Source: an uncultured Tateyamaria sp. (GTDB lineage Bacteria > Pseudomonadota > Alphaproteobacteria > Rhodobacterales > Rhodobacteraceae). From it: a stretch of 64,000 nucleotides of DNA. The notes beneath the pieces are model-generated. The model was not told the origin of the DNA. It saw only the letters and a list, made by a program, of their open reading frames with translations, and did no database searches. Positions within the stretch are counted from its first letter, which is position 1. Every line of letters starts with the position of its first letter. Of this stretch, positions 1 through 64,000 are shown one piece after another. The DNA is taken from assembly GCF_947494755.1 (NCBI RefSeq), contig NZ_CANLVZ010000007.1:62001-126000 (forward strand), read 5' to 3'. A program made the position numbers and the translations under genes.

Positions 1-230
1 GGCACCGTTTTGCCAAAAACCGTATGGAAGGCGATCATATCATCCAGCGGCGCGACGGCCAGACCACAGCCCTGCGCAAAGCTGTCGGAAGAATAGAGCG
101 CATGGCGCGCCGGGTAGAGCGCATGATACAGCGCTCGCTCTCCACCCGACAGGGTCCGTGGCACCGCATGGGTCAGCGTCTGACCCACATGATAGTCCTC
201 GAAAAACCGGCCCGCATTGGTCTTGGCCAT
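1..230 (-). CDS. mch: Mesaconyl-CoA hydratase (beta-methylmalyl-CoA dehydratase), N-terminal part
   Basis: This MaoC-type (R)-hydratase interconverts erythro-beta-methylmalyl-CoA and mesaconyl-CoA in the ethylmalonyl-CoA pathway. Only the first 76 codons are inside the window; the frame stays open across base 1. The visible N-terminus (MAKTNAGRFFEDYHVGQT at the start, a SSDSFAQG stretch, then PLDD and FHTVFGKTV) fits my memory of the Rhodobacter sphaeroides Mch N-terminus. The start ATG at 230 shares its A with the TGA of the DUF1737 gene, so translation is coupled. It is the last visible gene of an mcl2-nnrU-DUF1737-mch operon. The context with mcl2 makes the assignment firm despite truncation; a generic MaoC dehydratase is the alternative. 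Confidence 0.85.
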   Translation of the reverse strand, partial: MAKTNAGRFFEDYHVGQTLTHAVPRTLSGGERALYHALYPARHALYSSDSFAQGCGLAVAPLDDMIAFHTVFGKTV

Positions 231-433
231 CACTGCTCCCCCAGCTTGGTGTCAGGCGTGTAGGTGCCGTCGACCTCCTTGGTGACGGCCTGCCCACAGC
301 GCATGATGCCTGCCGCGTGGTCCCATGTCTGGGTCGGACTGCCGTGCAGTTCCCAGCCCTTGTTCAATGCCTCCGTCACCTTGTGGCAAAAGGCCGATGT
401 GTCCTCTTCGGACAGAAAACGGTAGAGTTTCAT
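230..433 (-). CDS. DUF1737 family small protein
   Basis: A 67-residue soluble protein (MKLYRFLSEEDTSAF...) resembling the DUF1737 family: a short domain with a conserved GWELHG stretch and a hydrophobic core, of unknown biochemical role. The ATG at 433 is preferred over an in-frame upstream Met because the family begins at MKLYRF and because the nnrU-like gene ends four bases upstream. Its TGA overlaps the mch ATG. Lying between an NnrU-like membrane protein and mch, it is co-transcribed with ethylmalonyl-CoA pathway genes, but nothing in the sequence gives it a function. Confidence 0.75.
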   Translation of the reverse strand: MKLYRFLSEEDTSAFCHKVTEALNKGWELHGSPTQTWDHAAGIMRCGQAVTKEVDGTYTPDTKLGEQ

Positions 434-437
434 AAAC

Positions 438-992
438 TTACCCCGGGAACGGCCATACGCCGAGCCAGTTGTGCACAAGCCCGATCAGGACTACCAAAAC
501 GACCGAACCGGCCAGGAACATCGCGTCCTTGGCATAGCTGCCGCCAGTGTTGGGCGTCCATTCAGGCTCGGCATGATTGACGATCCGCCCGGTCACGATC
601 GCCCAGACCAGCAGACCGCCGAACATCAGGATCGACGCCGCATCACCGTTCACCAACAGATGCGCAACCGCCCAGACCGAGAACCCGGTCAGCATCGGGT
701 GACGCATCCCCTGCAACAGCTTGCCCCGCTTGGGCGCCGGGCTGAGCAGATAGAGCGCGATCAGCATCAGCTGGTTGTTGAGGTTGACCAGAAACGCGGG
801 CGGGTTCCAGACCGGAATGAACGGGGTGCCCCTGTATCCGATCACCATCAGCACGATCGCCACGGCCAGTGCGGCCGCCACGATCCCCTTGCCAGGATCG
901 CCCATGCGCGCGCGCCGCTCAGGCGCCACCCGCTTGAACAAATGCGCGCCCCACCACAACGCGACCCCCGTGCCCAGAATGATCCAGTACAT
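438..992 (-). CDS. NnrU-family integral membrane protein
   Basis: 184 residues with about five or six hydrophobic segments (near residues 1-15, 38-53, 70-85, 103-125, 129-140 and 160-175) and the NnrU-family signature around residues 94-113 (GMRHPMLTGFSVWAVAHLL), related to isoprenylcysteine-methyltransferase-like membrane folds. NnrU proteins were named from nitrite/nitric oxide reductase clusters, but no denitrification gene is seen here. It sits three bases after mcl2 and four bases before the DUF1737 gene, so it belongs to the ethylmalonyl-CoA operon. Its role there is unknown. Confidence 0.8.
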   Translation of the reverse strand: MYWIILGTGVALWWGAHLFKRVAPERRARMGDPGKGIVAAALAVAIVLMVIGYRGTPFIPVWNPPAFLVNLNNQLMLIALYLLSPAPKRGKLLQGMRHPMLTGFSVWAVAHLLVNGDAASILMFGGLLVWAIVTGRIVNHAEPEWTPNTGGSYAKDAMFLAGSVVLVVLIGLVHNWLGVWPFPG

Positions 993-995
993 GCT

Positions 996-1850
996 CTACC
1001 CCTTTTCAAGTTCAGCGATGGCATTGGCCTTGGCCAATGTCTCGCGCGCCGTCACGATGTGCAGATTTTCGACGATCCGTCCATCGACAACCGCGACGCC
1101 TTGGCCGCTGGCCTCTGTCTCTTCAAAGGCCGCGATCTGGCGACGGGCCAGATCAATGTCCGTCTCGGATGGCGAAAAGGCCGCATTGGCGATGTCGACC
1201 TGTGCCGGGTGGATCAGCGTTTTGCCATCAAAACCCATGTCGCGCCCCTGCGCGCATTCCGCCTCAAGGCCGGCCTTGTCCTTGAACGCGTTGTAGACCC
1301 CATCAATGATCGCCAGCCCATGGGCCTTGGCCGCAAGCAGGCACAGCCCAAGGCCGGTCTGCAACGGCAGGCGATCGGGCCGGAAGCGGGTTTGCAACTC
1401 TTTGGCCAGATCGTTGGTGCCCATGACCATCCCATCTAGCATCGGGTGCGCCGCGATGGCCGCCGCATTCAACATGCCAAGTGGCGTTTCCATCATGGCC
1501 CACAGCCGGGCCTCACCCGTGATGGCCGCGAGTTTATCCAGATCGGCAGGGCGCGACACTTTGGGCAGCAGGATTGCGTCCGCACCCATGTCCCGGGCCG
1601 CCTGTGCATCCAGCGCGCCCCACGATGTGTCGAGCGCGTTGATGCGGACAATCTTCATCCGCGCCCCATAACCCCCATCGGTCAGAGCCTGAGCCAAGGT
1701 GGCACGCGCGGTTTCTTTCTCATCAACTGACACCGCATCTTCGAGATCAAAGATGATGGCATCCACCGGCAGCCCCCGCGCCTTGTCCAACGCGCGGGGC
1801 TTGGAGCCGGGAATATACAGGACCGAGCGAAGCGGGCGGGCAATAGACAT
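996..1850 (-). CDS. mcl2: (3S)-malyl-CoA thioesterase (HpcH/HpaI-CitE family)
   Basis: 284 residues. The enzyme hydrolyses (3S)-malyl-CoA to malate and CoA, finishing the malate branch of the ethylmalonyl-CoA pathway; this is known for R. sphaeroides Mcl2, a CitE-like protein that has lost lyase activity. The sequence follows Mcl2 closely as I recall it: FDLEDAV near residue 34 (Mg and substrate site), LLPKVSR near 98, MGTNDLAKEL near 142, GLGLCLLAAKAHGL near 166, DGVYNAFKD near 183, GFDGKTLIHPAQ near 205, and a C-terminal VVDGRIVENLHI. The closely related malyl-CoA lyase Mcl1 has a different N-terminus. First gene of the operon leading to mch, with its promoter presumably in 1851-2172. ATG at 1850. 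Confidence 0.88.
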   Translation of the reverse strand: MSIARPLRSVLYIPGSKPRALDKARGLPVDAIIFDLEDAVSVDEKETARATLAQALTDGGYGARMKIVRINALDTSWGALDAQAARDMGADAILLPKVSRPADLDKLAAITGEARLWAMMETPLGMLNAAAIAAHPMLDGMVMGTNDLAKELQTRFRPDRLPLQTGLGLCLLAAKAHGLAIIDGVYNAFKDKAGLEAECAQGRDMGFDGKTLIHPAQVDIANAAFSPSETDIDLARRQIAAFEETEASGQGVAVVDGRIVENLHIVTARETLAKANAIAELEKG

Positions 1851-2172
1851 CAGGACATCCTAGACTGCGTTATAAAGTTGCGCGGACAGGGACATTTTTT
1901 GCGTGATAGTTCAAGACCCATTGCGCCGCAGCGCAGCAAAAATCCCAAAAACCGCCGGAGCGCGCGCGGCGTTAACCACTTTTTCAGGTCCGGGGCGCAG
2001 CCTGTGGCCACTCCGATCTTTCTGGGAGGGCCGTTTCAGCAGGGCCGCTGAACCGTTTGCGGACAGAAAGCGCGGACATGACTTGAACCGGGGCTGCCCG
2101 GTCATCGCCGGATCGTGTCGGGTGGGCCAGATGACCAGCGCAGGACCCGTTTTTGCAAAGGGGCTGAACGAT
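1851..2172. other. Intergenic region between divergent mcl2 and an exported protein gene
   Basis: About 320 bases without a convincing gene. It must hold the promoter for the mcl2 operon (-) and for the exported protein at 2173 (+). The + reading frame is open upstream of 2173, but the added residues are basic and lack family character, so I do not extend the gene. I see no clear palindromic operator. Confidence 0.5.
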
Positions 2173-2505
2173 ATGAAACAGATGATAAAGAGCGTGGCAC
2201 TGGGCGCACTGATACTGGCAGGTGTGCTGCAAACGGCAACAACACGGGCCGCCACCGCGCAGCAAAGCCGCAATTGCGGCCCGCGCGACCTGGTCGTGTC
2301 CCGCTTGGCCGAGGGCTATGGCGAAACGCGTCAATCCATGGGCCTGGCGGCAAACAATGCGGTGATCGAGGTCTTTGCCTCATCCGAGTCGGGCACGTGG
2401 ACGATCACCATCACAGCAGCCAACGGGATGACCTGCCTTGTGGCCAGCGGTCAAGCCTATGAGGCGCTGGTCGAGGCGCTGCCCGCCAAAGGCAACGACG
2501 CCTAA
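2173..2505 (+). CDS. Small exported protein of unknown function
   Basis: 110 residues. The N-terminus (MKQMIKSVALGALILAGVL..., basic then hydrophobic, ending near TRAATA) is a typical Sec signal peptide, so the protein is probably periplasmic. The mature part has two cysteines (in NCGPRDLV and GMTCLV) that could form a disulfide, and short beta-rich stretches. I do not recognise the family beyond similar small exported proteins in Rhodobacterales. The start at 2173 follows an AAGGGG-like ribosome site; starts at 1903 or 2131 would bury the signal peptide. A strong terminator follows at 2529. Confidence 0.65.
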   Translation: MKQMIKSVALGALILAGVLQTATTRAATAQQSRNCGPRDLVVSRLAEGYGETRQSMGLAANNAVIEVFASSESGTWTITITAANGMTCLVASGQAYEALVEALPAKGNDA

Positions 2506-2528
2506 GCACGAACCTCACAACCTGATGC

Positions 2529-2558
2529 AAAGGGCGCGCCATTGGATGCGCCCTTTTT
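2529..2558 (+). terminator. Rho-independent terminator
   Basis: Perfect 9-bp stem AAAGGGCGC / GCGCCCTTT with a 10-base loop, followed by T residues. It ends transcription of the exported protein gene. The A-rich left arm means it can also work on the minus strand, where the TauE gene ends at 2601. Confidence 0.85.
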
Positions 2559-2577
2559 GCGATCCGGAGTGGTGTAA

Positions 2578-2596
2578 GGCGCACGTATCGTGCGCC
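2578..2596 (-). repeat. 3' hairpin repeat, copy 1
   Basis: On the minus strand, just after the TauE stop codon, the sequence reads GGCGCACG, loop ATA, CGTGCGCC, then TTACACC. It is one of four copies of the same element in the window (others at 39967, 47739 and 57059). The stem has changed here by a compensatory base-pair swap relative to the other copies. Confidence 0.7.
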
Positions 2597-2600
2597 AGTT

Positions 2601-3374
2601 TCAGGTCAGCCCGTCCCAGATCAGTTTTGTGCCCGTCAGCACGAGCAGCACATAGGTCAGCAGGAAAAACGCCCGCTCGGGCACGAGGTGATGCGCCTTG
2701 ACGCCCAACCACGCGCCAAAAAGTGCAAACGGGGCCAGCGCGAGATTGGCCATACCCGTCTGCACCGTGAACATACCTAAAAACGCATAAGGCACGAATT
2801 TGAAAATATTTATGGCGGTAAAGATCAGAACCGTGTTGGCTTGATACTCGGTCTTGCCGGGCTTCAACGACAACAGATAGACCGCCGCCGGGGGCCCGCC
2901 CGCATGGCTGACAAAACTGGTGAAGCCCGCAACCGTGCCCGTCACGACACCGACCCATTGCGGCAGCGCAGCCTGCGCAAGCCGGATCCAGCCCTGCGCA
3001 CGGCCCACCTGCCAGATCACAAAGCCCAAGGAAATCACGCCGATCAACACCCGGAACACATCCGCATCCGTGCGCGAAAACAGCATGGCCCCTAGGGCAA
3101 CGCCCGGCAATCCACCCGCAATCATCAGTGCACAGACCCGCCAGTCCCATTCACCCCAATAGGGGCGCAAGGTCGCGGCATCCACCAGCATCAACAAGGG
3201 CAGGATCACCCCAAGCGCCAGCCCCGGTTCGATCACCAGCGCCAGAACGGAGGCGGATGCAAAGGACGCGCCTGACCCAAACCCGCCCTTGGAAAGGCCT
3301 GCAAACACCACGGCCGGGGCGGCGATTGCGAAAAACCAGACATCCAGAACCAACACGAGGCGCGCGCGCTCCAA
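2601..3374 (-). CDS. Sulfite exporter TauE/SafE family permease
   Basis: 257 residues with about eight hydrophobic segments arranged as two related halves, the usual TauE/SafE architecture. Family marks are GLSKGGFGSGASFAS near residues 26-40 and the second-half GTVAGFTSFVSHAGGPPAAVY near 146-166. Members export sulfite, sulfoacetate or other organosulfur anions, or import them, across the inner membrane; substrate cannot be read from sequence. It stands alone on the minus strand, divergent from mdh. It could serve as sulfite exporter for the desulfonation locus 40 kb away, but nothing local links them. Confidence 0.85.
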   Translation of the reverse strand: MERARLVLVLDVWFFAIAAPAVVFAGLSKGGFGSGASFASASVLALVIEPGLALGVILPLLMLVDAATLRPYWGEWDWRVCALMIAGGLPGVALGAMLFSRTDADVFRVLIGVISLGFVIWQVGRAQGWIRLAQAALPQWVGVVTGTVAGFTSFVSHAGGPPAAVYLLSLKPGKTEYQANTVLIFTAINIFKFVPYAFLGMFTVQTGMANLALAPFALFGAWLGVKAHHLVPERAFFLLTYVLLVLTGTKLIWDGLT

Positions 3375-3398
3375 AACCGTTGCGATCCGTCCCTCTTA

Positions 3399-4488
<1,090 letters not shown>

Positions 4489-4510
4489 AACCACCGCCAT
4501 TGAAAAATAT

Positions 4511-4542
4511 CGGGCCGGATGCCGTCGCATCTGGCCCGTTTT
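4511..4542 (+). terminator. Rho-independent terminator after mdh
   Basis: 12-bp stem CGGGCCGGATGC / GCATCTGGCCCG (one G:T pair), loop CGTC, then TTTT. It separates mdh from the cyclase gene and rules out a cyclase start at 4519. Confidence 0.9.
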
Positions 4543-4560
4543 GCGTTTATATCCTTTGAT

Positions 4561-5349
4561 ATGCCCCAGTCGCGCCCCATCGAACGTAAACTGACCACGA
4601 TCCTCGCGGCGGACGCGGCCAATTATTCGGGCCGGATGTCGCATGACGAAGAAGGCACCGTGCGGGCGCTGCGGGCGGCGCGCGACGTGATCGACACCGC
4701 CATCACGAATGCAGGCGGGCGGATTGCCAACACGTCCGGGGACGGTCTGATCGCAGAGTTTCCATCCGTTGTGGGGGCGGTGCGCTGTGCGATCCTTATC
4801 CAGACGACCCTCAATCAGGCGGATCACATGCTGCCTTTCCGCCTTGGCGTTCACTTGGACGATGTGATTGTCGAAGGGCAGGATTTGCTGGGCGACGGGG
4901 TCAATCTGGCAGCCCGGTTGCAGGAAATGGCGGACATTGGCGGCGTGCTGATTTCACAGCATGTACATGACCATGTCCGCGGCAAACTCAGCGGTGTGAA
5001 ACTGCGCCCGCTTGGCCCCGCGACACCCAAACATCTACGCGATGAAATCGGGCTTTATGCCGTGGTGGCCGATGGCGTGAACGCGCCGCGCCTGCCTGAT
5101 AATCTGGGGCCGAAAGTGGGCCCGCTCACTGAAATGCCCGAACCCGCCCAGCCCACACCGACAACCGAGATGCGCGCCAAATTCGTCAAGGACCGGATGC
5201 GCATCGGTGGCGCGATCCTCGCCCTTGCGGTGGTCGACATTGCGGCGGGTCTGCCGTTTTTCGTGACGACGATCCCAACGCTGATCCTGATCTACATCCT
5301 CTACAAGCGATGGCGTGCGTTGCGGGCCGTGGAAAAAGCGACTGTCTGA
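4561..5349 (+). CDS. Membrane-anchored class III adenylate/guanylate cyclase
   Basis: 262 residues. The N-terminal catalytic domain (about 8-170) has the class III signatures ILAADAANYS, with metal-binding Asp18, and SGDGLIAEF, with the second Asp61; GDGVNLAARLQ near residue 115 matches the conserved NxAAR helix. So both metal-binding residues are present and it is probably active, making cAMP or cGMP. The C-terminus (about 215-250) holds two hydrophobic segments with a short turn, resembling a 2TM domain, which places the catalytic domain in the cytoplasm at the membrane. The start at 4561 was chosen because earlier codons lie inside the mdh terminator. A role in regulating central metabolism is only suggested by position. 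Confidence 0.82.
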   Translation: MPQSRPIERKLTTILAADAANYSGRMSHDEEGTVRALRAARDVIDTAITNAGGRIANTSGDGLIAEFPSVVGAVRCAILIQTTLNQADHMLPFRLGVHLDDVIVEGQDLLGDGVNLAARLQEMADIGGVLISQHVHDHVRGKLSGVKLRPLGPATPKHLRDEIGLYAVVADGVNAPRLPDNLGPKVGPLTEMPEPAQPTPTTEMRAKFVKDRMRIGGAILALAVVDIAAGLPFFVTTIPTLILIYILYKRWRALRAVEKATV

Positions 5350-5419
5350 CGCGCGCTGCCAAGCCCGTCATGTGCCTGCGCCCGTTGGTTTTTGATTCTA
5401 AATTTGCTCGCGCCCCAAT

Positions 5420-5454
5420 TTTGTGATCACACTTTTTTATGCAGTGATCACAAA
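5420..5454. promoter_or_regulatory. Perfect inverted repeat upstream of sucC (candidate operator)
   Basis: TTTGTGATCAC and GTGATCACAAA form a perfect 11-bp inverted repeat with a 13-base AT-rich spacer, about 115 bases upstream of sucC. Each arm also contains the palindrome GTGATCAC. The AT-rich setting and position suggest binding by a dimeric regulator of the suc locus. I cannot name the regulator. Confidence 0.6.
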
Positions 5455-5491
5455 TGTCGCTTTTCCACTCAAAAAATCGCGACTGCGACAT
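5454..5491. promoter_or_regulatory. Second inverted repeat upstream of sucC
   Basis: ATGTCGC (5454-5460) and GCGACAT (5485-5491) form a perfect 7-bp inverted repeat over a 24-base spacer, directly abutting the larger palindrome. The arms may be one wide operator or two half-sites. The start codon of sucC is 76 bases downstream. Confidence 0.4.
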
Positions 5492-5566
5492 ATTTCCCGT
5501 TTACGCCGCGTTCAGTGTTGGTCGTATAGGGCTGAACGAGATGCATAATTACGGGATCGATCTGTC

Positions 5567-6760
5567 ATGAACATCCATGAATACCAAGCCAAGGCCCTTT
5601 TGCGCAGTTATGGGGCACCCGTCTCGGACGGGCGTGTCGTATTGCGCGCCGAGGACGCAAAGACGGCGGCGGGCGCGCTGGACGGGCCATTGTGGGTGGT
5701 CAAGGCGCAGATCCATGCCGGCGGGCGCGGCAAGGGCAAATTCAAAGAGGCCGACGCCGGCGACAAGGGCGGCGTGCGCCTTACCAAGTCAGTCGAGGAA
5801 GCCGCCGAGGAAGCCAAAAAGATGCTGGGCCGCACCCTTGTGACCCACCAGACCGGCCCGGCGGGCAAACAGGTCAACCGCATCTATATCGAGGATGGCT
5901 CGGGCATCGAAACCGAACTCTATCTGGCCCTCTTGGTTGATCGCCAGACCTCTCGTATTTCCTTCGTCTGTTCGACCGAGGGCGGCATGGACATCGAAGA
6001 GGTCGCGGCCAGCACTCCCGACAAGATCCTGAGCTTTAGTGTCGATCCCGCCACCGGTTATCAGCCCTACCATGGGCGTCGCATCGCCTTCTCGCTCGGG
6101 CTGACCGGCAAGCAGGTCAAACAATGCGTGGGCCTGATGGGTCTGCTCTACAAAGCCTTCGTTGAAAAAGACATGGAGATGCTCGAGATCAACCCCCTGA
6201 TCGTCACCGACAGTGGTGACATGAAGGTGCTTGATGCCAAAGTGTCGTTCGACGGCAACGCGATCTACCGCCACGCCGATATCAACGAGCTGCGCGACGA
6301 GACCGAAGAAGATCCCAAGGAACTCGCAGCCTCCAAATACGACCTGAACTATATCGCGCTGGATGGCGAGATCGGGTGCATGGTCAACGGCGCGGGCCTG
6401 GCTATGGCGACGATGGACATCATCAAGCTGTACGGGGCCGAGCCTGCCAACTTCCTTGATGTGGGCGGCGGTGCAACGAAGGAAAAGGTGACTGAAGCGT
6501 TCAAGATCATCACCTCGGATGAGCAGGTCAAAGGCATCCTCGTGAACATCTTTGGCGGCATCATGCGCTGTGACGTGATTGCCGAAGGCGTCGTGGCCGC
6601 CGTCAAGGAGGTGGGCCTAAAAGTGCCGCTGGTTGTCCGCCTTGAGGGCACCAATGTGCAGCAGGGCAAGGACATCATCAACAATTCGGACGTGGACGTG
6701 ATCGCTGCCGACGACCTCAAGGACGGGGCGCAAAAGATCGTAGCCGCCGTTAAGGGGTGA
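5567..6760 (+). CDS. sucC: Succinyl-CoA synthetase (ADP-forming), beta subunit
   Basis: 397 residues, standard length. With SucD it converts succinyl-CoA to succinate with substrate-level phosphorylation. It begins [19 protein letters not shown], the family N-terminus; an ATP-grasp domain follows ([15 protein letters not shown] near residues 46-60), EINPLIV near residue 207, and the C-terminal ligase domain has [13 protein letters not shown] near 295 and [15 protein letters not shown] near 325. First gene of the long suc-lpd locus, preceded by two inverted repeats. Three genes separate it from sucD. The ribosome site is weak (ACGGGAT). Confidence 0.97.
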
Positions 6761-6765
6761 GTGTT

Positions 6766-6984
6766 ATGCGAGCCGTAATGTGCCTTGTGATCGTGGGTCT
6801 TCTGGCTGCCTGTACGGGCCGCGTTGATCGGACAAAAACCTACACCCAGCCGGGTCTGCCCCCCTTGGGGCTGGCCGCTACGGCTGCGTGGCTTGATGCG
6901 CGCGAAGCACGTGCGCCGCAACGCTTGCCTGCCTCGGCCGTACCGACGTCACAAATCCGCAGCACCGTGGGCGCATCACATTAG
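6766..6984 (+). CDS. Small lipoprotein between sucC and sucD
   Basis: 72 residues from ATG 6766, with a lipobox LLAAC near residues 12-16; the protein is probably lipid-anchored through Cys16 after a short signal peptide. The mature part is short, polar and low in recognisable structure. ATG 6766 is preferred over GTG 6757 because the AAGGGGTGA overlapping the sucC stop then sits at good spacing. Lacks any domain I recognise. Its retention inside the suc operon suggests a structural or envelope role rather than a metabolic one, but that is a guess. Confidence 0.6.
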
Positions 6985-6986
6985 CA

Positions 6987-7490
6987 ATGGCACGACCACA
7001 CTGGCATAACTGCGTTGGACGGGGTTTGATCGCGCTGACTTTTTTGGCGTCCGGGGCGACTGCCCACCCCGCCATCGACGCCTTTACCGCGTTCTGTTTC
7101 AAGGCTGGTCAAACACCTGACGTCGCCCGTGCAAACATGGAGGGGCTGACGGGCGCTCCGTTGCCCTTTGCCCTATCGTTCTGGGATAAAACGCTGGCCC
7201 CGGCCCCCGAAACACCCGCCCACGCCGAACGCCGCTGCGAAGTGTCATTCGAGGGCGACCATACTGCCACAGCCGTCAACGTAGTGCGCGCCAAGATGGC
7301 CAGCCCGCCCGTGTTCGGCACCCCAATTCCACTGCCCGCCCCTTACGCCCCCGAAGCAGGCACCACCATGATTGAAGGGCGGGAATTGCTGCGCAAACGC
7401 GTGGCTGTCGTCCATATCGGGACGCGCGGCACCCGGACCTTTATCGCGGTGGATCGCCTGCCTGCGGGCATGGGGGTGACCGATGGCTGA
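6987..7490 (+). CDS. Exported protein of unknown function
   Basis: 167 residues. Residues 1-26 form a Sec-type signal peptide ending at SGATA-HP, so the mature protein is periplasmic. Two cysteines (FCFKAG near residue 37 and RRCEVSF near 83) could pair. I do not recognise the family. It starts two bases after the lipoprotein stop and overlaps the next gene by eight bases, so the three genes between sucC and sucD form a translationally tight block. Confidence 0.6.
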   Translation: MARPHWHNCVGRGLIALTFLASGATAHPAIDAFTAFCFKAGQTPDVARANMEGLTGAPLPFALSFWDKTLAPAPETPAHAERRCEVSFEGDHTATAVNVVRAKMASPPVFGTPIPLPAPYAPEAGTTMIEGRELLRKRVAVVHIGTRGTRTFIAVDRLPAGMGVTDG

Positions 7491-8274
7491 TCTGCGCCCC
7501 TGCCCGGCCTGCGATGCGTCCGACGCGGCCAAACTCGCCAAATATTCGCGCAAAGAGTGGCACGTGGCGCGATGTGCCAGCTGCAACCTGACCTACCTGC
7601 GCAATCCGGTTGCCTATGAAGCGCTCGAAGAAGAGTTCGCGTGGGAAAAAACCTACGAGACCAAGTCTCAGGCGGGTGGGTCGACCGCGCTCAGCCCATC
7701 GCTGAAAAAGATACGGACCAAAACCGGGCTGACCCATCGCGGTCACGGATCGCGCATGGGTGCGTGGTTCAACAACGGGCATGTCCTTGATATTGGGTGT
7801 GGCGCAAAGACCAACGTCCCCGAGCCGATGACGCCCTATGGGATCGAGTTGAGCCGCAAACTGCACAAGATCGCAGACCGGAAAATGCGCGCGCGTGGAG
7901 GCTACTGCGTCCACGGCGCGGGTGCCGAAGCGATCTGGGACTTTGAGCCCGAGATGTTCGACGGCATCGTCATGCAATCCTACCTCGAACACGAAGTGGA
8001 TCTGATGCGCGTGCTCAATGGCGCATGGCGGGTGATGAAACCAGCCGCCCCAATGTATGTGCGGGTGCCCAATTTCGGCTCGATCAACCGCTACGTGATA
8101 GGCCGCAAATGGTGCGGCTTTCGCTATCCCGATCACGTCACCTATTTCACCGTGCCCACCTTGCGCGACGTGGCGCGCCGCGCCGGTTTCACCGTTGAGG
8201 TGGTCAACCGCGCAACCGTCGCAATCGATGACAACATCAAGGCGCTGTTGCGCAAGGCCGAGGCGCCTGCATGA
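7483..8274 (+). CDS. SAM-dependent methyltransferase with N-terminal zinc ribbon
   Basis: 263 residues. Four cysteines, C7/C10 and C31/C34 (CPAC and CASC), form a likely zinc ribbon. The rest looks like a class I methyltransferase: a shortened motif I near residues 99-106 ([11 protein letters not shown]), then a QSYLEHEVD stretch near 165 equivalent to the post-II helix of Methyltransf_23 members, and a C-terminal [11 protein letters not shown] segment. Proteins of this shape often methylate sugars or polysaccharide intermediates; the substrate here is unknown. It overlaps the preceding gene by eight bases and is followed by sucD after 46 bases, an odd insertion in a TCA operon. Confidence 0.75.
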
Positions 8275-8320
8275 CAAAACGCCCCCAACACCAAGACACC
8301 CCTTCAAGGAGACGCCCCAC

Positions 8321-9205
8321 ATGGCCGTATTGATTGACGAAAACACCAAAGTGATCTGCCAGGGTCTCACCGGGTCCCAAGGGACGTTCCACACCGAACA
8401 GGCCATCGCCTATGGCACCCAGATGGTGGGCGGCGTCACTCCCGGCAAGGGCGGGATCAAGCACCTTGACCTGCCGGTGTTCAACTCGGTTCACGAGGCG
8501 ATGGAGGTCACCGAGGCCAACGCTTCGGTCATCTACGTCCCGCCCCCCTTTGCCGCCGACTCCATCCTCGAGGCGATTGATGCCGAGATGCCTCTGATCG
8601 TGTGCATCACCGAAGGCATCCCGGTTCTGGACATGATGCGGGTGCAGCGCGCGCTCGAAGGGTCGAAATCCCGTCTGATCGGACCAAACTGCCCCGGTGT
8701 CATCACGCCCGATGCCTGCAAGATCGGCATCATGCCCGGCCACATTCACAAGCGCGGGAGCGTCGGCGTTGTGAGCCGCTCGGGCACCCTGACATACGAG
8801 GCCGTGAAACAGACCACGGATATGGGCCTGGGCCAGTCAACGGCCGTCGGCATCGGGGGCGATCCGATCAAAGGCACCGAACATATCGACGTGCTCGAGA
8901 TGTTCCTTGCCGATGACGAGACCGAAAGCATCATCATGATCGGTGAAATCGGCGGTAGCGCCGAAGAGGATGCCGCTCAGTTCCTTGCGGACGAGAAAAA
9001 GGCAGGCCGCTGGAAGCCGACGGCCGGTTTCATCGCCGGTCGCACAGCCCCTCCGGGCCGCCGCATGGGTCACGCGGGCGCCATCGTCGCCGGTGGCAAA
9101 GGCGGGGCCGAAGACAAGATCGACGCCATGCGCGCCGCCGGTATCGTTGTGGCCGACAGCCCGGCCACATTGGGCGAAGCCGTGATGGAGGCGATCAAAG
9201 GCTGA
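8321..9205 (+). CDS. sucD: Succinyl-CoA synthetase, alpha subunit
   Basis: 294 residues. CoA-binding [13 protein letters not shown] near residues 15-27, EGIPVLDMM near 98, GPNCPGVI near 121, and the phosphohistidine His251 in [10 protein letters not shown]. The start ATG 8321 lies nine bases after AAGGAG; the frame is open into the methyltransferase gene upstream, but that extension has no family support. It pairs with SucC encoded 1.5 kb upstream. Its TGA shares an A with the next gene's ATG. Confidence 0.97.
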
Positions 9206-9903
9206 TGTTCACCGCGCTGCGCACGTCCCTCGCCACCGCCCTCGCATCTGTCGCCATGACAGGTACGGCGGTGGCCTGCGCGATGGTAACGCTGGACGGC
9301 GCGGACATGCAAAAGGGGATCGATCCTCTGTCGATCTCGATCCCGTCTCATGATCGCCGGCTCGAGATCGTGCGCGGCTTTGTCTGGGTCACAGCCCTGC
9401 GACCCAACATCTTTTCCGGGCAGGTGCGCCAGCCCCCCACTCGTTTGATCGCCAGCGTCGCCTCGAACCCTGCGGCGAGCGAGGCCTATCTCGACAGTCA
9501 ATACGCCGAGTGGACCATTTACGAGTTGCAAGGCGACGGTGTGGCCGCCTCGGATGCGGTGGTCTTTTTCAAGTGGCACCCTGACGTGTTGCCCCTGATC
9601 ACTATCGGTATCCCCAACCGCTCGGCGCAGGGCTGTGTGCAGATGCGCTTTGCCTCAAGCGACGACAGCGGGCTGTTGCCCACCTCAAAACGCCCCATCA
9701 CGCTCAATGATGTCACCGCTGACATTCCCGGCTACCAAAGTTTCAAGACCGCCAGCGTGCCGATCTTCTCCGCCGCGCCCGGCAAGGCCTATTCGGTGAT
9801 GGTCGGCGCGATGGATCCTACGGACGCGCAGGCCTTTGGCGTCACCCCCCCGAACGTGCCCATCTACTCTGATCTTATTCTTGTGCAGAAGGACTTGAGA
9901 TAG
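9205..9903 (+). CDS. Exported protein of unknown function, coupled to sucD
   Basis: 232 residues beginning with a Sec signal peptide (hydrophobic residues 6-22, likely cleaved near AVACA). The mature part is rich in Pro, Ser and beta-forming residues, with few cysteines, and has no domain I know. Its ATG overlaps the sucD TGA (TGATG) and it ends four bases before sucA, so it must be translated with both. The tight position between two cytoplasmic TCA genes is unexplained. Confidence 0.6.
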   Translation: MFTALRTSLATALASVAMTGTAVACAMVTLDGADMQKGIDPLSISIPSHDRRLEIVRGFVWVTALRPNIFSGQVRQPPTRLIASVASNPAASEAYLDSQYAEWTIYELQGDGVAASDAVVFFKWHPDVLPLITIGIPNRSAQGCVQMRFASSDDSGLLPTSKRPITLNDVTADIPGYQSFKTASVPIFSAAPGKAYSVMVGAMDPTDAQAFGVTPPNVPIYSDLILVQKDLR

Positions 9904-9907
9904 CCTC

Positions 9908-12865
9908 ATGACCGATCATCCTCAGAACGACCAGTTTCACGCCTCGAGCTTCATGCAGGGGCACAATGCCGAATATCTCGAGCAGATGTATGCGCGATAC
10001 GCCAATGACCCAAGCGCGGTCGACGAGGCCTGGCAGGCGTTCTTCAAGGCGATGGGGGACGATGATGTCAGCGTCAAACGCGAGGCCGAAGGGCCAAGCT
10101 GGGCGCGCCCCGACTGGCCCCCGATGCCAGGCGATGATCTGACGGCCGCCCTCACCGGCGAATGGGCGTCCGAGCCCGAAGTCAAAGGGGCCGGTGACAA
10201 GATCAGGGCAAAGGCCGCCGAAAGTGGCGTCTCGGTCAGCGATGATCAGGTCAAGCGTGCGGTGCTGGACTCGATCCGCGCCCTGATGATCATCCGCGCC
10301 TACCGAATCCGGGGCCATCTGGTCGCCGACCTCGACCCGCTTGGCATGCGCGATCAGACCCCGCATCCGGAACTCGATCCGAAATCCTACGGTTTTTCCG
10401 AAGCGGACATGGATCGCCCGATCTTTATCGACAAGGTGCTGGGCCTCGAGGTTGCCTCGATGCGCGAGATCATCGACATCGTGAAACGCACCTATTGTGG
10501 CACCTTCGCGCTGCAATACATGCATATTTCCGATCCCGAACAGGCCGGTTGGCTCAAGGAACGCATTGAGGGCCTCGGCAAGGAAATCCAGTTCACCCGT
10601 GAGGGGCGCAAGGCCATTTTGAACAAGATGGTCGAGGCCGAAGGCTTCGAAAAATTCCTGCATGTCAAATATATGGGCACCAAACGGTTTGGCCTGGATG
10701 GCGGTGAAAGTCTGATCCCCGCGATGGAACAGATTATCAAACGCGGTGGTGCGCTTGGCGTGCGCGACGTCGTGATCGGGATGCCCCACCGGGGTCGCCT
10801 GTCCGTACTGGCAAACGTGATGCAGAAACCCTACAGGGCGATCTTCAACGAATTTCAGGGCGGCAGTTTCAAGCCCGAAGACGTGGATGGCTCAGGTGAC
10901 GTGAAATACCACCTCGGAGCCTCCAGCGACCGTGAATTCGACGACAACACCGTTCACCTGTCACTGACCGCCAACCCCAGCCACCTCGAGGCGGTGAACC
11001 CGGTGGTGCTGGGCAAGGTCCGCGCCAAGCAGGACCAGCACAACGACACTGATCGCTCAACCGTGATGCCGATCCTGCTGCACGGCGATGCGGCCTTTGC
11101 CGGTCAAGGCGTTGTGGCCGAATGTTTCGCCCTGTCGGGCCTGCGCGGCCACCGCACCGGCGGTACGATGCACATTGTCGTCAACAACCAGATCGGGTTC
11201 ACCACCGCGCCGCATTTCTCGCGTTCCTCCCCCTATCCCACCGACAACGCTCTGGTGGTCGAGGCCCCGATTTTTCATGTGAACGGGGACGACCCGGAGG
11301 CGGTGGTTCACGCCGCCAAGGTCGCCACCGAATTCCGCCAGAAGTTCCACAAGGACGTGGTCATCGACATCTTCTGCTATCGCCGGTTCGGCCATAACGA
11401 GGGCGACGAGCCCATGTTCACCAACCCGATGATGTACAAGCGTATCAAGAAACACAAAACCACGCTGACTCTCTATACCGAGCGGCTGGTGCGCGACGGG
11501 CTGATCCCCGAGGGCGAAATCGAGGATATGAAGGCCGCCTTTCAGGCCCGCATGAATGACGAATTCGAGGCCGGGAAAGACTACAAACCCAATAAGGCCG
11601 ATTGGCTGGACGGGAAGTGGTCGCATCTGGACAAGAACAAGGAAGACTACGTGCGCGGCGAAACGGCCATTGCGCCCGAGACGCTCGAACAAGTCGGCAA
11701 AGCGATCAGCACCGCGCCCGAAAGTTTTCCGCTGCATAAGACGGTGGGGCGCTTGCTTGAGGCCAAGAAGGCGATGTTCGAGAGCGGCGAAGGCTTCGAT
11801 TGGGCGACGGGCGAGGCGCTGGCCTTCGGCTCGCTGCTGACCGAAGGGTTCCCTGTGCGCCTTGCGGGGCAGGACAGCACGCGCGGCACGTTCAGCCAGC
11901 GGCACTCTGGCCTCATCAATCAGGACACCGAAGAACGTTACTACCCCCTCAACACGTTGCGCCCTGGTCAGGCCCATTACGAAGTCATCGACTCGATGCT
12001 GTCGGAATATGCGGTGCTGGGGTTCGAGTACGGCTATAGCCTCGCTGAGCCCAACGCCCTGACGATGTGGGAAGCGCAGTTCGGCGACTTTGCCAACGGT
12101 GCCCAGATCATGTTCGACCAGTTCATCAGCTCGGGCGAAAGCAAATGGCTGCGCATGTCCGGCCTTGTCTGCCTGCTGCCCCACGGGTACGAAGGGCAAG
12201 GGCCCGAACACTCCTCGGCTCGGCTGGAACGGTTCCTGCAAATGTGCGGGCAAGACAACTGGATCGTGGCCAACTGCACGACACCCGCAAATTATTTCCA
12301 CATCTTGCGCCGCCAGATCCACCGTGACTTCCGCAAGCCGCTGATACTAATGACACCCAAGTCTCTGCTGCGCCACAAGCTGGCGGTATCCAAGGCCGAA
12401 GAGTTCACCACTGGCTCGTCCTTCCACCGAGTGCTGTGGGATGACGCCCAACAGGGCAATTCGGACACCAAGCTGGTGGGCGATGACAAGATCAAGCGCG
12501 TGGTCATGTGTTCGGGCAAGGTCTATTTCGATCTGCTCGAAGAACGCGATGCGCGCGGGATCGACGATGTCTACCTCCTGCGCTTCGAACAGTTCTATCC
12601 CTTCCCCGCCCAATCGGCGGTCAAGGAGCTGGAACGCTTCAAAAAAGCCGAAATGGTCTGGTGTCAGGAAGAGCCGAAAAACCAGGGGGCATGGACCTTT
12701 ATTGACCCCAACCTCGAATGGGTTCTGGGCCGGATCAAGGCCAAGCACACCCGCCCCACATATGTTGGCCGCGCCACCTCCGCCTCGCCCGCGACGGGTC
12801 TGGCCAGCCAGCACAAAGCCCAACAAGCCGCTCTCGTTGACGAAGCGCTGACCATCAAAGGATAA
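9908..12865 (+). CDS. sucA: 2-oxoglutarate dehydrogenase E1 component
   Basis: 985 residues. Thiamine-diphosphate enzyme that decarboxylates 2-oxoglutarate and succinylates the lipoyl group of SucB. The N-terminus has the E2-binding segment with FLEQMYARY-like character near residues 15-24, then [14 protein letters not shown] near 291, the ThDP motif region [14 protein letters not shown] near 391, NNQIGFTT near 422, [14 protein letters not shown] near 490 and the C-terminal pyrimidine-binding half with [13 protein letters not shown] near 654 and [15 protein letters not shown] near 757. Full length, four bases from sucB. Confidence 0.97.
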
Positions 12866-12869
12866 GACC

Positions 12870-14447
12870 ATGACCACCGAAGTCCGCGTGCCCACCCTGG
12901 GCGAAAGCGTCACCGAAGCCACCGTCGCCACTTGGTTCAAGAAACCCGGCGACACGGTCGCGGTCGACGAAATGCTGTGCGAGCTGGAAACCGACAAGGT
13001 GACCGTCGAGGTGCCGAGCCCATTGGCAGGCACCTTGGGTGACATAGTAGCTGCCGAAGGCGAAACTGTTGGGGTCGATGCCCTGCTTGCCACGATTTCC
13101 GAAGGGGATGCGGGCAGCGATGCCGCTCCTAAGGGCAAGGAAGCCGCCGAAGACAGTGAAGCCGGCAGCAGTGCCGCCCGGACTGCCGTGGCCGAAGACG
13201 ACGCGCCCGCCACCCCTGCGGGGTCAGGTGGGGACAGCGTGGATGTGATGGTGCCCACCCTTGGCGAAAGCGTGACTGAGGCCACCGTCAGCACATGGTT
13301 CAAGGCCGTCGGCGACAGCGTGGCGCAGGACGAGATGCTGTGCGAGTTGGAAACCGACAAGGTCAGCGTTGAGGTTCCCGCCCCCGCCGCTGGTGTTCTG
13401 ACCGAAATCACCGCCCCCGAAGGCACCACCGTCGATGCCAGCGCGAAACTGGCTGTGATCTCCTCCTCCGGCGCGCCCGCCAAGGCGATCGAGGGTGACG
13501 CGGAGCCCACCAGCAACTACCAGACCCCGCCTGCGGGGCAAGGCACTGCCCGCTCCGACACAGAAGACGCCCCCGCCGCCAAGAAGGCGATGGCCGAGGC
13601 GGGCATGAGTGCTGACCAAGTGACCGGATCAGGCCGCGACGGGCGCATTATGAAAGAGGATGTCGCCAAGGCGGTCGCCGCCGCCGCCAGCGCGCCTGCC
13701 CCGGCCCCCGCCGCCGCTCCGCGCGCCCCGGTCGCTGCTGACGATGCCGCCCGCGAAGAACGGGTCAAGATGACCCGCCTGCGCCAGACCATCGCCAAGC
13801 GCCTCAAGGACAGCCAGAACACCGCCGCCATGCTCACCACCTATAACGAGGTCGACATGACCGAGGTGATGGCCCTGCGCAATGAATACAAAGACCTGTT
13901 TTTGAAGAAACACGGGGTCAAGCTGGGCTTCATGTCCTTCTTCACCAAGGCCTGCGTGCATGCCCTGCGCGAAGTCCCCGAGGTCAATGCCGAGATCGAT
14001 GGCACCGACGTGGTCTACAAGAATTTCGTGCACATGGGCATCGCTGCCGGTACGCCTCAGGGCCTCGTCGTGCCCGTCATTCGCGATGCGGATTCCATGT
14101 CTTTCGCGGCCATCGAAAAGGCGATTGCCGAAAAAGGGGCCCGCGCCCGCGACGGCAAGCTGAGCATGGCCGAAATGCAGGGCGGCACCTTCACGATCTC
14201 GAACGGTGGGGTCTATGGCTCGCTCATGTCCTCACCCATCCTGAACCCGCCCCAGTCGGGTATCCTCGGCATGCACAAGATCCAGGACCGCCCCATGGCC
14301 ATCGGCGGAGAGGTCGTGATCCGGCCCATGATGTACCTCGCCCTGTCCTATGACCACCGGATCGTGGACGGTAAAGGCGCGGTGACGTTCCTTGTGCGGG
14401 TCAAAGAGGCGCTGGAGGATCCACGGCGGTTGTTGATGGATTTGTGA
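12870..14447 (+). CDS. sucB: 2-oxoglutarate dehydrogenase E2 (dihydrolipoyl succinyltransferase) with two lipoyl domains
   Basis: 525 residues against about 400 for the single-lipoyl form. Lipoyl domain 1 (about 3-78) carries Lys43 in ETDKVTV; lipoyl domain 2 (about 124-200) carries Lys164 in ETDKVSV. They are joined by an acidic Ala/Glu/Gly linker. A peripheral-subunit-binding domain follows (about 235-270, [20 protein letters not shown]), then an Ala/Pro linker and the catalytic domain (about 295-525) with [12 protein letters not shown] near the C-terminus. The two lipoyl domains are about as similar in DNA as in protein, so this looks like an internal duplication. E3 is encoded 1.9 kb downstream. 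Confidence 0.96.
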
Positions 14448-14465
14448 GGCAGTCAGGTCGTGCCC

Positions 14466-14873
14466 ATGCGAGACAGCAGCGCACACACTATACAGCGCAC
14501 ACGGGACACGCCCCGTGCGCAGACGTTGTTGCTCAGTGCAGTCTACGCGGTGCTGCCGCTTGTTTACCTCTCCATCGAGTATCACCAGATGATCGAAACG
14601 CCCGAGGACCGCATATATTGGTATGTGCTCGTCACCGGCCCAATCCTCCTGTTGCTGGCTGGCCTCGCCTGGCATCTGACCCCGGTCGTCGCACTGCTAC
14701 TGATGTTCGGCGGCGCGCTTCATGCCATTGGCGTGGGTTTGGTCCTCGGGTTCATAGGCCTACTCGTGTGGCCTGCATTGGTTTTTGCCGCTCTTGCGCT
14801 TTTCGTGGGCATCGCCAGCATGCGCACCTCCACACACCTGTTTCCTGCCGTGGCTGGCGAAGATGATCGATAG
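14466..14873 (+). CDS. Small integral membrane protein of unknown function
   Basis: 135 residues from ATG 14466 (GTG 14460 is possible). Four hydrophobic segments at roughly 23-38, 53-68, 72-94 and 97-114 mark an inner-membrane protein. A second open frame covers the same bases from 14444, but its product is basic and lacks any membrane or folded character, so I take this frame. It lies between sucB and the first MAPEG-like gene in the same orientation. No known domain recognised. Confidence 0.6.
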   Translation: MRDSSAHTIQRTRDTPRAQTLLLSAVYAVLPLVYLSIEYHQMIETPEDRIYWYVLVTGPILLLLAGLAWHLTPVVALLLMFGGALHAIGVGLVLGFIGLLVWPALVFAALALFVGIASMRTSTHLFPAVAGEDDR

Positions 14874-14899
14874 ATACCCACCAAAAGGACGCTGATCAG

Positions 14900-15292
14900 A
14901 TGACCCCTGAACTCACCTACCTCGCCTATGCCGTGATCCTGCTGATCGCCCACGCGATCATCCAAGCCACCTTCTCCGACCTCTCCAAAGGACTCGGCTG
15001 GGCCCTCGGCCCGCAGGATGAAGAGCGTGATCAGCCCCCAGTCGCAGGCCGCATCGAAAGGGCCTTGGGGAACTATCTCGAAACGCTCCCGGCCTTCATC
15101 GCCTTGGCCCTCGCATTAGCGGTCACAGGCCTCAACACCGAAACGACAGCCCTCGGGGCCGCGATCTGGTTCTGGGCCCGCGTCGCCTACATCCCGGCCT
15201 ATGCCTCGGGCATCCCCATGGTCCGTTCGGTCGTTTGGTTCATCTCACTGGCCGGTCTGGTCATGATGATGCTGCCGCTGCTTGGTGCATGA
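14900..15292 (+). CDS. MAPEG-family membrane protein (copy 1)
   Basis: 130 residues with four transmembrane helices; starts MTPELTYLAYAVILL after AAAAGGACG. The MAPEG pattern is visible in the polar stretch RIERALGNYLETLPAFIALALAL (residues 50-72) and in FWARVAYIPAYASGIP near residue 93, the segment that binds glutathione in eukaryotic members. Bacterial relatives of this type are mostly uncharacterised. A paralogue with the same N-terminus lies 540 bases downstream, flanking an unknown gene. Overlaps the next gene at ATGA. Confidence 0.85.
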   Translation: MTPELTYLAYAVILLIAHAIIQATFSDLSKGLGWALGPQDEERDQPPVAGRIERALGNYLETLPAFIALALALAVTGLNTETTALGAAIWFWARVAYIPAYASGIPMVRSVVWFISLAGLVMMMLPLLGA

Positions 15293-15834
15293 CCCTGCAC
15301 GCCAGATATCAAGCGGCCATCGCCGCGCGGCGGGCCTTTGCCTTGCCGGGTTATCTGACGTTGGCGGAGGCGGGCTTTGACGGCCCCTACGTCTCTCCCA
15401 TCCAGATGACATCCGGCAATCTCACCGGGCCACTGCTGATCTCCAAAGACTGGCTCGACGCCCCCTCGGCGGCAGCGCACAAGGCGGAGTTGAAACGCAC
15501 GGGCTACCTGCCCCACATTCCCTACAACAAGGTCATCGGCAAGGTTCTGGCGCTGCTCGGCCTCACGCGGGGCGACATCTACATCACGCCGATCTTTCAC
15601 CTGCTGACGCCCAAACGCTCCTCAACCATTCCGCCCAATCACGCGCGGGCCTGTTTCGACGCGGTGGGGCGACACGAACTGCTCGGGCGGCGCCCCGTGG
15701 CGCTCGGCACCGACAGCGCGCGCGTGCTGCGCCATTTCGACGTCGATCACGTGACGGCCCCGCACCCGTCGGCCCGCATCGGCAGCTATGACAAACGGGC
15801 CCACCTGATTGCCAAGGCGGTAGAGGCAGCATGA
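15289..15834 (+). CDS. Uncharacterised protein between two MAPEG genes (possible uracil-DNA-glycosylase-like fold)
   Basis: 181 residues, soluble. It begins at ATG 15289, overlapping the first MAPEG stop. I do not recognise it firmly. The segment DIYITPIFHLLTPKRSS, then a conserved-looking LGRRPVALGTDSARVL and AP-HPSAR near residue 162, resemble the strand-loop and HPS-type motif of uracil-DNA-glycosylase-superfamily proteins, but the catalytic water-activating motif (GxDPY or equivalent) is not evident. So any such activity is speculative. Both its start and stop overlap MAPEG genes, suggesting a three-gene module. Confidence 0.5.
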   Translation: MTLHARYQAAIAARRAFALPGYLTLAEAGFDGPYVSPIQMTSGNLTGPLLISKDWLDAPSAAAHKAELKRTGYLPHIPYNKVIGKVLALLGLTRGDIYITPIFHLLTPKRSSTIPPNHARACFDAVGRHELLGRRPVALGTDSARVLRHFDVDHVTAPHPSARIGSYDKRAHLIAKAVEAA

Positions 15835-16241
15835 CCCCAGAACTCACCGCCCTCACCCTCGCTGCACTGCTGCAAGTGGTGCAATTCGTGCTGATGGCCG
15901 TGCCCGCGAACCTCGAACTGGGCCAGGGCAAAACGCTCAGCCCGCGCGACCGTGAACGTCTTGGCGGCAGCCTTGAGGATCAACTGAGCACCCGCACCGC
16001 CCGCCTCTACCGCGCGCTCAACAACCACTTCGAAGGGCTGATCCTCTTCACCATTGCTTGCGTGATCGTGACACTCGCGGACAAATCCACCTCGTTCACG
16101 GCCCTTTGCGCCTATACCTACCTGATCGCGCGGATCGCCTATGTGCCAGCCTATGCTTTCGGGCTAAGCCCTTGGCGCAGCTACATCTGGTTCGTCGGTT
16201 TTCTTGCCACCACATCAATGCTCGTCGCGGCACTGTTATAA
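15831..16241 (+). CDS. MAPEG-family membrane protein (copy 2)
   Basis: 136 residues, four transmembrane helices, start MTPELTALTLAALLQ as in copy 1. The family pattern is conserved: RLYRALNNHFEGLILFTIACV (residues 61-81) and IARIAYVPAYAFGLSP near residues 100-115. It overlaps the preceding gene by ATGA and is followed by a dispersed repeat and lpd. The two MAPEG copies probably arose by duplication; they have diverged to modest identity outside those two segments. Confidence 0.85.
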   Translation: MTPELTALTLAALLQVVQFVLMAVPANLELGQGKTLSPRDRERLGGSLEDQLSTRTARLYRALNNHFEGLILFTIACVIVTLADKSTSFTALCAYTYLIARIAYVPAYAFGLSPWRSYIWFVGFLATTSMLVAALL

Positions 16242-16250
16242 GTTTCTTTT

Positions 16251-16311
16251 GACCCCAAATACCGCGGGGGAGGCCGCAAGGCCGGGGGCAGCGCCCCCTC
16301 CGCACCCCACA
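16251..16311 (-). repeat. Dispersed Rhodobacterales intergenic palindrome, copy A
   Basis: Contains GGGGGC-AGC-GCCCCC (16284-16298) and a second GC-rich stem. Read on the minus strand it goes GAGGGGG, loop, CCCCC..., CTCCCCCGCGG, TATTTGGGG, the same layout as the element at 34231-34270 on the plus strand. Elements of this layout are common between genes in roseobacters, as I remember. It lies in the 86-base gap upstream of lpd. Confidence 0.55.
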
Positions 16312-16327
16312 ACAAAGGACCAAACCC

Positions 16328-17716
16328 ATGGCTTCTTACGACGTGATCATCATCGGCTCCGGCCCCGGCGGCTATGTCTGCGCCATCCGCTGCGCGCAAC
16401 AGGGCCTCAAGACGGCCGTGGTCGAAGGGCGCGACACGCTCGGGGGCACCTGCCTCAACGTTGGCTGCATCCCCTCCAAGGCGCTGCTGCACGCCTCGCA
16501 CATGCTGCACGAGGCCGAGCACAACTTTGCCACCATGGGTCTCAAGGGCAAACGCCCCTCGGTCGACTGGAAACAGATGCTGACCTACAAGGATGACACG
16601 ATCGCGCAGAACACCAAGGGCGTGGAATTCCTGTTCAAGAAGAACAAGATCGACTGGCTGAAAGGCTGGGGATCGATCCCCGAAGCGGGCAAGGTCAAGG
16701 TCGGCGATGACACGCATGAGGCCAAGTCGATCATCATCGCCTCCGGCTCCGAAGCGGCCAGCCTGCCTGGCGTCGAGGTGGATGAAAAGGTCGTCGTGAC
16801 TTCCACCGGCGCGCTGGAACTGGGCAAGGTGCCCAACAAGATGGTGGTGATCGGCGCGGGCGTGATCGGGCTGGAGCTTGGGTCGGTTTACAAACGGCTC
16901 GGGGCCGAGGTCGAGGTGATCGAGTTCCTTGACGCCATCACCCCCGGCATGGACGCCGAAGTGCAGCGCCAGTTCCAGAAACTGCTGACCAAGCAAGGGC
17001 TGAGCTTTACCATGGGGGCCGCTGTCCAAAAGGTCGGGGCGACCAAGACCAAGGCCAAGGTGCACTACAAAATGCGCAGCGATGACAGCGAACATGTAAG
17101 CGATGCCGATGTGGTACTGGTCGCGACCGGGCGCAAGCCGTTCGTCGATGGGCTGGGGCTTGAGGGCCTCGGCGTCGAGATGACCAAGCGTGGTCAGATC
17201 AAGGTCGACGCGCATTGGCAAACCAACGTGCCGGGCATCTACGCCATCGGCGACGTGATCGAAGGGCCGATGCTGGCGCACAAGGCCGAAGACGAAGGCA
17301 TAGCCGCCGCCGACACGGTTGCGGGCAAGCATGGGCACGTAAATTATGGCGTGATCCCCGGCGTGATCTATACGCACCCCGAGGTCGCCAATGTGGGCGC
17401 GACCGAAGAGGCGCTGAAAGAGGCGGGCCACAAATACAAGGTCGGCAAGTTCAGCTTCATGGGCAACGGGCGGGCCAAGGCGAACTTTGCCGCCGACGGC
17501 TTTGTCAAAATCCTCGCCGATGCAGACACCGACCGCATTCTGGGCGCACACATCATCGGGCCAAGCGCGGGCGATCTGATCCACGAGATCTGCGTAGCCA
17601 TGGAATTCGGGGCCTCCGCCGAAGATCTGGCGATGACCTGCCACGCCCACCCGACCTATTCCGAAGCGGTGCGCGAGGCGGCCCTTGCCTGTGGTATGGG
17701 TCCGATCCACAGCTAA
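16328..17716 (+). CDS. lpd: Dihydrolipoyl dehydrogenase (E3)
   Basis: 462 residues. FAD-dependent disulfide oxidoreductase that reoxidises dihydrolipoyl groups of SucB. FAD-binding [11 protein letters not shown] at 10-20; redox disulfide C42/C47 in [17 protein letters not shown]-binding [12 protein letters not shown] near 176; FAD motif [20 protein letters not shown] near 302; and the catalytic His441/Glu446 pair in HAHPTYSE. The start follows AAAGGA by normal spacing. It ends the suc locus; other E3 copies for pyruvate or glycine complexes may exist elsewhere. Confidence 0.96.
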
Positions 17717-17942
17717 ACAATGCTGGCTGCGCGTCCCATTGCACGTGGGCGCGCCGCCCATTGGCAGATGTTCGCCAGTTCTCATCATACGAAGTGGAAC
17801 TTTTCCGCGCGCGCACCAGTTTGCCGCATGGGGAGACATGACGGCCTATTCCAATACACGGCTATTTGATCCCTTTTCAGAACTGTCGCCGGGGCAGGGA
17901 CATCACGCTCGGGCAAACATGACCAACGCAAAGGACTATTTT

Positions 17943-18446
17943 ATGAACCGCCGCAGCACATTCAAAATTCTCGCCGGAGCCACCGCACTTGTCGCATTGG
18001 GCGCCTGCGCCTCCGAACCGCAGGGCGACGACATTGTCGATATCGCGGCGGGCAACCCGAACTTCTCGACCCTCGTCGCTGCCGTGCAGGCTGCCGGTCT
18101 GGTGGACACGCTGAAAGGCCCCGGCCCCTTCACCGTCTTTGCACCGACTAATGACGCATTCGCAGCACTGCCCGCAGGCACCGTGGACTCGCTGTTGCTG
18201 CCCGAGAACAAAGACCAACTGGTCGACATCCTGACGTACCACGTCGTCCCGGGTCAGATTTCCGCAGGTGACGTGCTGGGCACGCGCCAATCCGTCGCCA
18301 CCGTGCAAGGCGGTACGCTGGACGTGAACGGTCAGGTCGGCAAGTTCGGCACAGGCGTTCAGGTCAATGGGGCCAACGTGATCCAGGCCGATATCTTTGG
18401 CACAAACGGCGTGATCCACGCCATCGACAGCGTTCTGCTGCCATAA
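17943..18446 (+). CDS. Fasciclin-domain lipoprotein
   Basis: 167 residues. Signal peptide with lipobox LGAC near residues 17-20. A single fasciclin (FAS1) domain follows (about 32-167) with both FAS1 boxes: [19 protein letters not shown] near 59-77 (H1) and the YHVVPG segment near 99, ending in [13 protein letters not shown] (H2). Such proteins are surface-anchored adhesion-type modules. Start at 17943; a Met at 17920 in the same frame is possible but would disturb the signal peptide. The 226-base gap upstream contains no gene I can support. Confidence 0.88.
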
Positions 18447-18477
18447 GTCAGCTTTCCCGTCCCTACGAGGACAGGTG

Positions 18478-19080
18478 CTACCACATGGTTCGGGCCGCGC
18501 GCTCGGACCATGCATTATCATAGGCCGCGCCGCCTTCGTCGCCCTGTGATGCTTCGGCCAGGATCTCACCCACGCTTGGCAACCCTGCTGCATCATCGCG
18601 CGACCACAACCCTGCGCGGATCAGTGCGCGCGCGCACTGGGTGTAGACCTCTGCGACTTTTATCACGATGACCGTTGCGGGGTGACGCCCTTTCTGCTCG
18701 AACCGGGCGCGCAAATCCGCATCCGCCGTCAGCCGCGCATGCCCGTTGACCCGCACCACCGTGTTCGAACCGGGCACCATGAACATCAGCGACACACGCC
18801 CGTCCGTCACGATATTGCGCAGTGATTCCAGACGGTTGTTTCCCCGCCAGTCTGGCAGGGCCAATGTGCGCGTGTCCAGTTCTGTCACCACAGGCCCATC
18901 ATCACCGCGCGGGCTGCCATCGGTGCCATCCGGCCCCACAGTTGTCAGAACGACAAAGCGGGACGCAGCAATCCATTGCGAATAAAGCGGGCTGAGATGG
19001 TCCACCACCTTGCGGAGCGACGGCGCACCGGGTGTGCCGTAAAGCCCTTCGAGCGCCTCGATATCCTCAATGTACTCCAT
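18478..19080 (-). CDS. Pyridoxamine 5'-phosphate oxidase-type FMN-binding protein
   Basis: 200 residues. It has the split-barrel flavin-binding fold of PNPOx-like proteins: WIAASRFVVLTTVGPDGTDGSPRGD near residues 36-60, LPDWRGNNRLESLRNIV near 76-92 and LMFMVPGSNTVVRVNG near 99-114. This subfamily (MSMEG_1061-like, as I recall) probably binds FMN or F420; the reaction is unknown, so it should not be called pyridoxamine oxidase. ATG 19080 follows AAGGAGG at 11 bases; GTG 19101 is an alternative. It overlaps plsC by 14 bases and is last in the ftsE-ftsX-plsC operon. Confidence 0.78.
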   Translation of the reverse strand: MEYIEDIEALEGLYGTPGAPSLRKVVDHLSPLYSQWIAASRFVVLTTVGPDGTDGSPRGDDGPVVTELDTRTLALPDWRGNNRLESLRNIVTDGRVSLMFMVPGSNTVVRVNGHARLTADADLRARFEQKGRHPATVIVIKVAEVYTQCARALIRAGLWSRDDAAGLPSVGEILAEASQGDEGGAAYDNAWSERAARTMW

Positions 19081-19798
19081 CGGGGTCAAACCCTCCTTCA
19101 CGCATCAGCGCATCCGAGCGTGCCTCAACCGTGTCGGCAATATGTGCCAAAAAGATGTCCCGCTCCATTCCGGGTTCGATCACCGGCAGAAATTCTACGA
19201 CGGCCACCCCCGGTTTGCGCAAGATCCCCTTGCGTGGCCACATGACGCCCACATTTGTGGCCACCGGCACGCAGGGCTGTCCAAGCTGTTCATAAAGCAC
19301 ACCTGTCCCCACCTTGTAGGGCACCTTGGCCCCGGGTGCGACGCGGGTGCCTTGGGAATAGATGATCAGCTGGCCGGGGTTGGCGCGCCCGGCTTCGACA
19401 TCGGCCACCATCTTGGCAATGGCCGCTCCGCGCTTGCCCCGTTCGACCGCGACACAGTCCAGACGGCGCGCATAAAGCCCGATGATAGGGGTCCACAGAA
19501 TATCGCGTTTCATGATGAACTTGGCGGCGGGCAACGCGGTAAAGATCATCATGATATCAAGGAATGACTGGTGCTTGGCCGCAATCAACACCTCGCCTTC
19601 GGGCACTTCTCCGCGCACTTCGGCTTTGATCCCCACCATCCAGTTCATCGTCCAGAACACCCAACGGCTGAACGCCTTGCATCCCGCGCGCGCACCTTCG
19701 CGGCTGACAAGGGCGTAGGGCGCATAGCCAAGGCCGATCACCACAAACATCACATACATTTGGAGGATGAACAGGATCGAGCGGATATATTGTATCAT
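19067..19798 (-). CDS. plsC: 1-acyl-sn-glycerol-3-phosphate acyltransferase
   Basis: 243 residues. It acylates lysophosphatidate to phosphatidate at the inner membrane. An N-terminal hydrophobic segment (about 5-30) precedes the acyltransferase domain with the HX4D motif H76-D81 (KHQSFLD) and the substrate-binding block IIYSQGTRVAPG near 144-155, where YSQGTR replaces the more usual FPEGTR. That variant is familiar from alphaproteobacterial PlsC. It overlaps ftsX by four bases (ATGA) upstream. Confidence 0.9.
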   Translation of the reverse strand: MIQYIRSILFILQMYVMFVVIGLGYAPYALVSREGARAGCKAFSRWVFWTMNWMVGIKAEVRGEVPEGEVLIAAKHQSFLDIMMIFTALPAAKFIMKRDILWTPIIGLYARRLDCVAVERGKRGAAIAKMVADVEAGRANPGQLIIYSQGTRVAPGAKVPYKVGTGVLYEQLGQPCVPVATNVGVMWPRKGILRKPGVAVVEFLPVIEPGMERDIFLAHIADTVEARSDALMREGGFDPDGVH

Positions 19799-20700
19799 GT
19801 CAGTGTCCTAAGCGCGCGCCCCGCAGCGTAAGCGGTCGCGAGCAGTGCAACGAGAGCCGAGATGAACGGCAGCAGCAAAGGCACCAGCCAGCCCGTCCCC
19901 TGAAACCCGATGCCGGTTAAAAAACTGGGCGTGTCGCCGCCTGATGGCATGAACCAGACCGCGATCAGGCCGATGACCACCCCCGCAGCTGACCCGGCAA
20001 AGGCGCGCAATGTGAACCGCCGCACAAAGGCTTGCGCGATGTAGCGGTCAGTCGCGCCCACAAGGCGCAGCACCGCAACCACCTGCGCATTCGCGGCAAG
20101 GGCGGCATTGGCCGCAAGGGTCACCATCGCGGCCACTGCCCCGAGGATCAGCAGGGCCGCCGTCCATCCAAGCAGCCGCAACCGATTGGCCGCCGAAACA
20201 AGTGGTTCGCGCCATCGCACATGATCGTCAAGGATCGCGCCCGGCACTTCAGCGGCCAGGCGCAAGCGCAGACCCGTTGCGTCAAACCCTTGATCTGCGG
20301 CGATAATTTCGATCAGGCGCGGCACAGGTAATGTATCAAGCGGCAGGTCCTGACCGAACCACGGGGCCAACAGGGCTTGTTGTTCGGCGTCCGTCAACGC
20401 CCGCGCACTGGCGATCCCCGGCGTGGTCGACAGCACCTCAAGCGCGGCGGTGGTCTGGATCGCGCGTTGGTCTTCGGGGGCCACAATGCGGATGGTTGCA
20501 GTGCGCGCCAACTCGTCCCCCCACGCCTCGGCCAATCGCCCGCTAGCCAGCGACAGGGCCAGCGCGAATACGGCCAGAAACGCCATCGCCCCGGAGGCAA
20601 AGACCGTCAGTTGCGCGGTAAAGCCTGTGGGCGGCACAACCCGGTCCGCGTGCCGATCCCCCGCCAGCATGGCGCGCAGCGTTTGCAGATCGAACCTCAC
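19795..20700 (-). CDS. ftsX: Cell division protein FtsX
   Basis: 301 residues, permease-like partner of FtsE at the division septum. Four transmembrane segments are visible (about 30-50, 178-200, 225-250 and 265-295), with the periplasmic ECD (about 55-170) between the first two. The family RLVGATDRYIAQAFVRRF motif appears near 216-233. Overlaps ftsE (ATGA-type) upstream and plsC downstream. Confidence 0.9.
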   Translation of the reverse strand: MRFDLQTLRAMLAGDRHADRVVPPTGFTAQLTVFASGAMAFLAVFALALSLASGRLAEAWGDELARTATIRIVAPEDQRAIQTTAALEVLSTTPGIASARALTDAEQQALLAPWFGQDLPLDTLPVPRLIEIIAADQGFDATGLRLRLAAEVPGAILDDHVRWREPLVSAANRLRLLGWTAALLILGAVAAMVTLAANAALAANAQVVAVLRLVGATDRYIAQAFVRRFTLRAFAGSAAGVVIGLIAVWFMPSGGDTPSFLTGIGFQGTGWLVPLLLPFISALVALLATAYAAGRALRTLT

Positions 20701-21374
20701 AGATCGGCCCCCGCCAATTGAACGCGACGGTTGGAAATGCGCAGCACGCGGGCTTGCACCTGCGCCTTGGCCGCGCGGATCAGGCTAAGGTCGTGGGTTG
20801 CGATCAGCACGGTCTTGCCCATGCGGTTCAATTCCACGAGCAGTTTGAGCAACCGCTGTGACATCTCCCAATCGACGTTGCCTGTGGGCTCATCCGCCAG
20901 AACGACATCGGGCGACATGATCACCGCGCGCGCAAGGGCCGCGCGCTGGCGTTCGCCCCCCGACAGCTCGGGCGGCAACGCTTCGGCCCGGTTGGTCAAG
21001 CCAACCCACGCCATCAACTCGCCCAGATCATCGCCTGCGGCCTCCGCATGGCGCCCAGACACCGTCAACGGCAGCGCCACATTATCCCGCACCGGCAAGT
21101 GATCAAGGAATTGCACGTCCTGATGCACGACCCCGACCTTGCGCCGGATCATCGCAATGTCATCGCGTTCCAACGTGCGCACATCCGCCTCGAACAGGCG
21201 CACATGGCCTGACGTGGGCAACAGCGCGCCGTAACACAGCTTGAGCAATGTGGTCTTGCCCGCCCCTGACGGCCCCGTCAAAAAGTGGAACGATCCCGGT
21301 GCCAGTTTAACAGAAATATCCGACAGCAATTCGCCGCCGCCATAACTGTAGGCCACATTTTCCAGCTCAATCAC
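20697..21374 (-). CDS. ftsE: Cell division ATP-binding protein FtsE
   Basis: 225 residues from GTG 21374 (VIELENVAYSYGG), matching the usual FtsE start; ATG 21416 in the same frame would add 14 residues. ABC ATPase marks: Walker A GPSGAGKTT near 34-42, Q-loop HQDVQF near 82, signature LSGGERQR near 134 and Walker B VVLADEPTGN near 155-164. With FtsX it controls septal peptidoglycan hydrolysis. First gene of a four-gene (-) operon, divergent from the zinc-ribbon membrane protein. Confidence 0.93.
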   Translation of the reverse strand: MIELENVAYSYGGGELLSDISVKLAPGSFHFLTGPSGAGKTTLLKLCYGALLPTSGHVRLFEADVRTLERDDIAMIRRKVGVVHQDVQFLDHLPVRDNVALPLTVSGRHAEAAGDDLGELMAWVGLTNRAEALPPELSGGERQRAALARAVIMSPDVVLADEPTGNVDWEMSQRLLKLLVELNRMGKTVLIATHDLSLIRAAKAQVQARVLRISNRRVQLAGADL

Positions 21375-21518
21375 GTCTGCCCTCGCCCCTTGGCACCTGT
21401 TGTGCCTCAGCATCATGCCGGTTTCAATCGCAATGCCCGGGCTTTGCCGATGCAGTTATGACTTTTCTGAGTGCGCGCGACAACATAAGCTGATCCCCAA
21501 GAATGAGGCAGGATTAAA

Positions 21519-22328
21519 ATGCGGCTGATTTGTCCCAATTGCGATGCGCAATATGAGGTTGTGGATGATGTCATTCCAACCGAAGGGCGGGATGTGCAGT
21601 GTTCCAATTGTGGGCAGACCTGGTTTCAGCATCACGCCGATCATCTTCCCGACACCCCCGAAGAAGACGTGGAGGACGATCTGGCCCCGCCGGATGACGC
21701 CCCCGCCGAGGATGAGGAAACCGCCCCTGCAGACACGCCCAAGCGGCGCGAACTTGATCCGTCCGTCGCCGACATCCTGCGTCAGGAGGCGGAGTTGGAG
21801 GCGCAAGCCCGCGAACGCGCAGCAGAAAGCCTCGAAAGTCAGCCTGATCTGGGGCTGGATGATGCGACCGAAAGTGACGGGGACCGCCGCGCCCGCGAAG
21901 CGCGCGAGCGGATGGCCCGCATGCGCGGCGAAGAAACCACGACCGCGCAGGTCTCCGAGGCCGCCGCCACCGCCGCCGCCCTTGGGTCCCGCCGCGATCT
22001 GCTGCCCGATATCGAAGAGATCAATTCCACCCTGCGCTCAACCACAGATCGTCAATCCGGTGTCACCCCGGACACGTCGGACATGGTTGCCAATGTCACG
22101 CCGCCGCCCAGGTCCGGTTTTCGCCGCGGGTTCACGCTGATGGTGGTTCTCGCGCTGTTGGCCGGCGCGATCTATGTCTTTGCACCGCAAATTGCGCAGG
22201 CCATCCCACAAGTCGACCCCTACCTCAGCGCCTATGTCGCGCAGGTCGATCAGGCCCGCATGTGGCTAGATGGTCATGTGACCGGGCTGCTCACGTGGCT
22301 GGACACCACGGCCGCTCAGGACGGCTAA
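21519..22328 (+). CDS. Zinc-ribbon (MJ0042-type) single-pass membrane protein
   Basis: 269 residues. An N-terminal MJ0042-type zinc ribbon has two CxxC pairs, CPNC at 5-8 and CSNC near 28-31. A long acidic, probably disordered, segment with a charged coiled-coil stretch (about 80-145, rich in Glu, Arg and Ala) follows, then a transmembrane helix near 206-225 (FTLMVVLALLAGAIYVFAP). The function is unknown; the ribbon is cytoplasmic if the helix points outward at its C-terminus. Divergent from ftsE, it is common in this clade at that place as I recall. Confidence 0.8.
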   Translation: MRLICPNCDAQYEVVDDVIPTEGRDVQCSNCGQTWFQHHADHLPDTPEEDVEDDLAPPDDAPAEDEETAPADTPKRRELDPSVADILRQEAELEAQARERAAESLESQPDLGLDDATESDGDRRAREARERMARMRGEETTTAQVSEAAATAAALGSRRDLLPDIEEINSTLRSTTDRQSGVTPDTSDMVANVTPPPRSGFRRGFTLMVVLALLAGAIYVFAPQIAQAIPQVDPYLSAYVAQVDQARMWLDGHVTGLLTWLDTTAAQDG

Positions 22329-22339
22329 GGGCCGGCCCT
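22328..22339. terminator. Palindrome at the convergent gene ends
   Basis: AGGGCCGGCCCT is a perfect 12-bp palindrome that overlaps the stop codons of both convergent genes. It lacks a T-run and a loop, so I give it only weak standing as a shared terminator. Confidence 0.3.
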
Positions 22340-24947
22340 AGAAGCGGTCGAGCAACCGCTTGAGATAGTCCAGTTCGACATCGGGGCGTGCCCCATCGCC
22401 CGAGCGGCGGCGGATTTCATCCAGCAGATCACGCGCCCGACGATAGACATCCTCGCCCTGCAACAGCCCCTCCTCGGTGCCCACCGACCCGTTTGATCCC
22501 GGCTCGCGGCCCAGTGGGTCCTGCGCCTCGGCCCGGCGATCCGAGTCGCTCATGCCTTGGCCCTGCTGGCCGTTCTGTGCCTCTTGCTGCATCGCCTCAC
22601 CAAGCGCGCGCATCCCTTCGCGCAGCGCCTCCATGGCTTGGGATTGATTGTCGATGGCTTCGGCAAAATCCTCTTGGCGCAGCGCCTCTTCGGCCCCGTC
22701 CATGGCGCGGCCCGCCCGATCAAGGGCGTCGCGCGCGGCGTCCCCCTCCGGCGTCCCCGCGCCCGGCAGGTTGCCCTGCTGGCGGCGCAATTCATCGCGC
22801 AACGCTTGCTGGCGGTCCGCGAGCGAGCCGTCGCCCTGCCCTCTCCCGTCCGCCTGTTCGCCGCCTTCGCCGCCCTCTTGGCCGTCACCCTCTTCGCCTT
22901 GGCCTTCGCCACCCTGGCTGTGCTGATTGCCTTGGCCCTGACCGCCATTGCGCCCCTCGTTGCCCTGGTTTTCACCGGCCTGAGCGTTGGGGTTGAACTG
23001 TTCCTGCAGATCGCGGAACGCCTGATCGCTGAGGCCCTGCTGTTCGCGCAGCGTCTCGGACAGCCCCTCCATCGCCTGTTCGCCGGCGGACTGGTTTCCC
23101 TGCCCCTCGCCTTGGGTCACGCGCATGTTCTCCAGCATTTCCTGCAATTCCTGCAGCGCCTGTTCGGCTTCGGCCATGCGGCCCTGTTCCATCAATTCCT
23201 GAATACGGTCCATCATCCGTTGCAGATCGTCCTGCGTCATCTGCATCTGGTTTTGCCGGTCGCCGGATTGGGGGGGCTGTTCGCCGTTCTGATTTTCCTG
23301 TTGGGCCTGGCGCGACAGTTGCTGCATGTAGTCCTCGGTGGCGCGGCGCAATTCGCGCATCAATTCGGCTATTTCGGCGGGACTGGCCCCGTCGCGCATC
23401 GCCTGATCGAGCCGTTCCTTGGCCCGGCGCAACCGCTCAAGCGCGTCTGCCAGATCGCCCTCTTCGAGCGACAGGGCCAGATCCCACAGGTCTTGTGCGA
23501 GATCCTCTTGATGTTCGTCCGTCAGCCCGTAGCTGGCCAGCGTTTCCATCCGGGTGATTGTGCGCGACAAGCGCAGGCGGTCCACGTCCTTGCGAAACAC
23601 ATCGTCGGGGCGGTGCGCCACGGCGCGCAGAATTTGGGCCACGCGGGTCGCGTTCTCGCGCGACCACAACAGATCACGCCGCTGCTCGATCACAGCCGCC
23701 GCCACCGGATCGAAAAAGCGCCGCCCGGGCAGGACCATCGTGCGCGGTGCGCTTTCGCCCTGTTGCTCGGCAGCGTCCAGCACGTTCAGAACCATGCTGA
23801 CGGGCAGGTTCGCCCAAGGGTGTTCCGAGAAATCCTCGATCAGGTTCTCTTCGAAATCGGTGCGATCGCCGGTGATGGGCATGGGCAGCAATACGGTCAG
23901 TTCGGGGCGGTCTTCGGGTTCAATCGCCAGCCCGTGGCGTCGGTCCACCGCGCCCAGATCAAGGCTGATCCGCGCCTCGCCCGCTTCGACACCGTAGTCG
24001 TCCGATGCCTCATACGGCAGGGTCATTTCGCCCAAGGCGCTTGCCTCGGGCGCGTCCAAAATCGCGACATTGGGGGCTTTGTCCGGCAGGACGGACACGG
24101 ACCATGTGCGCCCCCCGGGGCCATTTATCGCAATTTCGCCGGACTGAACGACGGTAAAATCCTGCTCAGAGGCCGAGGCCGGGGGCACTTCGCCTGCCCG
24201 TCCCGACACGGTTTCAGCCACGGTCAGCGCACCGACCTCGCCATAAAGGCGCAAGGTGATCAGGCTGCCAGCGGGCACATCCAGCGTGCCGGCCGGGATA
24301 TCGTTGAGGTAGATGGTCGGTCGCCCCGTATAGCGCGGGCTTTCGGCCCAGCCTTCCCACACGGGCCCTGAGGCCAGCCCGCCACCGGCACCGGGTGTCA
24401 TCGTGCTGACCGACCCGACCCGCCAGATCGAGCCAAAGATAAGCGCGACCCCAAACAGCAACGCCGCCACATAGCGCAGCGCATAAGGGTCCCGCCGCGC
24501 GATGCGCAGGTCCGCCGGGACAGCCTGGGCCGTCGCGGCACGTTCGGCCATACGCGCCTGGTGCGCGCGCCAGACGGCAGTTGATGCGGCATCCTGATCA
24601 CCGATGGCTTGGGTGTCCATCAGCGCCTGAATGGGCCGTCCGGGCAGTGTTTCATCCAACCGCACCAGCGCCGCCGTGCGCGTCGGCAGACGAAAACGGC
24701 CAAAGGCATAGATCAGGGCTGCCAAAACGGCTACGGCTCCGACAACCGCGCCGCCCCACACGACCTCGACCGCAACGCTGTCTTGCAGGCCCAGCATCAA
24801 TACCGCCAGAATGGCCAACACAACGGTCACGAGCGGCCATGTGGCTTGCCAAAGGTTCTCGGCAAACATGCCCGCGCGCGTGAGCGCCAGCGGCCAGCGC
24901 AAACCGCTTAGCCCGCGGCGCACATCATGTCGTGAGAAATTGGCCAT
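22338..24947 (-). CDS. TIGR02302 / DUF4175-type membrane protein
   Basis: 869 residues from ATG 24947 (MANFSRHDVRRG). Two N-terminal transmembrane segments (about 35-75) and a third near 155-170 are followed by an ordered region of about 280 residues with beta-rich character, then a long helical coiled-coil segment (about 430-620). The rest is extremely rich in Gln, Gly, Glu and Asn, for example NQHSQGGEGQGEEGDGQEGG near 655-675. The family is annotated TIGR02302 in alphaproteobacteria without a known function. It is monocistronic between the zinc-ribbon gene and lysA. ATG 24983 is the alternative start. Confidence 0.85.
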   Translation of the reverse strand: MANFSRHDVRRGLSGLRWPLALTRAGMFAENLWQATWPLVTVVLAILAVLMLGLQDSVAVEVVWGGAVVGAVAVLAALIYAFGRFRLPTRTAALVRLDETLPGRPIQALMDTQAIGDQDAASTAVWRAHQARMAERAATAQAVPADLRIARRDPYALRYVAALLFGVALIFGSIWRVGSVSTMTPGAGGGLASGPVWEGWAESPRYTGRPTIYLNDIPAGTLDVPAGSLITLRLYGEVGALTVAETVSGRAGEVPPASASEQDFTVVQSGEIAINGPGGRTWSVSVLPDKAPNVAILDAPEASALGEMTLPYEASDDYGVEAGEARISLDLGAVDRRHGLAIEPEDRPELTVLLPMPITGDRTDFEENLIEDFSEHPWANLPVSMVLNVLDAAEQQGESAPRTMVLPGRRFFDPVAAAVIEQRRDLLWSRENATRVAQILRAVAHRPDDVFRKDVDRLRLSRTITRMETLASYGLTDEHQEDLAQDLWDLALSLEEGDLADALERLRRAKERLDQAMRDGASPAEIAELMRELRRATEDYMQQLSRQAQQENQNGEQPPQSGDRQNQMQMTQDDLQRMMDRIQELMEQGRMAEAEQALQELQEMLENMRVTQGEGQGNQSAGEQAMEGLSETLREQQGLSDQAFRDLQEQFNPNAQAGENQGNEGRNGGQGQGNQHSQGGEGQGEEGDGQEGGEGGEQADGRGQGDGSLADRQQALRDELRRQQGNLPGAGTPEGDAARDALDRAGRAMDGAEEALRQEDFAEAIDNQSQAMEALREGMRALGEAMQQEAQNGQQGQGMSDSDRRAEAQDPLGREPGSNGSVGTEEGLLQGEDVYRRARDLLDEIRRRSGDGARPDVELDYLKRLLDRF

Positions 24948-25015
24948 CTGCCCGTATCCCTTGCCGGCGGCGGGGCGCACCATAGCGCCCTATGCCCGTC
25001 GTGGCGCGAAACGGA

Positions 25016-26281
25016 TCACAGCCACTCTGGAATGGTATCTCGATTTATCATTTCGTCAAAGGTCGGACGTGCGCGGATCACCGCGTATTGATCGCCGTTC
25101 ACCAAAACCTCCGGGATGAGGGGGCGGGTGTTGTATTCGCTGCTCATCACCGCGCCATAAGCCCCTGCCGAACGGAAGGCGACCAGGTCGCCCGCATTGA
25201 GCGGCGGCATCATACGCTGTTTGGCAAATGTGTCCCCGGATTCGCAGACCGGGCCGACGATATCATAAGGCACATGGTCGGTGGCGGGGGCGGGTTCGAT
25301 GACGGGGATGATGTCATGATAGGCGTCGTACATGGCCGGGCGGATCAGGTCGTTCATCGCGCCGTCAAGGATCAGGAAATCGCGCCCTTCGCCTGATTTG
25401 ACATAAATCACCTCGCTGACCATCAGTCCCGCATTGCCTGCGATCAGGCGACCCGGTTCAATCTCGATCTCGCAACCCAAATGGCCCACGGTACGTTCGA
25501 TCAGCTTGCCATAATCCGTGGGCAGCGGCGGTGCCTCGTTGGTGCGCGCGTAAGGGATGCCCAGACCGCCCCCCAGATCGAGCCGCTTGATGGTGTGCCC
25601 ATCAGCGCGCAGCACCTCGGTCAGCTCGGCCACCTTTTGATAGGCCAGCTCAAAAGGGGCCAAATCGGTCAATTGCGAGCCGATATGCACGTCGATCCCG
25701 ATCACCTCGAGGTTTGCGAGCGAGGCAGCCAGGGCATAGACCTCTCGGGCGCGCGCAATCGGGATGCCAAACTTGTTTTCGGATTTGCCGGTCGCGATCT
25801 TGGCATGGGTTTTCGCATCCACATCGGGGTTGACGCGGATGGTGATGGGGGCGCGCACCCCGACTTCGCCCGCGACGCGGTTCAGCACTTCCATCTCGGG
25901 TTCGGATTCGACGTTGAACTGGCGAATGCCCCCCGTCAGCGCGAGGCGAATTTCATCCGCTGTCTTGCCGACGCCCGAAAACACGATTCTATCGCCCGGC
26001 ACGCCCGCGGCCTTGGCGCGCATGTATTCGCCCCCCGACACCACATCCATGCCGGCACCGGCTTGGGCCAGCGTCTTAAGGATCGCCTGATTGCTGGCCG
26101 CCTTCATCGCGTAGCAGACAAGGTGGTCCATGCCCGCCAGCGCCTCGTCAAAGAGGGTGAAGTGGCGCAGCAGCGTGGCGGTCGAATAGACATAGAACGG
26201 CGTGCCGACGCTCGCAGCAATCTCGGCCAGCGGCACATCTTCGGCGTACAACGCGCCATCGCGATAGAGAAAATGATCCAT
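25016..26281 (-). CDS. lysA: Diaminopimelate decarboxylase
   Basis: 421 residues. PLP enzyme for the last step of lysine synthesis. Lys60 in VCYAMKAASNQ is the PLP lysine; HIGSQLTDL near 200, the phosphate-binding GGGLGI near 243 and the CESGDTFAKQR motif near 348 with YGAVMSSEYNTRP complete the set. ATG 26281 follows AAAGGCG; a GTG one codon earlier is possible. It ends the argH-lipoprotein-DUF2834-lysA group on the minus strand; argH and lysA are commonly neighbours in this clade. Confidence 0.95.
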   Translation of the reverse strand: MDHFLYRDGALYAEDVPLAEIAASVGTPFYVYSTATLLRHFTLFDEALAGMDHLVCYAMKAASNQAILKTLAQAGAGMDVVSGGEYMRAKAAGVPGDRIVFSGVGKTADEIRLALTGGIRQFNVESEPEMEVLNRVAGEVGVRAPITIRVNPDVDAKTHAKIATGKSENKFGIPIARAREVYALAASLANLEVIGIDVHIGSQLTDLAPFELAYQKVAELTEVLRADGHTIKRLDLGGGLGIPYARTNEAPPLPTDYGKLIERTVGHLGCEIEIEPGRLIAGNAGLMVSEVIYVKSGEGRDFLILDGAMNDLIRPAMYDAYHDIIPVIEPAPATDHVPYDIVGPVCESGDTFAKQRMMPPLNAGDLVAFRSAGAYGAVMSSEYNTRPLIPEVLVNGDQYAVIRARPTFDEMINRDTIPEWL

Positions 26282-26334
26282 CACACGCCTTTAGGCGGGA
26301 ACGCAGCCCAGTTCAATTCACAGATTGACGCGGG

Positions 26335-26652
26335 TCAGGTGACCGGGCGAGACCGCAGGAACAGATACAGCGGCAAACCGCAGCTGACCCCGATGCAGAA
26401 CGTGGCCGGGATCGCGATCAGCGCCAGCCAGTTGCGGCGCACCGCCACCTCGGAGATGATCCAGATCGTCAGGGTCACAGCGGCAATCGTCAGATCCCAG
26501 ACCAGCCCGCTGGTCGCGGCATTCACGTGCCACGCATCGACCATCGCCATCAGGTCATAGCCGTTCGCATTGAACCAGCTGATGAAATAATACATCGGAT
26601 GGATCGCGCCCCAGATGGCAAGGGCGAGGTAGATCATGCGCATCGGGGCCAT
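26335..26652 (-). CDS. DUF2834 membrane protein
   Basis: 105 residues starting MAPMRMIYLALAIWG. Three hydrophobic helices (about 6-25, 50-70 and 78-98) and the DUF2834 pattern with WHVNAATSGLVWDL near 41-54 are visible. Function unknown. The frame is open far upstream, but those codons lie inside the small lipoprotein gene, so 26652 is taken. It begins two bases after that lipoprotein's stop and precedes lysA by 53 bases. Confidence 0.75.
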   Translation of the reverse strand: MAPMRMIYLALAIWGAIHPMYYFISWFNANGYDLMAMVDAWHVNAATSGLVWDLTIAAVTLTIWIISEVAVRRNWLALIAIPATFCIGVSCGLPLYLFLRSRPVT

Positions 26653-26654
26653 GA

Positions 26655-26831
26655 TCAGAAAATACCCACGCCAACTTGCAGCGGCCCGCGGCGCAGGCCG
26701 ATGGAGCCACCTGCGCTCAGACCTTCGGAGCCAATCCCTATCGCGACCGATCCGGCGGGCTCGATCGGGTCTCCATCCGCGCCACAGGCTGCCAAGGCAA
26801 GGCATGCAAGGACAAGAAGGGTTCGGGTCAT
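26655..26831 (-). CDS. Very small lipoprotein after argH
   Basis: A 58-residue gene. It reads [20 protein letters not shown] at the N-terminus, a lipoprotein signal with lipobox LAAC (Cys16), followed by a Gly-, Ser- and Ile-rich tail ending in GVGIF. Start ATG 26831 overlaps the argH stop as ATGA, so translation is coupled; the stop at 26655 is two bases before the DUF2834 start. Small lipoproteins directly after argH or before lysA (LptM/YifL-like position) are known in proteobacteria; homology to LptM is plausible from position only. Confidence 0.75.
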
Positions 26832-28249
26832 GACAACATCTCCTGCCAGCGGGCGATCTGGGCACGCACCTGCGCAGGCGCGGTCCCTCCGTAAGATGTA
26901 CGCGATGCGACCGAATTTTCCACGCTCAAAACATCGAAAACATCCGCGGTGATGTCAGAATGCACGGATTTCATCTGCTCGAGGCTCAGATCAGGCAGGT
27001 CATTGCCCGTTTCTTCGGCCAGCGCCACGAGGCTGCCGGTGATGTGATGCGCATCGCGGAAGGGCAGACCCAGCACGCGCACCAGCCAGTCGGCCAGATC
27101 CGTGGCGGTGGAAAAGCCGGACCCGGCAGCCGCCGCCAGATGTTCGCGGTTCGCACTCATGTCGCGCACCATCCCGTCCATTGCCGCCAGCGCCAGCATC
27201 CAGTTGTCTGCGGCGTCAAAAACCTGTTCCTTGTCTTCCTGCATGTCCTTGGAATAGGCGAGCGGCAGCCCCTTCATCACCATCATCAACGCCGTGTTGG
27301 CCCCGAAAATGCGCCCCACCTTGGCGCGGATCAACTCGGCGGCGTCAGGGTTTTTCTTTTGCGGCATGATGGACGATCCGGTGGAGAACCGATCCGACAG
27401 GGTCACAAAGCGGAACTGGGCGGAGGACCAGATCACCAATTCCTCGGCAAAGCGGGAAAGGTGCATGGCGCAAATGCTGGCCGTGCTGAGGAAATCGAGG
27501 GCAAAATCCCGGTCGCTGACCGCATCGAGCGAATTGGCCGACGGGCGGTCAAAACCAAGGGCCTGTGCCGTCATGTCCCGATCAATGGGAAAGGACGTGC
27601 CCGCAAGGGCGGCCGCCCCGAGCGGACTTTCGTTCATCCGCGCGCGTGCATCGCGCACACGGGACAGATCGCGGCCGAACATCTCGACATAGGCCATCAT
27701 ATGATGGCCCCATGTTACGGGTTGGGCGGTTTGCAGATGGGTAAAGCCGGGCATGACCCAGTCCGCGCCCGCCTCGGCCTGCTCCAGCAGCGCGTCGATC
27801 AGCGACAGCAGCGCGCCTTCGGCAGCATCGAACTGATCGCGGACCCACAGTTTGAAATCGGTCGCGACCTGATCGTTGCGTGACCGGCCCGTGTGCAGAC
27901 GGCCCGCCGGTTCGCCGATAATCTCTTTCAGGCGTGCCTCCACGTTCATGTGGATGTCTTCCAAAGCGGTCGAAAACTGGAATGTCCCGCCCTCAATCTC
28001 TGACAAGACCGTGAGCAGGCCTTTCCGGATCGCCTCTGCGTCCTTATGGTTCACGATGCCCGTTGCGCCCAACATGGCCGCATGGGCGCGTGAGCCTGCG
28101 ATGTCCTGGGACGCCATGCGCTGGTCAAATCCGATCGAGGCATTAATTGCCTCCATGATCGCATCTGGCCCTGCCGCAAACCGGCCCCCCCACATTTGGT
28201 TGGCACCGTCTTGCGGATTGGCGGGGGCGTTTGCAGGTTTGTCGGTCAT
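26828..28249 (-). CDS. argH: Argininosuccinate lyase
   Basis: 473 residues. It cleaves argininosuccinate to arginine and fumarate. Starts [19 protein letters not shown] and then MWGGRF, with [13 protein letters not shown] near 124, [11 protein letters not shown]-type helix near 170, and the lyase signature [12 protein letters not shown] near 290-301. The coding frame is open 26 codons upstream of ATG 28249 but those residues are not family-like. It is divergent from the TlpA gene, with only 26 bases between the two starts. Confidence 0.95.
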
Positions 28250-28275
28250 GGGTTCGCCCACCTTGAGGAGTGAAG

Positions 28276-28839
28276 ATGAAAAGAATTGTTGCTGCCGCCC
28301 TCTACATGGCCTTGGCCTTGGGCGCAATTCCTGCCCACGGCGATGTCACGACCGCGGCGGGCCTGCGCACCGGGGATATGAAAAAACTCGTGTTTCACAC
28401 CACGCCTGAGGCGGTGTCGAATGCGTCCTTTGATCTGGCTGACGATGCAGGCACCGCGACGCTCGAGGATTTTGAGGGCAAGTACATCCTGTTGAATTTC
28501 TGGGCCACATGGTGCGCGCCTTGTCGGCACGAAATGCCGATGCTGTCGGAATTGCAGACCGAGCTCGGGGGCGACAATTTCGAGGTCGTCACCATCGCGA
28601 CCGGGCGCAATTCGCCCGCCGGGATTTCCAAGTTTTTCGCCGACACCGGCATCGACAACCTGCCCCGCCATCAGGATCCAAAGCAAACGCTGGCTGCGCA
28701 GATGGGCATTTTTGGATTGCCCATCACTGTCATCATCAACCCTGAAGGTCAGGAAATCGCGCGCCTGCGGGGGGATGCCGACTGGTCCAGTGACAGCGCC
28801 AAGGCCGTGCTCAGCGCGCTGATAAACGCACCAAGCTGA
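28276..28839 (+). CDS. TlpA-like thioredoxin, exported
   Basis: 187 residues. Signal peptide to about residue 22 (AIPAHG), then a thioredoxin-like domain with the redox pair C80/C83 in [17 protein letters not shown] and a cis-proline region LPITVIINP near 154-162. The protein is a periplasmic thiol-disulfide oxidoreductase of the TlpA/ResA type, possibly for cytochrome maturation, but no ccm genes are present here. ATG 28276 is five bases after GAGGAG; GTG 28270 is an alternative. Convergent with the Hint gene. Confidence 0.9.
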
Positions 28840-28844
28840 GCGCG

Positions 28845-29909
28845 CTAGGCGGCGTGCATCAGGATCGCCGCCTCGCTCGCGCTGATATTGCGCCGGGCGT
28901 AGGTGCCGTAGGTGTGCGGGTCGTATTCGAGGTTCGGCAGTTGCTCGAGCAGCCGAACCCGATCGTCATCGTCCAAGGTCGAAAGCGCGGTATTGGCGGG
29001 ATGAAAGCTCTCGGTTTCGACGCCATTGGCGCGGATGATCTCGTGACGCGGCAACAGCACATGCACATATGTGACCTCGCGCACCTGCAAGTCGACGGTG
29101 ATCGTGGTGCCGTTGATCAGATCCTTGGCTGCGACGAGAACCTCGGGGGTGTTGAACAGATCCCGGGCCACGTCGCCCTTGATCAGCATCCGATGTTCGG
29201 GCGAGACAAGCAATTCCTCATCCGGTTTCTCGATGCCCAAGGCACCGGCGGCAAAGCGCACGGGCCGCAGGCGCGGCATCGCAAAGAGACGCGCGCCGGT
29301 CATCCGCCGGAACCCCGCCCATTCGATGGTCTGCGCACCACTGTCCTTGGTCTGGACCTGATCGCCGGGCCGAAGATCTTCGATCAGGCGCGGCCCTTCG
29401 GGCGTGTCGATCCAGGTGCCGGGGGTAAAGCAGATCACACCGCCCGAACCATCCCCCGTGCTGTCACCGGGCGAGGTGTTGAGCGTGTGATGCACGACCC
29501 ACAAATCCACATTGCGCGGTGGAATATGATCCAGGAACATCAACAGCGGCTGCCCGCGTGATCCCACATCAATCAACGTCACCGTGTAACTCTTGGCACC
29601 GTCCGTGACGACAAAGCTGTTGTCGCTTATCGCGGTGTCATCTTCTGCATCCAGGGGATGGATCGGCGCGTTGTCCAACGCAGCCCCCACCAACCGATGC
29701 ACCATGCGCGCGGCGCGCCGCCGCATCGCTTCACTCCCGTCTGCCCCATCCAAACGCAAAACATCACGCGGACCATCAACGCGCACAGCGTCCCCACGCC
29801 ATGCCCATGCTGCACCCACCGTCAGGGACGGCAATGGTGCGCCCTCAAGCCCATCTACTTCTGTTTGCGACCAAGATATGACGAACGTGCCTCGAAAGCC
29901 CGTTTTCAT
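28845..29909 (-). CDS. Hint-domain protein (roseobacter type)
   Basis: 354 residues. A poorly conserved N-terminal region of about 155 residues precedes a Hint (hedgehog/intein) module: Cys160 in VICFTPGTWIDTPEGPRLI is the nucleophile position, with DLRPGDQVQTKD near 177-188, and SPEHRMLI near 235-242 gives the block B His238. Extracellular Hint proteins in roseobacters are usually uncharacterised. Unlike inteins it has no splicing C-terminal Asn/His pair; a C-terminal ANGVETESFHPAN stretch follows. No signal peptide is evident. Start ATG 29909 is chosen by codon position; ribosome site weak. Confidence 0.78.
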   Translation of the reverse strand: MKTGFRGTFVISWSQTEVDGLEGAPLPSLTVGAAWAWRGDAVRVDGPRDVLRLDGADGSEAMRRRAARMVHRLVGAALDNAPIHPLDAEDDTAISDNSFVVTDGAKSYTVTLIDVGSRGQPLLMFLDHIPPRNVDLWVVHHTLNTSPGDSTGDGSGGVICFTPGTWIDTPEGPRLIEDLRPGDQVQTKDSGAQTIEWAGFRRMTGARLFAMPRLRPVRFAAGALGIEKPDEELLVSPEHRMLIKGDVARDLFNTPEVLVAAKDLINGTTITVDLQVREVTYVHVLLPRHEIIRANGVETESFHPANTALSTLDDDDRVRLLEQLPNLEYDPHTYGTYARRNISASEAAILMHAA

Positions 29910-29938
29910 CACTGCTCTGTCTGCCTCAACTTTTTTTA

Positions 29939-29953
29939 TTAACAAAAGGCTAA
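29939..29953. promoter_or_regulatory. CtrA-like box upstream of the Hint gene
   Basis: TTAA at 29939, seven bases, then CTAA, one mismatch from the CtrA consensus TTAA-N7-TTAA. It lies 30 bases upstream of the Hint start codon in an AT-rich patch. Such a site is only suggestive. Confidence 0.3.
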
Positions 29954-30061
29954 CAAACCGCGTACCGGCAGGGAAGTTAGAAATTGTGTCAGATTCCAGC
30001 AGGTTGCCATATCTACTTAAAGTAGTTGCTCAACAGGCACACCCGCCTAATGTGGGCGACT

Positions 30062-30979
30062 TTAAAACGACACCCGAAAACGAATGGATCCGATGACCTG
30101 ACCCTCGTCTTGTTCTTCAAACTCTTCGCTGAGGTAAGTGACGCCGTAAAAGCCCGATACACCCGAACCGCCCTGCCACATCACACCGGCGCGCAACCGC
30201 TCGCGACTGTCTTCCATCGTGACCGTGCTGGCGGAGGTGACAAATTCGCTGTCGCCGACATAGGCCACGTCCGCGCCCAAGACGAAACTGTACCCGGTCC
30301 AGTCCCCCGTGATCGCGCGATAGCGATGCCCGCTGGTGTTGTCGCGCACCAACAACTCGTCCTGCCCAAGTGCCCCAAAGGTCAGATCGAGCCCTGCCCG
30401 CAGGAGCGTTTCGTTGCCCGCGCGCGCCTCGATGAAGGGGCGCAGCGTGGTGCGATCACTCAGGGCGAACTGCTGGCCTGCTTCCGCCACCAGTGTCGGG
30501 TTGATCGAGTTGTCGACCTGAAGATCGCGGATCGCATCCGAGGGTGTCCGGATGTTGAATGTGTCGTGAAACGCGTCCTGAAATTCGTCCAGCCGGGTTT
30601 GTGGCCCGATAAACACAAGATCGCCGCCCACCGAGAATTCGGTTTGCCCGCGCTGAAAATGGGTGTGCAGCCCGACAGTCAAAGCGCCGGCATATTGGCG
30701 GTCGTTTTCAACCGGGGTGCGGATGTCGTCGGGTGCGAGGATTTCGGCCCCCAAGCGCAGCTCAAGCAATTGCCCGAACCCTTCGGGTGCGACACCGCCC
30801 CAGGCAGGCCCCCACACACGCGAAGATTGAAAACCGCCGGTGCGCCAGCGATCTTCGCCATCACCGAAAAAGTCGTTACTGATCAGTCGCCCATAACCCA
30901 ACCGCTCGCGCTCTTGCGCGTGCGCGGGGGTCAACAAACATGCCGAAGCAGCCAGCGCTGCCATCAAATTCCGAAGCAT
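30062..30979 (-). CDS. LpxR-like outer-membrane lipid A 3'-O-deacylase
   Basis: 305 residues. Signal peptide 1-21 (ending AHA-Q). The mature protein begins with an ISNDFFGDGEDRWRTGGF block near residues 33-50, similar to the LpxR N-terminal motif with its conserved Asn/Asp and Arg-Thr-Gly residues, and continues with alternating beta-strands such as TGDWTGYSFVLGADVAYVG near 226-244. The C-terminus ends in Phe (RFRVSF), the usual signal for Bam insertion. LpxR removes the 3'-acyloxyacyl chain of lipid A; activity here is inferred. Monocistronic. Confidence 0.82.
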   Translation of the reverse strand: MLRNLMAALAASACLLTPAHAQERERLGYGRLISNDFFGDGEDRWRTGGFQSSRVWGPAWGGVAPEGFGQLLELRLGAEILAPDDIRTPVENDRQYAGALTVGLHTHFQRGQTEFSVGGDLVFIGPQTRLDEFQDAFHDTFNIRTPSDAIRDLQVDNSINPTLVAEAGQQFALSDRTTLRPFIEARAGNETLLRAGLDLTFGALGQDELLVRDNTSGHRYRAITGDWTGYSFVLGADVAYVGDSEFVTSASTVTMEDSRERLRAGVMWQGGSGVSGFYGVTYLSEEFEEQDEGQVIGSIRFRVSF

Positions 30980-31198
30980 CAGGGTATCCTGATCAAATGT
31001 GCCCCCCCGGGCTTGATCTGCATACGGGGTAGGCGATGATTTGCCTAGTGCCCAAACGCAACAGTTACAAACCTATGGTGGTTTTTTCCCGCCTTGGTTT
31101 TGTCAGATTTGACGTGTGCTTGGCGTTGCGTGTGCCCCAAGGCGGGCTATGTTCAGGGTGAGTGACCCCCGTCCCGTTCGACAATTACAGGCACAGAT

Positions 31199-31996
31199 AT
31201 GAAACACCTCCTTGGACTGCTTGCGCTGCTTGTCTGGGTTCCCATGGCCAGCGCTGAGGCGCTGCGCATGGCTGTGACCACTTCGTTTCACAACTCGGGC
31301 CTGTCCGATGTCCTGCTGCCCGAGATCGCCGCAGATACCGGGATCGAGGTGCAATTGCTGGTCGTCGGCACAGGGCAGGCCCTGAAACTGGGACGTGCGG
31401 GGGACGTGGATGCAATCCTCGTCCATGCCCGCGCCGCCGAAGAGGTATTTGTGGAAAGCGGCGCAGGCACCCACCGTCGCGAAATCATGTACAATGATTT
31501 TGTCCTGCTCGGACCCGTCGCCGACCCTGCGGGCATCGGCGCGGCACCGGACGCGGCCACGGCCCTTTCTTTGATCGCAGAGGCTCAAGCCTCCTTTATC
31601 AGCCGCGGGGACGACAGCGGCACCCACAACAAGGAACGCGCGCTCTGGTCCGCCGCAGGACGCGATACAGCAACGTTTGAGGGCTGGTATAATGCTGTTG
31701 GCGCGGGCATGGGCGCAGCGCTCAATACCGCCTCGGGTATGGACGCCTACATCATGTCGGATCGCGCCAGTTGGCTGAACTTCGGCAACAAGGGCGGGTT
31801 GACCGTCTTGTTCGAAGGCGACCCGGAACTGTTCAATCAATACGCGTTTCTGCCGGTGAACGCCGCGCGGCACCCCCATGTCAAAGCGGACCTTGTGGCC
31901 ACCCTTGAGGGATGGCTGACCTCGGACAAGGCGGCGGCGTTGATCAATGGTTACACCATCGCGGGCGAAGCCCTGTTCACCTTCAACGCCAAGTGA
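31199..31996 (+). CDS. tupA: TupA-like tungstate/oxyanion-binding periplasmic protein
   Basis: 265 residues. Signal peptide 1-19. The mature sequence matches TupA marks as I know them: AVTTSFHNSGLSDVLLPEIA near 25-44, VVGTGQALKLGRAGDVDAILVHAR near 54-77, YNDFVLLGPVADPAG near 98, and SRGDDSGTHNKE near 138-149. TupA binds tungstate for a TupABC importer, feeding molybdopterin-type enzymes. No tupB or tupC permease/ATPase is adjacent; the next gene is a convergent regulator whose stop codon abuts this one. It either works with a permease elsewhere or is orphaned. ATG 31199, ribosome site weak. Confidence 0.83.
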   Translation: MKHLLGLLALLVWVPMASAEALRMAVTTSFHNSGLSDVLLPEIAADTGIEVQLLVVGTGQALKLGRAGDVDAILVHARAAEEVFVESGAGTHRREIMYNDFVLLGPVADPAGIGAAPDAATALSLIAEAQASFISRGDDSGTHNKERALWSAAGRDTATFEGWYNAVGAGMGAALNTASGMDAYIMSDRASWLNFGNKGGLTVLFEGDPELFNQYAFLPVNAARHPHVKADLVATLEGWLTSDKAAALINGYTIAGEALFTFNAK

Positions 31997-32962
31997 TCAT
32001 GCCGCCCCGCGCACAGCGCTTGGGGTCCGATCAAAGGTCGCCCGAAAGGCGCGGCTGAGCGCACTCGGCGTGTCATAGCCGCAGCGACCGGCAATTTCCG
32101 AAATGGGTTGATCTGTGCCCTGCAACAGCGCCAGCGCGTGGTTCAGGCGCAGCCGCCGATAAAGCGCCTGTGGCGTCATTTGCATGGCCTCCCGCACCCG
32201 CGCCTCAAGGGTTTTTTGTGTGCAGCCAAGGTTGCGGGCGAGGGTGGATATGGCGATGGGCTGATCCAGATGGGCCTGCATGATCGCAATGGCGCGCGTA
32301 ACCGTCCGCCCGGCCCGTATCGGCGTGTTCAGCGGACGTGCCGTGGCCTCGTGCGACATGAACAGTTGCGCAACCTCAAGCGCCAGCAGGGGCCCGTGAT
32401 GTTCGGATATGAGGTGGGCCACCAGGTCAAATGCCGCCATCGCCCCCGAGCAGGTCAGCCGGGTACCATCCACCACGAAACGGTCGCGCACCGTGTCGAT
32501 GTCGGGAAACGCCTCGGCAAAGCTGTCCAGCACATCCCAATGGATCGTGGCGCGCCGCCCGCTAAGCGCGCCCGCGCGCGCCAACAACCAACTGCCCGTG
32601 TCCATCCCGATCAGCATGTCATATCGCGCCAGCGCGCGCGCCAAGGGCCGGATGACATTCGGATGGTCCAGGGCCCGCACACCGTAGGACGGCATCACGA
32701 CGAGGCTGCTCCCCCGTGCGTCGCCAAGCGCAACATGCGGCGTCACCTCCATCCCGCTGGAGCTGCGCACGGGTTGCGCGTCCATCGTGCAAAACCGCCA
32801 TTCATAAAGCGTGCGCTGAGACAGGGTGTTGGCGGCGCGCAGCGGCTCCACCGTGTTGGCCAGACAGTGGTTTGAGAATTGATCGAACAGCAGAAGGTCG
32901 AATTGCTGCGGCGGGGCTTGGGATTTTGGCGAACTTTGCATGATGAAGCCATAACTCTGCAT
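31997..32962 (-). CDS. GlxA-type AraC-family regulator (DJ-1/PfpI plus HTH)
   Basis: 321 residues. An N-terminal DJ-1/PfpI-like ligand domain (about 20-190, QFDLLLFDQFSNHCLANTV start) precedes a C-terminal AraC HTH pair (about 225-315, including TLARNLGCTQKTLEARVREA and ISEIAGRCGYDTPSALSRAFR). Such GlxA proteins commonly control carnitine, arginine or betaine catabolism (CdhR, ArgR, GbdR). It is divergent from the acyl-CoA dehydrogenase gene, 58 bases away, and so is the likely activator of that operon. ATG 32962 is used; ATG 32941 is equally possible. Confidence 0.85.
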   Translation of the reverse strand: MQSYGFIMQSSPKSQAPPQQFDLLLFDQFSNHCLANTVEPLRAANTLSQRTLYEWRFCTMDAQPVRSSSGMEVTPHVALGDARGSSLVVMPSYGVRALDHPNVIRPLARALARYDMLIGMDTGSWLLARAGALSGRRATIHWDVLDSFAEAFPDIDTVRDRFVVDGTRLTCSGAMAAFDLVAHLISEHHGPLLALEVAQLFMSHEATARPLNTPIRAGRTVTRAIAIMQAHLDQPIAISTLARNLGCTQKTLEARVREAMQMTPQALYRRLRLNHALALLQGTDQPISEIAGRCGYDTPSALSRAFRATFDRTPSAVRGAA

Positions 32963-33020
32963 AGTCGAGTGACGCAAGTTGCGCTTTGATCTGCCCATCC
33001 GTGTAAAAAGGACCTGCCCC

Positions 33021-34181
33021 ATGCATTTCGGCCTTAGCGATGAGCAAGAGATGATCGTCTCGACCGTGCGCAGCTTTGTGGAAAAGGAGATTTATCCCCA
33101 CGAGGCCGAAGTCGAACGCACCGGCCATGTGCCGCACGAATTAGGGCAAGAGATCAAGCGCAAGGTGATTGATCTGGGCTTTTACGCCTGCAACTTCCCC
33201 GAAGAGGTCGGAGGTGCCGGCCTGAGTCATCTCGATTTCACGCTGGTCGAGCGCGAGCTGGGCCGTGGGTCTATGGCGCTGACCCATTTCTTTGGCCGCC
33301 CGCAGAATATCCTCATGGCCTGCGAGGGTGATCAGCGCGAGCGGTATCTGCTGCCTGCTGTGCGCGGCGAGCGGATGGATGCGCTTGCGATGACCGAACC
33401 GGACGCGGGGTCAGATGTAAGGGGCATGAAATGCACCGCCCTGCGCGATGGCGGGGATTGGGTGATCAACGGCTCGAAACACTTTATTTCGGGTGCGGAT
33501 CACGCGGATTTCTTTATCGTCTTTATTGCAACGGGTGTGGATGAGAGCCCCAAGGGCCCCAAAAAGCGGATCACCACGTTTTTGGTGGATCGCGGCACGC
33601 CGGGCTTCGAGGTGCGCGAGGGATATAACTCGGTCAGTCACAAGGGCTACAAGAATTGCATCCTCGATTTTGACGATTGCCGCCTGCCAGATGCGCAAGT
33701 GCTGGGCGAGGTTGATGGCGGGTTCGCAGTCATGAACGAGTGGCTTTATGCGACCCGCATCACGGTGGCAGCGTTTTCCGTGGGACGGGCGCGGCGCTGC
33801 TTTGACTATGCGCTCCACTATGCGGCCGAGCGCAAGCAATTCGGCCAGCCCATTGGCAAGTTTCAGGGTGTCGGATTCCAGATCGCCGACATGATCACCG
33901 AGATTGACGCGGCAGACTGGCTGACCCTGGCCGCGGCCTGGCGGCTGGATCAGGGCCTGCCGTCCAATCGCGAGATCGCGTCCGCAAAACTCTATGCCTC
34001 CGAGGCGTTGGCCCGTGTCACTGACACCACCTTGCAGATTTTTGGAGGCATGGGGCTGATGGACGACTTCCCGATTGAGCGGTTCTGGCGCGATGCGCGG
34101 GTTGAGCGGATCTGGGACGGGACGAGCGAGATCCAGCGCCATATCATCAGCCGCGATATGTTGCGCCCTCTGGGGGCTTGA
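33021..34181 (+). CDS. Acyl-CoA dehydrogenase (CaiA/BcoC-like)
   Basis: 386 residues with the usual ACAD layout: an N-terminal helical domain, the middle beta-domain (MTEPDAGSDVRGM near residue 125), and C-terminal helices with YAAERKQFGQPIGKFQ near 270 and QIFGGMGLMDDFPIERFWRDARVERIWDGT near 340-370. It oxidises an acyl-CoA with FAD and passes electrons to ETF. With the neighbouring CoA synthetase and CaiD-like hydratase it could be gamma-butyrobetainyl-CoA dehydrogenase. Start ATG 33021 follows AAAGGACC. A generic short-chain ACAD remains possible. Confidence 0.88.
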   Translation: MHFGLSDEQEMIVSTVRSFVEKEIYPHEAEVERTGHVPHELGQEIKRKVIDLGFYACNFPEEVGGAGLSHLDFTLVERELGRGSMALTHFFGRPQNILMACEGDQRERYLLPAVRGERMDALAMTEPDAGSDVRGMKCTALRDGGDWVINGSKHFISGADHADFFIVFIATGVDESPKGPKKRITTFLVDRGTPGFEVREGYNSVSHKGYKNCILDFDDCRLPDAQVLGEVDGGFAVMNEWLYATRITVAAFSVGRARRCFDYALHYAAERKQFGQPIGKFQGVGFQIADMITEIDAADWLTLAAAWRLDQGLPSNREIASAKLYASEALARVTDTTLQIFGGMGLMDDFPIERFWRDARVERIWDGTSEIQRHIISRDMLRPLGA

Positions 34182-34207
34182 TGTGGGCGTGCCCTCCCGA
34201 TTTTCGA

Positions 34208-34271
34208 ATGGGCCAGGCCCATCCGACAGGAGCGAGGGGCCAGCCCCTCGCGCTCCCCGGCATGTTTGTGG
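34208..34271 (+). repeat. Dispersed Rhodobacterales intergenic palindrome, copy B
   Basis: Two hairpins stand in tandem: ATGGGCC-A-GGCCCAT (34208-34222) and GCGAGGGGC-CA-GCCCCTCGC (34232-34251), then CGCTCCCCGG and a TGTTTGTGG tail. The second part has the same layout as the element upstream of lpd (opposite strand). It lies in the 119-base gap between the acyl-CoA dehydrogenase and synthetase genes and may attenuate downstream transcription. Confidence 0.5.
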
Positions 34272-34300
34272 AACAATGAAAATGAAAAGGAGGGGTGCGC

Positions 34301-36319
34301 GTGCGTGATCTGAACCGCTTGTTGCGCCCCCGGTCTGTGGCCGTGGTGGGCGGCGGTGCGTGGTGTGCTGCCGTCATTGATCAGCTTGAGCGCTTTGGCT
34401 TTGATGGGGCGATCTGGCCTGTGCATCCATCGGCTGTGATGGTGGCGGGGCATGGTGCCTTTCCGGGTCTGAACGATCTGCCCGAGCCGCCTGATGCGGT
34501 CTTCATCGGCGTCAATCGCCATGCCACCGTCGAGATCGTCGGGAACCTGGCGCGCATGGGGGCCGGGGGTGCTGTGTGCTTCGCCTCCGGCTTTGCCGAG
34601 GCCGATGCCGAGGATGCCATGGGGGTTGGCTTGCAGGATCAGCTGATCGCAGCGGCGGGCGGCATGCCTGTTCTGGGGCCCAACTGCTATGGCTTTATCA
34701 ATGCGCTGGACGGCGCGTTGTTATGGCCCGACCAGCATGGGTGCGCGCCCGTCCCTGATGGTGTCGCCATCCTGACCCAGAGTTCCAACATCGCCATCAA
34801 TCTGACCATGCAGCAGCGCGCCTTGCCTGTCGCTTATGCGGTGACATGCGGGAACATGGCCCAGACCTCGCAAGCTCAGATCGCGATGGCGTTGCTGGAG
34901 GATACCCGCGTGAGTGCAATTGGCCTGCATATCGAAGGGTTTGGAAATATCGCGGAATGGGAGGCTTTGGCGGCCAAAGCCCATGCCGGGGGTGTGGCGC
35001 TGGTCGCCTTGAAGGTTGGTGCATCCGATCAGGCGCAACAGGCAACGGTGTCCCACACCGCCTCGCTTGCGGGCAGTGACGCAGGCGCGCAGGCCTTGCT
35101 GACGCGTTTGGGCATTGCCCGTGTCCACACCCTGCCCGACTTTGTCGAGACGTTGAAACTGCTGCATATGTATGGCCGACTTGAGGGTGCCAGTATTGCG
35201 TCCATCAGTTGTTCGGGCGGTGAGGCAAGCCTGATGGCGGATATGGCGGTCGGGACGTCTCTGCATTTCCCCACGCTCGAGCCGGATCAGCGTGACGCCT
35301 TGCGAACAGCCCTTGGCCCGATGGTCGCGCTGAGCAATCCGCTGGATTATCACACCTATATCTGGCGCGATGCCGATGCGATGGCGCGAGCATGGGGCGC
35401 GATGACCGGGGATCACATTGATATGACCTTGTCCGTGGTGGACTACCCTGTGGCCGACCCGTCCGACTGGGCCTGTGCGACCGAGGCTGCCTTGCAGGTG
35501 CGCGCCGAAACGGGCCGTCCCTTCGGCGTTGTGTCCACCTTGCCCGAGTTGATGCCACCCGCCACCGCGCGCCAGTTGATGGAGGGCGGCGTGGTGCCGT
35601 TTTGTGGCCTGCGCGAGGCGCTGGTTGCGATCGAAGCGGCCGGACAGGTGGGCGCGCCACATCCCCTACCTGTTTGTCCGCCGGGTTCCGAAGGCGAGAC
35701 GATGACGCTGACGGAGGCGGACGCAAAGGCGGCCCTGGCAGGGTTCGGCATTGCGATCCCGGGCCACCATCTCGGCACCGCCGCGGAGGTTGCTGCTGCG
35801 GCCCGCAACATGACCGGACCCTTTGCGGTCAAGGGCGTCGGGTTGGCGCACAAGACCGAAGCGGGGGCCGTGCACCTTAACGTCGCCGTTGAGGATGTGT
35901 CGAATGCGGTCACAGGGATCGCAACACCCCAGATCCTTATTGAGGAGATGGTGAACGAGGGCGTTGTTGAATTGCTGATCGGGATCACCCGCGACCCCGC
36001 CCATGGCTTTGTCCTGACCCTTGGCGCAGGTGGTATCTTCACCGAGCTTCTGCGCGACATACGCGCGCTGTTGCTGCCCGTGCGCGAGGTGGACGTTTTG
36101 GAGGCCTTGCACGCCCTCACATGCGCGCCCCTTATCCGTGGCTATCGCGGCAAACCGGCTGCCAATATCGACGCCATCGTGGCGGCGGTCATGGCCCTGC
36201 AATCCTATGCCCTTGCGCACCGCACCACCCTCAGCGAAGTTGAAGTGAACCCCTTGATCTGCACCCCCACCCGCGCCGTCGCCGTCGACGCATTGATACA
36301 GAAAGGCCCCGACCCATGA
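34301..36319 (+). CDS. NDP-forming acyl-CoA synthetase (acetate-CoA ligase family)
   Basis: 672 residues. Single-chain fusion of alpha-like (CoA-binding, about 1-450) and ATP-grasp beta-like (about 455-672) halves. Visible marks are SVAVVGGG near 13, GPNCYGFIN near 126, QSSNIAINL near 159, KVGASDQAQQATVSHTASLAG near 231 and, in the beta part, AVKGVGLAHKTEAGAVHL near 508-525 and EMVNEGVVELLIG near 551. It activates a carboxylate to its CoA ester at the cost of ATP. In the operon it would make the substrate for the dehydrogenase. GTG 34301 has AAGGAGG at seven bases; GTG 34295 is the alternative. Confidence 0.85.
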   Translation: MRDLNRLLRPRSVAVVGGGAWCAAVIDQLERFGFDGAIWPVHPSAVMVAGHGAFPGLNDLPEPPDAVFIGVNRHATVEIVGNLARMGAGGAVCFASGFAEADAEDAMGVGLQDQLIAAAGGMPVLGPNCYGFINALDGALLWPDQHGCAPVPDGVAILTQSSNIAINLTMQQRALPVAYAVTCGNMAQTSQAQIAMALLEDTRVSAIGLHIEGFGNIAEWEALAAKAHAGGVALVALKVGASDQAQQATVSHTASLAGSDAGAQALLTRLGIARVHTLPDFVETLKLLHMYGRLEGASIASISCSGGEASLMADMAVGTSLHFPTLEPDQRDALRTALGPMVALSNPLDYHTYIWRDADAMARAWGAMTGDHIDMTLSVVDYPVADPSDWACATEAALQVRAETGRPFGVVSTLPELMPPATARQLMEGGVVPFCGLREALVAIEAAGQVGAPHPLPVCPPGSEGETMTLTEADAKAALAGFGIAIPGHHLGTAAEVAAAARNMTGPFAVKGVGLAHKTEAGAVHLNVAVEDVSNAVTGIATPQILIEEMVNEGVVELLIGITRDPAHGFVLTLGAGGIFTELLRDIRALLLPVREVDVLEALHALTCAPLIRGYRGKPAANIDAIVAAVMALQSYALAHRTTLSEVEVNPLICTPTRAVAVDALIQKGPDP

Positions 36320-37095
36320 GCCCCATCAAGACCAAACGTGACGGTGCCATCCTTGAGGTGACGCTGGACCGTCCCAAGGCCAACGCTATTGATCTGGCGA
36401 CCTCGAAAATCATGGGCGAGACGTTTGCCTCCTTTCGCGATGATCCGGAGTTGCGGGTGGCCATCATCACCGGGGGCGGCGAAAAGTTCTTTTGCCCCGG
36501 TTGGGATCTGAAGGCTGCCGCGGACGGTGATGCGGTGGACGGCGACTATGGCGTGGGTGGCTTTGGCGGCTTGCAGGAGCTGCCCCGCCTCAACAAGCCG
36601 GTGATTGCGGCGGTGAATGGGATCGCTTGTGGCGGCGGGCTGGAACTGGCGCTGAGTGCGGATATGATATTGGCCGCTGATCATGCCAGTTTCGCGCTGC
36701 CTGAAATCCATTCCGGTACGGTGGCCGATGCCGCATCCGTCAAACTGCCCAAGCGGATCCCCTATCATATCGCGATGGAGTTGCTGCTGACCGGCCGCTG
36801 GTTCGATGCCGAAGAGGCGCACCGGTGGGGGCTGGTGAATGAGATCGTGCCGGGTGCCGCGCTCATGGATCGCGCGTGGGAACTGGCCCGACTGCTCGCC
36901 TCTGGTCCGCCGCTGGTCTATGCCGCGATCAAGGAGATCGTGCGCGATGCCGAGGACGCCAAGTTTCAGGACGCAATGAACCGCATCACCCGCAGCCAGT
37001 TGCCGACGGTCGAGACGCTCTATCGCTCCGAAGATCAGCTTGAGGGCGCACGCGCCTTTGCCGAAAAGCGCGATCCGGTCTGGAAGGGGCGCTAG
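36316..37095 (+). CDS. caiD: CaiD-like enoyl-CoA hydratase (carnitinyl-CoA dehydratase)
   Basis: 259 residues, crotonase fold. NAIDLATSKIMGE near residue 25, oxyanion-hole segments GGEKFFCPGWDLKA near 54-67 and NGIACGGGLELALSADMILAA near 102-122, with the substrate segment ALPEIHSGT near 128. CaiD interconverts crotonobetainyl-CoA and carnitinyl-CoA, which would follow the dehydrogenase step; crotonase paralogues are hard to tell apart, so the carnitine reading rests on the operon and on the overall likeness to CaiD. ATGA overlap with the synthetase. Its stop codon overlaps that of the convergent peroxidase by two bases. Confidence 0.75.
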   Translation: MSPIKTKRDGAILEVTLDRPKANAIDLATSKIMGETFASFRDDPELRVAIITGGGEKFFCPGWDLKAAADGDAVDGDYGVGGFGGLQELPRLNKPVIAAVNGIACGGGLELALSADMILAADHASFALPEIHSGTVADAASVKLPKRIPYHIAMELLLTGRWFDAEEAHRWGLVNEIVPGAALMDRAWELARLLASGPPLVYAAIKEIVRDAEDAKFQDAMNRITRSQLPTVETLYRSEDQLEGARAFAEKRDPVWKGR

Positions 37096-38402
37096 TCCGT
37101 CAGGCGTGGATCGACGGGCAGGCCACTGGGCACAGCTTCGGGCACGCCGAGCCGCCCCGCTTTGGCCGTCGTCCCTGTCAGGCTGCCGAGAAACGCAACG
37201 ATCTGATCGACCTCGACATCGCTCAGCGCCAGAGGTTGCACCTTGATTACTGCCCGCTGCCGCGCCATCTCGCGCGTGTCCTGCTGAACCATGAAGTCGA
37301 TACCGGCCAACCAAGGCACGTCTGGCAAGGCTGCCATGTCCGGTGTCCACGCATCCAGCGCGGTAACCGGGTCAAGATGGTGGCGCACGATCCCTTCGAG
37401 CGTCGGATAGGCCCCGTTGTGCCCATAGGGCGCGGTCAGGGCCACGTTGCGCAGCATCGGCGTGCGGAACGCATAGGCGTCGGCAAGATCATCGCTTTCG
37501 CCCATCCGCCCCACATCACGCACCATCGGATCAAAGCGACGCGTGCGCCCGGGGCCAAACGGGGGTAAGCCGAGGGCATGAAAGCCCTGGTCCGACATCA
37601 ACGGGCCAGCGTGGCAAGACACGCAATCCGCCTTGCCATAAAAGAGATCAAGCCCGGCGCGCTGATCGGGGCCGAGCGCGGCCTCGTCTCCGACGAGATA
37701 GGCGTCAAAGGGGCTATCGAAACTGGTCCACTCCCAGATCATGAACGCGCTCAGCACGTTGGCGATATCGGCGATGGCGATATCCTCGGAGGTCTCGATA
37801 TGCGGCACCACCTTGGCAAAAGCATCGGCATAGGCCGGGACATGGCGCACGCGATCCGCGATGATCGGCCACGCATAGTCGATGCGCTGATGCACGGCCC
37901 CCGCGATCTCATTCTCCTTCGGGTTCCCGGCCATTTCGAACTGCGCCACCAGCGGGAATATCGCCTGCGCGGCCAGCAGATTGTCGAGGCCTCCTGGCAG
38001 CCATTCCTCAGCCGGGGAGTTGAAGCCGTTTTCGAACGTGTCCGCGATGCTGAGCCGTCCGTCATGGAACATCGTGTGCAATTCCTTGGCTCCGAGGTTC
38101 CACAAGCCCGGCGCATTGCGCGGGATACGCTTGCGTATGCGATCCTCACCCACACCGGCGGTGCGTTTCTTGCCAAGACCCTGCCCGCCCTCACCGATCC
38201 CGAGGCTCAAGCCATCCCCGGTGCCAAGATCGGGGTGATGGCAGGTCGAACATGCGATGTTGCGATTGCCCGACAGGATCGGATCATAGAACAACAACTG
38301 CCCCAGACGGGCTTGCGCCGGGTCGGGCTGGATGAAATCATCCTCGCTCAGCGGGCGCGGCAAATCGGTTGCGACCGCAGGCGATGCACACAGGAGCAGC
38401 AC
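37092..38402 (-). CDS. Diheme cytochrome c peroxidase / MauG-like
   Basis: 436 residues from GTG 38402. Two c-type heme sites, C51/C54/H55 (CSTCHHP) and C260/C263/H264 (CVSCHAG), mark the bacterial cytochrome c peroxidase/MauG family, which is periplasmic. The visible leader is short (about 12 hydrophobic residues, LLLCASPAVA) because no earlier start codon lies near it; the frame upstream runs into the divergent Sel1 gene. So either translation begins at GTG with a minimal signal, or the start is non-canonical. Reduces hydrogen peroxide or oxidises a protein partner; unknown here. Confidence 0.82.
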   Translation of the reverse strand: MLLLCASPAVATDLPRPLSEDDFIQPDPAQARLGQLLFYDPILSGNRNIACSTCHHPDLGTGDGLSLGIGEGGQGLGKKRTAGVGEDRIRKRIPRNAPGLWNLGAKELHTMFHDGRLSIADTFENGFNSPAEEWLPGGLDNLLAAQAIFPLVAQFEMAGNPKENEIAGAVHQRIDYAWPIIADRVRHVPAYADAFAKVVPHIETSEDIAIADIANVLSAFMIWEWTSFDSPFDAYLVGDEAALGPDQRAGLDLFYGKADCVSCHAGPLMSDQGFHALGLPPFGPGRTRRFDPMVRDVGRMGESDDLADAYAFRTPMLRNVALTAPYGHNGAYPTLEGIVRHHLDPVTALDAWTPDMAALPDVPWLAGIDFMVQQDTREMARQRAVIKVQPLALSDVEVDQIVAFLGSLTGTTAKAGRLGVPEAVPSGLPVDPRLTD

Positions 38403-38888
38403 ATGCGCAAACTTGCCATAGCCCCCGTTTTTTCTGTGTTGGTTTTTCTGGCCTTTCCCGCGATGGCCGAAATCGAAGAGGCGCGTGACCTGATGGAGGC
38501 GGGCGAGTACACCGCCGCCTATGAGGCGCTCTGGCCCGCCGCGCGGTCGGGCAATGCGGATGCGGAGGAATTGATCGGGGTTATGTACGCCCTCGGCCTC
38601 GGGGTCGAGCGGGACGACGAGCGGGCGTTCGAGTGGTATCTGCGCAGCTCCATGAAGGGGCATCCCGGCGCGCAATCCGGGGTCGGCTGGTACTACGAAG
38701 TGGGCCGCGGCATGCCCGCCCCCGACCTCGTGCGCGCCTATATGTGGTACACCCTCTCGGCCATCGGCGGTGACCCGGACGCGGCCATCTCGCTTGAGGA
38801 AGTGGTCAAGAAGATGACGCAGGAAGAGATCAATCGGGCGCATATTCTGGTCGCTGACTACAAGGTGTGGATGTATCCGTTTCGGTGA
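38403..38888 (+). CDS. Sel1-repeat exported protein
   Basis: 161 residues. Signal peptide to about residue 22 (FPAMA). Two or three Sel1-like repeats follow (about 30-125), for example NADAEELIGVMYALGLGVE near 51-69 and HPGAQSGVGWYYEVGRGMP near 87-105, consistent with an alpha-alpha superhelix used for protein contacts. Its ATG at 38403 abuts the GTG start of the divergent peroxidase, so each promoter must lie in the other's coding sequence. Function unknown. Confidence 0.85.
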   Translation: MRKLAIAPVFSVLVFLAFPAMAEIEEARDLMEAGEYTAAYEALWPAARSGNADAEELIGVMYALGLGVERDDERAFEWYLRSSMKGHPGAQSGVGWYYEVGRGMPAPDLVRAYMWYTLSAIGGDPDAAISLEEVVKKMTQEEINRAHILVADYKVWMYPFR

Positions 38889-39130
38889 GTTTGGCAGGGG
38901 ATCGGGGTGATGGGAAGGGTGGTGCAGGGTGATACGGACTTGAATGTGTAATTGAAACGGGGTTCCCGATCACGTTCGCCAAGCGGGCATCAAAGACTGC
39001 TTTGAATCCAATGCAGATTTGTTTCAATTGCCGCCACAACGCGCAAATCCTAGTAAATCAATGATCTACTGCTCAAGGGCTGCACAGCGAGTAAGTATAC
39101 AGGTCCTTAGGCGTTTACGGAGCAGACAGC

Positions 39131-39886
39131 ATGAAGGTCAGAGCGGTACAGGCAATAGCGTTCGTCGTGTTTGCCATTTTGGGGGCGTGGGTCTGGCTGT
39201 TTTCTTCCAATGACAAGGACCTACCCGATCCGAAATTTCTTGCAAGCGATCTTTTCTTTCAGATGAATGGCTTCGCATTTTCAGTCCCGGCCGTCGCCAT
39301 GCAAGACATCAGTGTTCTTGGCGACGACGCGGACCCACTTCCGCGGTATCGTTACAATGCTAGGCTTTTTGGTAGATCTCGGTGGTTTGCAACACTCGAA
39401 TACAAGGCTGCGCTTGCCGACTTTGCGGGCAACCAGGAAAGACCGGCAAATGTACAAAGCATTAAATTAGATCTGGGAGCCTACGGAACTTACGGTGAGT
39501 ATCTGGTATCCACTCAAATCTGCGCATTGCTCACTCAGGAATGGAGCAAAAAAGCTTGCGCGAATGAACTACGGCATGAACAGCGACACCTTCCACTTGA
39601 ATTCAGCCTCACAACAACGGAAGGATTGCCGATAAACCTGGACGGTGCCGTATCCTTTCAGGACACGAACGCTCCCCAAAGATTGACTTTGTCTTGTGAT
39701 GATGAGTCGGACCGCTGCACAACTATAGTTGAGATATTTAGCAACGTTTACGCCCTCTGGTCGTCAACCTGCAAGAATTCGAATGTTGAATATTGCCTTA
39801 GAACACGCCGCGTAGAAGGTCGTGCGCTATCTGACTTTGTACGCACCCAACTCAGAGAAGATAGCCAACAACCAAGTCATAGATAG
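39131..39886 (+). CDS. Low-GC single-pass membrane protein, no recognised family
   Basis: 251 residues. One N-terminal hydrophobic helix (about 8-24) anchors a probable periplasmic domain with six or more cysteines. Base composition is clearly lower in GC than neighbours (28 of 60 in 39421-39480) and it uses codons rare elsewhere in the window, such as TTA, ATA and AGA. The 242-base gap upstream is also AT-richer. Both point to recent acquisition. It stands alone, without mobility genes, before a convergent terminator. I do not recognise any domain. ATG follows GGAGC by seven bases. Confidence 0.6.
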   Translation: MKVRAVQAIAFVVFAILGAWVWLFSSNDKDLPDPKFLASDLFFQMNGFAFSVPAVAMQDISVLGDDADPLPRYRYNARLFGRSRWFATLEYKAALADFAGNQERPANVQSIKLDLGAYGTYGEYLVSTQICALLTQEWSKKACANELRHEQRHLPLEFSLTTTEGLPINLDGAVSFQDTNAPQRLTLSCDDESDRCTTIVEIFSNVYALWSSTCKNSNVEYCLRTRRVEGRALSDFVRTQLREDSQQPSHR

Positions 39887-39922
39887 TCGGCTTGCCCCTT
39901 AAATCCGCCTTCCAATCATATA

Positions 39923-39950
39923 AAGGGCCGCCCCTTACACGGCGGCCCTT
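39923..39950. terminator. Strong hairpin between convergent genes
   Basis: AAGGGCCGCC / GGCGGCCCTT form a perfect 10-bp stem with an 8-base loop. It can end the low-GC gene on the plus strand and, with a T-rich tail on the minus strand (TTTATA), the TRAP operon. Confidence 0.75.
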
Positions 39951-39966
39951 CCCGGTTTTGCCGTAA

Positions 39967-39985
39967 GGCGGACGTGTCGTCCGCC
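39967..39985 (-). repeat. 3' hairpin repeat, copy 2
   Basis: Six bases after the dctP stop, the minus strand reads GGCGGACG, loop ACA, CGTCCGCC, then TTACGGC. It matches copy 4 (57059) at nearly every position. The element is followed by the larger terminator hairpin at 39923. Confidence 0.75.
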
Positions 39986-39990
39986 CGACC

Positions 39991-41049
39991 TCAGTTCAGA
40001 TCCGCATCCCGTGCTGCGTTCACGTCCGCTTCGGCGGCTGCGACGGCTTCTTGCAAAGCCGACAGGATCTCATCCCCGCGCGCCACGTTTTCCACGAACC
40101 AATCGCTCACAGGTGCCGCCGCTTCGGCGAAGGCCGCCTTTTGCTCGGGCGTGGGCACATAGAGGTCACCGCCACCGGCGACGAACTCTTCATAGGCCTG
40201 GATCGACTTGCGCTTGGGCGAGGCAAACGTCGCCTGCTGCAGCGCATAGAACCCGTCGACCACGACGCGGCGCATGTCTTCGGGCATCGCCATGAACTTC
40301 TGGTTGCTCATCCACCACAGCGCGCCCATGTAGGCGTGCCCGTCGAGCGTCACATATTGCAGGCCCGCATCGGGGAATTTCATGCCCATGATGTCGGTGA
40401 TCCCGTTTTTGGAGCCCTCGACAACGCCAGTCTGGAACGAGGTGAAGAGTTCGGGCCATGGGATCGGCGTGGGCGAGGCACCAAGAGCTTTGACCAGCTC
40501 TTGCGGCAGGTCCGCCACGACGGTGCGGATTTTCAGGCCTTCCATGTCTGCAGGCTCGGCCACACGGCGCTTGGTGTTGGCGAAGTTGCGCCAGCCACCT
40601 GTGTTGCCGATGGTCATCAGGCGGATCGCGTCGCCGGAATCCTCAAGCGCCATGTCGCGCATCGTACGGGTGAAGTCGCCCGACAGCACGTGCTCGGCGA
40701 TGCGGTCATCCGCCATCAGGTAAGGCAGATCGAGGACCTGCACGTATGGGAAGATGCCCGACGCGCCACCGGATGTCGAAATGTAGACGTCGATGGAGCC
40801 GTCAGCCACACCTTGCAGACACTCCGCACCGTTGCTGCACAGTTGCGTGCCGATGAACAACTCGACTTCGATTGCGCCGTTGGATGCCGCCTCGACATAG
40901 TTCTTGAACACGACGAGACCGTCATAGTCTTCGTCATTGGTGTTGGAGTTGGCAGTGGCGCGGATCGTGTAGTCCTGCGCACTTGCCATCATGGCCGAGC
41001 CCGCGACAAGCGCGGCGGCCGTGAGGGTTTTCAGGGTCGTTTTGAGCAT
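39991..41049 (-). CDS. dctP: TRAP transporter solute-binding protein (DctP type)
   Basis: 352 residues with a signal peptide to about residue 24. Family character is visible in the periplasmic ligand domain: GLKIRTVVADLPQELVKALGASPTPIPWPELFTSFQTGVVEG near 174-215, including the conserved Arg175 that usually binds a carboxylate or sulfonate. The substrate is a small organic anion. It is the last gene of the (-) operon with a strong ribosome site (GGGAGGA). If the neighbouring enzymes are a sulfoquinovose system, the ligand may be sulfoquinovose or its glyceride; this is inference. Confidence 0.88.
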   Translation of the reverse strand: MLKTTLKTLTAAALVAGSAMMASAQDYTIRATANSNTNDEDYDGLVVFKNYVEAASNGAIEVELFIGTQLCSNGAECLQGVADGSIDVYISTSGGASGIFPYVQVLDLPYLMADDRIAEHVLSGDFTRTMRDMALEDSGDAIRLMTIGNTGGWRNFANTKRRVAEPADMEGLKIRTVVADLPQELVKALGASPTPIPWPELFTSFQTGVVEGSKNGITDIMGMKFPDAGLQYVTLDGHAYMGALWWMSNQKFMAMPEDMRRVVVDGFYALQQATFASPKRKSIQAYEEFVAGGGDLYVPTPEQKAAFAEAAAPVSDWFVENVARGDEILSALQEAVAAAEADVNAARDADLN

Positions 41050-41082
41050 AGTGGTGGTCCTCCCGTTTGAAACTCAAATTGG

Positions 41083-42555
41083 TTAATCGGCAAACCCCGT
41101 CAGGCGGGGAATGGTCATGGAAATGGCCGGCACGTAGGTGATCAGGAAGATCACCGCGACCTCGACGGCCAGGAATGGCAGGATCGCCTTGGCGATGGTT
41201 TCGACTTTCTCCTTGCTGACGGCAGCAGCCACGAACAGCACAAGCCCCATGGGCGGTGTTGCCAGCCCCACGGTCAGGTTCACCGACATGATGATCGCGA
41301 AGTGGATCGAGTCGACCCCCAGATCGGTGAAGATCGGCGCGAGGATCGGCCCTAGGATGATGATCGCGGGCCCGGCATCGAGGAACATGCCCACGATGAA
41401 CAGCAACAGGTTGATCAGGAACAGCAGGATCAGCGGGTTTTCCGACAGCGTCAGAATGTAATCCGCAAGGATTTGCGGCGCGTAGGACAGCGACACCACG
41501 GTCTTGAAGGCCATGGCCGCGCCGACCAGCAGCAGCACAACCGCCGAGGTCAAACCAGCGCGGCTGAGAATGTCCGGCAGGTCTTTCAGCGACATGGTGC
41601 GCAGCACGAAGAACGCGACGAACAGGGCGTAGGCAACAGCGACGGCTGCGGCTTCGGTCGGGGTGAACACCCCACCGAGAATACCGCCAAGGATCAGCAC
41701 GGGGGTTTGCAGCGGCACGATGGCGCGTTTGCAGATCGTGCGGAACTCGGATGACACCTGCGTGCGCAAGGCCAGCATCAAAGCGTGCGCCACCGCGATG
41801 GCGGCTGCGAAGGTCACCCATGCCATCAGGCCATTTGTGTCTGGCAAGGGTGCGATCACCCAGATCAGCAGCCCGATGTTCAGCCGCACCAGCGCGAAGC
41901 TGACCCACTTTTCGAGCGCGCCCAGTTCCACGCCGTCAAACTCGACCTTCTTGGCTGCAGGCAGGTCATAACGGTCCGCCGTCACGCGTATCATCACCAT
42001 CAAGCCCACACCAACCAAGATACCCGGCACGATGCCTGCAAGAAACAGGGCCGCCACGCTTTCGCCCATGACGTAGGCGTAGATAATCATGATGCCCGAT
42101 GGCGGAATGATAGGGCCGATGACGGAGGACGCAGCCGTGATCGCGGCCGCGAAGCGGCGGGTGTAGCCCTCTTTCTCCATTGCTGGGATCAGCATGGAGC
42201 CGAGTGCGGACGTGTCGGCGACCGCCGAGCCGGACAGCCCGGCGAACAGGATCGAGGACAGCACGTTCACCTGCGCCAGCCCGCCGCGCAAATGGCCCAT
42301 CAGGGCTTGGGAAAACTGGACAAGCCGGATCGTGATCCCGCCCTTGTTCATCAACTCGCCCGCCAGCATGAAGAACGGAATCGCCATCAGTGGAAAGCTA
42401 TCCATCCCGTTGTAGACGTTGCGATAAAGCAGGGTGATGTCCTTTTCCTGCCCGCTCATCCAGAGCAGCAAACCGGGTGCGGCCAGCAGGCCAAAGAACA
42501 CCGGCAAGCCGATCAGCAGGAACAGCAGGAACAGAGGCAGAAACCAGATCAGCAT
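41083..42555 (-). CDS. dctM: TRAP transporter large membrane subunit (DctM type)
   Basis: 490 residues, longer than the common 425-430 because of an inserted hydrophobic section near residues 215-260. About 12 transmembrane helices; DctM marks are GGITIRLVQFSQALMGHLRGG near 72 and the SGSAVADTSALGSMLIPAMEKEG segment near 108-130, plus ANILLFLIGMFLD-like IVGMFLDAGPAIIILGP near 385. Inner-membrane Na+-driven transporter subunit. It overlaps dctQ closely (one-base gap). Confidence 0.92.
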   Translation of the reverse strand: MLIWFLPLFLLFLLIGLPVFFGLLAAPGLLLWMSGQEKDITLLYRNVYNGMDSFPLMAIPFFMLAGELMNKGGITIRLVQFSQALMGHLRGGLAQVNVLSSILFAGLSGSAVADTSALGSMLIPAMEKEGYTRRFAAAITAASSVIGPIIPPSGIMIIYAYVMGESVAALFLAGIVPGILVGVGLMVMIRVTADRYDLPAAKKVEFDGVELGALEKWVSFALVRLNIGLLIWVIAPLPDTNGLMAWVTFAAAIAVAHALMLALRTQVSSEFRTICKRAIVPLQTPVLILGGILGGVFTPTEAAAVAVAYALFVAFFVLRTMSLKDLPDILSRAGLTSAVVLLLVGAAMAFKTVVSLSYAPQILADYILTLSENPLILLFLINLLLFIVGMFLDAGPAIIILGPILAPIFTDLGVDSIHFAIIMSVNLTVGLATPPMGLVLFVAAAVSKEKVETIAKAILPFLAVEVAVIFLITYVPAISMTIPRLTGFAD

Positions 42556-42556
42556 C

Positions 42557-43141
42557 TCATTCGGCCCCCTGCATGTCTGTCGGCAGGTCGAGATCGGGTA
42601 ACTGATCCCCGCCCCCCATCATCTGCACGAGGCTGCGCAGGATCAGTTCGATGTTCACAACCAGCAACAGGATCACCCCGACCAGCAGCGACAACATCAT
42701 CCAGCTGCGCGGCACCCGGAACCAGCCATCGAAGGTGGGCAGATACAGGGATGCAGTGGCAAAGCGGCCGCCGAAACCGGTGACTTCCTTGAACCCGATT
42801 TGGACAGCCACGATCAGGATCAGGAGCGAGATCAGCAGCAGGATCAAGGACAAAACGGCAGCAACGCGCGATGACATGAAGCCGGAAATCATATCCAAGG
42901 CGACAAAGCCGCCGCGCCGAAAGGCGGTCGGGGCCATCAAACCGGTCATCCACATCATGCAGAATCGGGCGGCCTCATCCGGCCACGGCAGCGCGTTGTT
43001 GAAAAGATAGCGGGCGACGACCTGAATGAGAATGGCGGCAACCATAAAGGCGATGGCGATGATGCCTATCCCGCGCCCAATCCTGAGCACGAACGCATTC
43101 ACTGCGCTGAGCGGTGCAAGCACCGTCAGTAGTAAGCCCAT
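42557..43141 (-). CDS. dctQ: TRAP transporter small membrane subunit (DctQ type)
   Basis: 194 residues with four transmembrane helices; conserved DctQ segment LPWPDEAARFCMMWMTGLMAP near residues 52-72. Start ATG 43141 is preceded by GGGAGGGCC. It follows the flavin reductase gene after 114 bases, the largest gap in the (-) operon, so an internal promoter is possible. Confidence 0.9.
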   Translation of the reverse strand: MGLLLTVLAPLSAVNAFVLRIGRGIGIIAIAFMVAAILIQVVARYLFNNALPWPDEAARFCMMWMTGLMAPTAFRRGGFVALDMISGFMSSRVAAVLSLILLLISLLILIVAVQIGFKEVTGFGGRFATASLYLPTFDGWFRVPRSWMMLSLLVGVILLLVVNIELILRSLVQMMGGGDQLPDLDLPTDMQGAE

Positions 43142-43255
43142 GCGGGCCCTCCCTTTTGTCGGTCGCCCGGCAGTTAGTCCACCGTGGCCCATTTTCCGCT
43201 TTCACCCCGCGGGCGGGTCGTGTGGCACGCACCGATGGTGCGGGCCGTGTACTTC

Positions 43256-43768
43256 TCAGAGTGCCAGCTTGCCGAAATCGCCAGCAAAGAACGTGAGCGG
43301 ATCGCCATCGCGCATCTCGGTCCGCTGGACCTGACCGACAATGATGACGTGATCGCCCGCGTCATGTGCCGCCACTCTGCGGCATTCAAAGCGCGCAAGG
43401 CAATGATCAATCAGCGGAACACCATCCGCATTCAGCGTAAACGGCAAATCCTTGAGTGCATGGGCATCACGCGCGACCTGCTTGCACAGATCACCCTGTT
43501 CGACCGCCAGAACGTGGATCGCGTAGTGATCAGCGCTACCGAAATATGGAAACCGGCGTGCGGCGCGATCTACCGACCACAGCACCAGCGCCGGGTCGAG
43601 TGACACGGACGAAAAGCTGTTGGCGACAATGGCCACCGGGCCATCCGCGCTTGTGGCGGTGATCACTGTGACCCCGGTGGCAAACTTGCCAAAGGCATCG
43701 CGCAACATGCGCCCCGTCTCGGCATCAGGAGAAAAGGTGGTGGGTTGGTTCGGGTCCTGCATTGTCAT
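43256..43768 (-). CDS. Flavin reductase (SmoA/NTAB-like)
   Basis: 170 residues, flavin-reductase-like split-barrel: FGKFATGVTVITATSADGPVAIVANSFSSVSLDPALVLWSV near residues 22-62, and GDHVIIVGQVQR near 140-151. It supplies reduced FMN to the FMNH2-dependent monooxygenase two genes upstream in the same operon. Start ATG 43768 overlaps the aldo/keto reductase TGA (TGATG). In the sulfo-SMO pathway this place is held by SmoA. Confidence 0.88.
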   Translation of the reverse strand: MTMQDPNQPTTFSPDAETGRMLRDAFGKFATGVTVITATSADGPVAIVANSFSSVSLDPALVLWSVDRAARRFPYFGSADHYAIHVLAVEQGDLCKQVARDAHALKDLPFTLNADGVPLIDHCLARFECRRVAAHDAGDHVIIVGQVQRTEMRDGDPLTFFAGDFGKLAL

Positions 43769-44658
43769 CACGCTACCTCGTGTCCAAGGGCTGCTTCGTA
43801 AAGGCGGAACCATGTCGGCCGGTCCAGCGTGACCTTGAGCGCGTCACTGATCCGCTTGATCCGATCCAAATTATTGGTCCCCATCACAGGCAGGATGCCA
43901 GCGGGATGTGTCAGAAGAAAGGCGACAGCCACCGCTGCCCGGTCGACACTATGGGCACCTGCCAACTCGTCCATCACCTTGTGCAGCTTGTCACTGCCCG
44001 ACATCAGCCCACCGCCACCCAAAGGCGACCACGCCATGAGGTGCTGGCCGTTTTGCTGGTGAAACGCCAGATCGCCATTGGTGAAGGGGCTGATCTCGCC
44101 CAATGAAATCTCGATCTGGTTGGTCAGCAGCGGCGTTTTCATCGCCGATTGCAGCAGTGTCCAGTCATAGGGGCGAAAGTTCGATACACCAACCCCGCGC
44201 ACCTTGCCGCTGGCCACCGCCTCGTCCAGCGCGGCACCGGTTTCATGGTGATCCATGAACGGGTCGGGTCGGTGGATCAGCAGAAGGTCGATATGGTCGA
44301 TCGCCATATCGCTCAGCGAATTCTCGATCGACTGCATGATGTGGGCGCGGCTGGTGTCGTAATATTTGACCGGCGCATCCGCATAGCGACCCGCAGGGGC
44401 CACGATATCGCACTTGGTCACGATCTCCATCTTGGGGCGCAGGCCCTTGTCGGCCTTGAGCGCCTCACCAAGGATCGCCTCGGCGACATACCCGCCATAG
44501 ATGTCGGCCTGATCAAAGGTGGTGATGCCTTGATCGAGGCAGGCGTTGATCTTGGCCTGCACGTGGCCGGTGGTCGTATCTGTGTCATCGCCAATACGCC
44601 ACATCCCGTAGACGAGGCGCGAAAATTCAATTTGATCAGATAGTTCGACGCGATCCAT
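43768..44658 (-). CDS. Aldo/keto reductase (SmoB-like)
   Basis: 296 residues, YdhF/SmoB-like AKR barrel. The AKR tetrad is complete: Asp49 and Tyr54 in FDQADIYGG, Lys82 in IVTKCDI and His129 in LLLIHRPDP. It reduces a carbonyl with NADPH. Located between an SsuD-type monooxygenase and a flavin reductase with TGATG overlaps at both ends, it would reduce the aldehyde left by oxidative desulfonation; in SmoB this is 6-oxo-glucose to glucose. The substrate here is inferred from context only. Confidence 0.88.
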   Translation of the reverse strand: MDRVELSDQIEFSRLVYGMWRIGDDTDTTTGHVQAKINACLDQGITTFDQADIYGGYVAEAILGEALKADKGLRPKMEIVTKCDIVAPAGRYADAPVKYYDTSRAHIMQSIENSLSDMAIDHIDLLLIHRPDPFMDHHETGAALDEAVASGKVRGVGVSNFRPYDWTLLQSAMKTPLLTNQIEISLGEISPFTNGDLAFHQQNGQHLMAWSPLGGGGLMSGSDKLHKVMDELAGAHSVDRAAVAVAFLLTHPAGILPVMGTNNLDRIKRISDALKVTLDRPTWFRLYEAALGHEVA

Positions 44659-45812
44659 CAGCGGCGTTCTCCTGCGGCAAGTGGTGTTGCGGGCGCGCTG
44701 TCAGGCACCCGCCCATAAGCATGGGGCAAAGAACAGGTTTTCAACTGCGGCAGAACGCGCGTGCCGAAGTGCCTGGCCTCGTCGATATGGGGATAGCCCG
44801 AGAAGATGAAGGCGCGAATGCCCATCTTTTGATAGTCTTCGATCTTGGACAGGACCTGATCGGTCGAACCGACCAGTGCCGCACCACAGCCCGAGCGTGC
44901 CCGACCCACACCCGTCCACAGGTTCGGTTCAACATAGCCGAACTTGTCCGCCAGCTCGCGCGCCTTGGCTTGATGAGACACCCCAAGCGAGGTGGAATCA
45001 AGCGCGCGATCCCGGATCAACTGCCCGTATTCGTCATCGAGTTTGGACACGATATAGTCCGCATATTCGCGCGCCTCGGCTTCGGTATCGCGTACGATCA
45101 TGTGGACGCGCAGCCCGTAATCCAATGTGCGACCATAGCGTTCGGCGACCGCGTTCACGTCGCGCATCCGCCCCTCAAGCGCCTCTTTGGGTTCGGGCCA
45201 CATAAGGTAGACGTCGCAATGCTGACCGCACAGCTCCAGCGCCGATGGGCTGTAGCCCCCGAAGTAGAGCAGCGGGCCTCCCGTTTGAAAGGGGCGCACG
45301 GGGTCGGTCGTCAGCCCCTTGAAGGTGTAAACCTCGCCCTCGTAGTTGATTTCGTCCTGCGTCCAAGCCTGTTTCAAAATTTCGACAACCTCGCGCGAAC
45401 GCTGATAGCGATAGTCGCTATCAGCCTTTTCGCCGGGAAAGTCGGAGGAGATAATGTTGACCGTCAGTCGGCCCTTAAGCATGTGATCGAGGGTCGCGAT
45501 GGTGCGGGCCAGCATGATGGGCTGCATCTCTCCGCAGCGGACGGCGGCCAGCAGGTTGATCTTGTCGGTGATGGGGGCACAGCCGGCGACGAACGACAGC
45601 GTATCCTGTCCGACCTGATAGGACGAGGGGCAGAGAATGTTGCGAAAGCCCTGCGCCTCAGCCTCACGCACGATGTCCGAGCAATGCGCCCAGCTTGACC
45701 GCAGCGCGCCGTCCGGCACCCCGAGAAACTGGTAATCGTCCGAGCACAACGCCGAAAACCACGACACTTCGGCAGCGTCAAGATCGGGCGACGTGATGGG
45801 AACGATGGTCAT
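44658..45812 (-). CDS. FMNH2-dependent monooxygenase, SsuD/SmoC-like
   Basis: 384 residues (SsuD about 380). Luciferase-like TIM barrel. Key SsuD-type residues are kept: Arg235 and His237 in YGLRVHMIV, and the mobile loop Arg306 in GRARSGCGAALVG; NIISSDFPGEKADSD near 119-133 matches the phosphate-binding turn. The family uses FMNH2 and O2 to convert an alkanesulfonate to aldehyde and sulfite. Start ATG 45812 follows AAAGGC; an upstream Met lacks a good site. First gene of the operon and its stop couples to the AKR. Distinguishing SmoC (sulfoquinovose) from SsuD needs comparison I cannot run. Confidence 0.9.
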   Translation of the reverse strand: MTIVPITSPDLDAAEVSWFSALCSDDYQFLGVPDGALRSSWAHCSDIVREAEAQGFRNILCPSSYQVGQDTLSFVAGCAPITDKINLLAAVRCGEMQPIMLARTIATLDHMLKGRLTVNIISSDFPGEKADSDYRYQRSREVVEILKQAWTQDEINYEGEVYTFKGLTTDPVRPFQTGGPLLYFGGYSPSALELCGQHCDVYLMWPEPKEALEGRMRDVNAVAERYGRTLDYGLRVHMIVRDTEAEAREYADYIVSKLDDEYGQLIRDRALDSTSLGVSHQAKARELADKFGYVEPNLWTGVGRARSGCGAALVGSTDQVLSKIEDYQKMGIRAFIFSGYPHIDEARHFGTRVLPQLKTCSLPHAYGRVPDSAPATPLAAGERR

Positions 45813-45857
45813 GGGCTGCCTTTCGCGTGTCTCAACTTGTCTCTTGCGTAACACCGT

Positions 45858-45875
45858 CATTGATGTAGATCAATG
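45858..45875. promoter_or_regulatory. FNR-type palindrome in the divergent region
   Basis: CATTGATGTAGATCAATG is a perfect 7-bp inverted repeat with a 4-base spacer. Its core TTGAT-GTAG-ATCAA matches the FNR/FnrL/DNR consensus TTGAT-N4-ATCAA exactly. It lies 46 bases upstream of the monooxygenase start and 38 upstream of the GntR start, so it could act on either promoter. A second regulator, such as the GntR protein itself, might bind it instead. Confidence 0.6.
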
Positions 45876-45913
45876 GTGTATCAATTTCCACCAGCCGCCC
45901 CTTGTGACCTCAC

Positions 45914-46624
45914 GTGACCACACCCCGCCAAACGCCGCAATCGCTGCCGATCTACGTTCAGATCGCCGAACTGCTCACCCGCGATATCGTGTCGGGGCGG
46001 TTGATGGACGGCGCGCGGCTGCCGCCCGAACGGGACATGGCGACCGAGTTGGGGGTAAGCGTCGGCACCCTGCGCAAAGCCCTGCGGGATATGGGCGAAA
46101 AGGGGTTGATCAACAGCGTTCAGGGGTCGGGCAACTATGTGCGTGCGGACGGGGATACCGGCACAATCTATGCAATGTTTCGCCTCGAATTGCTTGACGG
46201 CGGCGGCCTGCCCCGCGCGCAGGTTCTGGATGTGGCGCTGATGGACAAACCCGACGACCTGCCGCCTTTCGGCACGTCCACACAAGCCTCGCGCGTTCGG
46301 CGCTTGCGCACGCTGAATGACACAATCATCGCGGTCGAGGAAATCTGGCTGGACGCGGACGCTGGAACGGTATCCGAGGCGAACATGTCGGATTCGCTTT
46401 ACGCCACCTATCGCAAGACTTTGGGTCTGTGGATTCAGCGGGCCGAGGATCGGGTTTCGCTCGGCCCGGTGCCGGACTGGGCTCCTGACACCTATTCGCC
46501 CCGTCAGGGCGAAACGGCGGGGTATATCGAACGGCTCAGTTGGGCCGACCGCCCTGCACCTATCGAATTTTCGCGCACGTGGTTCGACCCGACCCGCGCG
46601 GTCTATGTCCAACGGCTGAAGTAA
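45914..46624 (+). CDS. GntR-family regulator with UTRA domain
   Basis: 236 residues from GTG 45914. N-terminal GntR winged helix (about 12-78; PIYVQIAELLTRDIVSGRL, then PPERDMATELGVSVGTLRKAL) followed by a UTRA ligand domain (about 90-230) with DTIIAVEEIWLD near 134-145. UTRA domains sense small sugars or their phosphates. Divergent from the monooxygenase operon with 101 bases between starts, it is the probable regulator of both sides, and is followed by a Gfo/Idh/MocA gene after nine bases. Confidence 0.9.
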   Translation: MTTPRQTPQSLPIYVQIAELLTRDIVSGRLMDGARLPPERDMATELGVSVGTLRKALRDMGEKGLINSVQGSGNYVRADGDTGTIYAMFRLELLDGGGLPRAQVLDVALMDKPDDLPPFGTSTQASRVRRLRTLNDTIIAVEEIWLDADAGTVSEANMSDSLYATYRKTLGLWIQRAEDRVSLGPVPDWAPDTYSPRQGETAGYIERLSWADRPAPIEFSRTWFDPTRAVYVQRLK

Positions 46625-46633
46625 GGAATGAAG

Positions 46634-47740
46634 ATGACACAACAGGTCCGCTACGGGATCATCGGCTGCGGCATGATGGGGCAGGAACACATGCGCAATA
46701 TCGGGCTGCTGCCCGAGGCGAGCATCGCCGCGTTTTACGAGCCCGATGACGAGATGGCCGCCCGTGCGCTGGCGATCGCACCCGCCGCCATGCGGGTCGA
46801 CAGCGTGGCCGATCTGCTCGCAATCGAAAACCTCGACTGCCTGTTGATCGTCAGCCCCAACTTCTGCCATGTCGACCAGATGCAGGAGATCGCCGCGACA
46901 CGCCCCCTGCCCCTGCTGGTCGAAAAGCCGCTGTTCACGGACCCCGCCGATGCGACCCGGCTGGCCACGTTCCGCGACAGCTACCCCGCCCCAATCTGGG
47001 TTGCGATGGAATACCGCTACATGCCGGTCATCACGGAGTTTCTAGCTAAGTCGAGTGACGCCACCGGTGGCATCCGCCAGCTCTCAATCCGCGAACACCG
47101 CTTTCCGTTTCTGCAAAAGGTCGGTGATTGGAACCGTTTCAATCGGTTCACGGGCGGCACCTTCGTCGAAAAATGCTGCCACTTCTTTGATCTGATGCGG
47201 CTTGCGCTTGGCTCGGACCCGGTGCGCGTGATGGCCTCAGCCAGTCAGGCGGTCAACCATCTGGACGAGAAATATGAGGGCGAGACGCCGGATATCATCG
47301 ACAGCGGATATGCGATTGTGGATTTTGAGAACGGCACCCGCGCGATGCTGGAATTGTGCATGTTCGCTGAAGGCAGCGCCTATCAGGAAGAGTTGTCCGC
47401 CGTTGGCCCCAACGGCAAGATAGAGGCGTTCGTGCCAGGCCCCGGTCGGTTCTGGCCTGCGCATCTGGGGGCAGCTCCGGTAGCCAAGCTGGTCACCTCG
47501 CCGCGCACGCCGCAGGGGCCGGTGTCGCACGACATTCCGGTGGATCCCACCCTGCTCGAAGCCGGGGATCACAATGGATCGACGTTCTACCAGCATCAGC
47601 GGTTTGTGGCCCTTGTCCGTGGGGAAACAGCACGGCCTGACGTATCGCTTAATGATGGCTGGGCGGCCGTGGCGATGGGGATTGCCGCACAGGAAAGCGC
47701 GCGGACCGGTCAGGCGGTGGATCCGCGCCGCTGGATGTAG
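46634..47740 (+). CDS. Gfo/Idh/MocA oxidoreductase (possible NAD-dependent sulfoquinovosidase)
   Basis: 368 residues from ATG 46634 (AAGGA at six bases; ATG 46628 is possible). N-terminal Rossmann fold with GCGMMG at 11-16, EKP at 95-97 and a C-terminal alpha/beta substrate domain with GGTFVEKCCHFFDLMRLALG near 176-195. The family includes sugar dehydrogenases but also glycosidases such as GH109 and GH188 that use bound NAD in a redox-elimination mechanism. GH188 enzymes (SqgA) hydrolyse sulfoquinovosyl glycerol. Placement beside an SmoABC-like set makes that reading attractive, but sequence alone does not prove it; a simple sugar dehydrogenase is the alternative. Confidence 0.85.
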   Translation: MTQQVRYGIIGCGMMGQEHMRNIGLLPEASIAAFYEPDDEMAARALAIAPAAMRVDSVADLLAIENLDCLLIVSPNFCHVDQMQEIAATRPLPLLVEKPLFTDPADATRLATFRDSYPAPIWVAMEYRYMPVITEFLAKSSDATGGIRQLSIREHRFPFLQKVGDWNRFNRFTGGTFVEKCCHFFDLMRLALGSDPVRVMASASQAVNHLDEKYEGETPDIIDSGYAIVDFENGTRAMLELCMFAEGSAYQEELSAVGPNGKIEAFVPGPGRFWPAHLGAAPVAKLVTSPRTPQGPVSHDIPVDPTLLEAGDHNGSTFYQHQRFVALVRGETARPDVSLNDGWAAVAMGIAAQESARTGQAVDPRRWM

Positions 47741-47759
47741 GCGGAGGACACCTCCGCCT
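47739..47759 (+). repeat. 3' hairpin repeat, copy 3
   Basis: Directly at the Gfo/Idh/MocA stop codon, the plus strand reads AGGCGGAGG, loop ACA, CCTCCGCCT, then TACGCCC. Relative to copies 2 and 4 the seventh stem pair is swapped (C:G to G:C), again compensated. It lies between convergent genes and touches the GH1 stop. Confidence 0.7.
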
Positions 47760-49081
47760 TACGCCCCAAGCATCTGCCGGAATGCGTGCCACGACGCTTT
47801 GGGCGTGCGTTCCAGCGTTTCGAAATCCACATGGACCATCCCGAACCGCTTTTCATAGCCAAGCGCCCATTCGTAATTGTCGAGTAAGGACCACGCCATG
47901 TAGCCTTTGACCGGCACGCCATTGGCGATGGCCTCGCGCACCGCACTGAGGTGGCTGTTGAAATAGTCGATGCGCGCCTGATCCTGCACCGCCCCATCCG
48001 ACACCGTATCGGCATTGGCCATCCCGTTTTCGGTGACCCAGAGCGGGACGTCGCCAGTATACTCCGCCGCTGTGCGCACCAGAAAATCGTGCAAGCCTTG
48101 CGGATAGACCTCCCACCCCATCTGGGTCTTGGACAGTGGCCCCTCTACGCCGTTGTGGTGCGGCCAAGGCCCATCGTTTGGCGCGATTATGGAACGGGTG
48201 TAGTAATTGACCCCCGCCCAGTCCAAAGGTGCGGAGATGGTCGCGAGGTCATCCTGCCAGCGGTCGGGGAAATGCTGGCCCAAAGCCTTGACCACGCGGT
48301 CGGGGTACGTGCCCTTGAACGCACCCGAGATGTAGAACCGATTGTAGTAATCATCATAGAGCGCCGCCGCCTCGACCGCTTCGGGGCTGTCATCGGCGGG
48401 CGTGGCCCATTCCATGTTGAACACCGCGCCCAAGTTGCTCAGCCCCATACCGCGCATCCGCTCGATGCTGGTGCCATGGGCCAGCAACACGTGGTGCATC
48501 GCCCGCGCGGTGGCCCTGATGTCGCGCAGCCCCGGCGCGTGATGGCCCAAGAAATGCGACAGGAAGGCGACGCACCAGAATTCATTGATGGTGGCGATGG
48601 AATGCATCCGATCCCCGATGCGGCCCATGATGACCTCGGTGAAATCCCCGAACCACCCGGCAATATCGCGATTGCGCCAGCCCCCCTGATCAGCCAGCGC
48701 GCTTGGCAGTTCCCAATGGTAAAGGGTGGCGCAGGGTTTCAGGCCACGTTCCAGCATCGCGTCGGTGAGCCGGTCATAGAAATCGAGGCCCTCGGAGTTC
48801 ACCGTGCGCCCGTCGGGCATCACCCGCGCCCAACTGGTCGAAAAACGGTAGGCGTCGAACCCACCATCTTTCAGCAGGTCCAGATCGGCTTCGTAGCGGT
48901 GGTAGTGATCGCAGGCCACGGCCCCATCCTCGGCCCGGACCACATTGCCGGGGGTGGCGGCGAAATCGTCCCACATCGCGCGGCCCGCGCCGCCATATTG
49001 GTGCCCTTCGATCTGGTACGCAGAGGTCGCGGCCCCAAAGACGAACCCTTTGGGGAAATCTGAGCGTTTGTGGATCAGCAT
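47759..49081 (-). CDS. Beta-glucosidase, GH1
   Basis: 440 residues from ATG 49081. GH1 (beta/alpha)8 enzyme with acid/base Glu167 in TINEFW (the TxNEP motif with Phe in place of Pro) and nucleophile Glu351 in WVTENGMAN; substrate glycine-rich AATSAYQIEG near 17-26. Cytoplasmic, no signal peptide. It hydrolyses beta-glucosides or related glycosides. AAGGA lies in the end of aglR, so it is translationally linked to the regulator rather than to the aglEFGAK genes. If the locus to the left handles sulfoquinovosides, GH1 is unrelated to it. Confidence 0.92.
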   Translation of the reverse strand: MLIHKRSDFPKGFVFGAATSAYQIEGHQYGGAGRAMWDDFAATPGNVVRAEDGAVACDHYHRYEADLDLLKDGGFDAYRFSTSWARVMPDGRTVNSEGLDFYDRLTDAMLERGLKPCATLYHWELPSALADQGGWRNRDIAGWFGDFTEVIMGRIGDRMHSIATINEFWCVAFLSHFLGHHAPGLRDIRATARAMHHVLLAHGTSIERMRGMGLSNLGAVFNMEWATPADDSPEAVEAAALYDDYYNRFYISGAFKGTYPDRVVKALGQHFPDRWQDDLATISAPLDWAGVNYYTRSIIAPNDGPWPHHNGVEGPLSKTQMGWEVYPQGLHDFLVRTAAEYTGDVPLWVTENGMANADTVSDGAVQDQARIDYFNSHLSAVREAIANGVPVKGYMAWSLLDNYEWALGYEKRFGMVHVDFETLERTPKASWHAFRQMLGA

Positions 49082-49083
49082 GA

Positions 49084-50124
49084 TCAATCCTTGGTGTGAG
49101 GTGATTTATATGGCCCGGTTGAGGGGCCTATTACAAAGTCCGCCTCCCACAGGGTTTGAGTATGTGGGGCGTCAGGCGTGTTGATCCGGTCGATCAGCAT
49201 TTGGGCCAAGGCCGCCCCCGCAGCACGAACCGAGGATTGCATAGCCGTAAAGACCGGCGTTTCAGACCCATTGGCGAAATAGCTGAGGCAGTCGTCAAAG
49301 GTCACGATGGACACGTCCGAGCCTTGCTTCAGGTCGCGCGCGTCCAATGCGCGGCGCACGCCCACAGCGCAGATGATGGACGACACTAGGAAGGCCGAAG
49401 GAGGATTGGGCAGGTCGAGCATCGCAGACGCGCTGGCAAAGCCGTACTTCTCGGTCATCTCACCCGATACCATGAGGGTGGGATCGACGCTGAGCCCCGC
49501 CTCGGCCAACGCGCTGACATAGCCCTCGCGGCGACGGATCGCGAAATCAAGCGTCTCCTGACCGTTGATCAGGCCTATACGGCTGTGGCCAAGCGAGACG
49601 AGGTAGCGCGCAGCATCCTGAAACGCACGGCGGTTGTTCACATCAAGCCAAGAGTAGTCGAGGTCGGTGCCCGTTGAGCGCCCGTGGACCACAAAGGGCA
49701 GACCGATTTCGGTGAGCAGCGGCAGGCGCGCATCGGAATTGCGCGGCGCATGGACCACCAGCCCGTCGACCGCACCGCGGGCCTGCAAATTGCGGTAGGT
49801 GTCGGACTCATCCTGTGCGCCGACGCGGGTCATCATCATGTCATACCCGTGGGCGGCGTATGTCTCGCCCGCGCCAGCCATGAAGTCACCAAAGATCGGA
49901 TTCACCATTTCACCCGAATCGTTCACCGAAATCACATGCCCGATACAGCGGCTGTGACCCGTCGCCAGACCCTGCGCGCGGGTGTTCGGGCTATAGTTGT
50001 GCGCTTGGGCGGCGGCGATAACCCGCGCACGCGTCGCCTCGGACACCTCTGGATAGCCGTTCAGCGCGCGACTGACAGTTGTCTGGCTGATCCCCAGAAG
50101 GTGAGAGAGTTCCTTTAGATTCAC
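49084..50124 (-). CDS. aglR: LacI-family repressor of the alpha-glucoside operon
   Basis: 346 residues from GTG 50124 (VNLKELSHLLGISQTTVSRALNGYPEVSEATRARV). N-terminal LacI HTH (about 1-50) with the hinge, then a periplasmic-binding-like effector domain (about 60-335). It resembles Sinorhizobium AglR, the repressor of aglEFGAK, in sequence start and in divergent position. Effector is probably an alpha-glucoside. Two matching operators lie upstream of aglE. It is transcribed with the GH1 gene (minus). Confidence 0.9.
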   Translation of the reverse strand: MNLKELSHLLGISQTTVSRALNGYPEVSEATRARVIAAAQAHNYSPNTRAQGLATGHSRCIGHVISVNDSGEMVNPIFGDFMAGAGETYAAHGYDMMMTRVGAQDESDTYRNLQARGAVDGLVVHAPRNSDARLPLLTEIGLPFVVHGRSTGTDLDYSWLDVNNRRAFQDAARYLVSLGHSRIGLINGQETLDFAIRRREGYVSALAEAGLSVDPTLMVSGEMTEKYGFASASAMLDLPNPPSAFLVSSIICAVGVRRALDARDLKQGSDVSIVTFDDCLSYFANGSETPVFTAMQSSVRAAGAALAQMLIDRINTPDAPHTQTLWEADFVIGPSTGPYKSPHTKD

Positions 50125-50202
50125 AGTAATTCCGGTTATAAGACGCGCGTATTCCACGCGACGCTACCCAATGCGAGGGCTGGCGTCAAAACCTTCACAG
50201 CG

Positions 50203-50224
50203 TTTTCCAATGCGCTTTGGAAAA
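50203..50224. promoter_or_regulatory. LacI-type operator O1 (distal)
   Basis: Arms TTTTCCAA and TTGGAAAA flank TGCGCT, a 22-bp palindrome with one central mismatch. The centre is exactly 80 bp upstream of O2. It lies 80 bases upstream of aglR and would permit looping or autoregulation. Confidence 0.75.
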
Positions 50225-50248
50225 ATACGCGCCAGAGTCGCACAACGT

Positions 50249-50278
50249 TTGACAGACGGGGTTTTTTCAGCGACCGTT
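50249..50278 (+). promoter_or_regulatory. Candidate aglE promoter
   Basis: A consensus -35 TTGACA at 50249-50254 followed, after 17 to 18 bases, by a weak -10 (GACCGT) near 50272-50278. The predicted start falls at or just before O2, which fits repression. The -10 is poor, so confidence is moderate. Confidence 0.45.
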
Positions 50279-50287
50279 GCGCCATTC

Positions 50288-50299
50288 CAAAGCGCTTTG
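50288..50299. promoter_or_regulatory. LacI-type operator O2 (proximal)
   Basis: CAAAGCGCTTTG is a perfect 12-bp palindrome with the AAAGCGCTTT core typical of LacI/AglR sites, 67 bases upstream of the aglE start codon and right after the candidate promoter. Confidence 0.8.
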
Positions 50300-50365
50300 A
50301 CATGAGAGCGCTGGCGACGGTGCACGCATCGATCGACCTTGGACACGAATGGGAGGAAGACCAAA

Positions 50366-51724
50366 ATGACAAAGACACTTCTGGCCAGTGCAGCCGCACT
50401 GGCTATCACAGCTGCGTCGGCACATGCTGACGGCCACCTGACGTTCGCCCCCGGCGAAGGCCCCTTTAGCTGGGACAGCTATAATGCGTGGGCCGAGGGC
50501 GCCCCTGACCTGAGCGGTCAGACCGTCACAGTGTTCGGCCCATGGCTGACACCTGAGGACGGATACCTCAACAACGCGCTTGCCTATTTCGAGGAAGCCA
50601 CCGGCGCTGACGTGATCTATACTGGCTCTGACAGCTTCGAGCAGCAGATCGTGATCGACGCCGAGGCCGGTTCGGCCCCAAACATCGCCGTGTTCCCGCA
50701 GCCCGGTCTCGCGGCTGTTATGGCTGGCAAGGGCCAGCTGCACCCCCTGCCCGACGGCAGCGCGGACTGGGTCAATGAAAACTACGCGGCGGGTCAGTCG
50801 TGGGTTGATCTGGGCACCTATGCGGATGCCGACGGCAACGACCAGATGTACGGCTTTTTCTACAATGTGAACGTCAAGTCGTTGGTCTGGTACAACCCCG
50901 AGAACTTCGAGGATGCCGGTTACGACATTCCCGAAACCATGGAAGATCTGAAAGCCCTGACAGACCAGATCGTCGCCGATGGCGAGACACCCTGGTGCAT
51001 CGGTCTGGGTTCAGGTGCCGCGACGGGCTGGCCAGCGACCGACTGGGTCGAGGACATGATGCTGCGCACCGTGGAACCCGAAGTCTATGACCAGTGGACC
51101 ACAAACGAGATCCCGTTCGATGACCCACGCGTTGTGGCCGCCATCGAAGAGTTCGGCCACTTTGCCCGTGACGACGCGAAAGTATCTGGCGGTGCAGGCG
51201 CTGTTGCTTCGACCGACTTCCGGGACAGCCCCAAGGGTCTCTTCTCGTCGCCCCCACAGTGCTACATGCACCGTCAGGCCTCGTTCGTGCCCGCGTTCTT
51301 CCCGGAGGATGTTGAATTCGGTGTCGACACCGGCTTCTTCTACTTCCCCTCCTACGCGTCCAAAGACTTGGGCAACCCGGTTCTGGGCGGCGGCACGTTG
51401 ATGGCGATCACCGACCCATCCGACGCCACAAGCGCGCTGATGGAGTTCTTCCAACTGCCCCTCAGCCACGAGATCATGATGGCGCAGACCGGCTTCCTCA
51501 CCCCCCACAAGGGTGTGAACACCGAAGCCTACAAGGACGACACGCTGCGCGCATTGGGTGACGTTCTGCTTGGCGCGACCACGTTCCGCTTTGACGGGTC
51601 CGACCTGATGCCAGGCGGCGTTGGTGCAGGGACGTTCTGGACCGGCATGGTTGACTACACCGGCGGCAAAGACGCTGCGGCTGTGGCCAGCGACATTCAG
51701 GCCAGCTGGGACGCCCTGAAGTAA
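50366..51724 (+). CDS. aglE: Alpha-glucoside ABC transporter, substrate-binding protein
   Basis: 452 residues. Signal peptide 1-22 (ASAHA-D). Family-1 extracellular sugar-binding protein with WLTPEDGYLNNALAYFEEATG near residues 63-83, YTGSDSFEQQIVIDAEAGSAPNIAVFPQPG near 87-116, and a YGFFYNVNVKSLVWYNP segment near 163. AglE of S. meliloti binds sucrose, trehalose and maltose, as I recall. ATG 50366 after GGGAGGA. A 3' hairpin separates it from aglF. Confidence 0.94.
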   Translation: MTKTLLASAAALAITAASAHADGHLTFAPGEGPFSWDSYNAWAEGAPDLSGQTVTVFGPWLTPEDGYLNNALAYFEEATGADVIYTGSDSFEQQIVIDAEAGSAPNIAVFPQPGLAAVMAGKGQLHPLPDGSADWVNENYAAGQSWVDLGTYADADGNDQMYGFFYNVNVKSLVWYNPENFEDAGYDIPETMEDLKALTDQIVADGETPWCIGLGSGAATGWPATDWVEDMMLRTVEPEVYDQWTTNEIPFDDPRVVAAIEEFGHFARDDAKVSGGAGAVASTDFRDSPKGLFSSPPQCYMHRQASFVPAFFPEDVEFGVDTGFFYFPSYASKDLGNPVLGGGTLMAITDPSDATSALMEFFQLPLSHEIMMAQTGFLTPHKGVNTEAYKDDTLRALGDVLLGATTFRFDGSDLMPGGVGAGTFWTGMVDYTGGKDAAAVASDIQASWDALK

Positions 51725-51751
51725 ACGCGACCACTCGCGAAAAAGACCGAT

Positions 51752-51774
51752 CAGCCCGCATATTCCGCGGGCTG
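51752..51774 (+). terminator. Hairpin after aglE
   Basis: CAGCCCGC / GCGGGCTG, perfect 8-bp stem, 7-base loop ATATTCC. No T-run follows, so it is probably an mRNA-stabilising or partial-termination element that favours aglE over downstream permease genes. Confidence 0.6.
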
Positions 51775-51839
51775 GTCCAAGACCACAAGGCCACAAGGTC
51801 GTAAAAAGACCATCAGGTCTCTGGCAAGGGAGACGCGCC

Positions 51840-53075
51840 ATGAACCCCGCACTACTCGGTTTAATTACAATCATCGCCGGCGTTGGCGGATGTATTGGTT
51901 ATTTCTATCTGTCCAACCAGTTTCTGGACAAAGTCCTGTTCCCCGCGAAGGGGCCGAACGCCGGGCAGAACATCAACCGCGCCAATATGATCCGGCCCTG
52001 GCTGTTCCTGTTCCCTGCGCTGTTCGCCCTTGGCCTGTATCTGGCCTATCCGGTGTTCGAAACGCTGCGCCTGTCGCTGACAGACCGGGATCAGGGTGGT
52101 GCGTTTGTGGGTCTTGAAAACTATCAGCAGATGTTCTCTGAACCGAAATTCTGGGAAGCACTCAGCAACAACATGCTTTGGCTGATCGTTGTTCCCGCTG
52201 CGGCCACCGCCTTCGGCCTGCTGGCCGCGCAGCTGACCGACCGCATCAAATGGGGATCGGTCGCGAAATCCCTGATCTTTATGCCCATGGCGATCTCGTT
52301 CGTCGGTGCGGCTGTGATCTTCAAACTGGTCTATGACACACGCCCCGTGGATCAGAACCAGATCGGCATCCTGAACGCCGTGTGGTTGCAGTTTGAGGGG
52401 GGCGTTGGGTCGTTCCTGTTCCTCAAGGCGCTGCCTGCGCTGATCCTTGCGTCATTCGCGGGCATCGTGGCCTATGTCGGCTGGATTTTCATTCAGCCCA
52501 TCGCCAACCGCAATGACGAAGGGGGCGGAGTCGGCTTTGTCCCCTTGCGTCTCTTTGTCGGCGTCGCCGCGCTCTATCTTGTGTGGCTGTCCGTAAAATC
52601 GCTGGCGGGCCTGTTCGTCTTTAACTTTCCTTACGGTGAGCCGCAGACCTGGCTCACGATCCCCTTCTGGAACAGCTTTTTCCTGATGGTCGTGCTGATC
52701 TGGATTCAGACAGGGTTTGCCATGGTGATCCTGTCCGCCGCCCTGCGCGGCATCCCCGAGGAAACCATCGAGGCCGCCATCGTGGATGGGGCCAACCCGT
52801 TGCAGGTGTTCTTCAAGATCAAAGTGCCGCAGATCATGGGCACCATCGTGGTGGTCTGGACGACGATCACGCTGGTCGTGCTCAAGGTCTTTGACATCGT
52901 GTTCGCCATGTCCAACGGGCAGTGGGAAACACAGGTTCTGGCCAACTACATGTACGACAAACTGTTCCGCGCCGATGAATGGGGGGTTGGGTCTGCCAGC
53001 GCGATCATCATCATGCTGCTTGTGTCGCCCATCCTGATCTGGAACGTCTATAACGCCCGCAAGGAGATGAAATAA
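51840..53075 (+). CDS. aglF: Alpha-glucoside ABC transporter, permease 1
   Basis: 411 residues, longer than the roughly 330 I remember for AglF. Membrane segments occur near 7-27, 52-75, 112-133 and onward; the EAA loop EAAIVDGANPLQVFFKIKVP is at 311-330. The extra material is at about 181-266, with two or three added hydrophobic helices (SFLFLKALPALILASFAG... and LFVGVAALYLVWLSVKSLAG) between the usual fourth and fifth helices. It begins MNPALLGLITIIAGVG after AAGGGAG and its TAA shares an A with the aglG ATG. Confidence 0.9.
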   Translation: MNPALLGLITIIAGVGGCIGYFYLSNQFLDKVLFPAKGPNAGQNINRANMIRPWLFLFPALFALGLYLAYPVFETLRLSLTDRDQGGAFVGLENYQQMFSEPKFWEALSNNMLWLIVVPAAATAFGLLAAQLTDRIKWGSVAKSLIFMPMAISFVGAAVIFKLVYDTRPVDQNQIGILNAVWLQFEGGVGSFLFLKALPALILASFAGIVAYVGWIFIQPIANRNDEGGGVGFVPLRLFVGVAALYLVWLSVKSLAGLFVFNFPYGEPQTWLTIPFWNSFFLMVVLIWIQTGFAMVILSAALRGIPEETIEAAIVDGANPLQVFFKIKVPQIMGTIVVVWTTITLVVLKVFDIVFAMSNGQWETQVLANYMYDKLFRADEWGVGSASAIIIMLLVSPILIWNVYNARKEMK

Positions 53076-54229
53076 TGGACAATATCGCTGGTTCCAAATC
53101 ATCCCTTGGGTGGGTTGTTCAAATCTGTACCGTCCTTTTGGTCGCGCTTTGGATCTTCCCAACCGTCGGATTGCTGGTCTCGTCCTTCCGGACGGCTGAC
53201 CAAATCTCATCGTCGGGCTGGTGGGCGGCGCTGTTTCCGTCCGAGCAATCCCAACGCTACCGTGTGGCCGACCCGGACGAAAACCGCAGCAACGTCGACG
53301 GCGTCTATGTTGTCGAGGGCAACTTCTTTGCCGAAAACGGCGGCGGCGGCGATATCAAAAGCTGGGGCACATCCAGCCGCGAGATTGGCGCATATGCGCC
53401 CGGCGAAGTCGCCGACCTGGGTGATGGTGAGACGTTCAGTGTGGATGCCGAAGGCAACTATGTTTGGACCGGTAATGATGAACAGATCAGTGGTCGGGGC
53501 CAGCGCGCCTTTGTGACGGCGGTATCCCCACCGGAATTCACCTTCGAAAACTACAAGACCATCCTGTTTTCTGGCACCGCCGGGGACAATATGACCAAGG
53601 CGTTTTTCAACACGCTGACAGTGACGATCCCCGCGACGGTCATCCCGATCGTGGTGGCGGCCTTTGCAGCCTATGCGCTGGCGTGGATGGACTTTCCGGG
53701 GCGTGCGCTGCTGATCGCGATCATCGTCGGGCTGCTGGTTGTGCCGCTGCAACTCGCACTTATTCCGCTGCTCTCGCTGCATGTGGGCATCGGAATCGGC
53801 AAGGGGTATCTGGGCACCTGGCTTGCCCATACGGGGTTCGGCTTACCGCTCGCGATATATCTCTTACGCAACTACATGGTGGGCTTGCCTAGGGACATCA
53901 TCGAAAACGCCAAGGTGGACGGGGCGACGGACTTCCAGATCTTTACCAAGATCATCCTCCCACTGTCGTTCCCGGCCTTGGCGTCCTTCGCGATCTTCCA
54001 GTTCCTGTGGACTTGGAATGACCTGCTGGTGGCCAAAGTGTTCCTGATCGACTCGACGGGGCAAACAACGGTGATGACCGACCAGATCGTGAACCTTCTG
54101 GGCACACGCGGAGGCAACTGGGAAATCCTTGCCACGGCGGCCTTTGTGTCGATCGCGGTGCCGCTGGTCGTGTTCTTTGCGATGCAAAAGTATCTGGTGC
54201 GCGGTCTGCTGGCCGGCTCTGTAAAGTAA
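53075..54229 (+). CDS. aglG: Alpha-glucoside ABC transporter, permease 2
   Basis: 384 residues with six transmembrane helices. A long periplasmic loop (about 45-155) separates the first helix from the rest, as is usual for AglG/GanQ-like proteins; EAA-loop equivalent ENAKVDGATDFQIFTKIILP is near 277-296. The start overlaps the aglF stop (TAATG). Confidence 0.93.
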   Translation: MDNIAGSKSSLGWVVQICTVLLVALWIFPTVGLLVSSFRTADQISSSGWWAALFPSEQSQRYRVADPDENRSNVDGVYVVEGNFFAENGGGGDIKSWGTSSREIGAYAPGEVADLGDGETFSVDAEGNYVWTGNDEQISGRGQRAFVTAVSPPEFTFENYKTILFSGTAGDNMTKAFFNTLTVTIPATVIPIVVAAFAAYALAWMDFPGRALLIAIIVGLLVVPLQLALIPLLSLHVGIGIGKGYLGTWLAHTGFGLPLAIYLLRNYMVGLPRDIIENAKVDGATDFQIFTKIILPLSFPALASFAIFQFLWTWNDLLVAKVFLIDSTGQTTVMTDQIVNLLGTRGGNWEILATAAFVSIAVPLVVFFAMQKYLVRGLLAGSVK

Positions 54230-54252
54230 ACTGCGGAAACTAGGACCGTAAG

Positions 54253-55908
54253 ATGAATACGAAAGCGGACTTCGATATGGGCACGACCCTTGCGGCGGAC
54301 AAAGACTGGTGGCGTGGGGCCGTGATCTATCAAATCTACCCCCGCAGCTTTCAGGACAGCAATGGGGACGGCATTGGCGATCTGAACGGGATCACCAGCC
54401 GCCTTCCTTACGTCGCCTCTCTGGGCGTCGACGCGATCTGGATTTCACCCTTCTTCACCTCGCCCATGAAAGACTTCGGCTACGACGTCAGCGATTATTG
54501 CGGCGTTGATCCGATGTTCGGCACGCTGTCGGATTTCGATGCGATGGTGGAAACGGCCCATTCGCTTGGGGTCCGGGTGATGATTGATCTGGTGCTGTCC
54601 CACACGTCGGACCAGCACCCGTGGTTCGTTGAAAGCCGGGCCAACCGCGACAATCCCAAGTCGGACTGGTTTGTCTGGGCCGAGCCAAAAGACGACGGCA
54701 CGCCGCCAAATAATTGGTTGTCGATTTTCGGCGGCTCAGCGTGGCAATGGGACGCGCGGCGCGAGCAATATTACCTGCACAACTTCCTTGTGGAACAGCC
54801 CGATCTGAACTTTCATTGCCCTGCTGTGCAGGACGCGCTGCTGGATGTGGTCCGGTTCTGGCTGGATCGGGGTGTGGACGGGTTCCGGCTCGATACGATC
54901 AACTTCTATGTCCACGATCAGGAATTGCGCAGCAACCCGGCCCTGCCCAAGGAGCAACGCGACGCAACCATCGCGCCAAGCGTGAACCCCTACAATCACC
55001 AACTCCACGTCTATTCCAAGAATCGGCCCGAAAACCTAACCTTTCTGGAACGCTTCCGCGCTGTGCTGGATGAGTACGACGCCACCACGGCTGTCGGCGA
55101 AGTGGGCGAAGCGCAGCGCGGGCTCGAGATCATGGGCGAATACACTGCAGGCGATGACCGGGTGCACATGTGCTATTCCTTCGAATTTCTGTCCGGCACG
55201 GCCCCAACGGCCGAGCGATTTGCCAAGGTGCTGCACGATGTCGACAAACACGTATCGGACGGATGGGCCTGCTGGGCCTTTTCCAATCACGACGTGGTGC
55301 GTCATGCGAGCCGGTGGAACCTGAGCGATCCTGCCAAGCGGGCCCTGTGTACGTTGCTTTTGTCGCTGCGCGGCTCTGTCTGCCTCTATCAAGGCGAGGA
55401 ATTGGGGCTGAACGAGGCCGACGTCGCCTTTGAGGACCTCCAAGACCCGTATGGCGTCGAATTCTGGCCCGAGTTCAAGGGCCGCGACGGGTGCCGCACC
55501 CCGATGGTGTGGGAAGCGTCGAACCAGAACGCGGGCTTTACCAGTGCGACGCCCTGGCTGCCCATCAGCACCGAGCATCTGCATGCCGCCGCCGGGGTGC
55601 AGGAACACGATCCTGCCGCCTTGCTGCACCACTACCGCAAGGCTTTGAATTTCCGGCGGACGCATCCGGCGCTGATCAAGGGCGCGCATGAAAAAGTCAC
55701 CGCGACCGGATCGGTCCTGCATTTCACCCGGACGCACGGGGATCAGACGATCTATTGTGCCTTCAATCTCAGCGACGATGTGGTCAGCCATGATATGCCT
55801 GACGGCAATTGGGTGACAATCGGAGCCGAACTTGGCAGCACGCAACCGGGCATCGACGGCAAACTTCACTTGGGCGCGTGGCAAGTGTCACTGTCGCTGA
55901 AAACGTAA
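54253..55908 (+). CDS. aglA: Alpha-glucosidase, GH13
   Basis: 551 residues. Catalytic triad visible: nucleophile Asp214 (DGFRLDTINFY), acid/base Glu283 (TAVGEVGEA) and Asp347 (AFSNHDVVRH). Other GH13 regions are DLVLSHTSDQHPWF near 112-125 and QIYPRSFQDSNGDGIGDLNG near 27-46. No signal peptide, so it acts on imported alpha-glucosides such as sucrose, maltose or trehalose. AglA place in the operon is between the permeases and ATPase, as in Sinorhizobium. Confidence 0.94.
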   Translation: MNTKADFDMGTTLAADKDWWRGAVIYQIYPRSFQDSNGDGIGDLNGITSRLPYVASLGVDAIWISPFFTSPMKDFGYDVSDYCGVDPMFGTLSDFDAMVETAHSLGVRVMIDLVLSHTSDQHPWFVESRANRDNPKSDWFVWAEPKDDGTPPNNWLSIFGGSAWQWDARREQYYLHNFLVEQPDLNFHCPAVQDALLDVVRFWLDRGVDGFRLDTINFYVHDQELRSNPALPKEQRDATIAPSVNPYNHQLHVYSKNRPENLTFLERFRAVLDEYDATTAVGEVGEAQRGLEIMGEYTAGDDRVHMCYSFEFLSGTAPTAERFAKVLHDVDKHVSDGWACWAFSNHDVVRHASRWNLSDPAKRALCTLLLSLRGSVCLYQGEELGLNEADVAFEDLQDPYGVEFWPEFKGRDGCRTPMVWEASNQNAGFTSATPWLPISTEHLHAAAGVQEHDPAALLHHYRKALNFRRTHPALIKGAHEKVTATGSVLHFTRTHGDQTIYCAFNLSDDVVSHDMPDGNWVTIGAELGSTQPGIDGKLHLGAWQVSLSLKT

Positions 55909-55921
55909 GAGACAAAGGAAC

Positions 55922-55946
55922 GACGCCCGACCCAGCGGGCGTCTTT
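55922..55946 (+). terminator. Hairpin between aglA and aglK
   Basis: GACGCCCG, loop ACCCAG, CGGGCGTC, then TTT. Perfect 8-bp stem with a short T-run: a weak rho-independent terminator or attenuator inside the operon, ahead of the ATPase gene. Confidence 0.6.
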
Positions 55947-55960
55947 AGGGAGGGACAACA

Positions 55961-57052
55961 ATGGCTGATTTAAAACTCACAGATGTCGGCAAGACGTATG
56001 GGGGCACGGTCAACGTACTCAAGGATATCAATCTTGACATCACCAAGGGCGAGTTGATCGTCTTTGTCGGCCCGTCAGGCTGCGGCAAGTCCACGCTGCT
56101 GCGCATGATTGCAGGTCTTGAAAGCATCACGGACGGCACGCTCGAGATCGACGGCACGGTCGTCAATGATGTCCCCCCTGCCCAACGCGGCATCGCCATG
56201 GTGTTCCAGTCCTACGCGCTGTATCCGCACATGACGGTGCGCGACAACATGACGTTCGCGCTGAAACTCGCCAAGAAATCCAACGAGGAAATCAACGCCG
56301 CCGTCGAAAAGGCCGCGCGGATCCTACAATTGGAACCCTACTTGGACCGCCTGCCCAAGGCACTGTCCGGTGGGCAGCGTCAGCGTGTCGCCATTGGCCG
56401 CTCGATTGTGCGGGATCCCAAGGTCTATCTCTTTGACGAACCGCTTTCGAACCTTGATGCGGCCCTGCGCGTTGCCACCCGGATCGAGATCGCGCAGCTG
56501 AAAGAGTCGATGCCCGACAGCACCATGATCTACGTCACCCACGACCAGGTCGAAGCGATGACGCTGGCCACCCGCATCGTGGTTCTGGCCAACAAGGGGA
56601 TCGCGCAGGTGGGCTCCCCCCTTGAGCTTTATGAACGGCCCGAAAACGAGTTCGTGGCACAGTTCATCGGGTCCCCTTCGATGAACCTGTTGCCGGGTGA
56701 GATCGTCGAAACCGGCCCTATGACCAAGATCAAGATGGATAGCGGATTGATGATGACATCCGCCGTGCCCACGACGGATGCGGACAAGGGTTTGAAGGTC
56801 AATGTGGGCGTGCGTCCAGAGGACATGACTGTGACCACAAGCGATGACGCCGTCTATGAGGGTGTGGTTGATTTCACCGAAGCGTTGGGCGAGGTTACGA
56901 TCCTCTATTTCCATGCCGAGGGTCTGGCAAATGCGGTGCTGGCCAAGATGCCGGGCATCCACCAGAACCTGCGCGGTCAGACGGTCAAGGTCACGGCAGC
57001 ACCGGACAAGGTCCAGTTGTTTTCCAACGGGCAGTCGCTTTACTATCGCTAA
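55961..57052 (+). CDS. aglK: Alpha-glucoside ABC transporter, ATP-binding protein
   Basis: 363 residues. MalK/UgpC-like: Walker A GPSGCGKST near 37-45, LSGGQRQRVAIGRSIVR signature near 135, Walker B VYLFDEPLSNLD near 155-166, H-loop VTHDQ near 193, and a C-terminal regulatory OB-fold (about 245-363) with VGVRPEDM near 284. Energises AglEFG. GGGAGGG ribosome site. Last gene of the operon; copy 4 of the 3' hairpin follows. Confidence 0.94.
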   Translation: MADLKLTDVGKTYGGTVNVLKDINLDITKGELIVFVGPSGCGKSTLLRMIAGLESITDGTLEIDGTVVNDVPPAQRGIAMVFQSYALYPHMTVRDNMTFALKLAKKSNEEINAAVEKAARILQLEPYLDRLPKALSGGQRQRVAIGRSIVRDPKVYLFDEPLSNLDAALRVATRIEIAQLKESMPDSTMIYVTHDQVEAMTLATRIVVLANKGIAQVGSPLELYERPENEFVAQFIGSPSMNLLPGEIVETGPMTKIKMDSGLMMTSAVPTTDADKGLKVNVGVRPEDMTVTTSDDAVYEGVVDFTEALGEVTILYFHAEGLANAVLAKMPGIHQNLRGQTVKVTAAPDKVQLFSNGQSLYYR

Positions 57053-57058
57053 GTCGGC

Positions 57059-57081
57059 AAGGCGGACAACACGTCCGCCTT
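57059..57081 (+). repeat. 3' hairpin repeat, copy 4
   Basis: Seven bases after the aglK stop the plus strand reads AAGGCGGAC, loop AACAC, GTCCGCCTT, then ACGCCC. It differs from copy 2 by one base in the shared core. Between convergent genes. Confidence 0.75.
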
Positions 57082-57092
57082 ACGCCCAGATC

Positions 57093-58295
57093 TCAGGCAC
57101 GCGGCATCTGCGCAGATGATCGGCCCAGCAAGAACTGACTGATCATTGGCCCAGCCGCTGCGCCGATCCCCCGCGCATCCGCCCCGATATTTCCAGCAAC
57201 CGTGACAGGCGCGATCAGTCCGCGCATGTCTTTGGTCTGAAGGGCTGTGCGCGTCATATCGACCAGCCGGGTCCGTATGTCAGCAGGCAGCGCGCCGTCG
57301 ATCACAACGGCTTCGAAATCCATCACCGCACAGGACGACACCACAGCCCATGCCAGCCCATCGGCGGCCTGTTCCAGCCAAGGCTGCACATGGCTCTCAA
57401 GGTGAGACCAGTCCTGCGGCTGCGCCCAAAGCTGGCGGGGGTCTTGCCCGGCCCGCTCCAACCGCCCTTCAAGCGCGTGGATCGACGCAAGATCAATCAG
57501 TTGAGCGGGTTGGCTTTGCAAATCGGGCACGGGCATCGACCCAAAGGCGCCCGCATTGTCCTGATTGCCCTGGAACACTGCGTGATCCAGAACGATCCCG
57601 CCCCCGATGAATGCACCAACGTAAAAATAAACATAGTCCCGATATTCCCGCCCGATCCCAAACACATGCTCGGCCCGGCAGGCGGCGGTTGCGTCGTTGA
57701 CCATGTGCACGGGCAGCCCGGTGATCTGCGCGGCTTGGACAGCAAAATCCGCGTCTTTCCATGCGGCAAACAGATCAGCAGGCGCGCCAAGCAACTCGTG
57801 CCAATGCCACAATTCGAACGGGGCCGCGATGCCGATACCGGACAGCCGAGCGCGCATGTCCTCGGACATCTTACTGATCAACGTCGCAAACCCGTCGCGC
57901 AGAAATCCGAACACGGTGTCGGGCAGCGGATAGTCATAGGTCACGCGCACTTGGTGGCGAATATCGCCCAGCATGTCGAGCACCACCATATCCGCACTGC
58001 GCCGTCCCACCTTGAGGCCAAGGGTAACGACCCCATCGGGGTTCAGCGCAAAAGGAACAGATGGCTTGCCCACCTTACCCTTGACCGACGCGCCGCGGCG
58101 CAACAGGCCATCATGTTCAAGCTTGCGCAGGATCACCGAAGCGGTCTGTGGTGACAGCCCCGTGCGACGGGCCAGATCACTGCCTGGCAGCGCGCCATTG
58201 CGCTGCAACACCGACAGCATCAGCCGCTCGTTATAGGCCCGCACACCTGTCTGGTTGATCCCCCCCGACAGGCTGCGCACATGATCCGCAGTCAC
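57093..58295 (-). CDS. ROK-family repressor
   Basis: 400 residues from GTG 58295, nine bases after AAGGAGA (an ATG at 58319 precedes that site). N-terminal winged helix (about 20-75, GSDLARRTGLSPQTASVILRKLEHDGLL) joined to a ROK sugar-binding domain (about 95-395). The ROK zinc motif CxCGxxGCxE is not present where expected near residue 255, where I read LQSQPAQLIDLASIHALEGR. So it probably binds ligand without zinc. It is divergent from frcB, with a large palindrome between: a likely FrcR-type regulator of the frc operon. Confidence 0.88.
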   Translation of the reverse strand: MTADHVRSLSGGINQTGVRAYNERLMLSVLQRNGALPGSDLARRTGLSPQTASVILRKLEHDGLLRRGASVKGKVGKPSVPFALNPDGVVTLGLKVGRRSADMVVLDMLGDIRHQVRVTYDYPLPDTVFGFLRDGFATLISKMSEDMRARLSGIGIAAPFELWHWHELLGAPADLFAAWKDADFAVQAAQITGLPVHMVNDATAACRAEHVFGIGREYRDYVYFYVGAFIGGGIVLDHAVFQGNQDNAGAFGSMPVPDLQSQPAQLIDLASIHALEGRLERAGQDPRQLWAQPQDWSHLESHVQPWLEQAADGLAWAVVSSCAVMDFEAVVIDGALPADIRTRLVDMTRTALQTKDMRGLIAPVTVAGNIGADARGIGAAAGPMISQFLLGRSSAQMPRA

Positions 58296-58326
58296 GATGA
58301 CATCTCTCCTTACCAGCATAATGCCG

Positions 58327-58366
58327 CCTGTGATTAATAAATCAAGTTGAGTTATTAATTGACAGG
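58327..58366. promoter_or_regulatory. Large inverted repeat between the ROK gene and frcB
   Basis: Outer arms CCTGT (58327-58331) and ACAGG (58362-58366) and inner arms TTAATAA (58334-58340) and TTATTAA (58352-58358), over an 11-base spacer. Such AT-rich bipartite palindromes are the form bound by ROK repressors like XylR and NagC. The right arm contains TTGACA (58359-58364), which could be the -35 of frcB, so binding would block transcription. Confidence 0.7.
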
Positions 58367-58443
58367 TTCACAGAATCGCGTTTCCCTAAGGGCTGTTGGC
58401 AGGGGCTTGGCCCGTCTGCCGCAAAATTCTTTGGGAGGACACT

Positions 58444-59463
58444 ATGAAAAAACTGCTTTTGAGCACTGCTTTTGCCATCTCCGCCATGGGTGGCGCTGCC
58501 TATGCTGATGGTCACGCCGTTTCCGCGTGCCTGATCACCAAAACTGACACCAACCCGTTCTTTGTGAAGATGCGCGAAGGCGCGACGGCCAAAGCCGAAG
58601 AGTTGGGCATCACTCTCAATTCCTATGCCGGCAAGATTGACGGCGACCATGAAACCCAAGTGCAGGCGATTGAGACCTGCATCGCCAATGGTGCCAAGGG
58701 CATCCTGATCACGGCCTCTGACACAGCTTCGATTGTGCCTGTTGTACAGCAGGCGCGCGATGCCGGTCTGCTGGTTATCGCGCTCGACACACCGCTCGAG
58801 CCGATTGACGCGGCCGACATGACCTTTGCCACCGACAACTTTCTTGCCGGTGAGTTGATCGGTCAATGGGCCGCTGCGACCCTGGGGGATGCGGCCGCGG
58901 ACGCCAAGATCGGCATGCTTGATCTGGCCATCAGCCAACCCACTGTGGGCGTGCTGCGTGACCAGGGCTTTCTGACCGGCTTTGGCATTGACGTCAAAGA
59001 CCCCAGCAAGTGGGGCGACGAGGATGATCAGCGCATCGTGGGCAACGACGTAACGGCCGGTAACGAGGAAGGTGGCCGCCGCGCGATGGAGAACCTCTTG
59101 GCCAAGGACCCTTTCATCAACGTTGTCTACACCATCAACGAACCTGCCGCTGCGGGGGCCTATGAGGCGCTTAAAGCAATTGGGCGCGAGAATGACGTGC
59201 TGATCGTGTCCGTCGATGGCGGCTGCCCCGGTGTGCAGAACGTCGCTGATGGCGTAATCGGGGCCACATCGCAGCAATATCCGCTGCTGATGGCCTCGCT
59301 CGGGATCGAGGCGATTGCGAAATGGGCCGAAGATGGCGAAAAGCCGACCGCGACAGACGGAAAGGACTTCTTTGACACGGGCGTGGCCCTCGTCACGGAC
59401 AAACCTGCCGATGGGGTCGAAAGCATTTCGGTCGCCGAAGGCACTGACCGGTGCTGGGGGTGA
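58444..59463 (+). CDS. frcB: Fructose-type ABC transporter, substrate-binding protein
   Basis: 339 residues. Signal peptide 1-22 (GGAAYA-D). Ribose/fructose-type (CUT2) periplasmic binding protein: [23 protein letters not shown] near 35-57, [31 protein letters not shown] near 63-93, and the [20 protein letters not shown] segment near 223. The order frcB-frcC-frcA-frcK matches the Sinorhizobium fructose/mannose/ribose importer. GGGAGGA site at 58432. Confidence 0.93.
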
Positions 59464-59556
59464 CACCCTGAACCAGCAAAGCTGGCAAAAGCCCTGGCGG
59501 GGCGTTTGAGGGTGCCACGAGCGGAGCCCTGAGGCCCGCTCTTCAGCACAACTCAT

Positions 59557-59587
59557 CGGGGCAGGTCCATCACCTGCCCCGTTTCTT
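59557..59587 (+). terminator. Hairpin between frcB and frcC
   Basis: CGGGGCAGGT / ACCTGCCCCG, perfect 10-bp stem, 5-base loop, then TTTCTT. A strong intra-operon hairpin placed right after the binding-protein gene, likely to lower permease expression relative to FrcB. Confidence 0.75.
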
Positions 59588-59608
59588 GACCTTCGGGAGG
59601 GGACCCAG

Positions 59609-60676
59609 ATGTCGAATTCGGACAATTACGAATCCGCCGCCACCACGGCAGATGCGCGCGTCGCAGAATTTGCCGACACGCGCACCGGGCTGATCGGACG
59701 GATGCAGCACACCCTGCACCAGACACCGTCGCTGGTGCCGCTCATCGTGTTGGTCTTTTCGGTCGCATTGTTTGGTATCCTGCTCGGATCCCGCTTTTTC
59801 TCGCCCTTCGCGCTGACGCTGATCCTGCAACAGGTGCAGATCGTGGGCGTGCTCGCAGCGGCACAAACGCTTATCATCCTAACGGCAGGCATCGACCTTA
59901 GCGTCGGGGCCATCGCTGTGCTGTGCACCGTGGTGATGGGCAAAGCCTCGTTCACCTATGGCGTTCCCCCCGCTATCTCGGTCGCCATCGGGCTGACAGT
60001 TGGCACCACTTTGGGGGCCATCAGCGGCTGGCTTGTCAGCCGGATGAAATTGCCGCCCTTCATTGTCACTTTGGGGATGTGGCAGATCGTGCTCGCGGCC
60101 ACCTACCTTTATTCAGCCAACGAAACCATCCGCTCACAGGATATCGAGGCGGAGGCCGCCTTCCTCCAATTCCTTGGCACAAAACTGCAATTCGGCGGGG
60201 CCACCTTTACCCTTGGGGTCATCCTGATGATCCTGCTGTTCATCGGATTGGCCTATGCGCTGCGCTCGACCGCGTGGGGGCGGCATGTCTATGCGGTGGG
60301 CGACGACCCCGAGGCCGCAGAACTGTCGGGCGTCGACGTTCACAAGACCTATATGAGCGTCTACATGGCCGCCGGTCTGATTTGTGGCCTTGCAGGGTGG
60401 GTGATGATCGGGAGGTTCGGCTCCATCTCACCCTCAGCCACCACCGGGGTCATCGGCAACATTCAGGCCATCACCGCCGTCGTCATCGGGGGCATTTCCC
60501 TGTTCGGCGGGCGCGGTTCCATCGCCGGGGCGCTGTTCGGCGCGCTCATCGTGGGTGTGTTCGAACTCGGTCTGCGCATGGCGGGGGCCAACCCGCAATG
60601 GACTTTCCTGCTTATCGGCACGCTCATCATCGCAGCCGTCGCCGTCGACCAGTGGATCAGAAAGGTATCAGCATAA
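59609..60676 (+). CDS. frcC: Fructose-type ABC transporter, permease
   Basis: 355 residues with about eight to ten transmembrane helices; CUT2 permease marks are LTAGIDLSVGAIAVLCTVVMG near 90-110 and RSTAWGRHVYAVGDDPEAAELSGV near 219-242. Its TAA overlaps the frcA ATG (TAATG). GGGAGGGG ribosome site. Confidence 0.93.
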   Translation: MSNSDNYESAATTADARVAEFADTRTGLIGRMQHTLHQTPSLVPLIVLVFSVALFGILLGSRFFSPFALTLILQQVQIVGVLAAAQTLIILTAGIDLSVGAIAVLCTVVMGKASFTYGVPPAISVAIGLTVGTTLGAISGWLVSRMKLPPFIVTLGMWQIVLAATYLYSANETIRSQDIEAEAAFLQFLGTKLQFGGATFTLGVILMILLFIGLAYALRSTAWGRHVYAVGDDPEAAELSGVDVHKTYMSVYMAAGLICGLAGWVMIGRFGSISPSATTGVIGNIQAITAVVIGGISLFGGRGSIAGALFGALIVGVFELGLRMAGANPQWTFLLIGTLIIAAVAVDQWIRKVSA

Positions 60677-61443
60677 TGGAACCGATCCTGAAGGCGCGCG
60701 GCCTCGTGAAACGCTATGGTAAAGTCACGGCCCTTGATCACGCCGACTTTGACCTGATGCCCGGTGAAATCCTAGCTGTGATCGGGGACAACGGGGCCGG
60801 TAAATCTTCGATGATCAAGGCCGTGTCGGGGGCCACGATCCCGGATGAAGGGCAAGTCTGGCTCGAGGGGCGCGAGATCAGGTTCCGCTCGCCCATCGAA
60901 GCGCGGGCCGAAGGGATCGAGACGGTCTATCAGACCCTCGCGATGTCCCCTGCCCTGTCGATTGCGGACAACATGTTCATGGGCCGCGAAATCCGCAAAC
61001 CCGGGATCATGGGCAAGCTGTTTCGCCAACTCGACAAGCCCGCGATGCAGAAATTCGCGCGGGACAAGCTGAACGAACTGGGCCTCGCCACGATCCAGAA
61101 CATCAATCAGGCGGTCGAGTCCCTGTCGGGCGGGCAGCGCCAAGGGGTCGCTGTGGCCCGCGCCGCCGCCTTTGGGTCCAAGGTCGTGATCCTTGATGAA
61201 CCCACTGCGGCACTCGGTGTCAAGGAAAGCCGCAAGGTGCTTGACCTTATTCAGGACGTGCGTGCGCGCGGCATTCCGATCATCCTGATCAGCCACAACA
61301 TGCCTCATGTGTTTGAAATTGCGGATCGCATCCATGTGCATCGCCTTGGACGGCGGCTCTGCGTGATCGACCCCAAGGACCACTCCATGTCGGACGCCGT
61401 CGCCTATATGACGGGGGCCGCAGAGCCCGAAGTTGCAGCCTGA
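60676..61443 (+). CDS. frcA: Fructose-type ABC transporter, ATP-binding protein
   Basis: 255 residues: a single ABC cassette, in contrast with the two-cassette RbsA form. Walker A GDNGAGKSS near 37-45, LSGGQRQGVAVARAA near 145-159, Walker B KVVILDEPTAALGV near 164-177, and H-loop LISHN near 203. Couples to the frcC stop codon at ATG 60676. Confidence 0.92.
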   Translation: MEPILKARGLVKRYGKVTALDHADFDLMPGEILAVIGDNGAGKSSMIKAVSGATIPDEGQVWLEGREIRFRSPIEARAEGIETVYQTLAMSPALSIADNMFMGREIRKPGIMGKLFRQLDKPAMQKFARDKLNELGLATIQNINQAVESLSGGQRQGVAVARAAAFGSKVVILDEPTAALGVKESRKVLDLIQDVRARGIPIILISHNMPHVFEIADRIHVHRLGRRLCVIDPKDHSMSDAVAYMTGAAEPEVAA

Positions 61444-61444
61444 C

Positions 61445-62068
61445 ATGACACGCGACGAAATCTGCGCGCGGATCCTTGCAGCACCCCTGCGGCCCAACCG
61501 CCGACTGATCGCCGTCGTCGGGCCGCCGGGCAGCGGGAAGTCGACGTTTGCCGCGCAACTGGCCGATGATCTGGCGCATGGGGGTCAAACAGTGCAGATC
61601 GTGCCAATGGACGGTTTCCACCTCGACAACCGCCTGTTGGACGCCCGCGGGTTGCGCGCGCAGAAAGGCGCGCCGCAGACCTTTGACGCGGCTGGCGTGC
61701 TGCGGCTGATACAGGCGCTGCAGGGCGCGGAGGGCGTCGTCTATCCCCTGTTTGACCGGGCTCACGACATCGCGATTGCCGGCGCTGGCTACGTGCCACC
61801 GGACTGCGACACGGTGCTGGTCGAAGGCAATTACCTGCTGTTTGATGCGCCCATTTGGCGCGATCTCGCAACGCGCTGGTCGCTTTCGATTGCGCTGACG
61901 CCACCACCCGAGGTATTGCAGGCGCGGCTTGTACAACGCTGGCTGGACCACGGGTTGACAGCCCAGGACGCCGCCCGCCGGGCCAATGACAACGATATGA
62001 AAAATGCGGAGTTGGTGGTGCAACATATGCTGCCCGCCGATCTGACCTTAAGTGAGACACCACCATGA
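61445..62068 (+). CDS. frcK: P-loop kinase of the frc operon
   Basis: 207 residues. P-loop GPPGSGKST at 26-34 and an uridine-kinase/pantothenate-kinase-like fold: PMDGFHLDNRLLDARGLRAQKG near 57-77 and LVEGNYLLFD near 128-137. It fits the FrcK protein in Sinorhizobium frcBCAK; a sugar or nucleoside kinase activity is inferred. Starts one base after frcA stop; its TGA overlaps the next ATG (ATGA). Confidence 0.85.
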   Translation: MTRDEICARILAAPLRPNRRLIAVVGPPGSGKSTFAAQLADDLAHGGQTVQIVPMDGFHLDNRLLDARGLRAQKGAPQTFDAAGVLRLIQALQGAEGVVYPLFDRAHDIAIAGAGYVPPDCDTVLVEGNYLLFDAPIWRDLATRWSLSIALTPPPEVLQARLVQRWLDHGLTAQDAARRANDNDMKNAELVVQHMLPADLTLSETPP

Positions 62069-62979
62069 TCCTGTGCGCGGGCGAGGCCCTGATTGATATG
62101 ATCCCCAATGCTGACGGGGCCTATGTGCCCCATGTGGGCGGGGCGGTCTTGAACACCGCCGTGGCGCTTGGGCGCTTGGGCGAACCGGTGGGGCTGGTGA
62201 CCGGGCTGTCCTCCGATCCGTTCGGGGCGCAGATCGAACAGCACATGATTGACAGCCACGTCAGTACGGACCACGCCGCACGCAGCGACCGCAATACGAC
62301 GCTCGCCATGGTGCATCTGGATCAGGGCCAGGCGACCTATTCATTCTACGATATCGGGACCGCCACCCGCGACATTGAGGCGGCAGACATTCCCGCAATC
62401 CCCGATACGGTCGAGGCGATGTTCTTTGGCGGCATATCGTTGTGCAATCCGCCCGTGGCCGACACGTTGCTGGACCTCGCGCTCGCGCAACCAAGCGATC
62501 GGCTGATCATGGCAGACCCGAATATCCGCCCTGGCTTTGTGTCCGATCACGCAGGCTATCGCACGCGGCTGACCAGGCTGATCGGGCGCGCAGACATCGT
62601 GAAGCTGTCGGATGATGATATCGGCTGGCTTGTGCCGGAGGGCGACTTGGCTGCCAAGGCGCAGGTGGTGCTGCGCATGGGCCCCCGCATGTTGCTGCTG
62701 ACCGAGGGCAGCAAGGGCGCGACCGCGCACCTCAATAACGGCACGCAGGCCCGAGCCGAGGCGGTGAAGGCACAGGTCGTCGACACGGTCGGAGCCGGAG
62801 ATACCTTCAACGCCGGATGCCTTGCCGCACTGCGCCGGGCAGGCGCGCTGACGCCGGATGCGGTGGACACACTCGACGTGCCCGCCCTGACCGATATGCT
62901 GACCCTCGCAACCCACGCCGCCGCCGTGACAGTATCGCGCGCAGGCGCAAACCCGCCCTGGGCCAAGGAGCTGGACTAA
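62065..62979 (+). CDS. Fructokinase, PfkB family
   Basis: 304 residues. PfkB motifs: N-terminal GGAVLNTAVALGRLGEPVG near 23-41 and C-terminal VDTVGAGDTFNAGCLAAL near 236-253, with the catalytic Asp in GAGD. It phosphorylates an imported sugar, most likely fructose to fructose 6-phosphate given the operon. Starts at ATGA overlap with frcK, ends TAATG into the isomerase. Confidence 0.9.
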   Translation: MILCAGEALIDMIPNADGAYVPHVGGAVLNTAVALGRLGEPVGLVTGLSSDPFGAQIEQHMIDSHVSTDHAARSDRNTTLAMVHLDQGQATYSFYDIGTATRDIEAADIPAIPDTVEAMFFGGISLCNPPVADTLLDLALAQPSDRLIMADPNIRPGFVSDHAGYRTRLTRLIGRADIVKLSDDDIGWLVPEGDLAAKAQVVLRMGPRMLLLTEGSKGATAHLNNGTQARAEAVKAQVVDTVGAGDTFNAGCLAALRRAGALTPDAVDTLDVPALTDMLTLATHAAAVTVSRAGANPPWAKELD

Positions 62980-63644
62980 TGGATCGATCCCGCGTCAACG
63001 ACATCCTCGCCAACGGGGCAGACTTCTTTGCCCGCCACGGCTGGACCCCACCGCCATTTGCAAGCTGGACCCCGGACGAGATGCGCAGCGAAAAGGCCGC
63101 CATGATCCGCGACCGACGCCTTGGCTGGGACATCACCGATTACGGGCAGGGCAGGTTCGACGAAATGGGCCTGTTCCTGTTCACCCTGCGCAATGGCGAT
63201 CTGTCCGAGATGGGGCAACAGGGCGCGATGCTTTATGCGGAAAAGCTGATGATCTCGCGGCGCGATCAACTCTCGCCCATGCACCGGCATGTGCTCAAGA
63301 CCGAGGATATCATCAATCGCGGGGGGGCGACGCTGGTGCTGGAACTGTTCACCTGCAACACCGAGGGGCAGATCGATCGCAAAGCGGACGTGCACGTGAT
63401 CAGCGACGGGGTGGCCACGACCCTGCCTGCGGGTGGGCATCTGAAACTGCCTGTTGGCGCCTCCGTCACCCTGACCCCGACCACGTGGCACGCATTCTGG
63501 GGCGAAGGGGGCGATTGCCTGATCCACGAGGTCTCGACCGTGAACGACGACCTGACCGACAACATCTTTGAAATGCCCATCGGGCGCTTTTCCGACATCA
63601 CCGAGGATGTCGCGCCAACGCATCTGCTGGTCAGCGACTACTGA
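62979..63644 (+). CDS. D-lyxose / D-mannose isomerase
   Basis: 221 residues, cupin-type D-lyxose ketol-isomerase. Metal ligands are visible: His102 and His104 (MHRH), Glu109 and His171 (TTWHAFWGE). Enzymes of this family interconvert D-lyxose/D-xylulose and D-mannose/D-fructose. Next to fructokinase and a fructose/mannose importer, the mannose to fructose reaction makes best sense. Start at 62979 overlaps the fructokinase stop. Its end overlaps the convergent LysR gene by 14 bases. Confidence 0.88.
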   Translation: MDRSRVNDILANGADFFARHGWTPPPFASWTPDEMRSEKAAMIRDRRLGWDITDYGQGRFDEMGLFLFTLRNGDLSEMGQQGAMLYAEKLMISRRDQLSPMHRHVLKTEDIINRGGATLVLELFTCNTEGQIDRKADVHVISDGVATTLPAGGHLKLPVGASVTLTPTTWHAFWGEGGDCLIHEVSTVNDDLTDNIFEMPIGRFSDITEDVAPTHLLVSDY

Positions 63645-64000
63645 TCCGACCCCGCAGAAAGTCGATCACCGCCCGCACCTTGGTCGGCAGATAGGCCCGG
63701 CTCGGATAAAGCAGCCAAGCCCCCGTGTCATAGGTCGTCGCGGTCACGTCGTGATCCGGGAACAGATCGATCAACCGCCGTGCGTCGATATCGCGGTCGA
63801 CCATCCAATCGGCCAGCAGCGCCGGGCCCAGCCCCGCCCGCGCCGCAGCACGCAAGGCGAGCGCGTTCGAAATCAGCAACGGCCCCGTCACACCCACAAC
63901 CCGCTCGTCTCCGCCTTTGCGAAACCGCCATTCGGTCCGGTAATCGGGCAGTGTCATGCGCAGGCAGTCTCGCTGCGCAAGCGCATCGGGGGTATCAATC
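63631..64000 (-). CDS. LysR-family regulator, C-terminal part
   Basis: About 122 C-terminal residues; the gene begins beyond base 64000. The visible frame starts at IDTPDALAQRDCLRMTLPD and includes the LysR effector-domain pattern RAAARAGLGPALLADWMVD, ending LPTKVRAVIDFLRGRI, a common LysR finish. DNA-binding domain is outside the window. Convergent with the isomerase gene; target unknown. Confidence 0.82.
   Translation of the reverse strand, partial: IDTPDALAQRDCLRMTLPDYRTEWRFRKGGDERVVGVTGPLLISNALALRAAARAGLGPALLADWMVDRDIDARRLIDLFPDHDVTATTYDTGAWLLYPSRAYLPTKVRAVIDFLRGRISSR

Follow-up and report, generated by a model that had tools for sequence, protein, structure and literature searches.

Sulfo-SMO (sulfo-ASMO) clusters for the use of sulfoquinovose (SQ) are known from Agrobacterium and Novosphingobium, and the pathway is outlined in PMC9594981 and PMC12890257. 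SmoC-, SmoB- and SmoA-type enzymes are found together in those clusters, as they are in the locus described here, which lies in a 64,000-nucleotide stretch of DNA from an uncultured Tateyamaria sp. (the window). The two differ in that the window carries a TRAP transporter instead of an ABC importer for sulfoquinovosyl glycerol (SQGro), and a GH188 rather than a GH31 glycosidase. Sulfo-SMO clusters from the same clade as the window, the Roseobacter clade, have been reported with near-universal GH188 (Kaur et al. 2023, PMC10755693), and we saw no difference between their enzymes and those of the window. The words TRAP, transporter and DctP are absent from the main text of that paper; a TRAP system may figure in its gene diagrams or supplements, or in Liu et al. 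2023 (ISME J). Our literature search for sulfoquinovose together with TRAP returned no TRAP transporter tied to SQ uptake, and other papers may make that connection. GH188-bearing Roseobacter sulfo-SMO clusters are thus already published (PMC10755693); the new part here is the evidence on the cargo of the TRAP importer.

RESULTS

Gene content of the locus

Domain searches recovered all eight genes of the first-pass annotation, each on the strand it had given. On the minus strand, smoC (44658..45812; PF00296), predicted to encode an FMNH2-dependent SQ monooxygenase, is followed by smoB (43768..44658; PF00248), an aldo/keto reductase predicted to act on 6-dehydroglucose, and by smoA (43256..43768; PF01613), an NAD(P)H flavin reductase named by its position and predicted to supply FMNH2. 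The domain calls were made on open frames spanning 44658-45860 (Bac_luciferase), 43768-44658 (Aldo_ket_red) and 43256-43813 (Flavin_Reduct), all on the minus strand. The TGATG junctions claimed for smoC/smoB and smoB/smoA are real, each with a 1-nt overlap, which places the probable start of smoA at 43768 instead of 43813, where its frame opens. The start of smoC is probably 45812, residue 17 of an ORF opening at 45860, which is where the alignments of many relatives begin. A tRNA-Pro predicted by ARAGORN inside smoC was taken as a false positive, being absent from six of six relatives scanned. Further along the minus strand lie dctQ (42557..43192; PF04290), dctM (41083..42555; PF06808, TIGR00786) and dctP (39991..41049; PF03480), encoding the small permease, the large permease and the solute-binding protein of a TRAP system. 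A GntR/UTRA regulator (45914..46624; PF00392 and PF07702) and a protein with a GFO_IDH_MocA domain (46628..47740) are encoded divergently from smoC on the plus strand. The span first assigned to the locus holds all of these genes, and its left edge was drawn too narrowly, as a MauG-like and a Sel1-like gene often lie near dctP.

Desulfonation enzymes

The monooxygenase is nearer to SmoC than to SsuD, the opposite of what would have refuted the first-pass reading. Against the PDB it scored 724 bits to 7olf and 713 to 7oh2, whose titles describe an FMNH2-dependent monooxygenase for the oxidative desulfurization of sulfoquinovose, versus 200 bits to MsuD (7jv3) and 185 to SsuD (1nqk/1m41), and its score to the two solved SQ monooxygenases is more than three times that to any other PDB entry. 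The chain names of these best entries ("Methanesulfonate sulfonatase" and "Alkanesulfonate monooxygenase") differ from their titles. With TIGR03565, the SsuD model, the protein reached 245 bits, under the cut-off of 518. On these scores we reject an SsuD identity, and with a GH188 sulfoquinovosidase adjoining the operon, the chance that the enzyme scavenges alkanesulfonates (SsuD/MsuD type) or another sulfonate, the alternative initially raised, is negligible. Identity to 12 relatives is 79 to 93%, and the AlphaFold model of the protein is poor (mean pLDDT of 51.6). The aldo/keto reductase gave 404 bits to 7bby/7bbz, which bear the PDB label "Aryl-alcohol dehydrogenase" but which we take to be SmoB structures, and 209 bits to the next entry, a gap of about twofold. 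The PDB relatives of SmoA are generic flavin reductases only, and its subfamily is not diagnostic. In the sequence, then, a SmoC-type enzyme set apart from SsuD, an adjoining SmoB-type aldo/keto reductase and a flavin reductase in the same operon mark a sulfo-SMO cluster. By close homology, SmoA would reduce FMN, and SmoC would use FMNH2 and O2 to oxidise C6 of SQ to yield sulfite and 6-dehydroglucose; the latter would be reduced by SmoB to glucose and pass into central metabolism. As regards sulfite disposal, one PF00174 protein, at most a possible candidate, is encoded on another contig.

Predicted GH188 sulfoquinovosidase

The Gfo/Idh/MocA gene, first annotated as an oxidoreductase, is better described as a predicted NAD-dependent SQ-glycoside hydrolase of family GH188 (SqgA-like), judging from its PDB scores and kept residues. 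Its product scored 341 bits to 8qc2 and 338 to 8qc3, the codes given for FlSqgA and ArSqgA (PMC10755693). The key residues of ArSqgA in that paper include Lys107, Tyr136, Glu189, His193 and His321, equivalent to K100, Y129, E181, H185 and H315 of the window protein, and the sulfonate-binding Arg166, Leu170 and Lys172, equivalent to R158, L162 and K164; all eight residues checked are kept. For ArSqgA Glu163, near the active site, our own count has Val at 163 and Glu at 164, the latter matching E156 of the window protein, and the numbering may differ. A GH188 homolog is present at 100 of 105 SmoC loci, and a genome-wide family search found no GH31 protein in the window genome. No export signal was seen by eye in the GH188 protein, and its family and intact active site suggest that it would cleave the imported glycoside to SQ inside the cell.

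Regulator and smoC upstream elements

A homolog of the GntR/UTRA regulator was found at 101 of 105 SmoC loci, and its position suggests that it probably controls both divergent units. Upstream of smoC, the motif AATTGATA.AC.ATTGAT (45869..45886, minus strand) recurs in 54 of 71 smoC upstream stretches and is a candidate promoter or operator. A perfect palindrome, TTGATN4ATCAA (45860..45873), is the single match in the 64-kb window (0.05 expected) and occurs in 31 of the 71 upstream stretches; it resembles an FNR box.

Co-occurrence and cargo of the TRAP importer

The first-pass reading, sulfo-SMO enzymes served by a TRAP system, remains the best one, but the locus is not the isolated variant that it was called: TRAP is present at 56 of 79 near SmoC loci, and the combination is the commonest layout among near relatives. 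We searched 295 genomes of the same bacterial family (SmoC, E ≤ 1e-150; DctP, E ≤ 1e-100; SQ-isomerase-like protein, E ≤ 1e-90). SmoC was found in 123 and a DctP ortholog in 102, with both in 75 (Fisher odds ratio of 8.4, p of 8e-16, values inflated by the relatedness of the genomes). In 71 of these 75 genomes, nearly all from different genera, no more than 7.1 kb separates dctP from smoC, and the neighborhood is therefore not due to chance; in the other 4, the two genes are on separate contigs.

The same TRAP family accompanies a second route. In 18 genomes of the bacterial family it occurs with sulfo-EMP/EMP2 hybrid clusters, with GH188 in the loci read; whereas the window encodes an oxidative desulfonation, those clusters encode C-C cleavage (isomerase, PfkB kinase, LacD-type aldolase and aldehyde dehydrogenase), and a search at E ≤ 1e-90 found no sulfo-EMP-type isomerase in the window genome. 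An SQ-isomerase-like gene was detected in 24 of the 295 genomes, one of them also with SmoC. All 24 are among the 102 DctP genomes, compared with 0 of the 193 genomes that lack DctP (p of 1e-12, inflated by relatedness), and in 18 of the 24 the gene is within 10 kb of dctP. The encoded proteins scored 256 to 277 bits, under the NCBIfam cut-off of 700, and one of them, from locus L120, had no match in the PDB. Among the first 20 loci from DctP genomes without an intact SmoC, 17 have GH188 and 15 have the PfkB kinase, the LacD-type aldolase and the isomerase. Both SmoC and the isomerase are missing from three DctP genomes (G091, G269 and G192, the last with a DctP only 51% alike), and another, G259, has a split smoC.

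Because one TRAP system adjoins two unrelated SQ pathways, the cargo of DctQMP is predicted, on gene linkage alone, to be SQ or an SQ glycoside. All three subunits of a DctP-type system (P, Q and M) are present, as is the conserved binding-site arginine. Residues R154, R175, W198, N215, C71 and C77 of DctP are conserved, and the key residues are the same in 56 SMO-linked sequences as in 23 from genomes with the isomerase; R175 aligns with an arginine of 4p47 and is found in seven of seven alignable paralogs. The AlphaFold model has the TRAP binding-protein fold (mean pLDDT of 67.7) and is weak at the pocket, with pLDDT below 50 at 152-159 and 195-239, where the binding residues sit. IseP, the isethionate-binding TRAP protein described in PMC11668362, gives 91 bits and 20% identity with the window DctP, a score equaled by other TRAP proteins, and differs from it in predicted cargo, which for the window protein is a sulfosugar or its glycoside.

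The TRAP system could instead be a mere neighbor of the sulfo-SMO enzymes that imports a dicarboxylate, sulfolactate, DHPS or another small acid. TRAP binding proteins are described as mostly limited to carboxylates (PMC4646407), TRAP systems of a gut bacterium have been proposed for taurine and sulfolactate (PMC10507020), and 48 of the 123 SmoC genomes have no DctP ortholog. We consider this improbable all the same, given the link of the same DctP to GH188 and to a second, unrelated SQ pathway, whose isomerase was found in none of the 193 genomes lacking it. We found no tested function in the literature for the importer. The 48 genomes do indicate that TRAP is not required for sulfo-SMO, as does a search of 15 SmoC genomes with no TRAP nearby, which at E ≤ 1e-40, run without a positive control, found this DctP nowhere else in them.

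Importers other than TRAP were also considered. In the window, DctQMP takes the place that an ABC importer has beside the smo genes in Agrobacterium, a feature that sulfo-SMO clusters need not all share. The window does encode an ABC system (50339-57052), but its neighbors are GH1 and GH13 genes and we interpret it as importing glucosides. One TRAP-less SMO locus (L069) has an ABC system, which was rejected as an SQ importer: its binding protein had no match among the SQ-binding PDB entries considered, and it shares 57% identity across 405 residues with a window protein encoded in the glucoside cluster (50339-51724). At two other TRAP-less loci, no known importer was seen among four (L021) and three (L033) sampled proteins, the latter including one PF03601 membrane protein.

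As to the form of the cargo, DctP in the periplasm would bind SQ or, more likely, SQGro, for import by DctQM. TRAP binding pockets are usually small, which would suit a system that takes up free SQ only, with SQ glycosides entering by another route or staying unused. Roseobacters were indeed earlier proposed to grow on free SQ only (Liu et al. 2023, as cited in PMC10755693). This we regard as rather unlikely: in Agrobacterium, the ABC importer has been called an SQGro transporter (PMC9594981), and glycosides must enter the cell for a GH188 enzyme that has no visible export signal and is encoded beside the operon to make sense.

MauG-like and Sel1-like genes

Beyond dctP lies a gene for a MauG-like protein of the di-haem cytochrome c peroxidase family (37092..38402, minus strand, start codon unsure; PF03150) with two CxxCH motifs. 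Divergent from it is a gene (38403..38888, plus strand) whose translation suggests a Sel1/TPR-like secreted protein; we take it to be Sel1-like, and its NCBIfam matches, TPR-type among them, are all below cut-off. At least 64 of the 102 DctP genomes have a MauG-like gene no farther than 10 kb from dctP, a linkage to be read against the occurrence of such a gene somewhere in 172 of the 295 genomes (E ≤ 1e-90); the window genome itself has a second one. A search for literature linking SQ with MauG found nothing on point.

DISCUSSION

SQ is estimated to be produced at 10 billion tons per year, and Roseobacters are counted among its important users in the sea (PMC10755693). In the marine Roseobacter-type bacterium studied here, the function of the locus is very probably the uptake of SQ, its release from glycerol and its desulfonation. 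With high confidence, we propose that TRAP uptake, GH188 cleavage and desulfonation by SmoA, SmoC and SmoB would together allow a Roseobacter-group bacterium to exploit the head group of the sulfolipid made by plants and algae. The associations counted above suggest that the same TRAP family would also serve sulfo-EMP-type SQ pathways elsewhere in the bacterial family. More tentatively, this one TRAP family may be the pathway-independent importer of sulfosugars (SQGro/SQ) throughout the bacterial family, recombined with SMO or sulfo-EMP, and the MauG-like periplasmic protein, with the divergent Sel1-like one, may travel along as a working part of sulfosugar use, its target being for example the cargo, DctP or a periplasmic oxidant. 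If the MauG-like gene is part of sulfosugar use, it would be a new component. To our knowledge, there is no earlier TRAP family for a sulfosugar, and the DctP family would, if the prediction is true, be the first. Should the family import SQ or its glycerol glycoside, dctP would be a pathway-independent marker of SQ use in marine metagenomes.

Predicted sulfo-SMO enzymes and operon layout

Genes for a luciferase-like monooxygenase, aldo/keto reductase and flavin reductase open the operon at window positions 45812 to 39991 (minus strand) and are followed by dctQ, dctM and dctP; the opposite strand carries those for a regulator of the GntR/UTRA type and a protein of the Gfo/Idh/MocA family. This order and these strands are as described in the first-pass annotation, and the smoC/smoB and smoB/smoA junctions are both TGATG overlaps, as it had claimed. 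Its assignment of the monooxygenase to the sulfo-SMO type, which desulfurizes sulfoquinovose (SQ) oxidatively, rather than to SsuD was upheld by PDB matches to 7olf (724 bits) and 7oh2 (713 bits), against 200 for MsuD and 185 for SsuD, the next entries. According to the titles of 7olf and 7oh2, sulfoquinovose is oxidatively desulfurized by these FMNH2-dependent monooxygenases; the older chain names are "Methanesulfonate sulfonatase" and "Alkanesulfonate monooxygenase." Fold comparison alone, with a poor SmoC model (mean pLDDT 51.6), placed MsuD level with 7olf/7oh2. The aldo/keto reductase matched 7bby/7bbz (404 bits; next entry, 209), which we take to be the SmoB of Sharma et al. 2022. The PDB relatives of the flavin reductase are generic, and SmoA is therefore named by position.

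At window 45860 to 45886, upstream of smoC, a perfect TTGATN4ATCAA palindrome overlaps a conserved motif; among 71 smoC upstream stretches, the palindrome occurs in 31 and the overlapping motif in 54. The palindrome is FNR-like; oxygen-responsive control of this O2-dependent SQ pathway is possible. An ARAGORN tRNA-Pro call within smoC (window 44851 to 44925) is missing from six relatives and was taken as a false positive.

A probable GH188 sulfoquinovosidase

The divergent Gfo/Idh/MocA gene was present as annotated, but its reading as an oxidoreductase overlooked a probable GH188 NAD-dependent sulfoquinovosidase. Along almost all of its length, the protein matches 8qc2 (341 bits) and 8qc3 (338 bits), entries that PMC10755693 gives as FlSqgA and ArSqgA; its top PDB match, 8zn9 (561 bits), is annotated only as a putative oxidoreductase. 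Among residues named in that paper, Lys107, Tyr136, Arg166, Leu170, Lys172, Glu189, His193 and His321 are conserved. Its Glu163 aligns at Val163 in the numbering used here, with a Glu at 164 conserved as window E156, which we took as a numbering difference. GH31 was not found in the window genome, by a search that did give matches for 6 of the 14 control genomes.

The genome is Roseobacter-type, its five closest SmoC loci (92 to 97% identity) all carrying the name Tateyamaria. Because PMC10755693 reports GH188 as near-universal in Roseobacter sulfo-SMO clusters, the enzyme set of the locus is already known. Across 105 SmoC loci, GH188 was found in 100 and a GntR homolog in 101.

Co-occurrence of SmoC and the TRAP importer

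Neighborhoods were sampled for the nearest 80 of 584 SmoC relatives. DctP or DctM was nearby in 56 of the 79 loci long enough for judging and not in 23, four of which (L044, L064, L078 and L081) end at contig ends. No DctP was found in 15 whole SmoC genomes without a nearby TRAP, in a search with no internal positive control whose query did match in the family survey. That survey covered 295 genomes drawn evenly, about one per genus, at E≤1e-150 for SmoC, E≤1e-100 for DctP orthologs and E≤1e-90 for the SQ-isomerase-like protein discussed below. SmoC occurred in 123 genomes, DctP in 102 and both in 75, with the two genes at most 7.1 kb apart in 71 of the 75 and on separate contigs in 4; Fisher values for these co-occurrences are inflated by relatedness of the genomes. 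This DctP is missing from 48 of the 123 SmoC genomes, which counts against the reading of the TRAP system as the SQ importer.

A putative second SQ pathway beside the same TRAP genes

One locus was scanned in each of the 27 genomes with DctP and without intact SmoC. In the first 20, GH188 was found in 17, and a PfkB kinase, a LacD-type aldolase and the isomerase in 15. The isomerase matched one NCBIfam model, NF048012 (sulfoquinovose isomerase), at 256 to 277 bits in three tested proteins; with a cut-off of 700, it counts as a relative rather than an established member. Entries for sulfofructosephosphate aldolase are among the weak matches of the aldolase. One locus, L120, adds aldose epimerase and aldehyde dehydrogenase genes, and this set with GH188 reads as a putative sulfo-EMP-type pathway; hybrid EMP1/2 sets occur in Proteobacteria, according to PMC12890257. 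The isomerase occurred in 24 of the 295 genomes, all among the 102 with DctP (0 of 193 others), and lay within 10 kb of dctP in 18 of the 24. A single surveyed genome, G298, carries both SmoC and the isomerase.

The four other DctP genomes, which have neither an intact SmoC nor the isomerase, are G259, with a split smoC; G269, where smoB adjoins the TRAP genes and smoC is missing; G091, where a smoA-like gene adjoins them; and G192, whose DctP is 51% alike. In three of the loci, smoB adjoins the TRAP genes (L136, L142 and L130; smoA also in the first two), and no smoC was found in their genomes at E≤1e-20; these may be decaying loci or loci with another oxygenase.

MauG-like and other neighboring genes

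Left of dctP, window 37092 to 38888 holds a minus-strand MauG-like di-heme gene (37092 to about 38402) and a divergent Sel1-like gene; MauG-like genes are often near the TRAP genes in both SQ pathway types. At least 64 of the 102 DctP genomes have one no more than 10 kb from dctP (at least 46 of 75 with SmoC and at least 18 of 24 with the isomerase), and 41 of 76 SmoC loci longer than 8 kb contain one; in L120 the frame shares 4 bases with the kinase frame. Because genes of this type are widespread, being present in 172 of the 295 genomes, it is linkage to dctP that would matter, not presence. A PhyH-type dioxygenase gene lies beside the MauG-like gene in a relative's locus, L138 (7994 to 8758; Pfam), and, by BLAST, in TRAP loci L135, L140, L141, L014 and L047.

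Adjoining the SQ locus, window 47759 to 57052 is a glucoside-use cluster that encodes GH1, LacI and GH13 proteins, an ABC importer for sugars and an ATPase. GH1 or LacI homologs are also near SmoC in L015, L034, L056, L065 and L070, and L069 has an ABC binding protein near SmoC, 57% identical to that of the cluster. Beside SmoC/GH188 in L069, a gene (6474 to 8039) encodes FAD-dependent oxidoreductase and glycerophosphate-oxidase C-terminal domains, which would fit use of glycerol released from sulfoquinovosyl glycerol (SQGro).

Predicted cargo of the TRAP importer

The TRAP genes accompany two chemically unrelated SQ pathways and, mostly, an SQ glycosidase, and the system is therefore most simply predicted, from gene content, to carry SQ or an SQ glycoside. 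The GH188 protein has no signal peptide, judged by eye, so the glycoside would need to enter the cell, which would make SQGro the likelier cargo.
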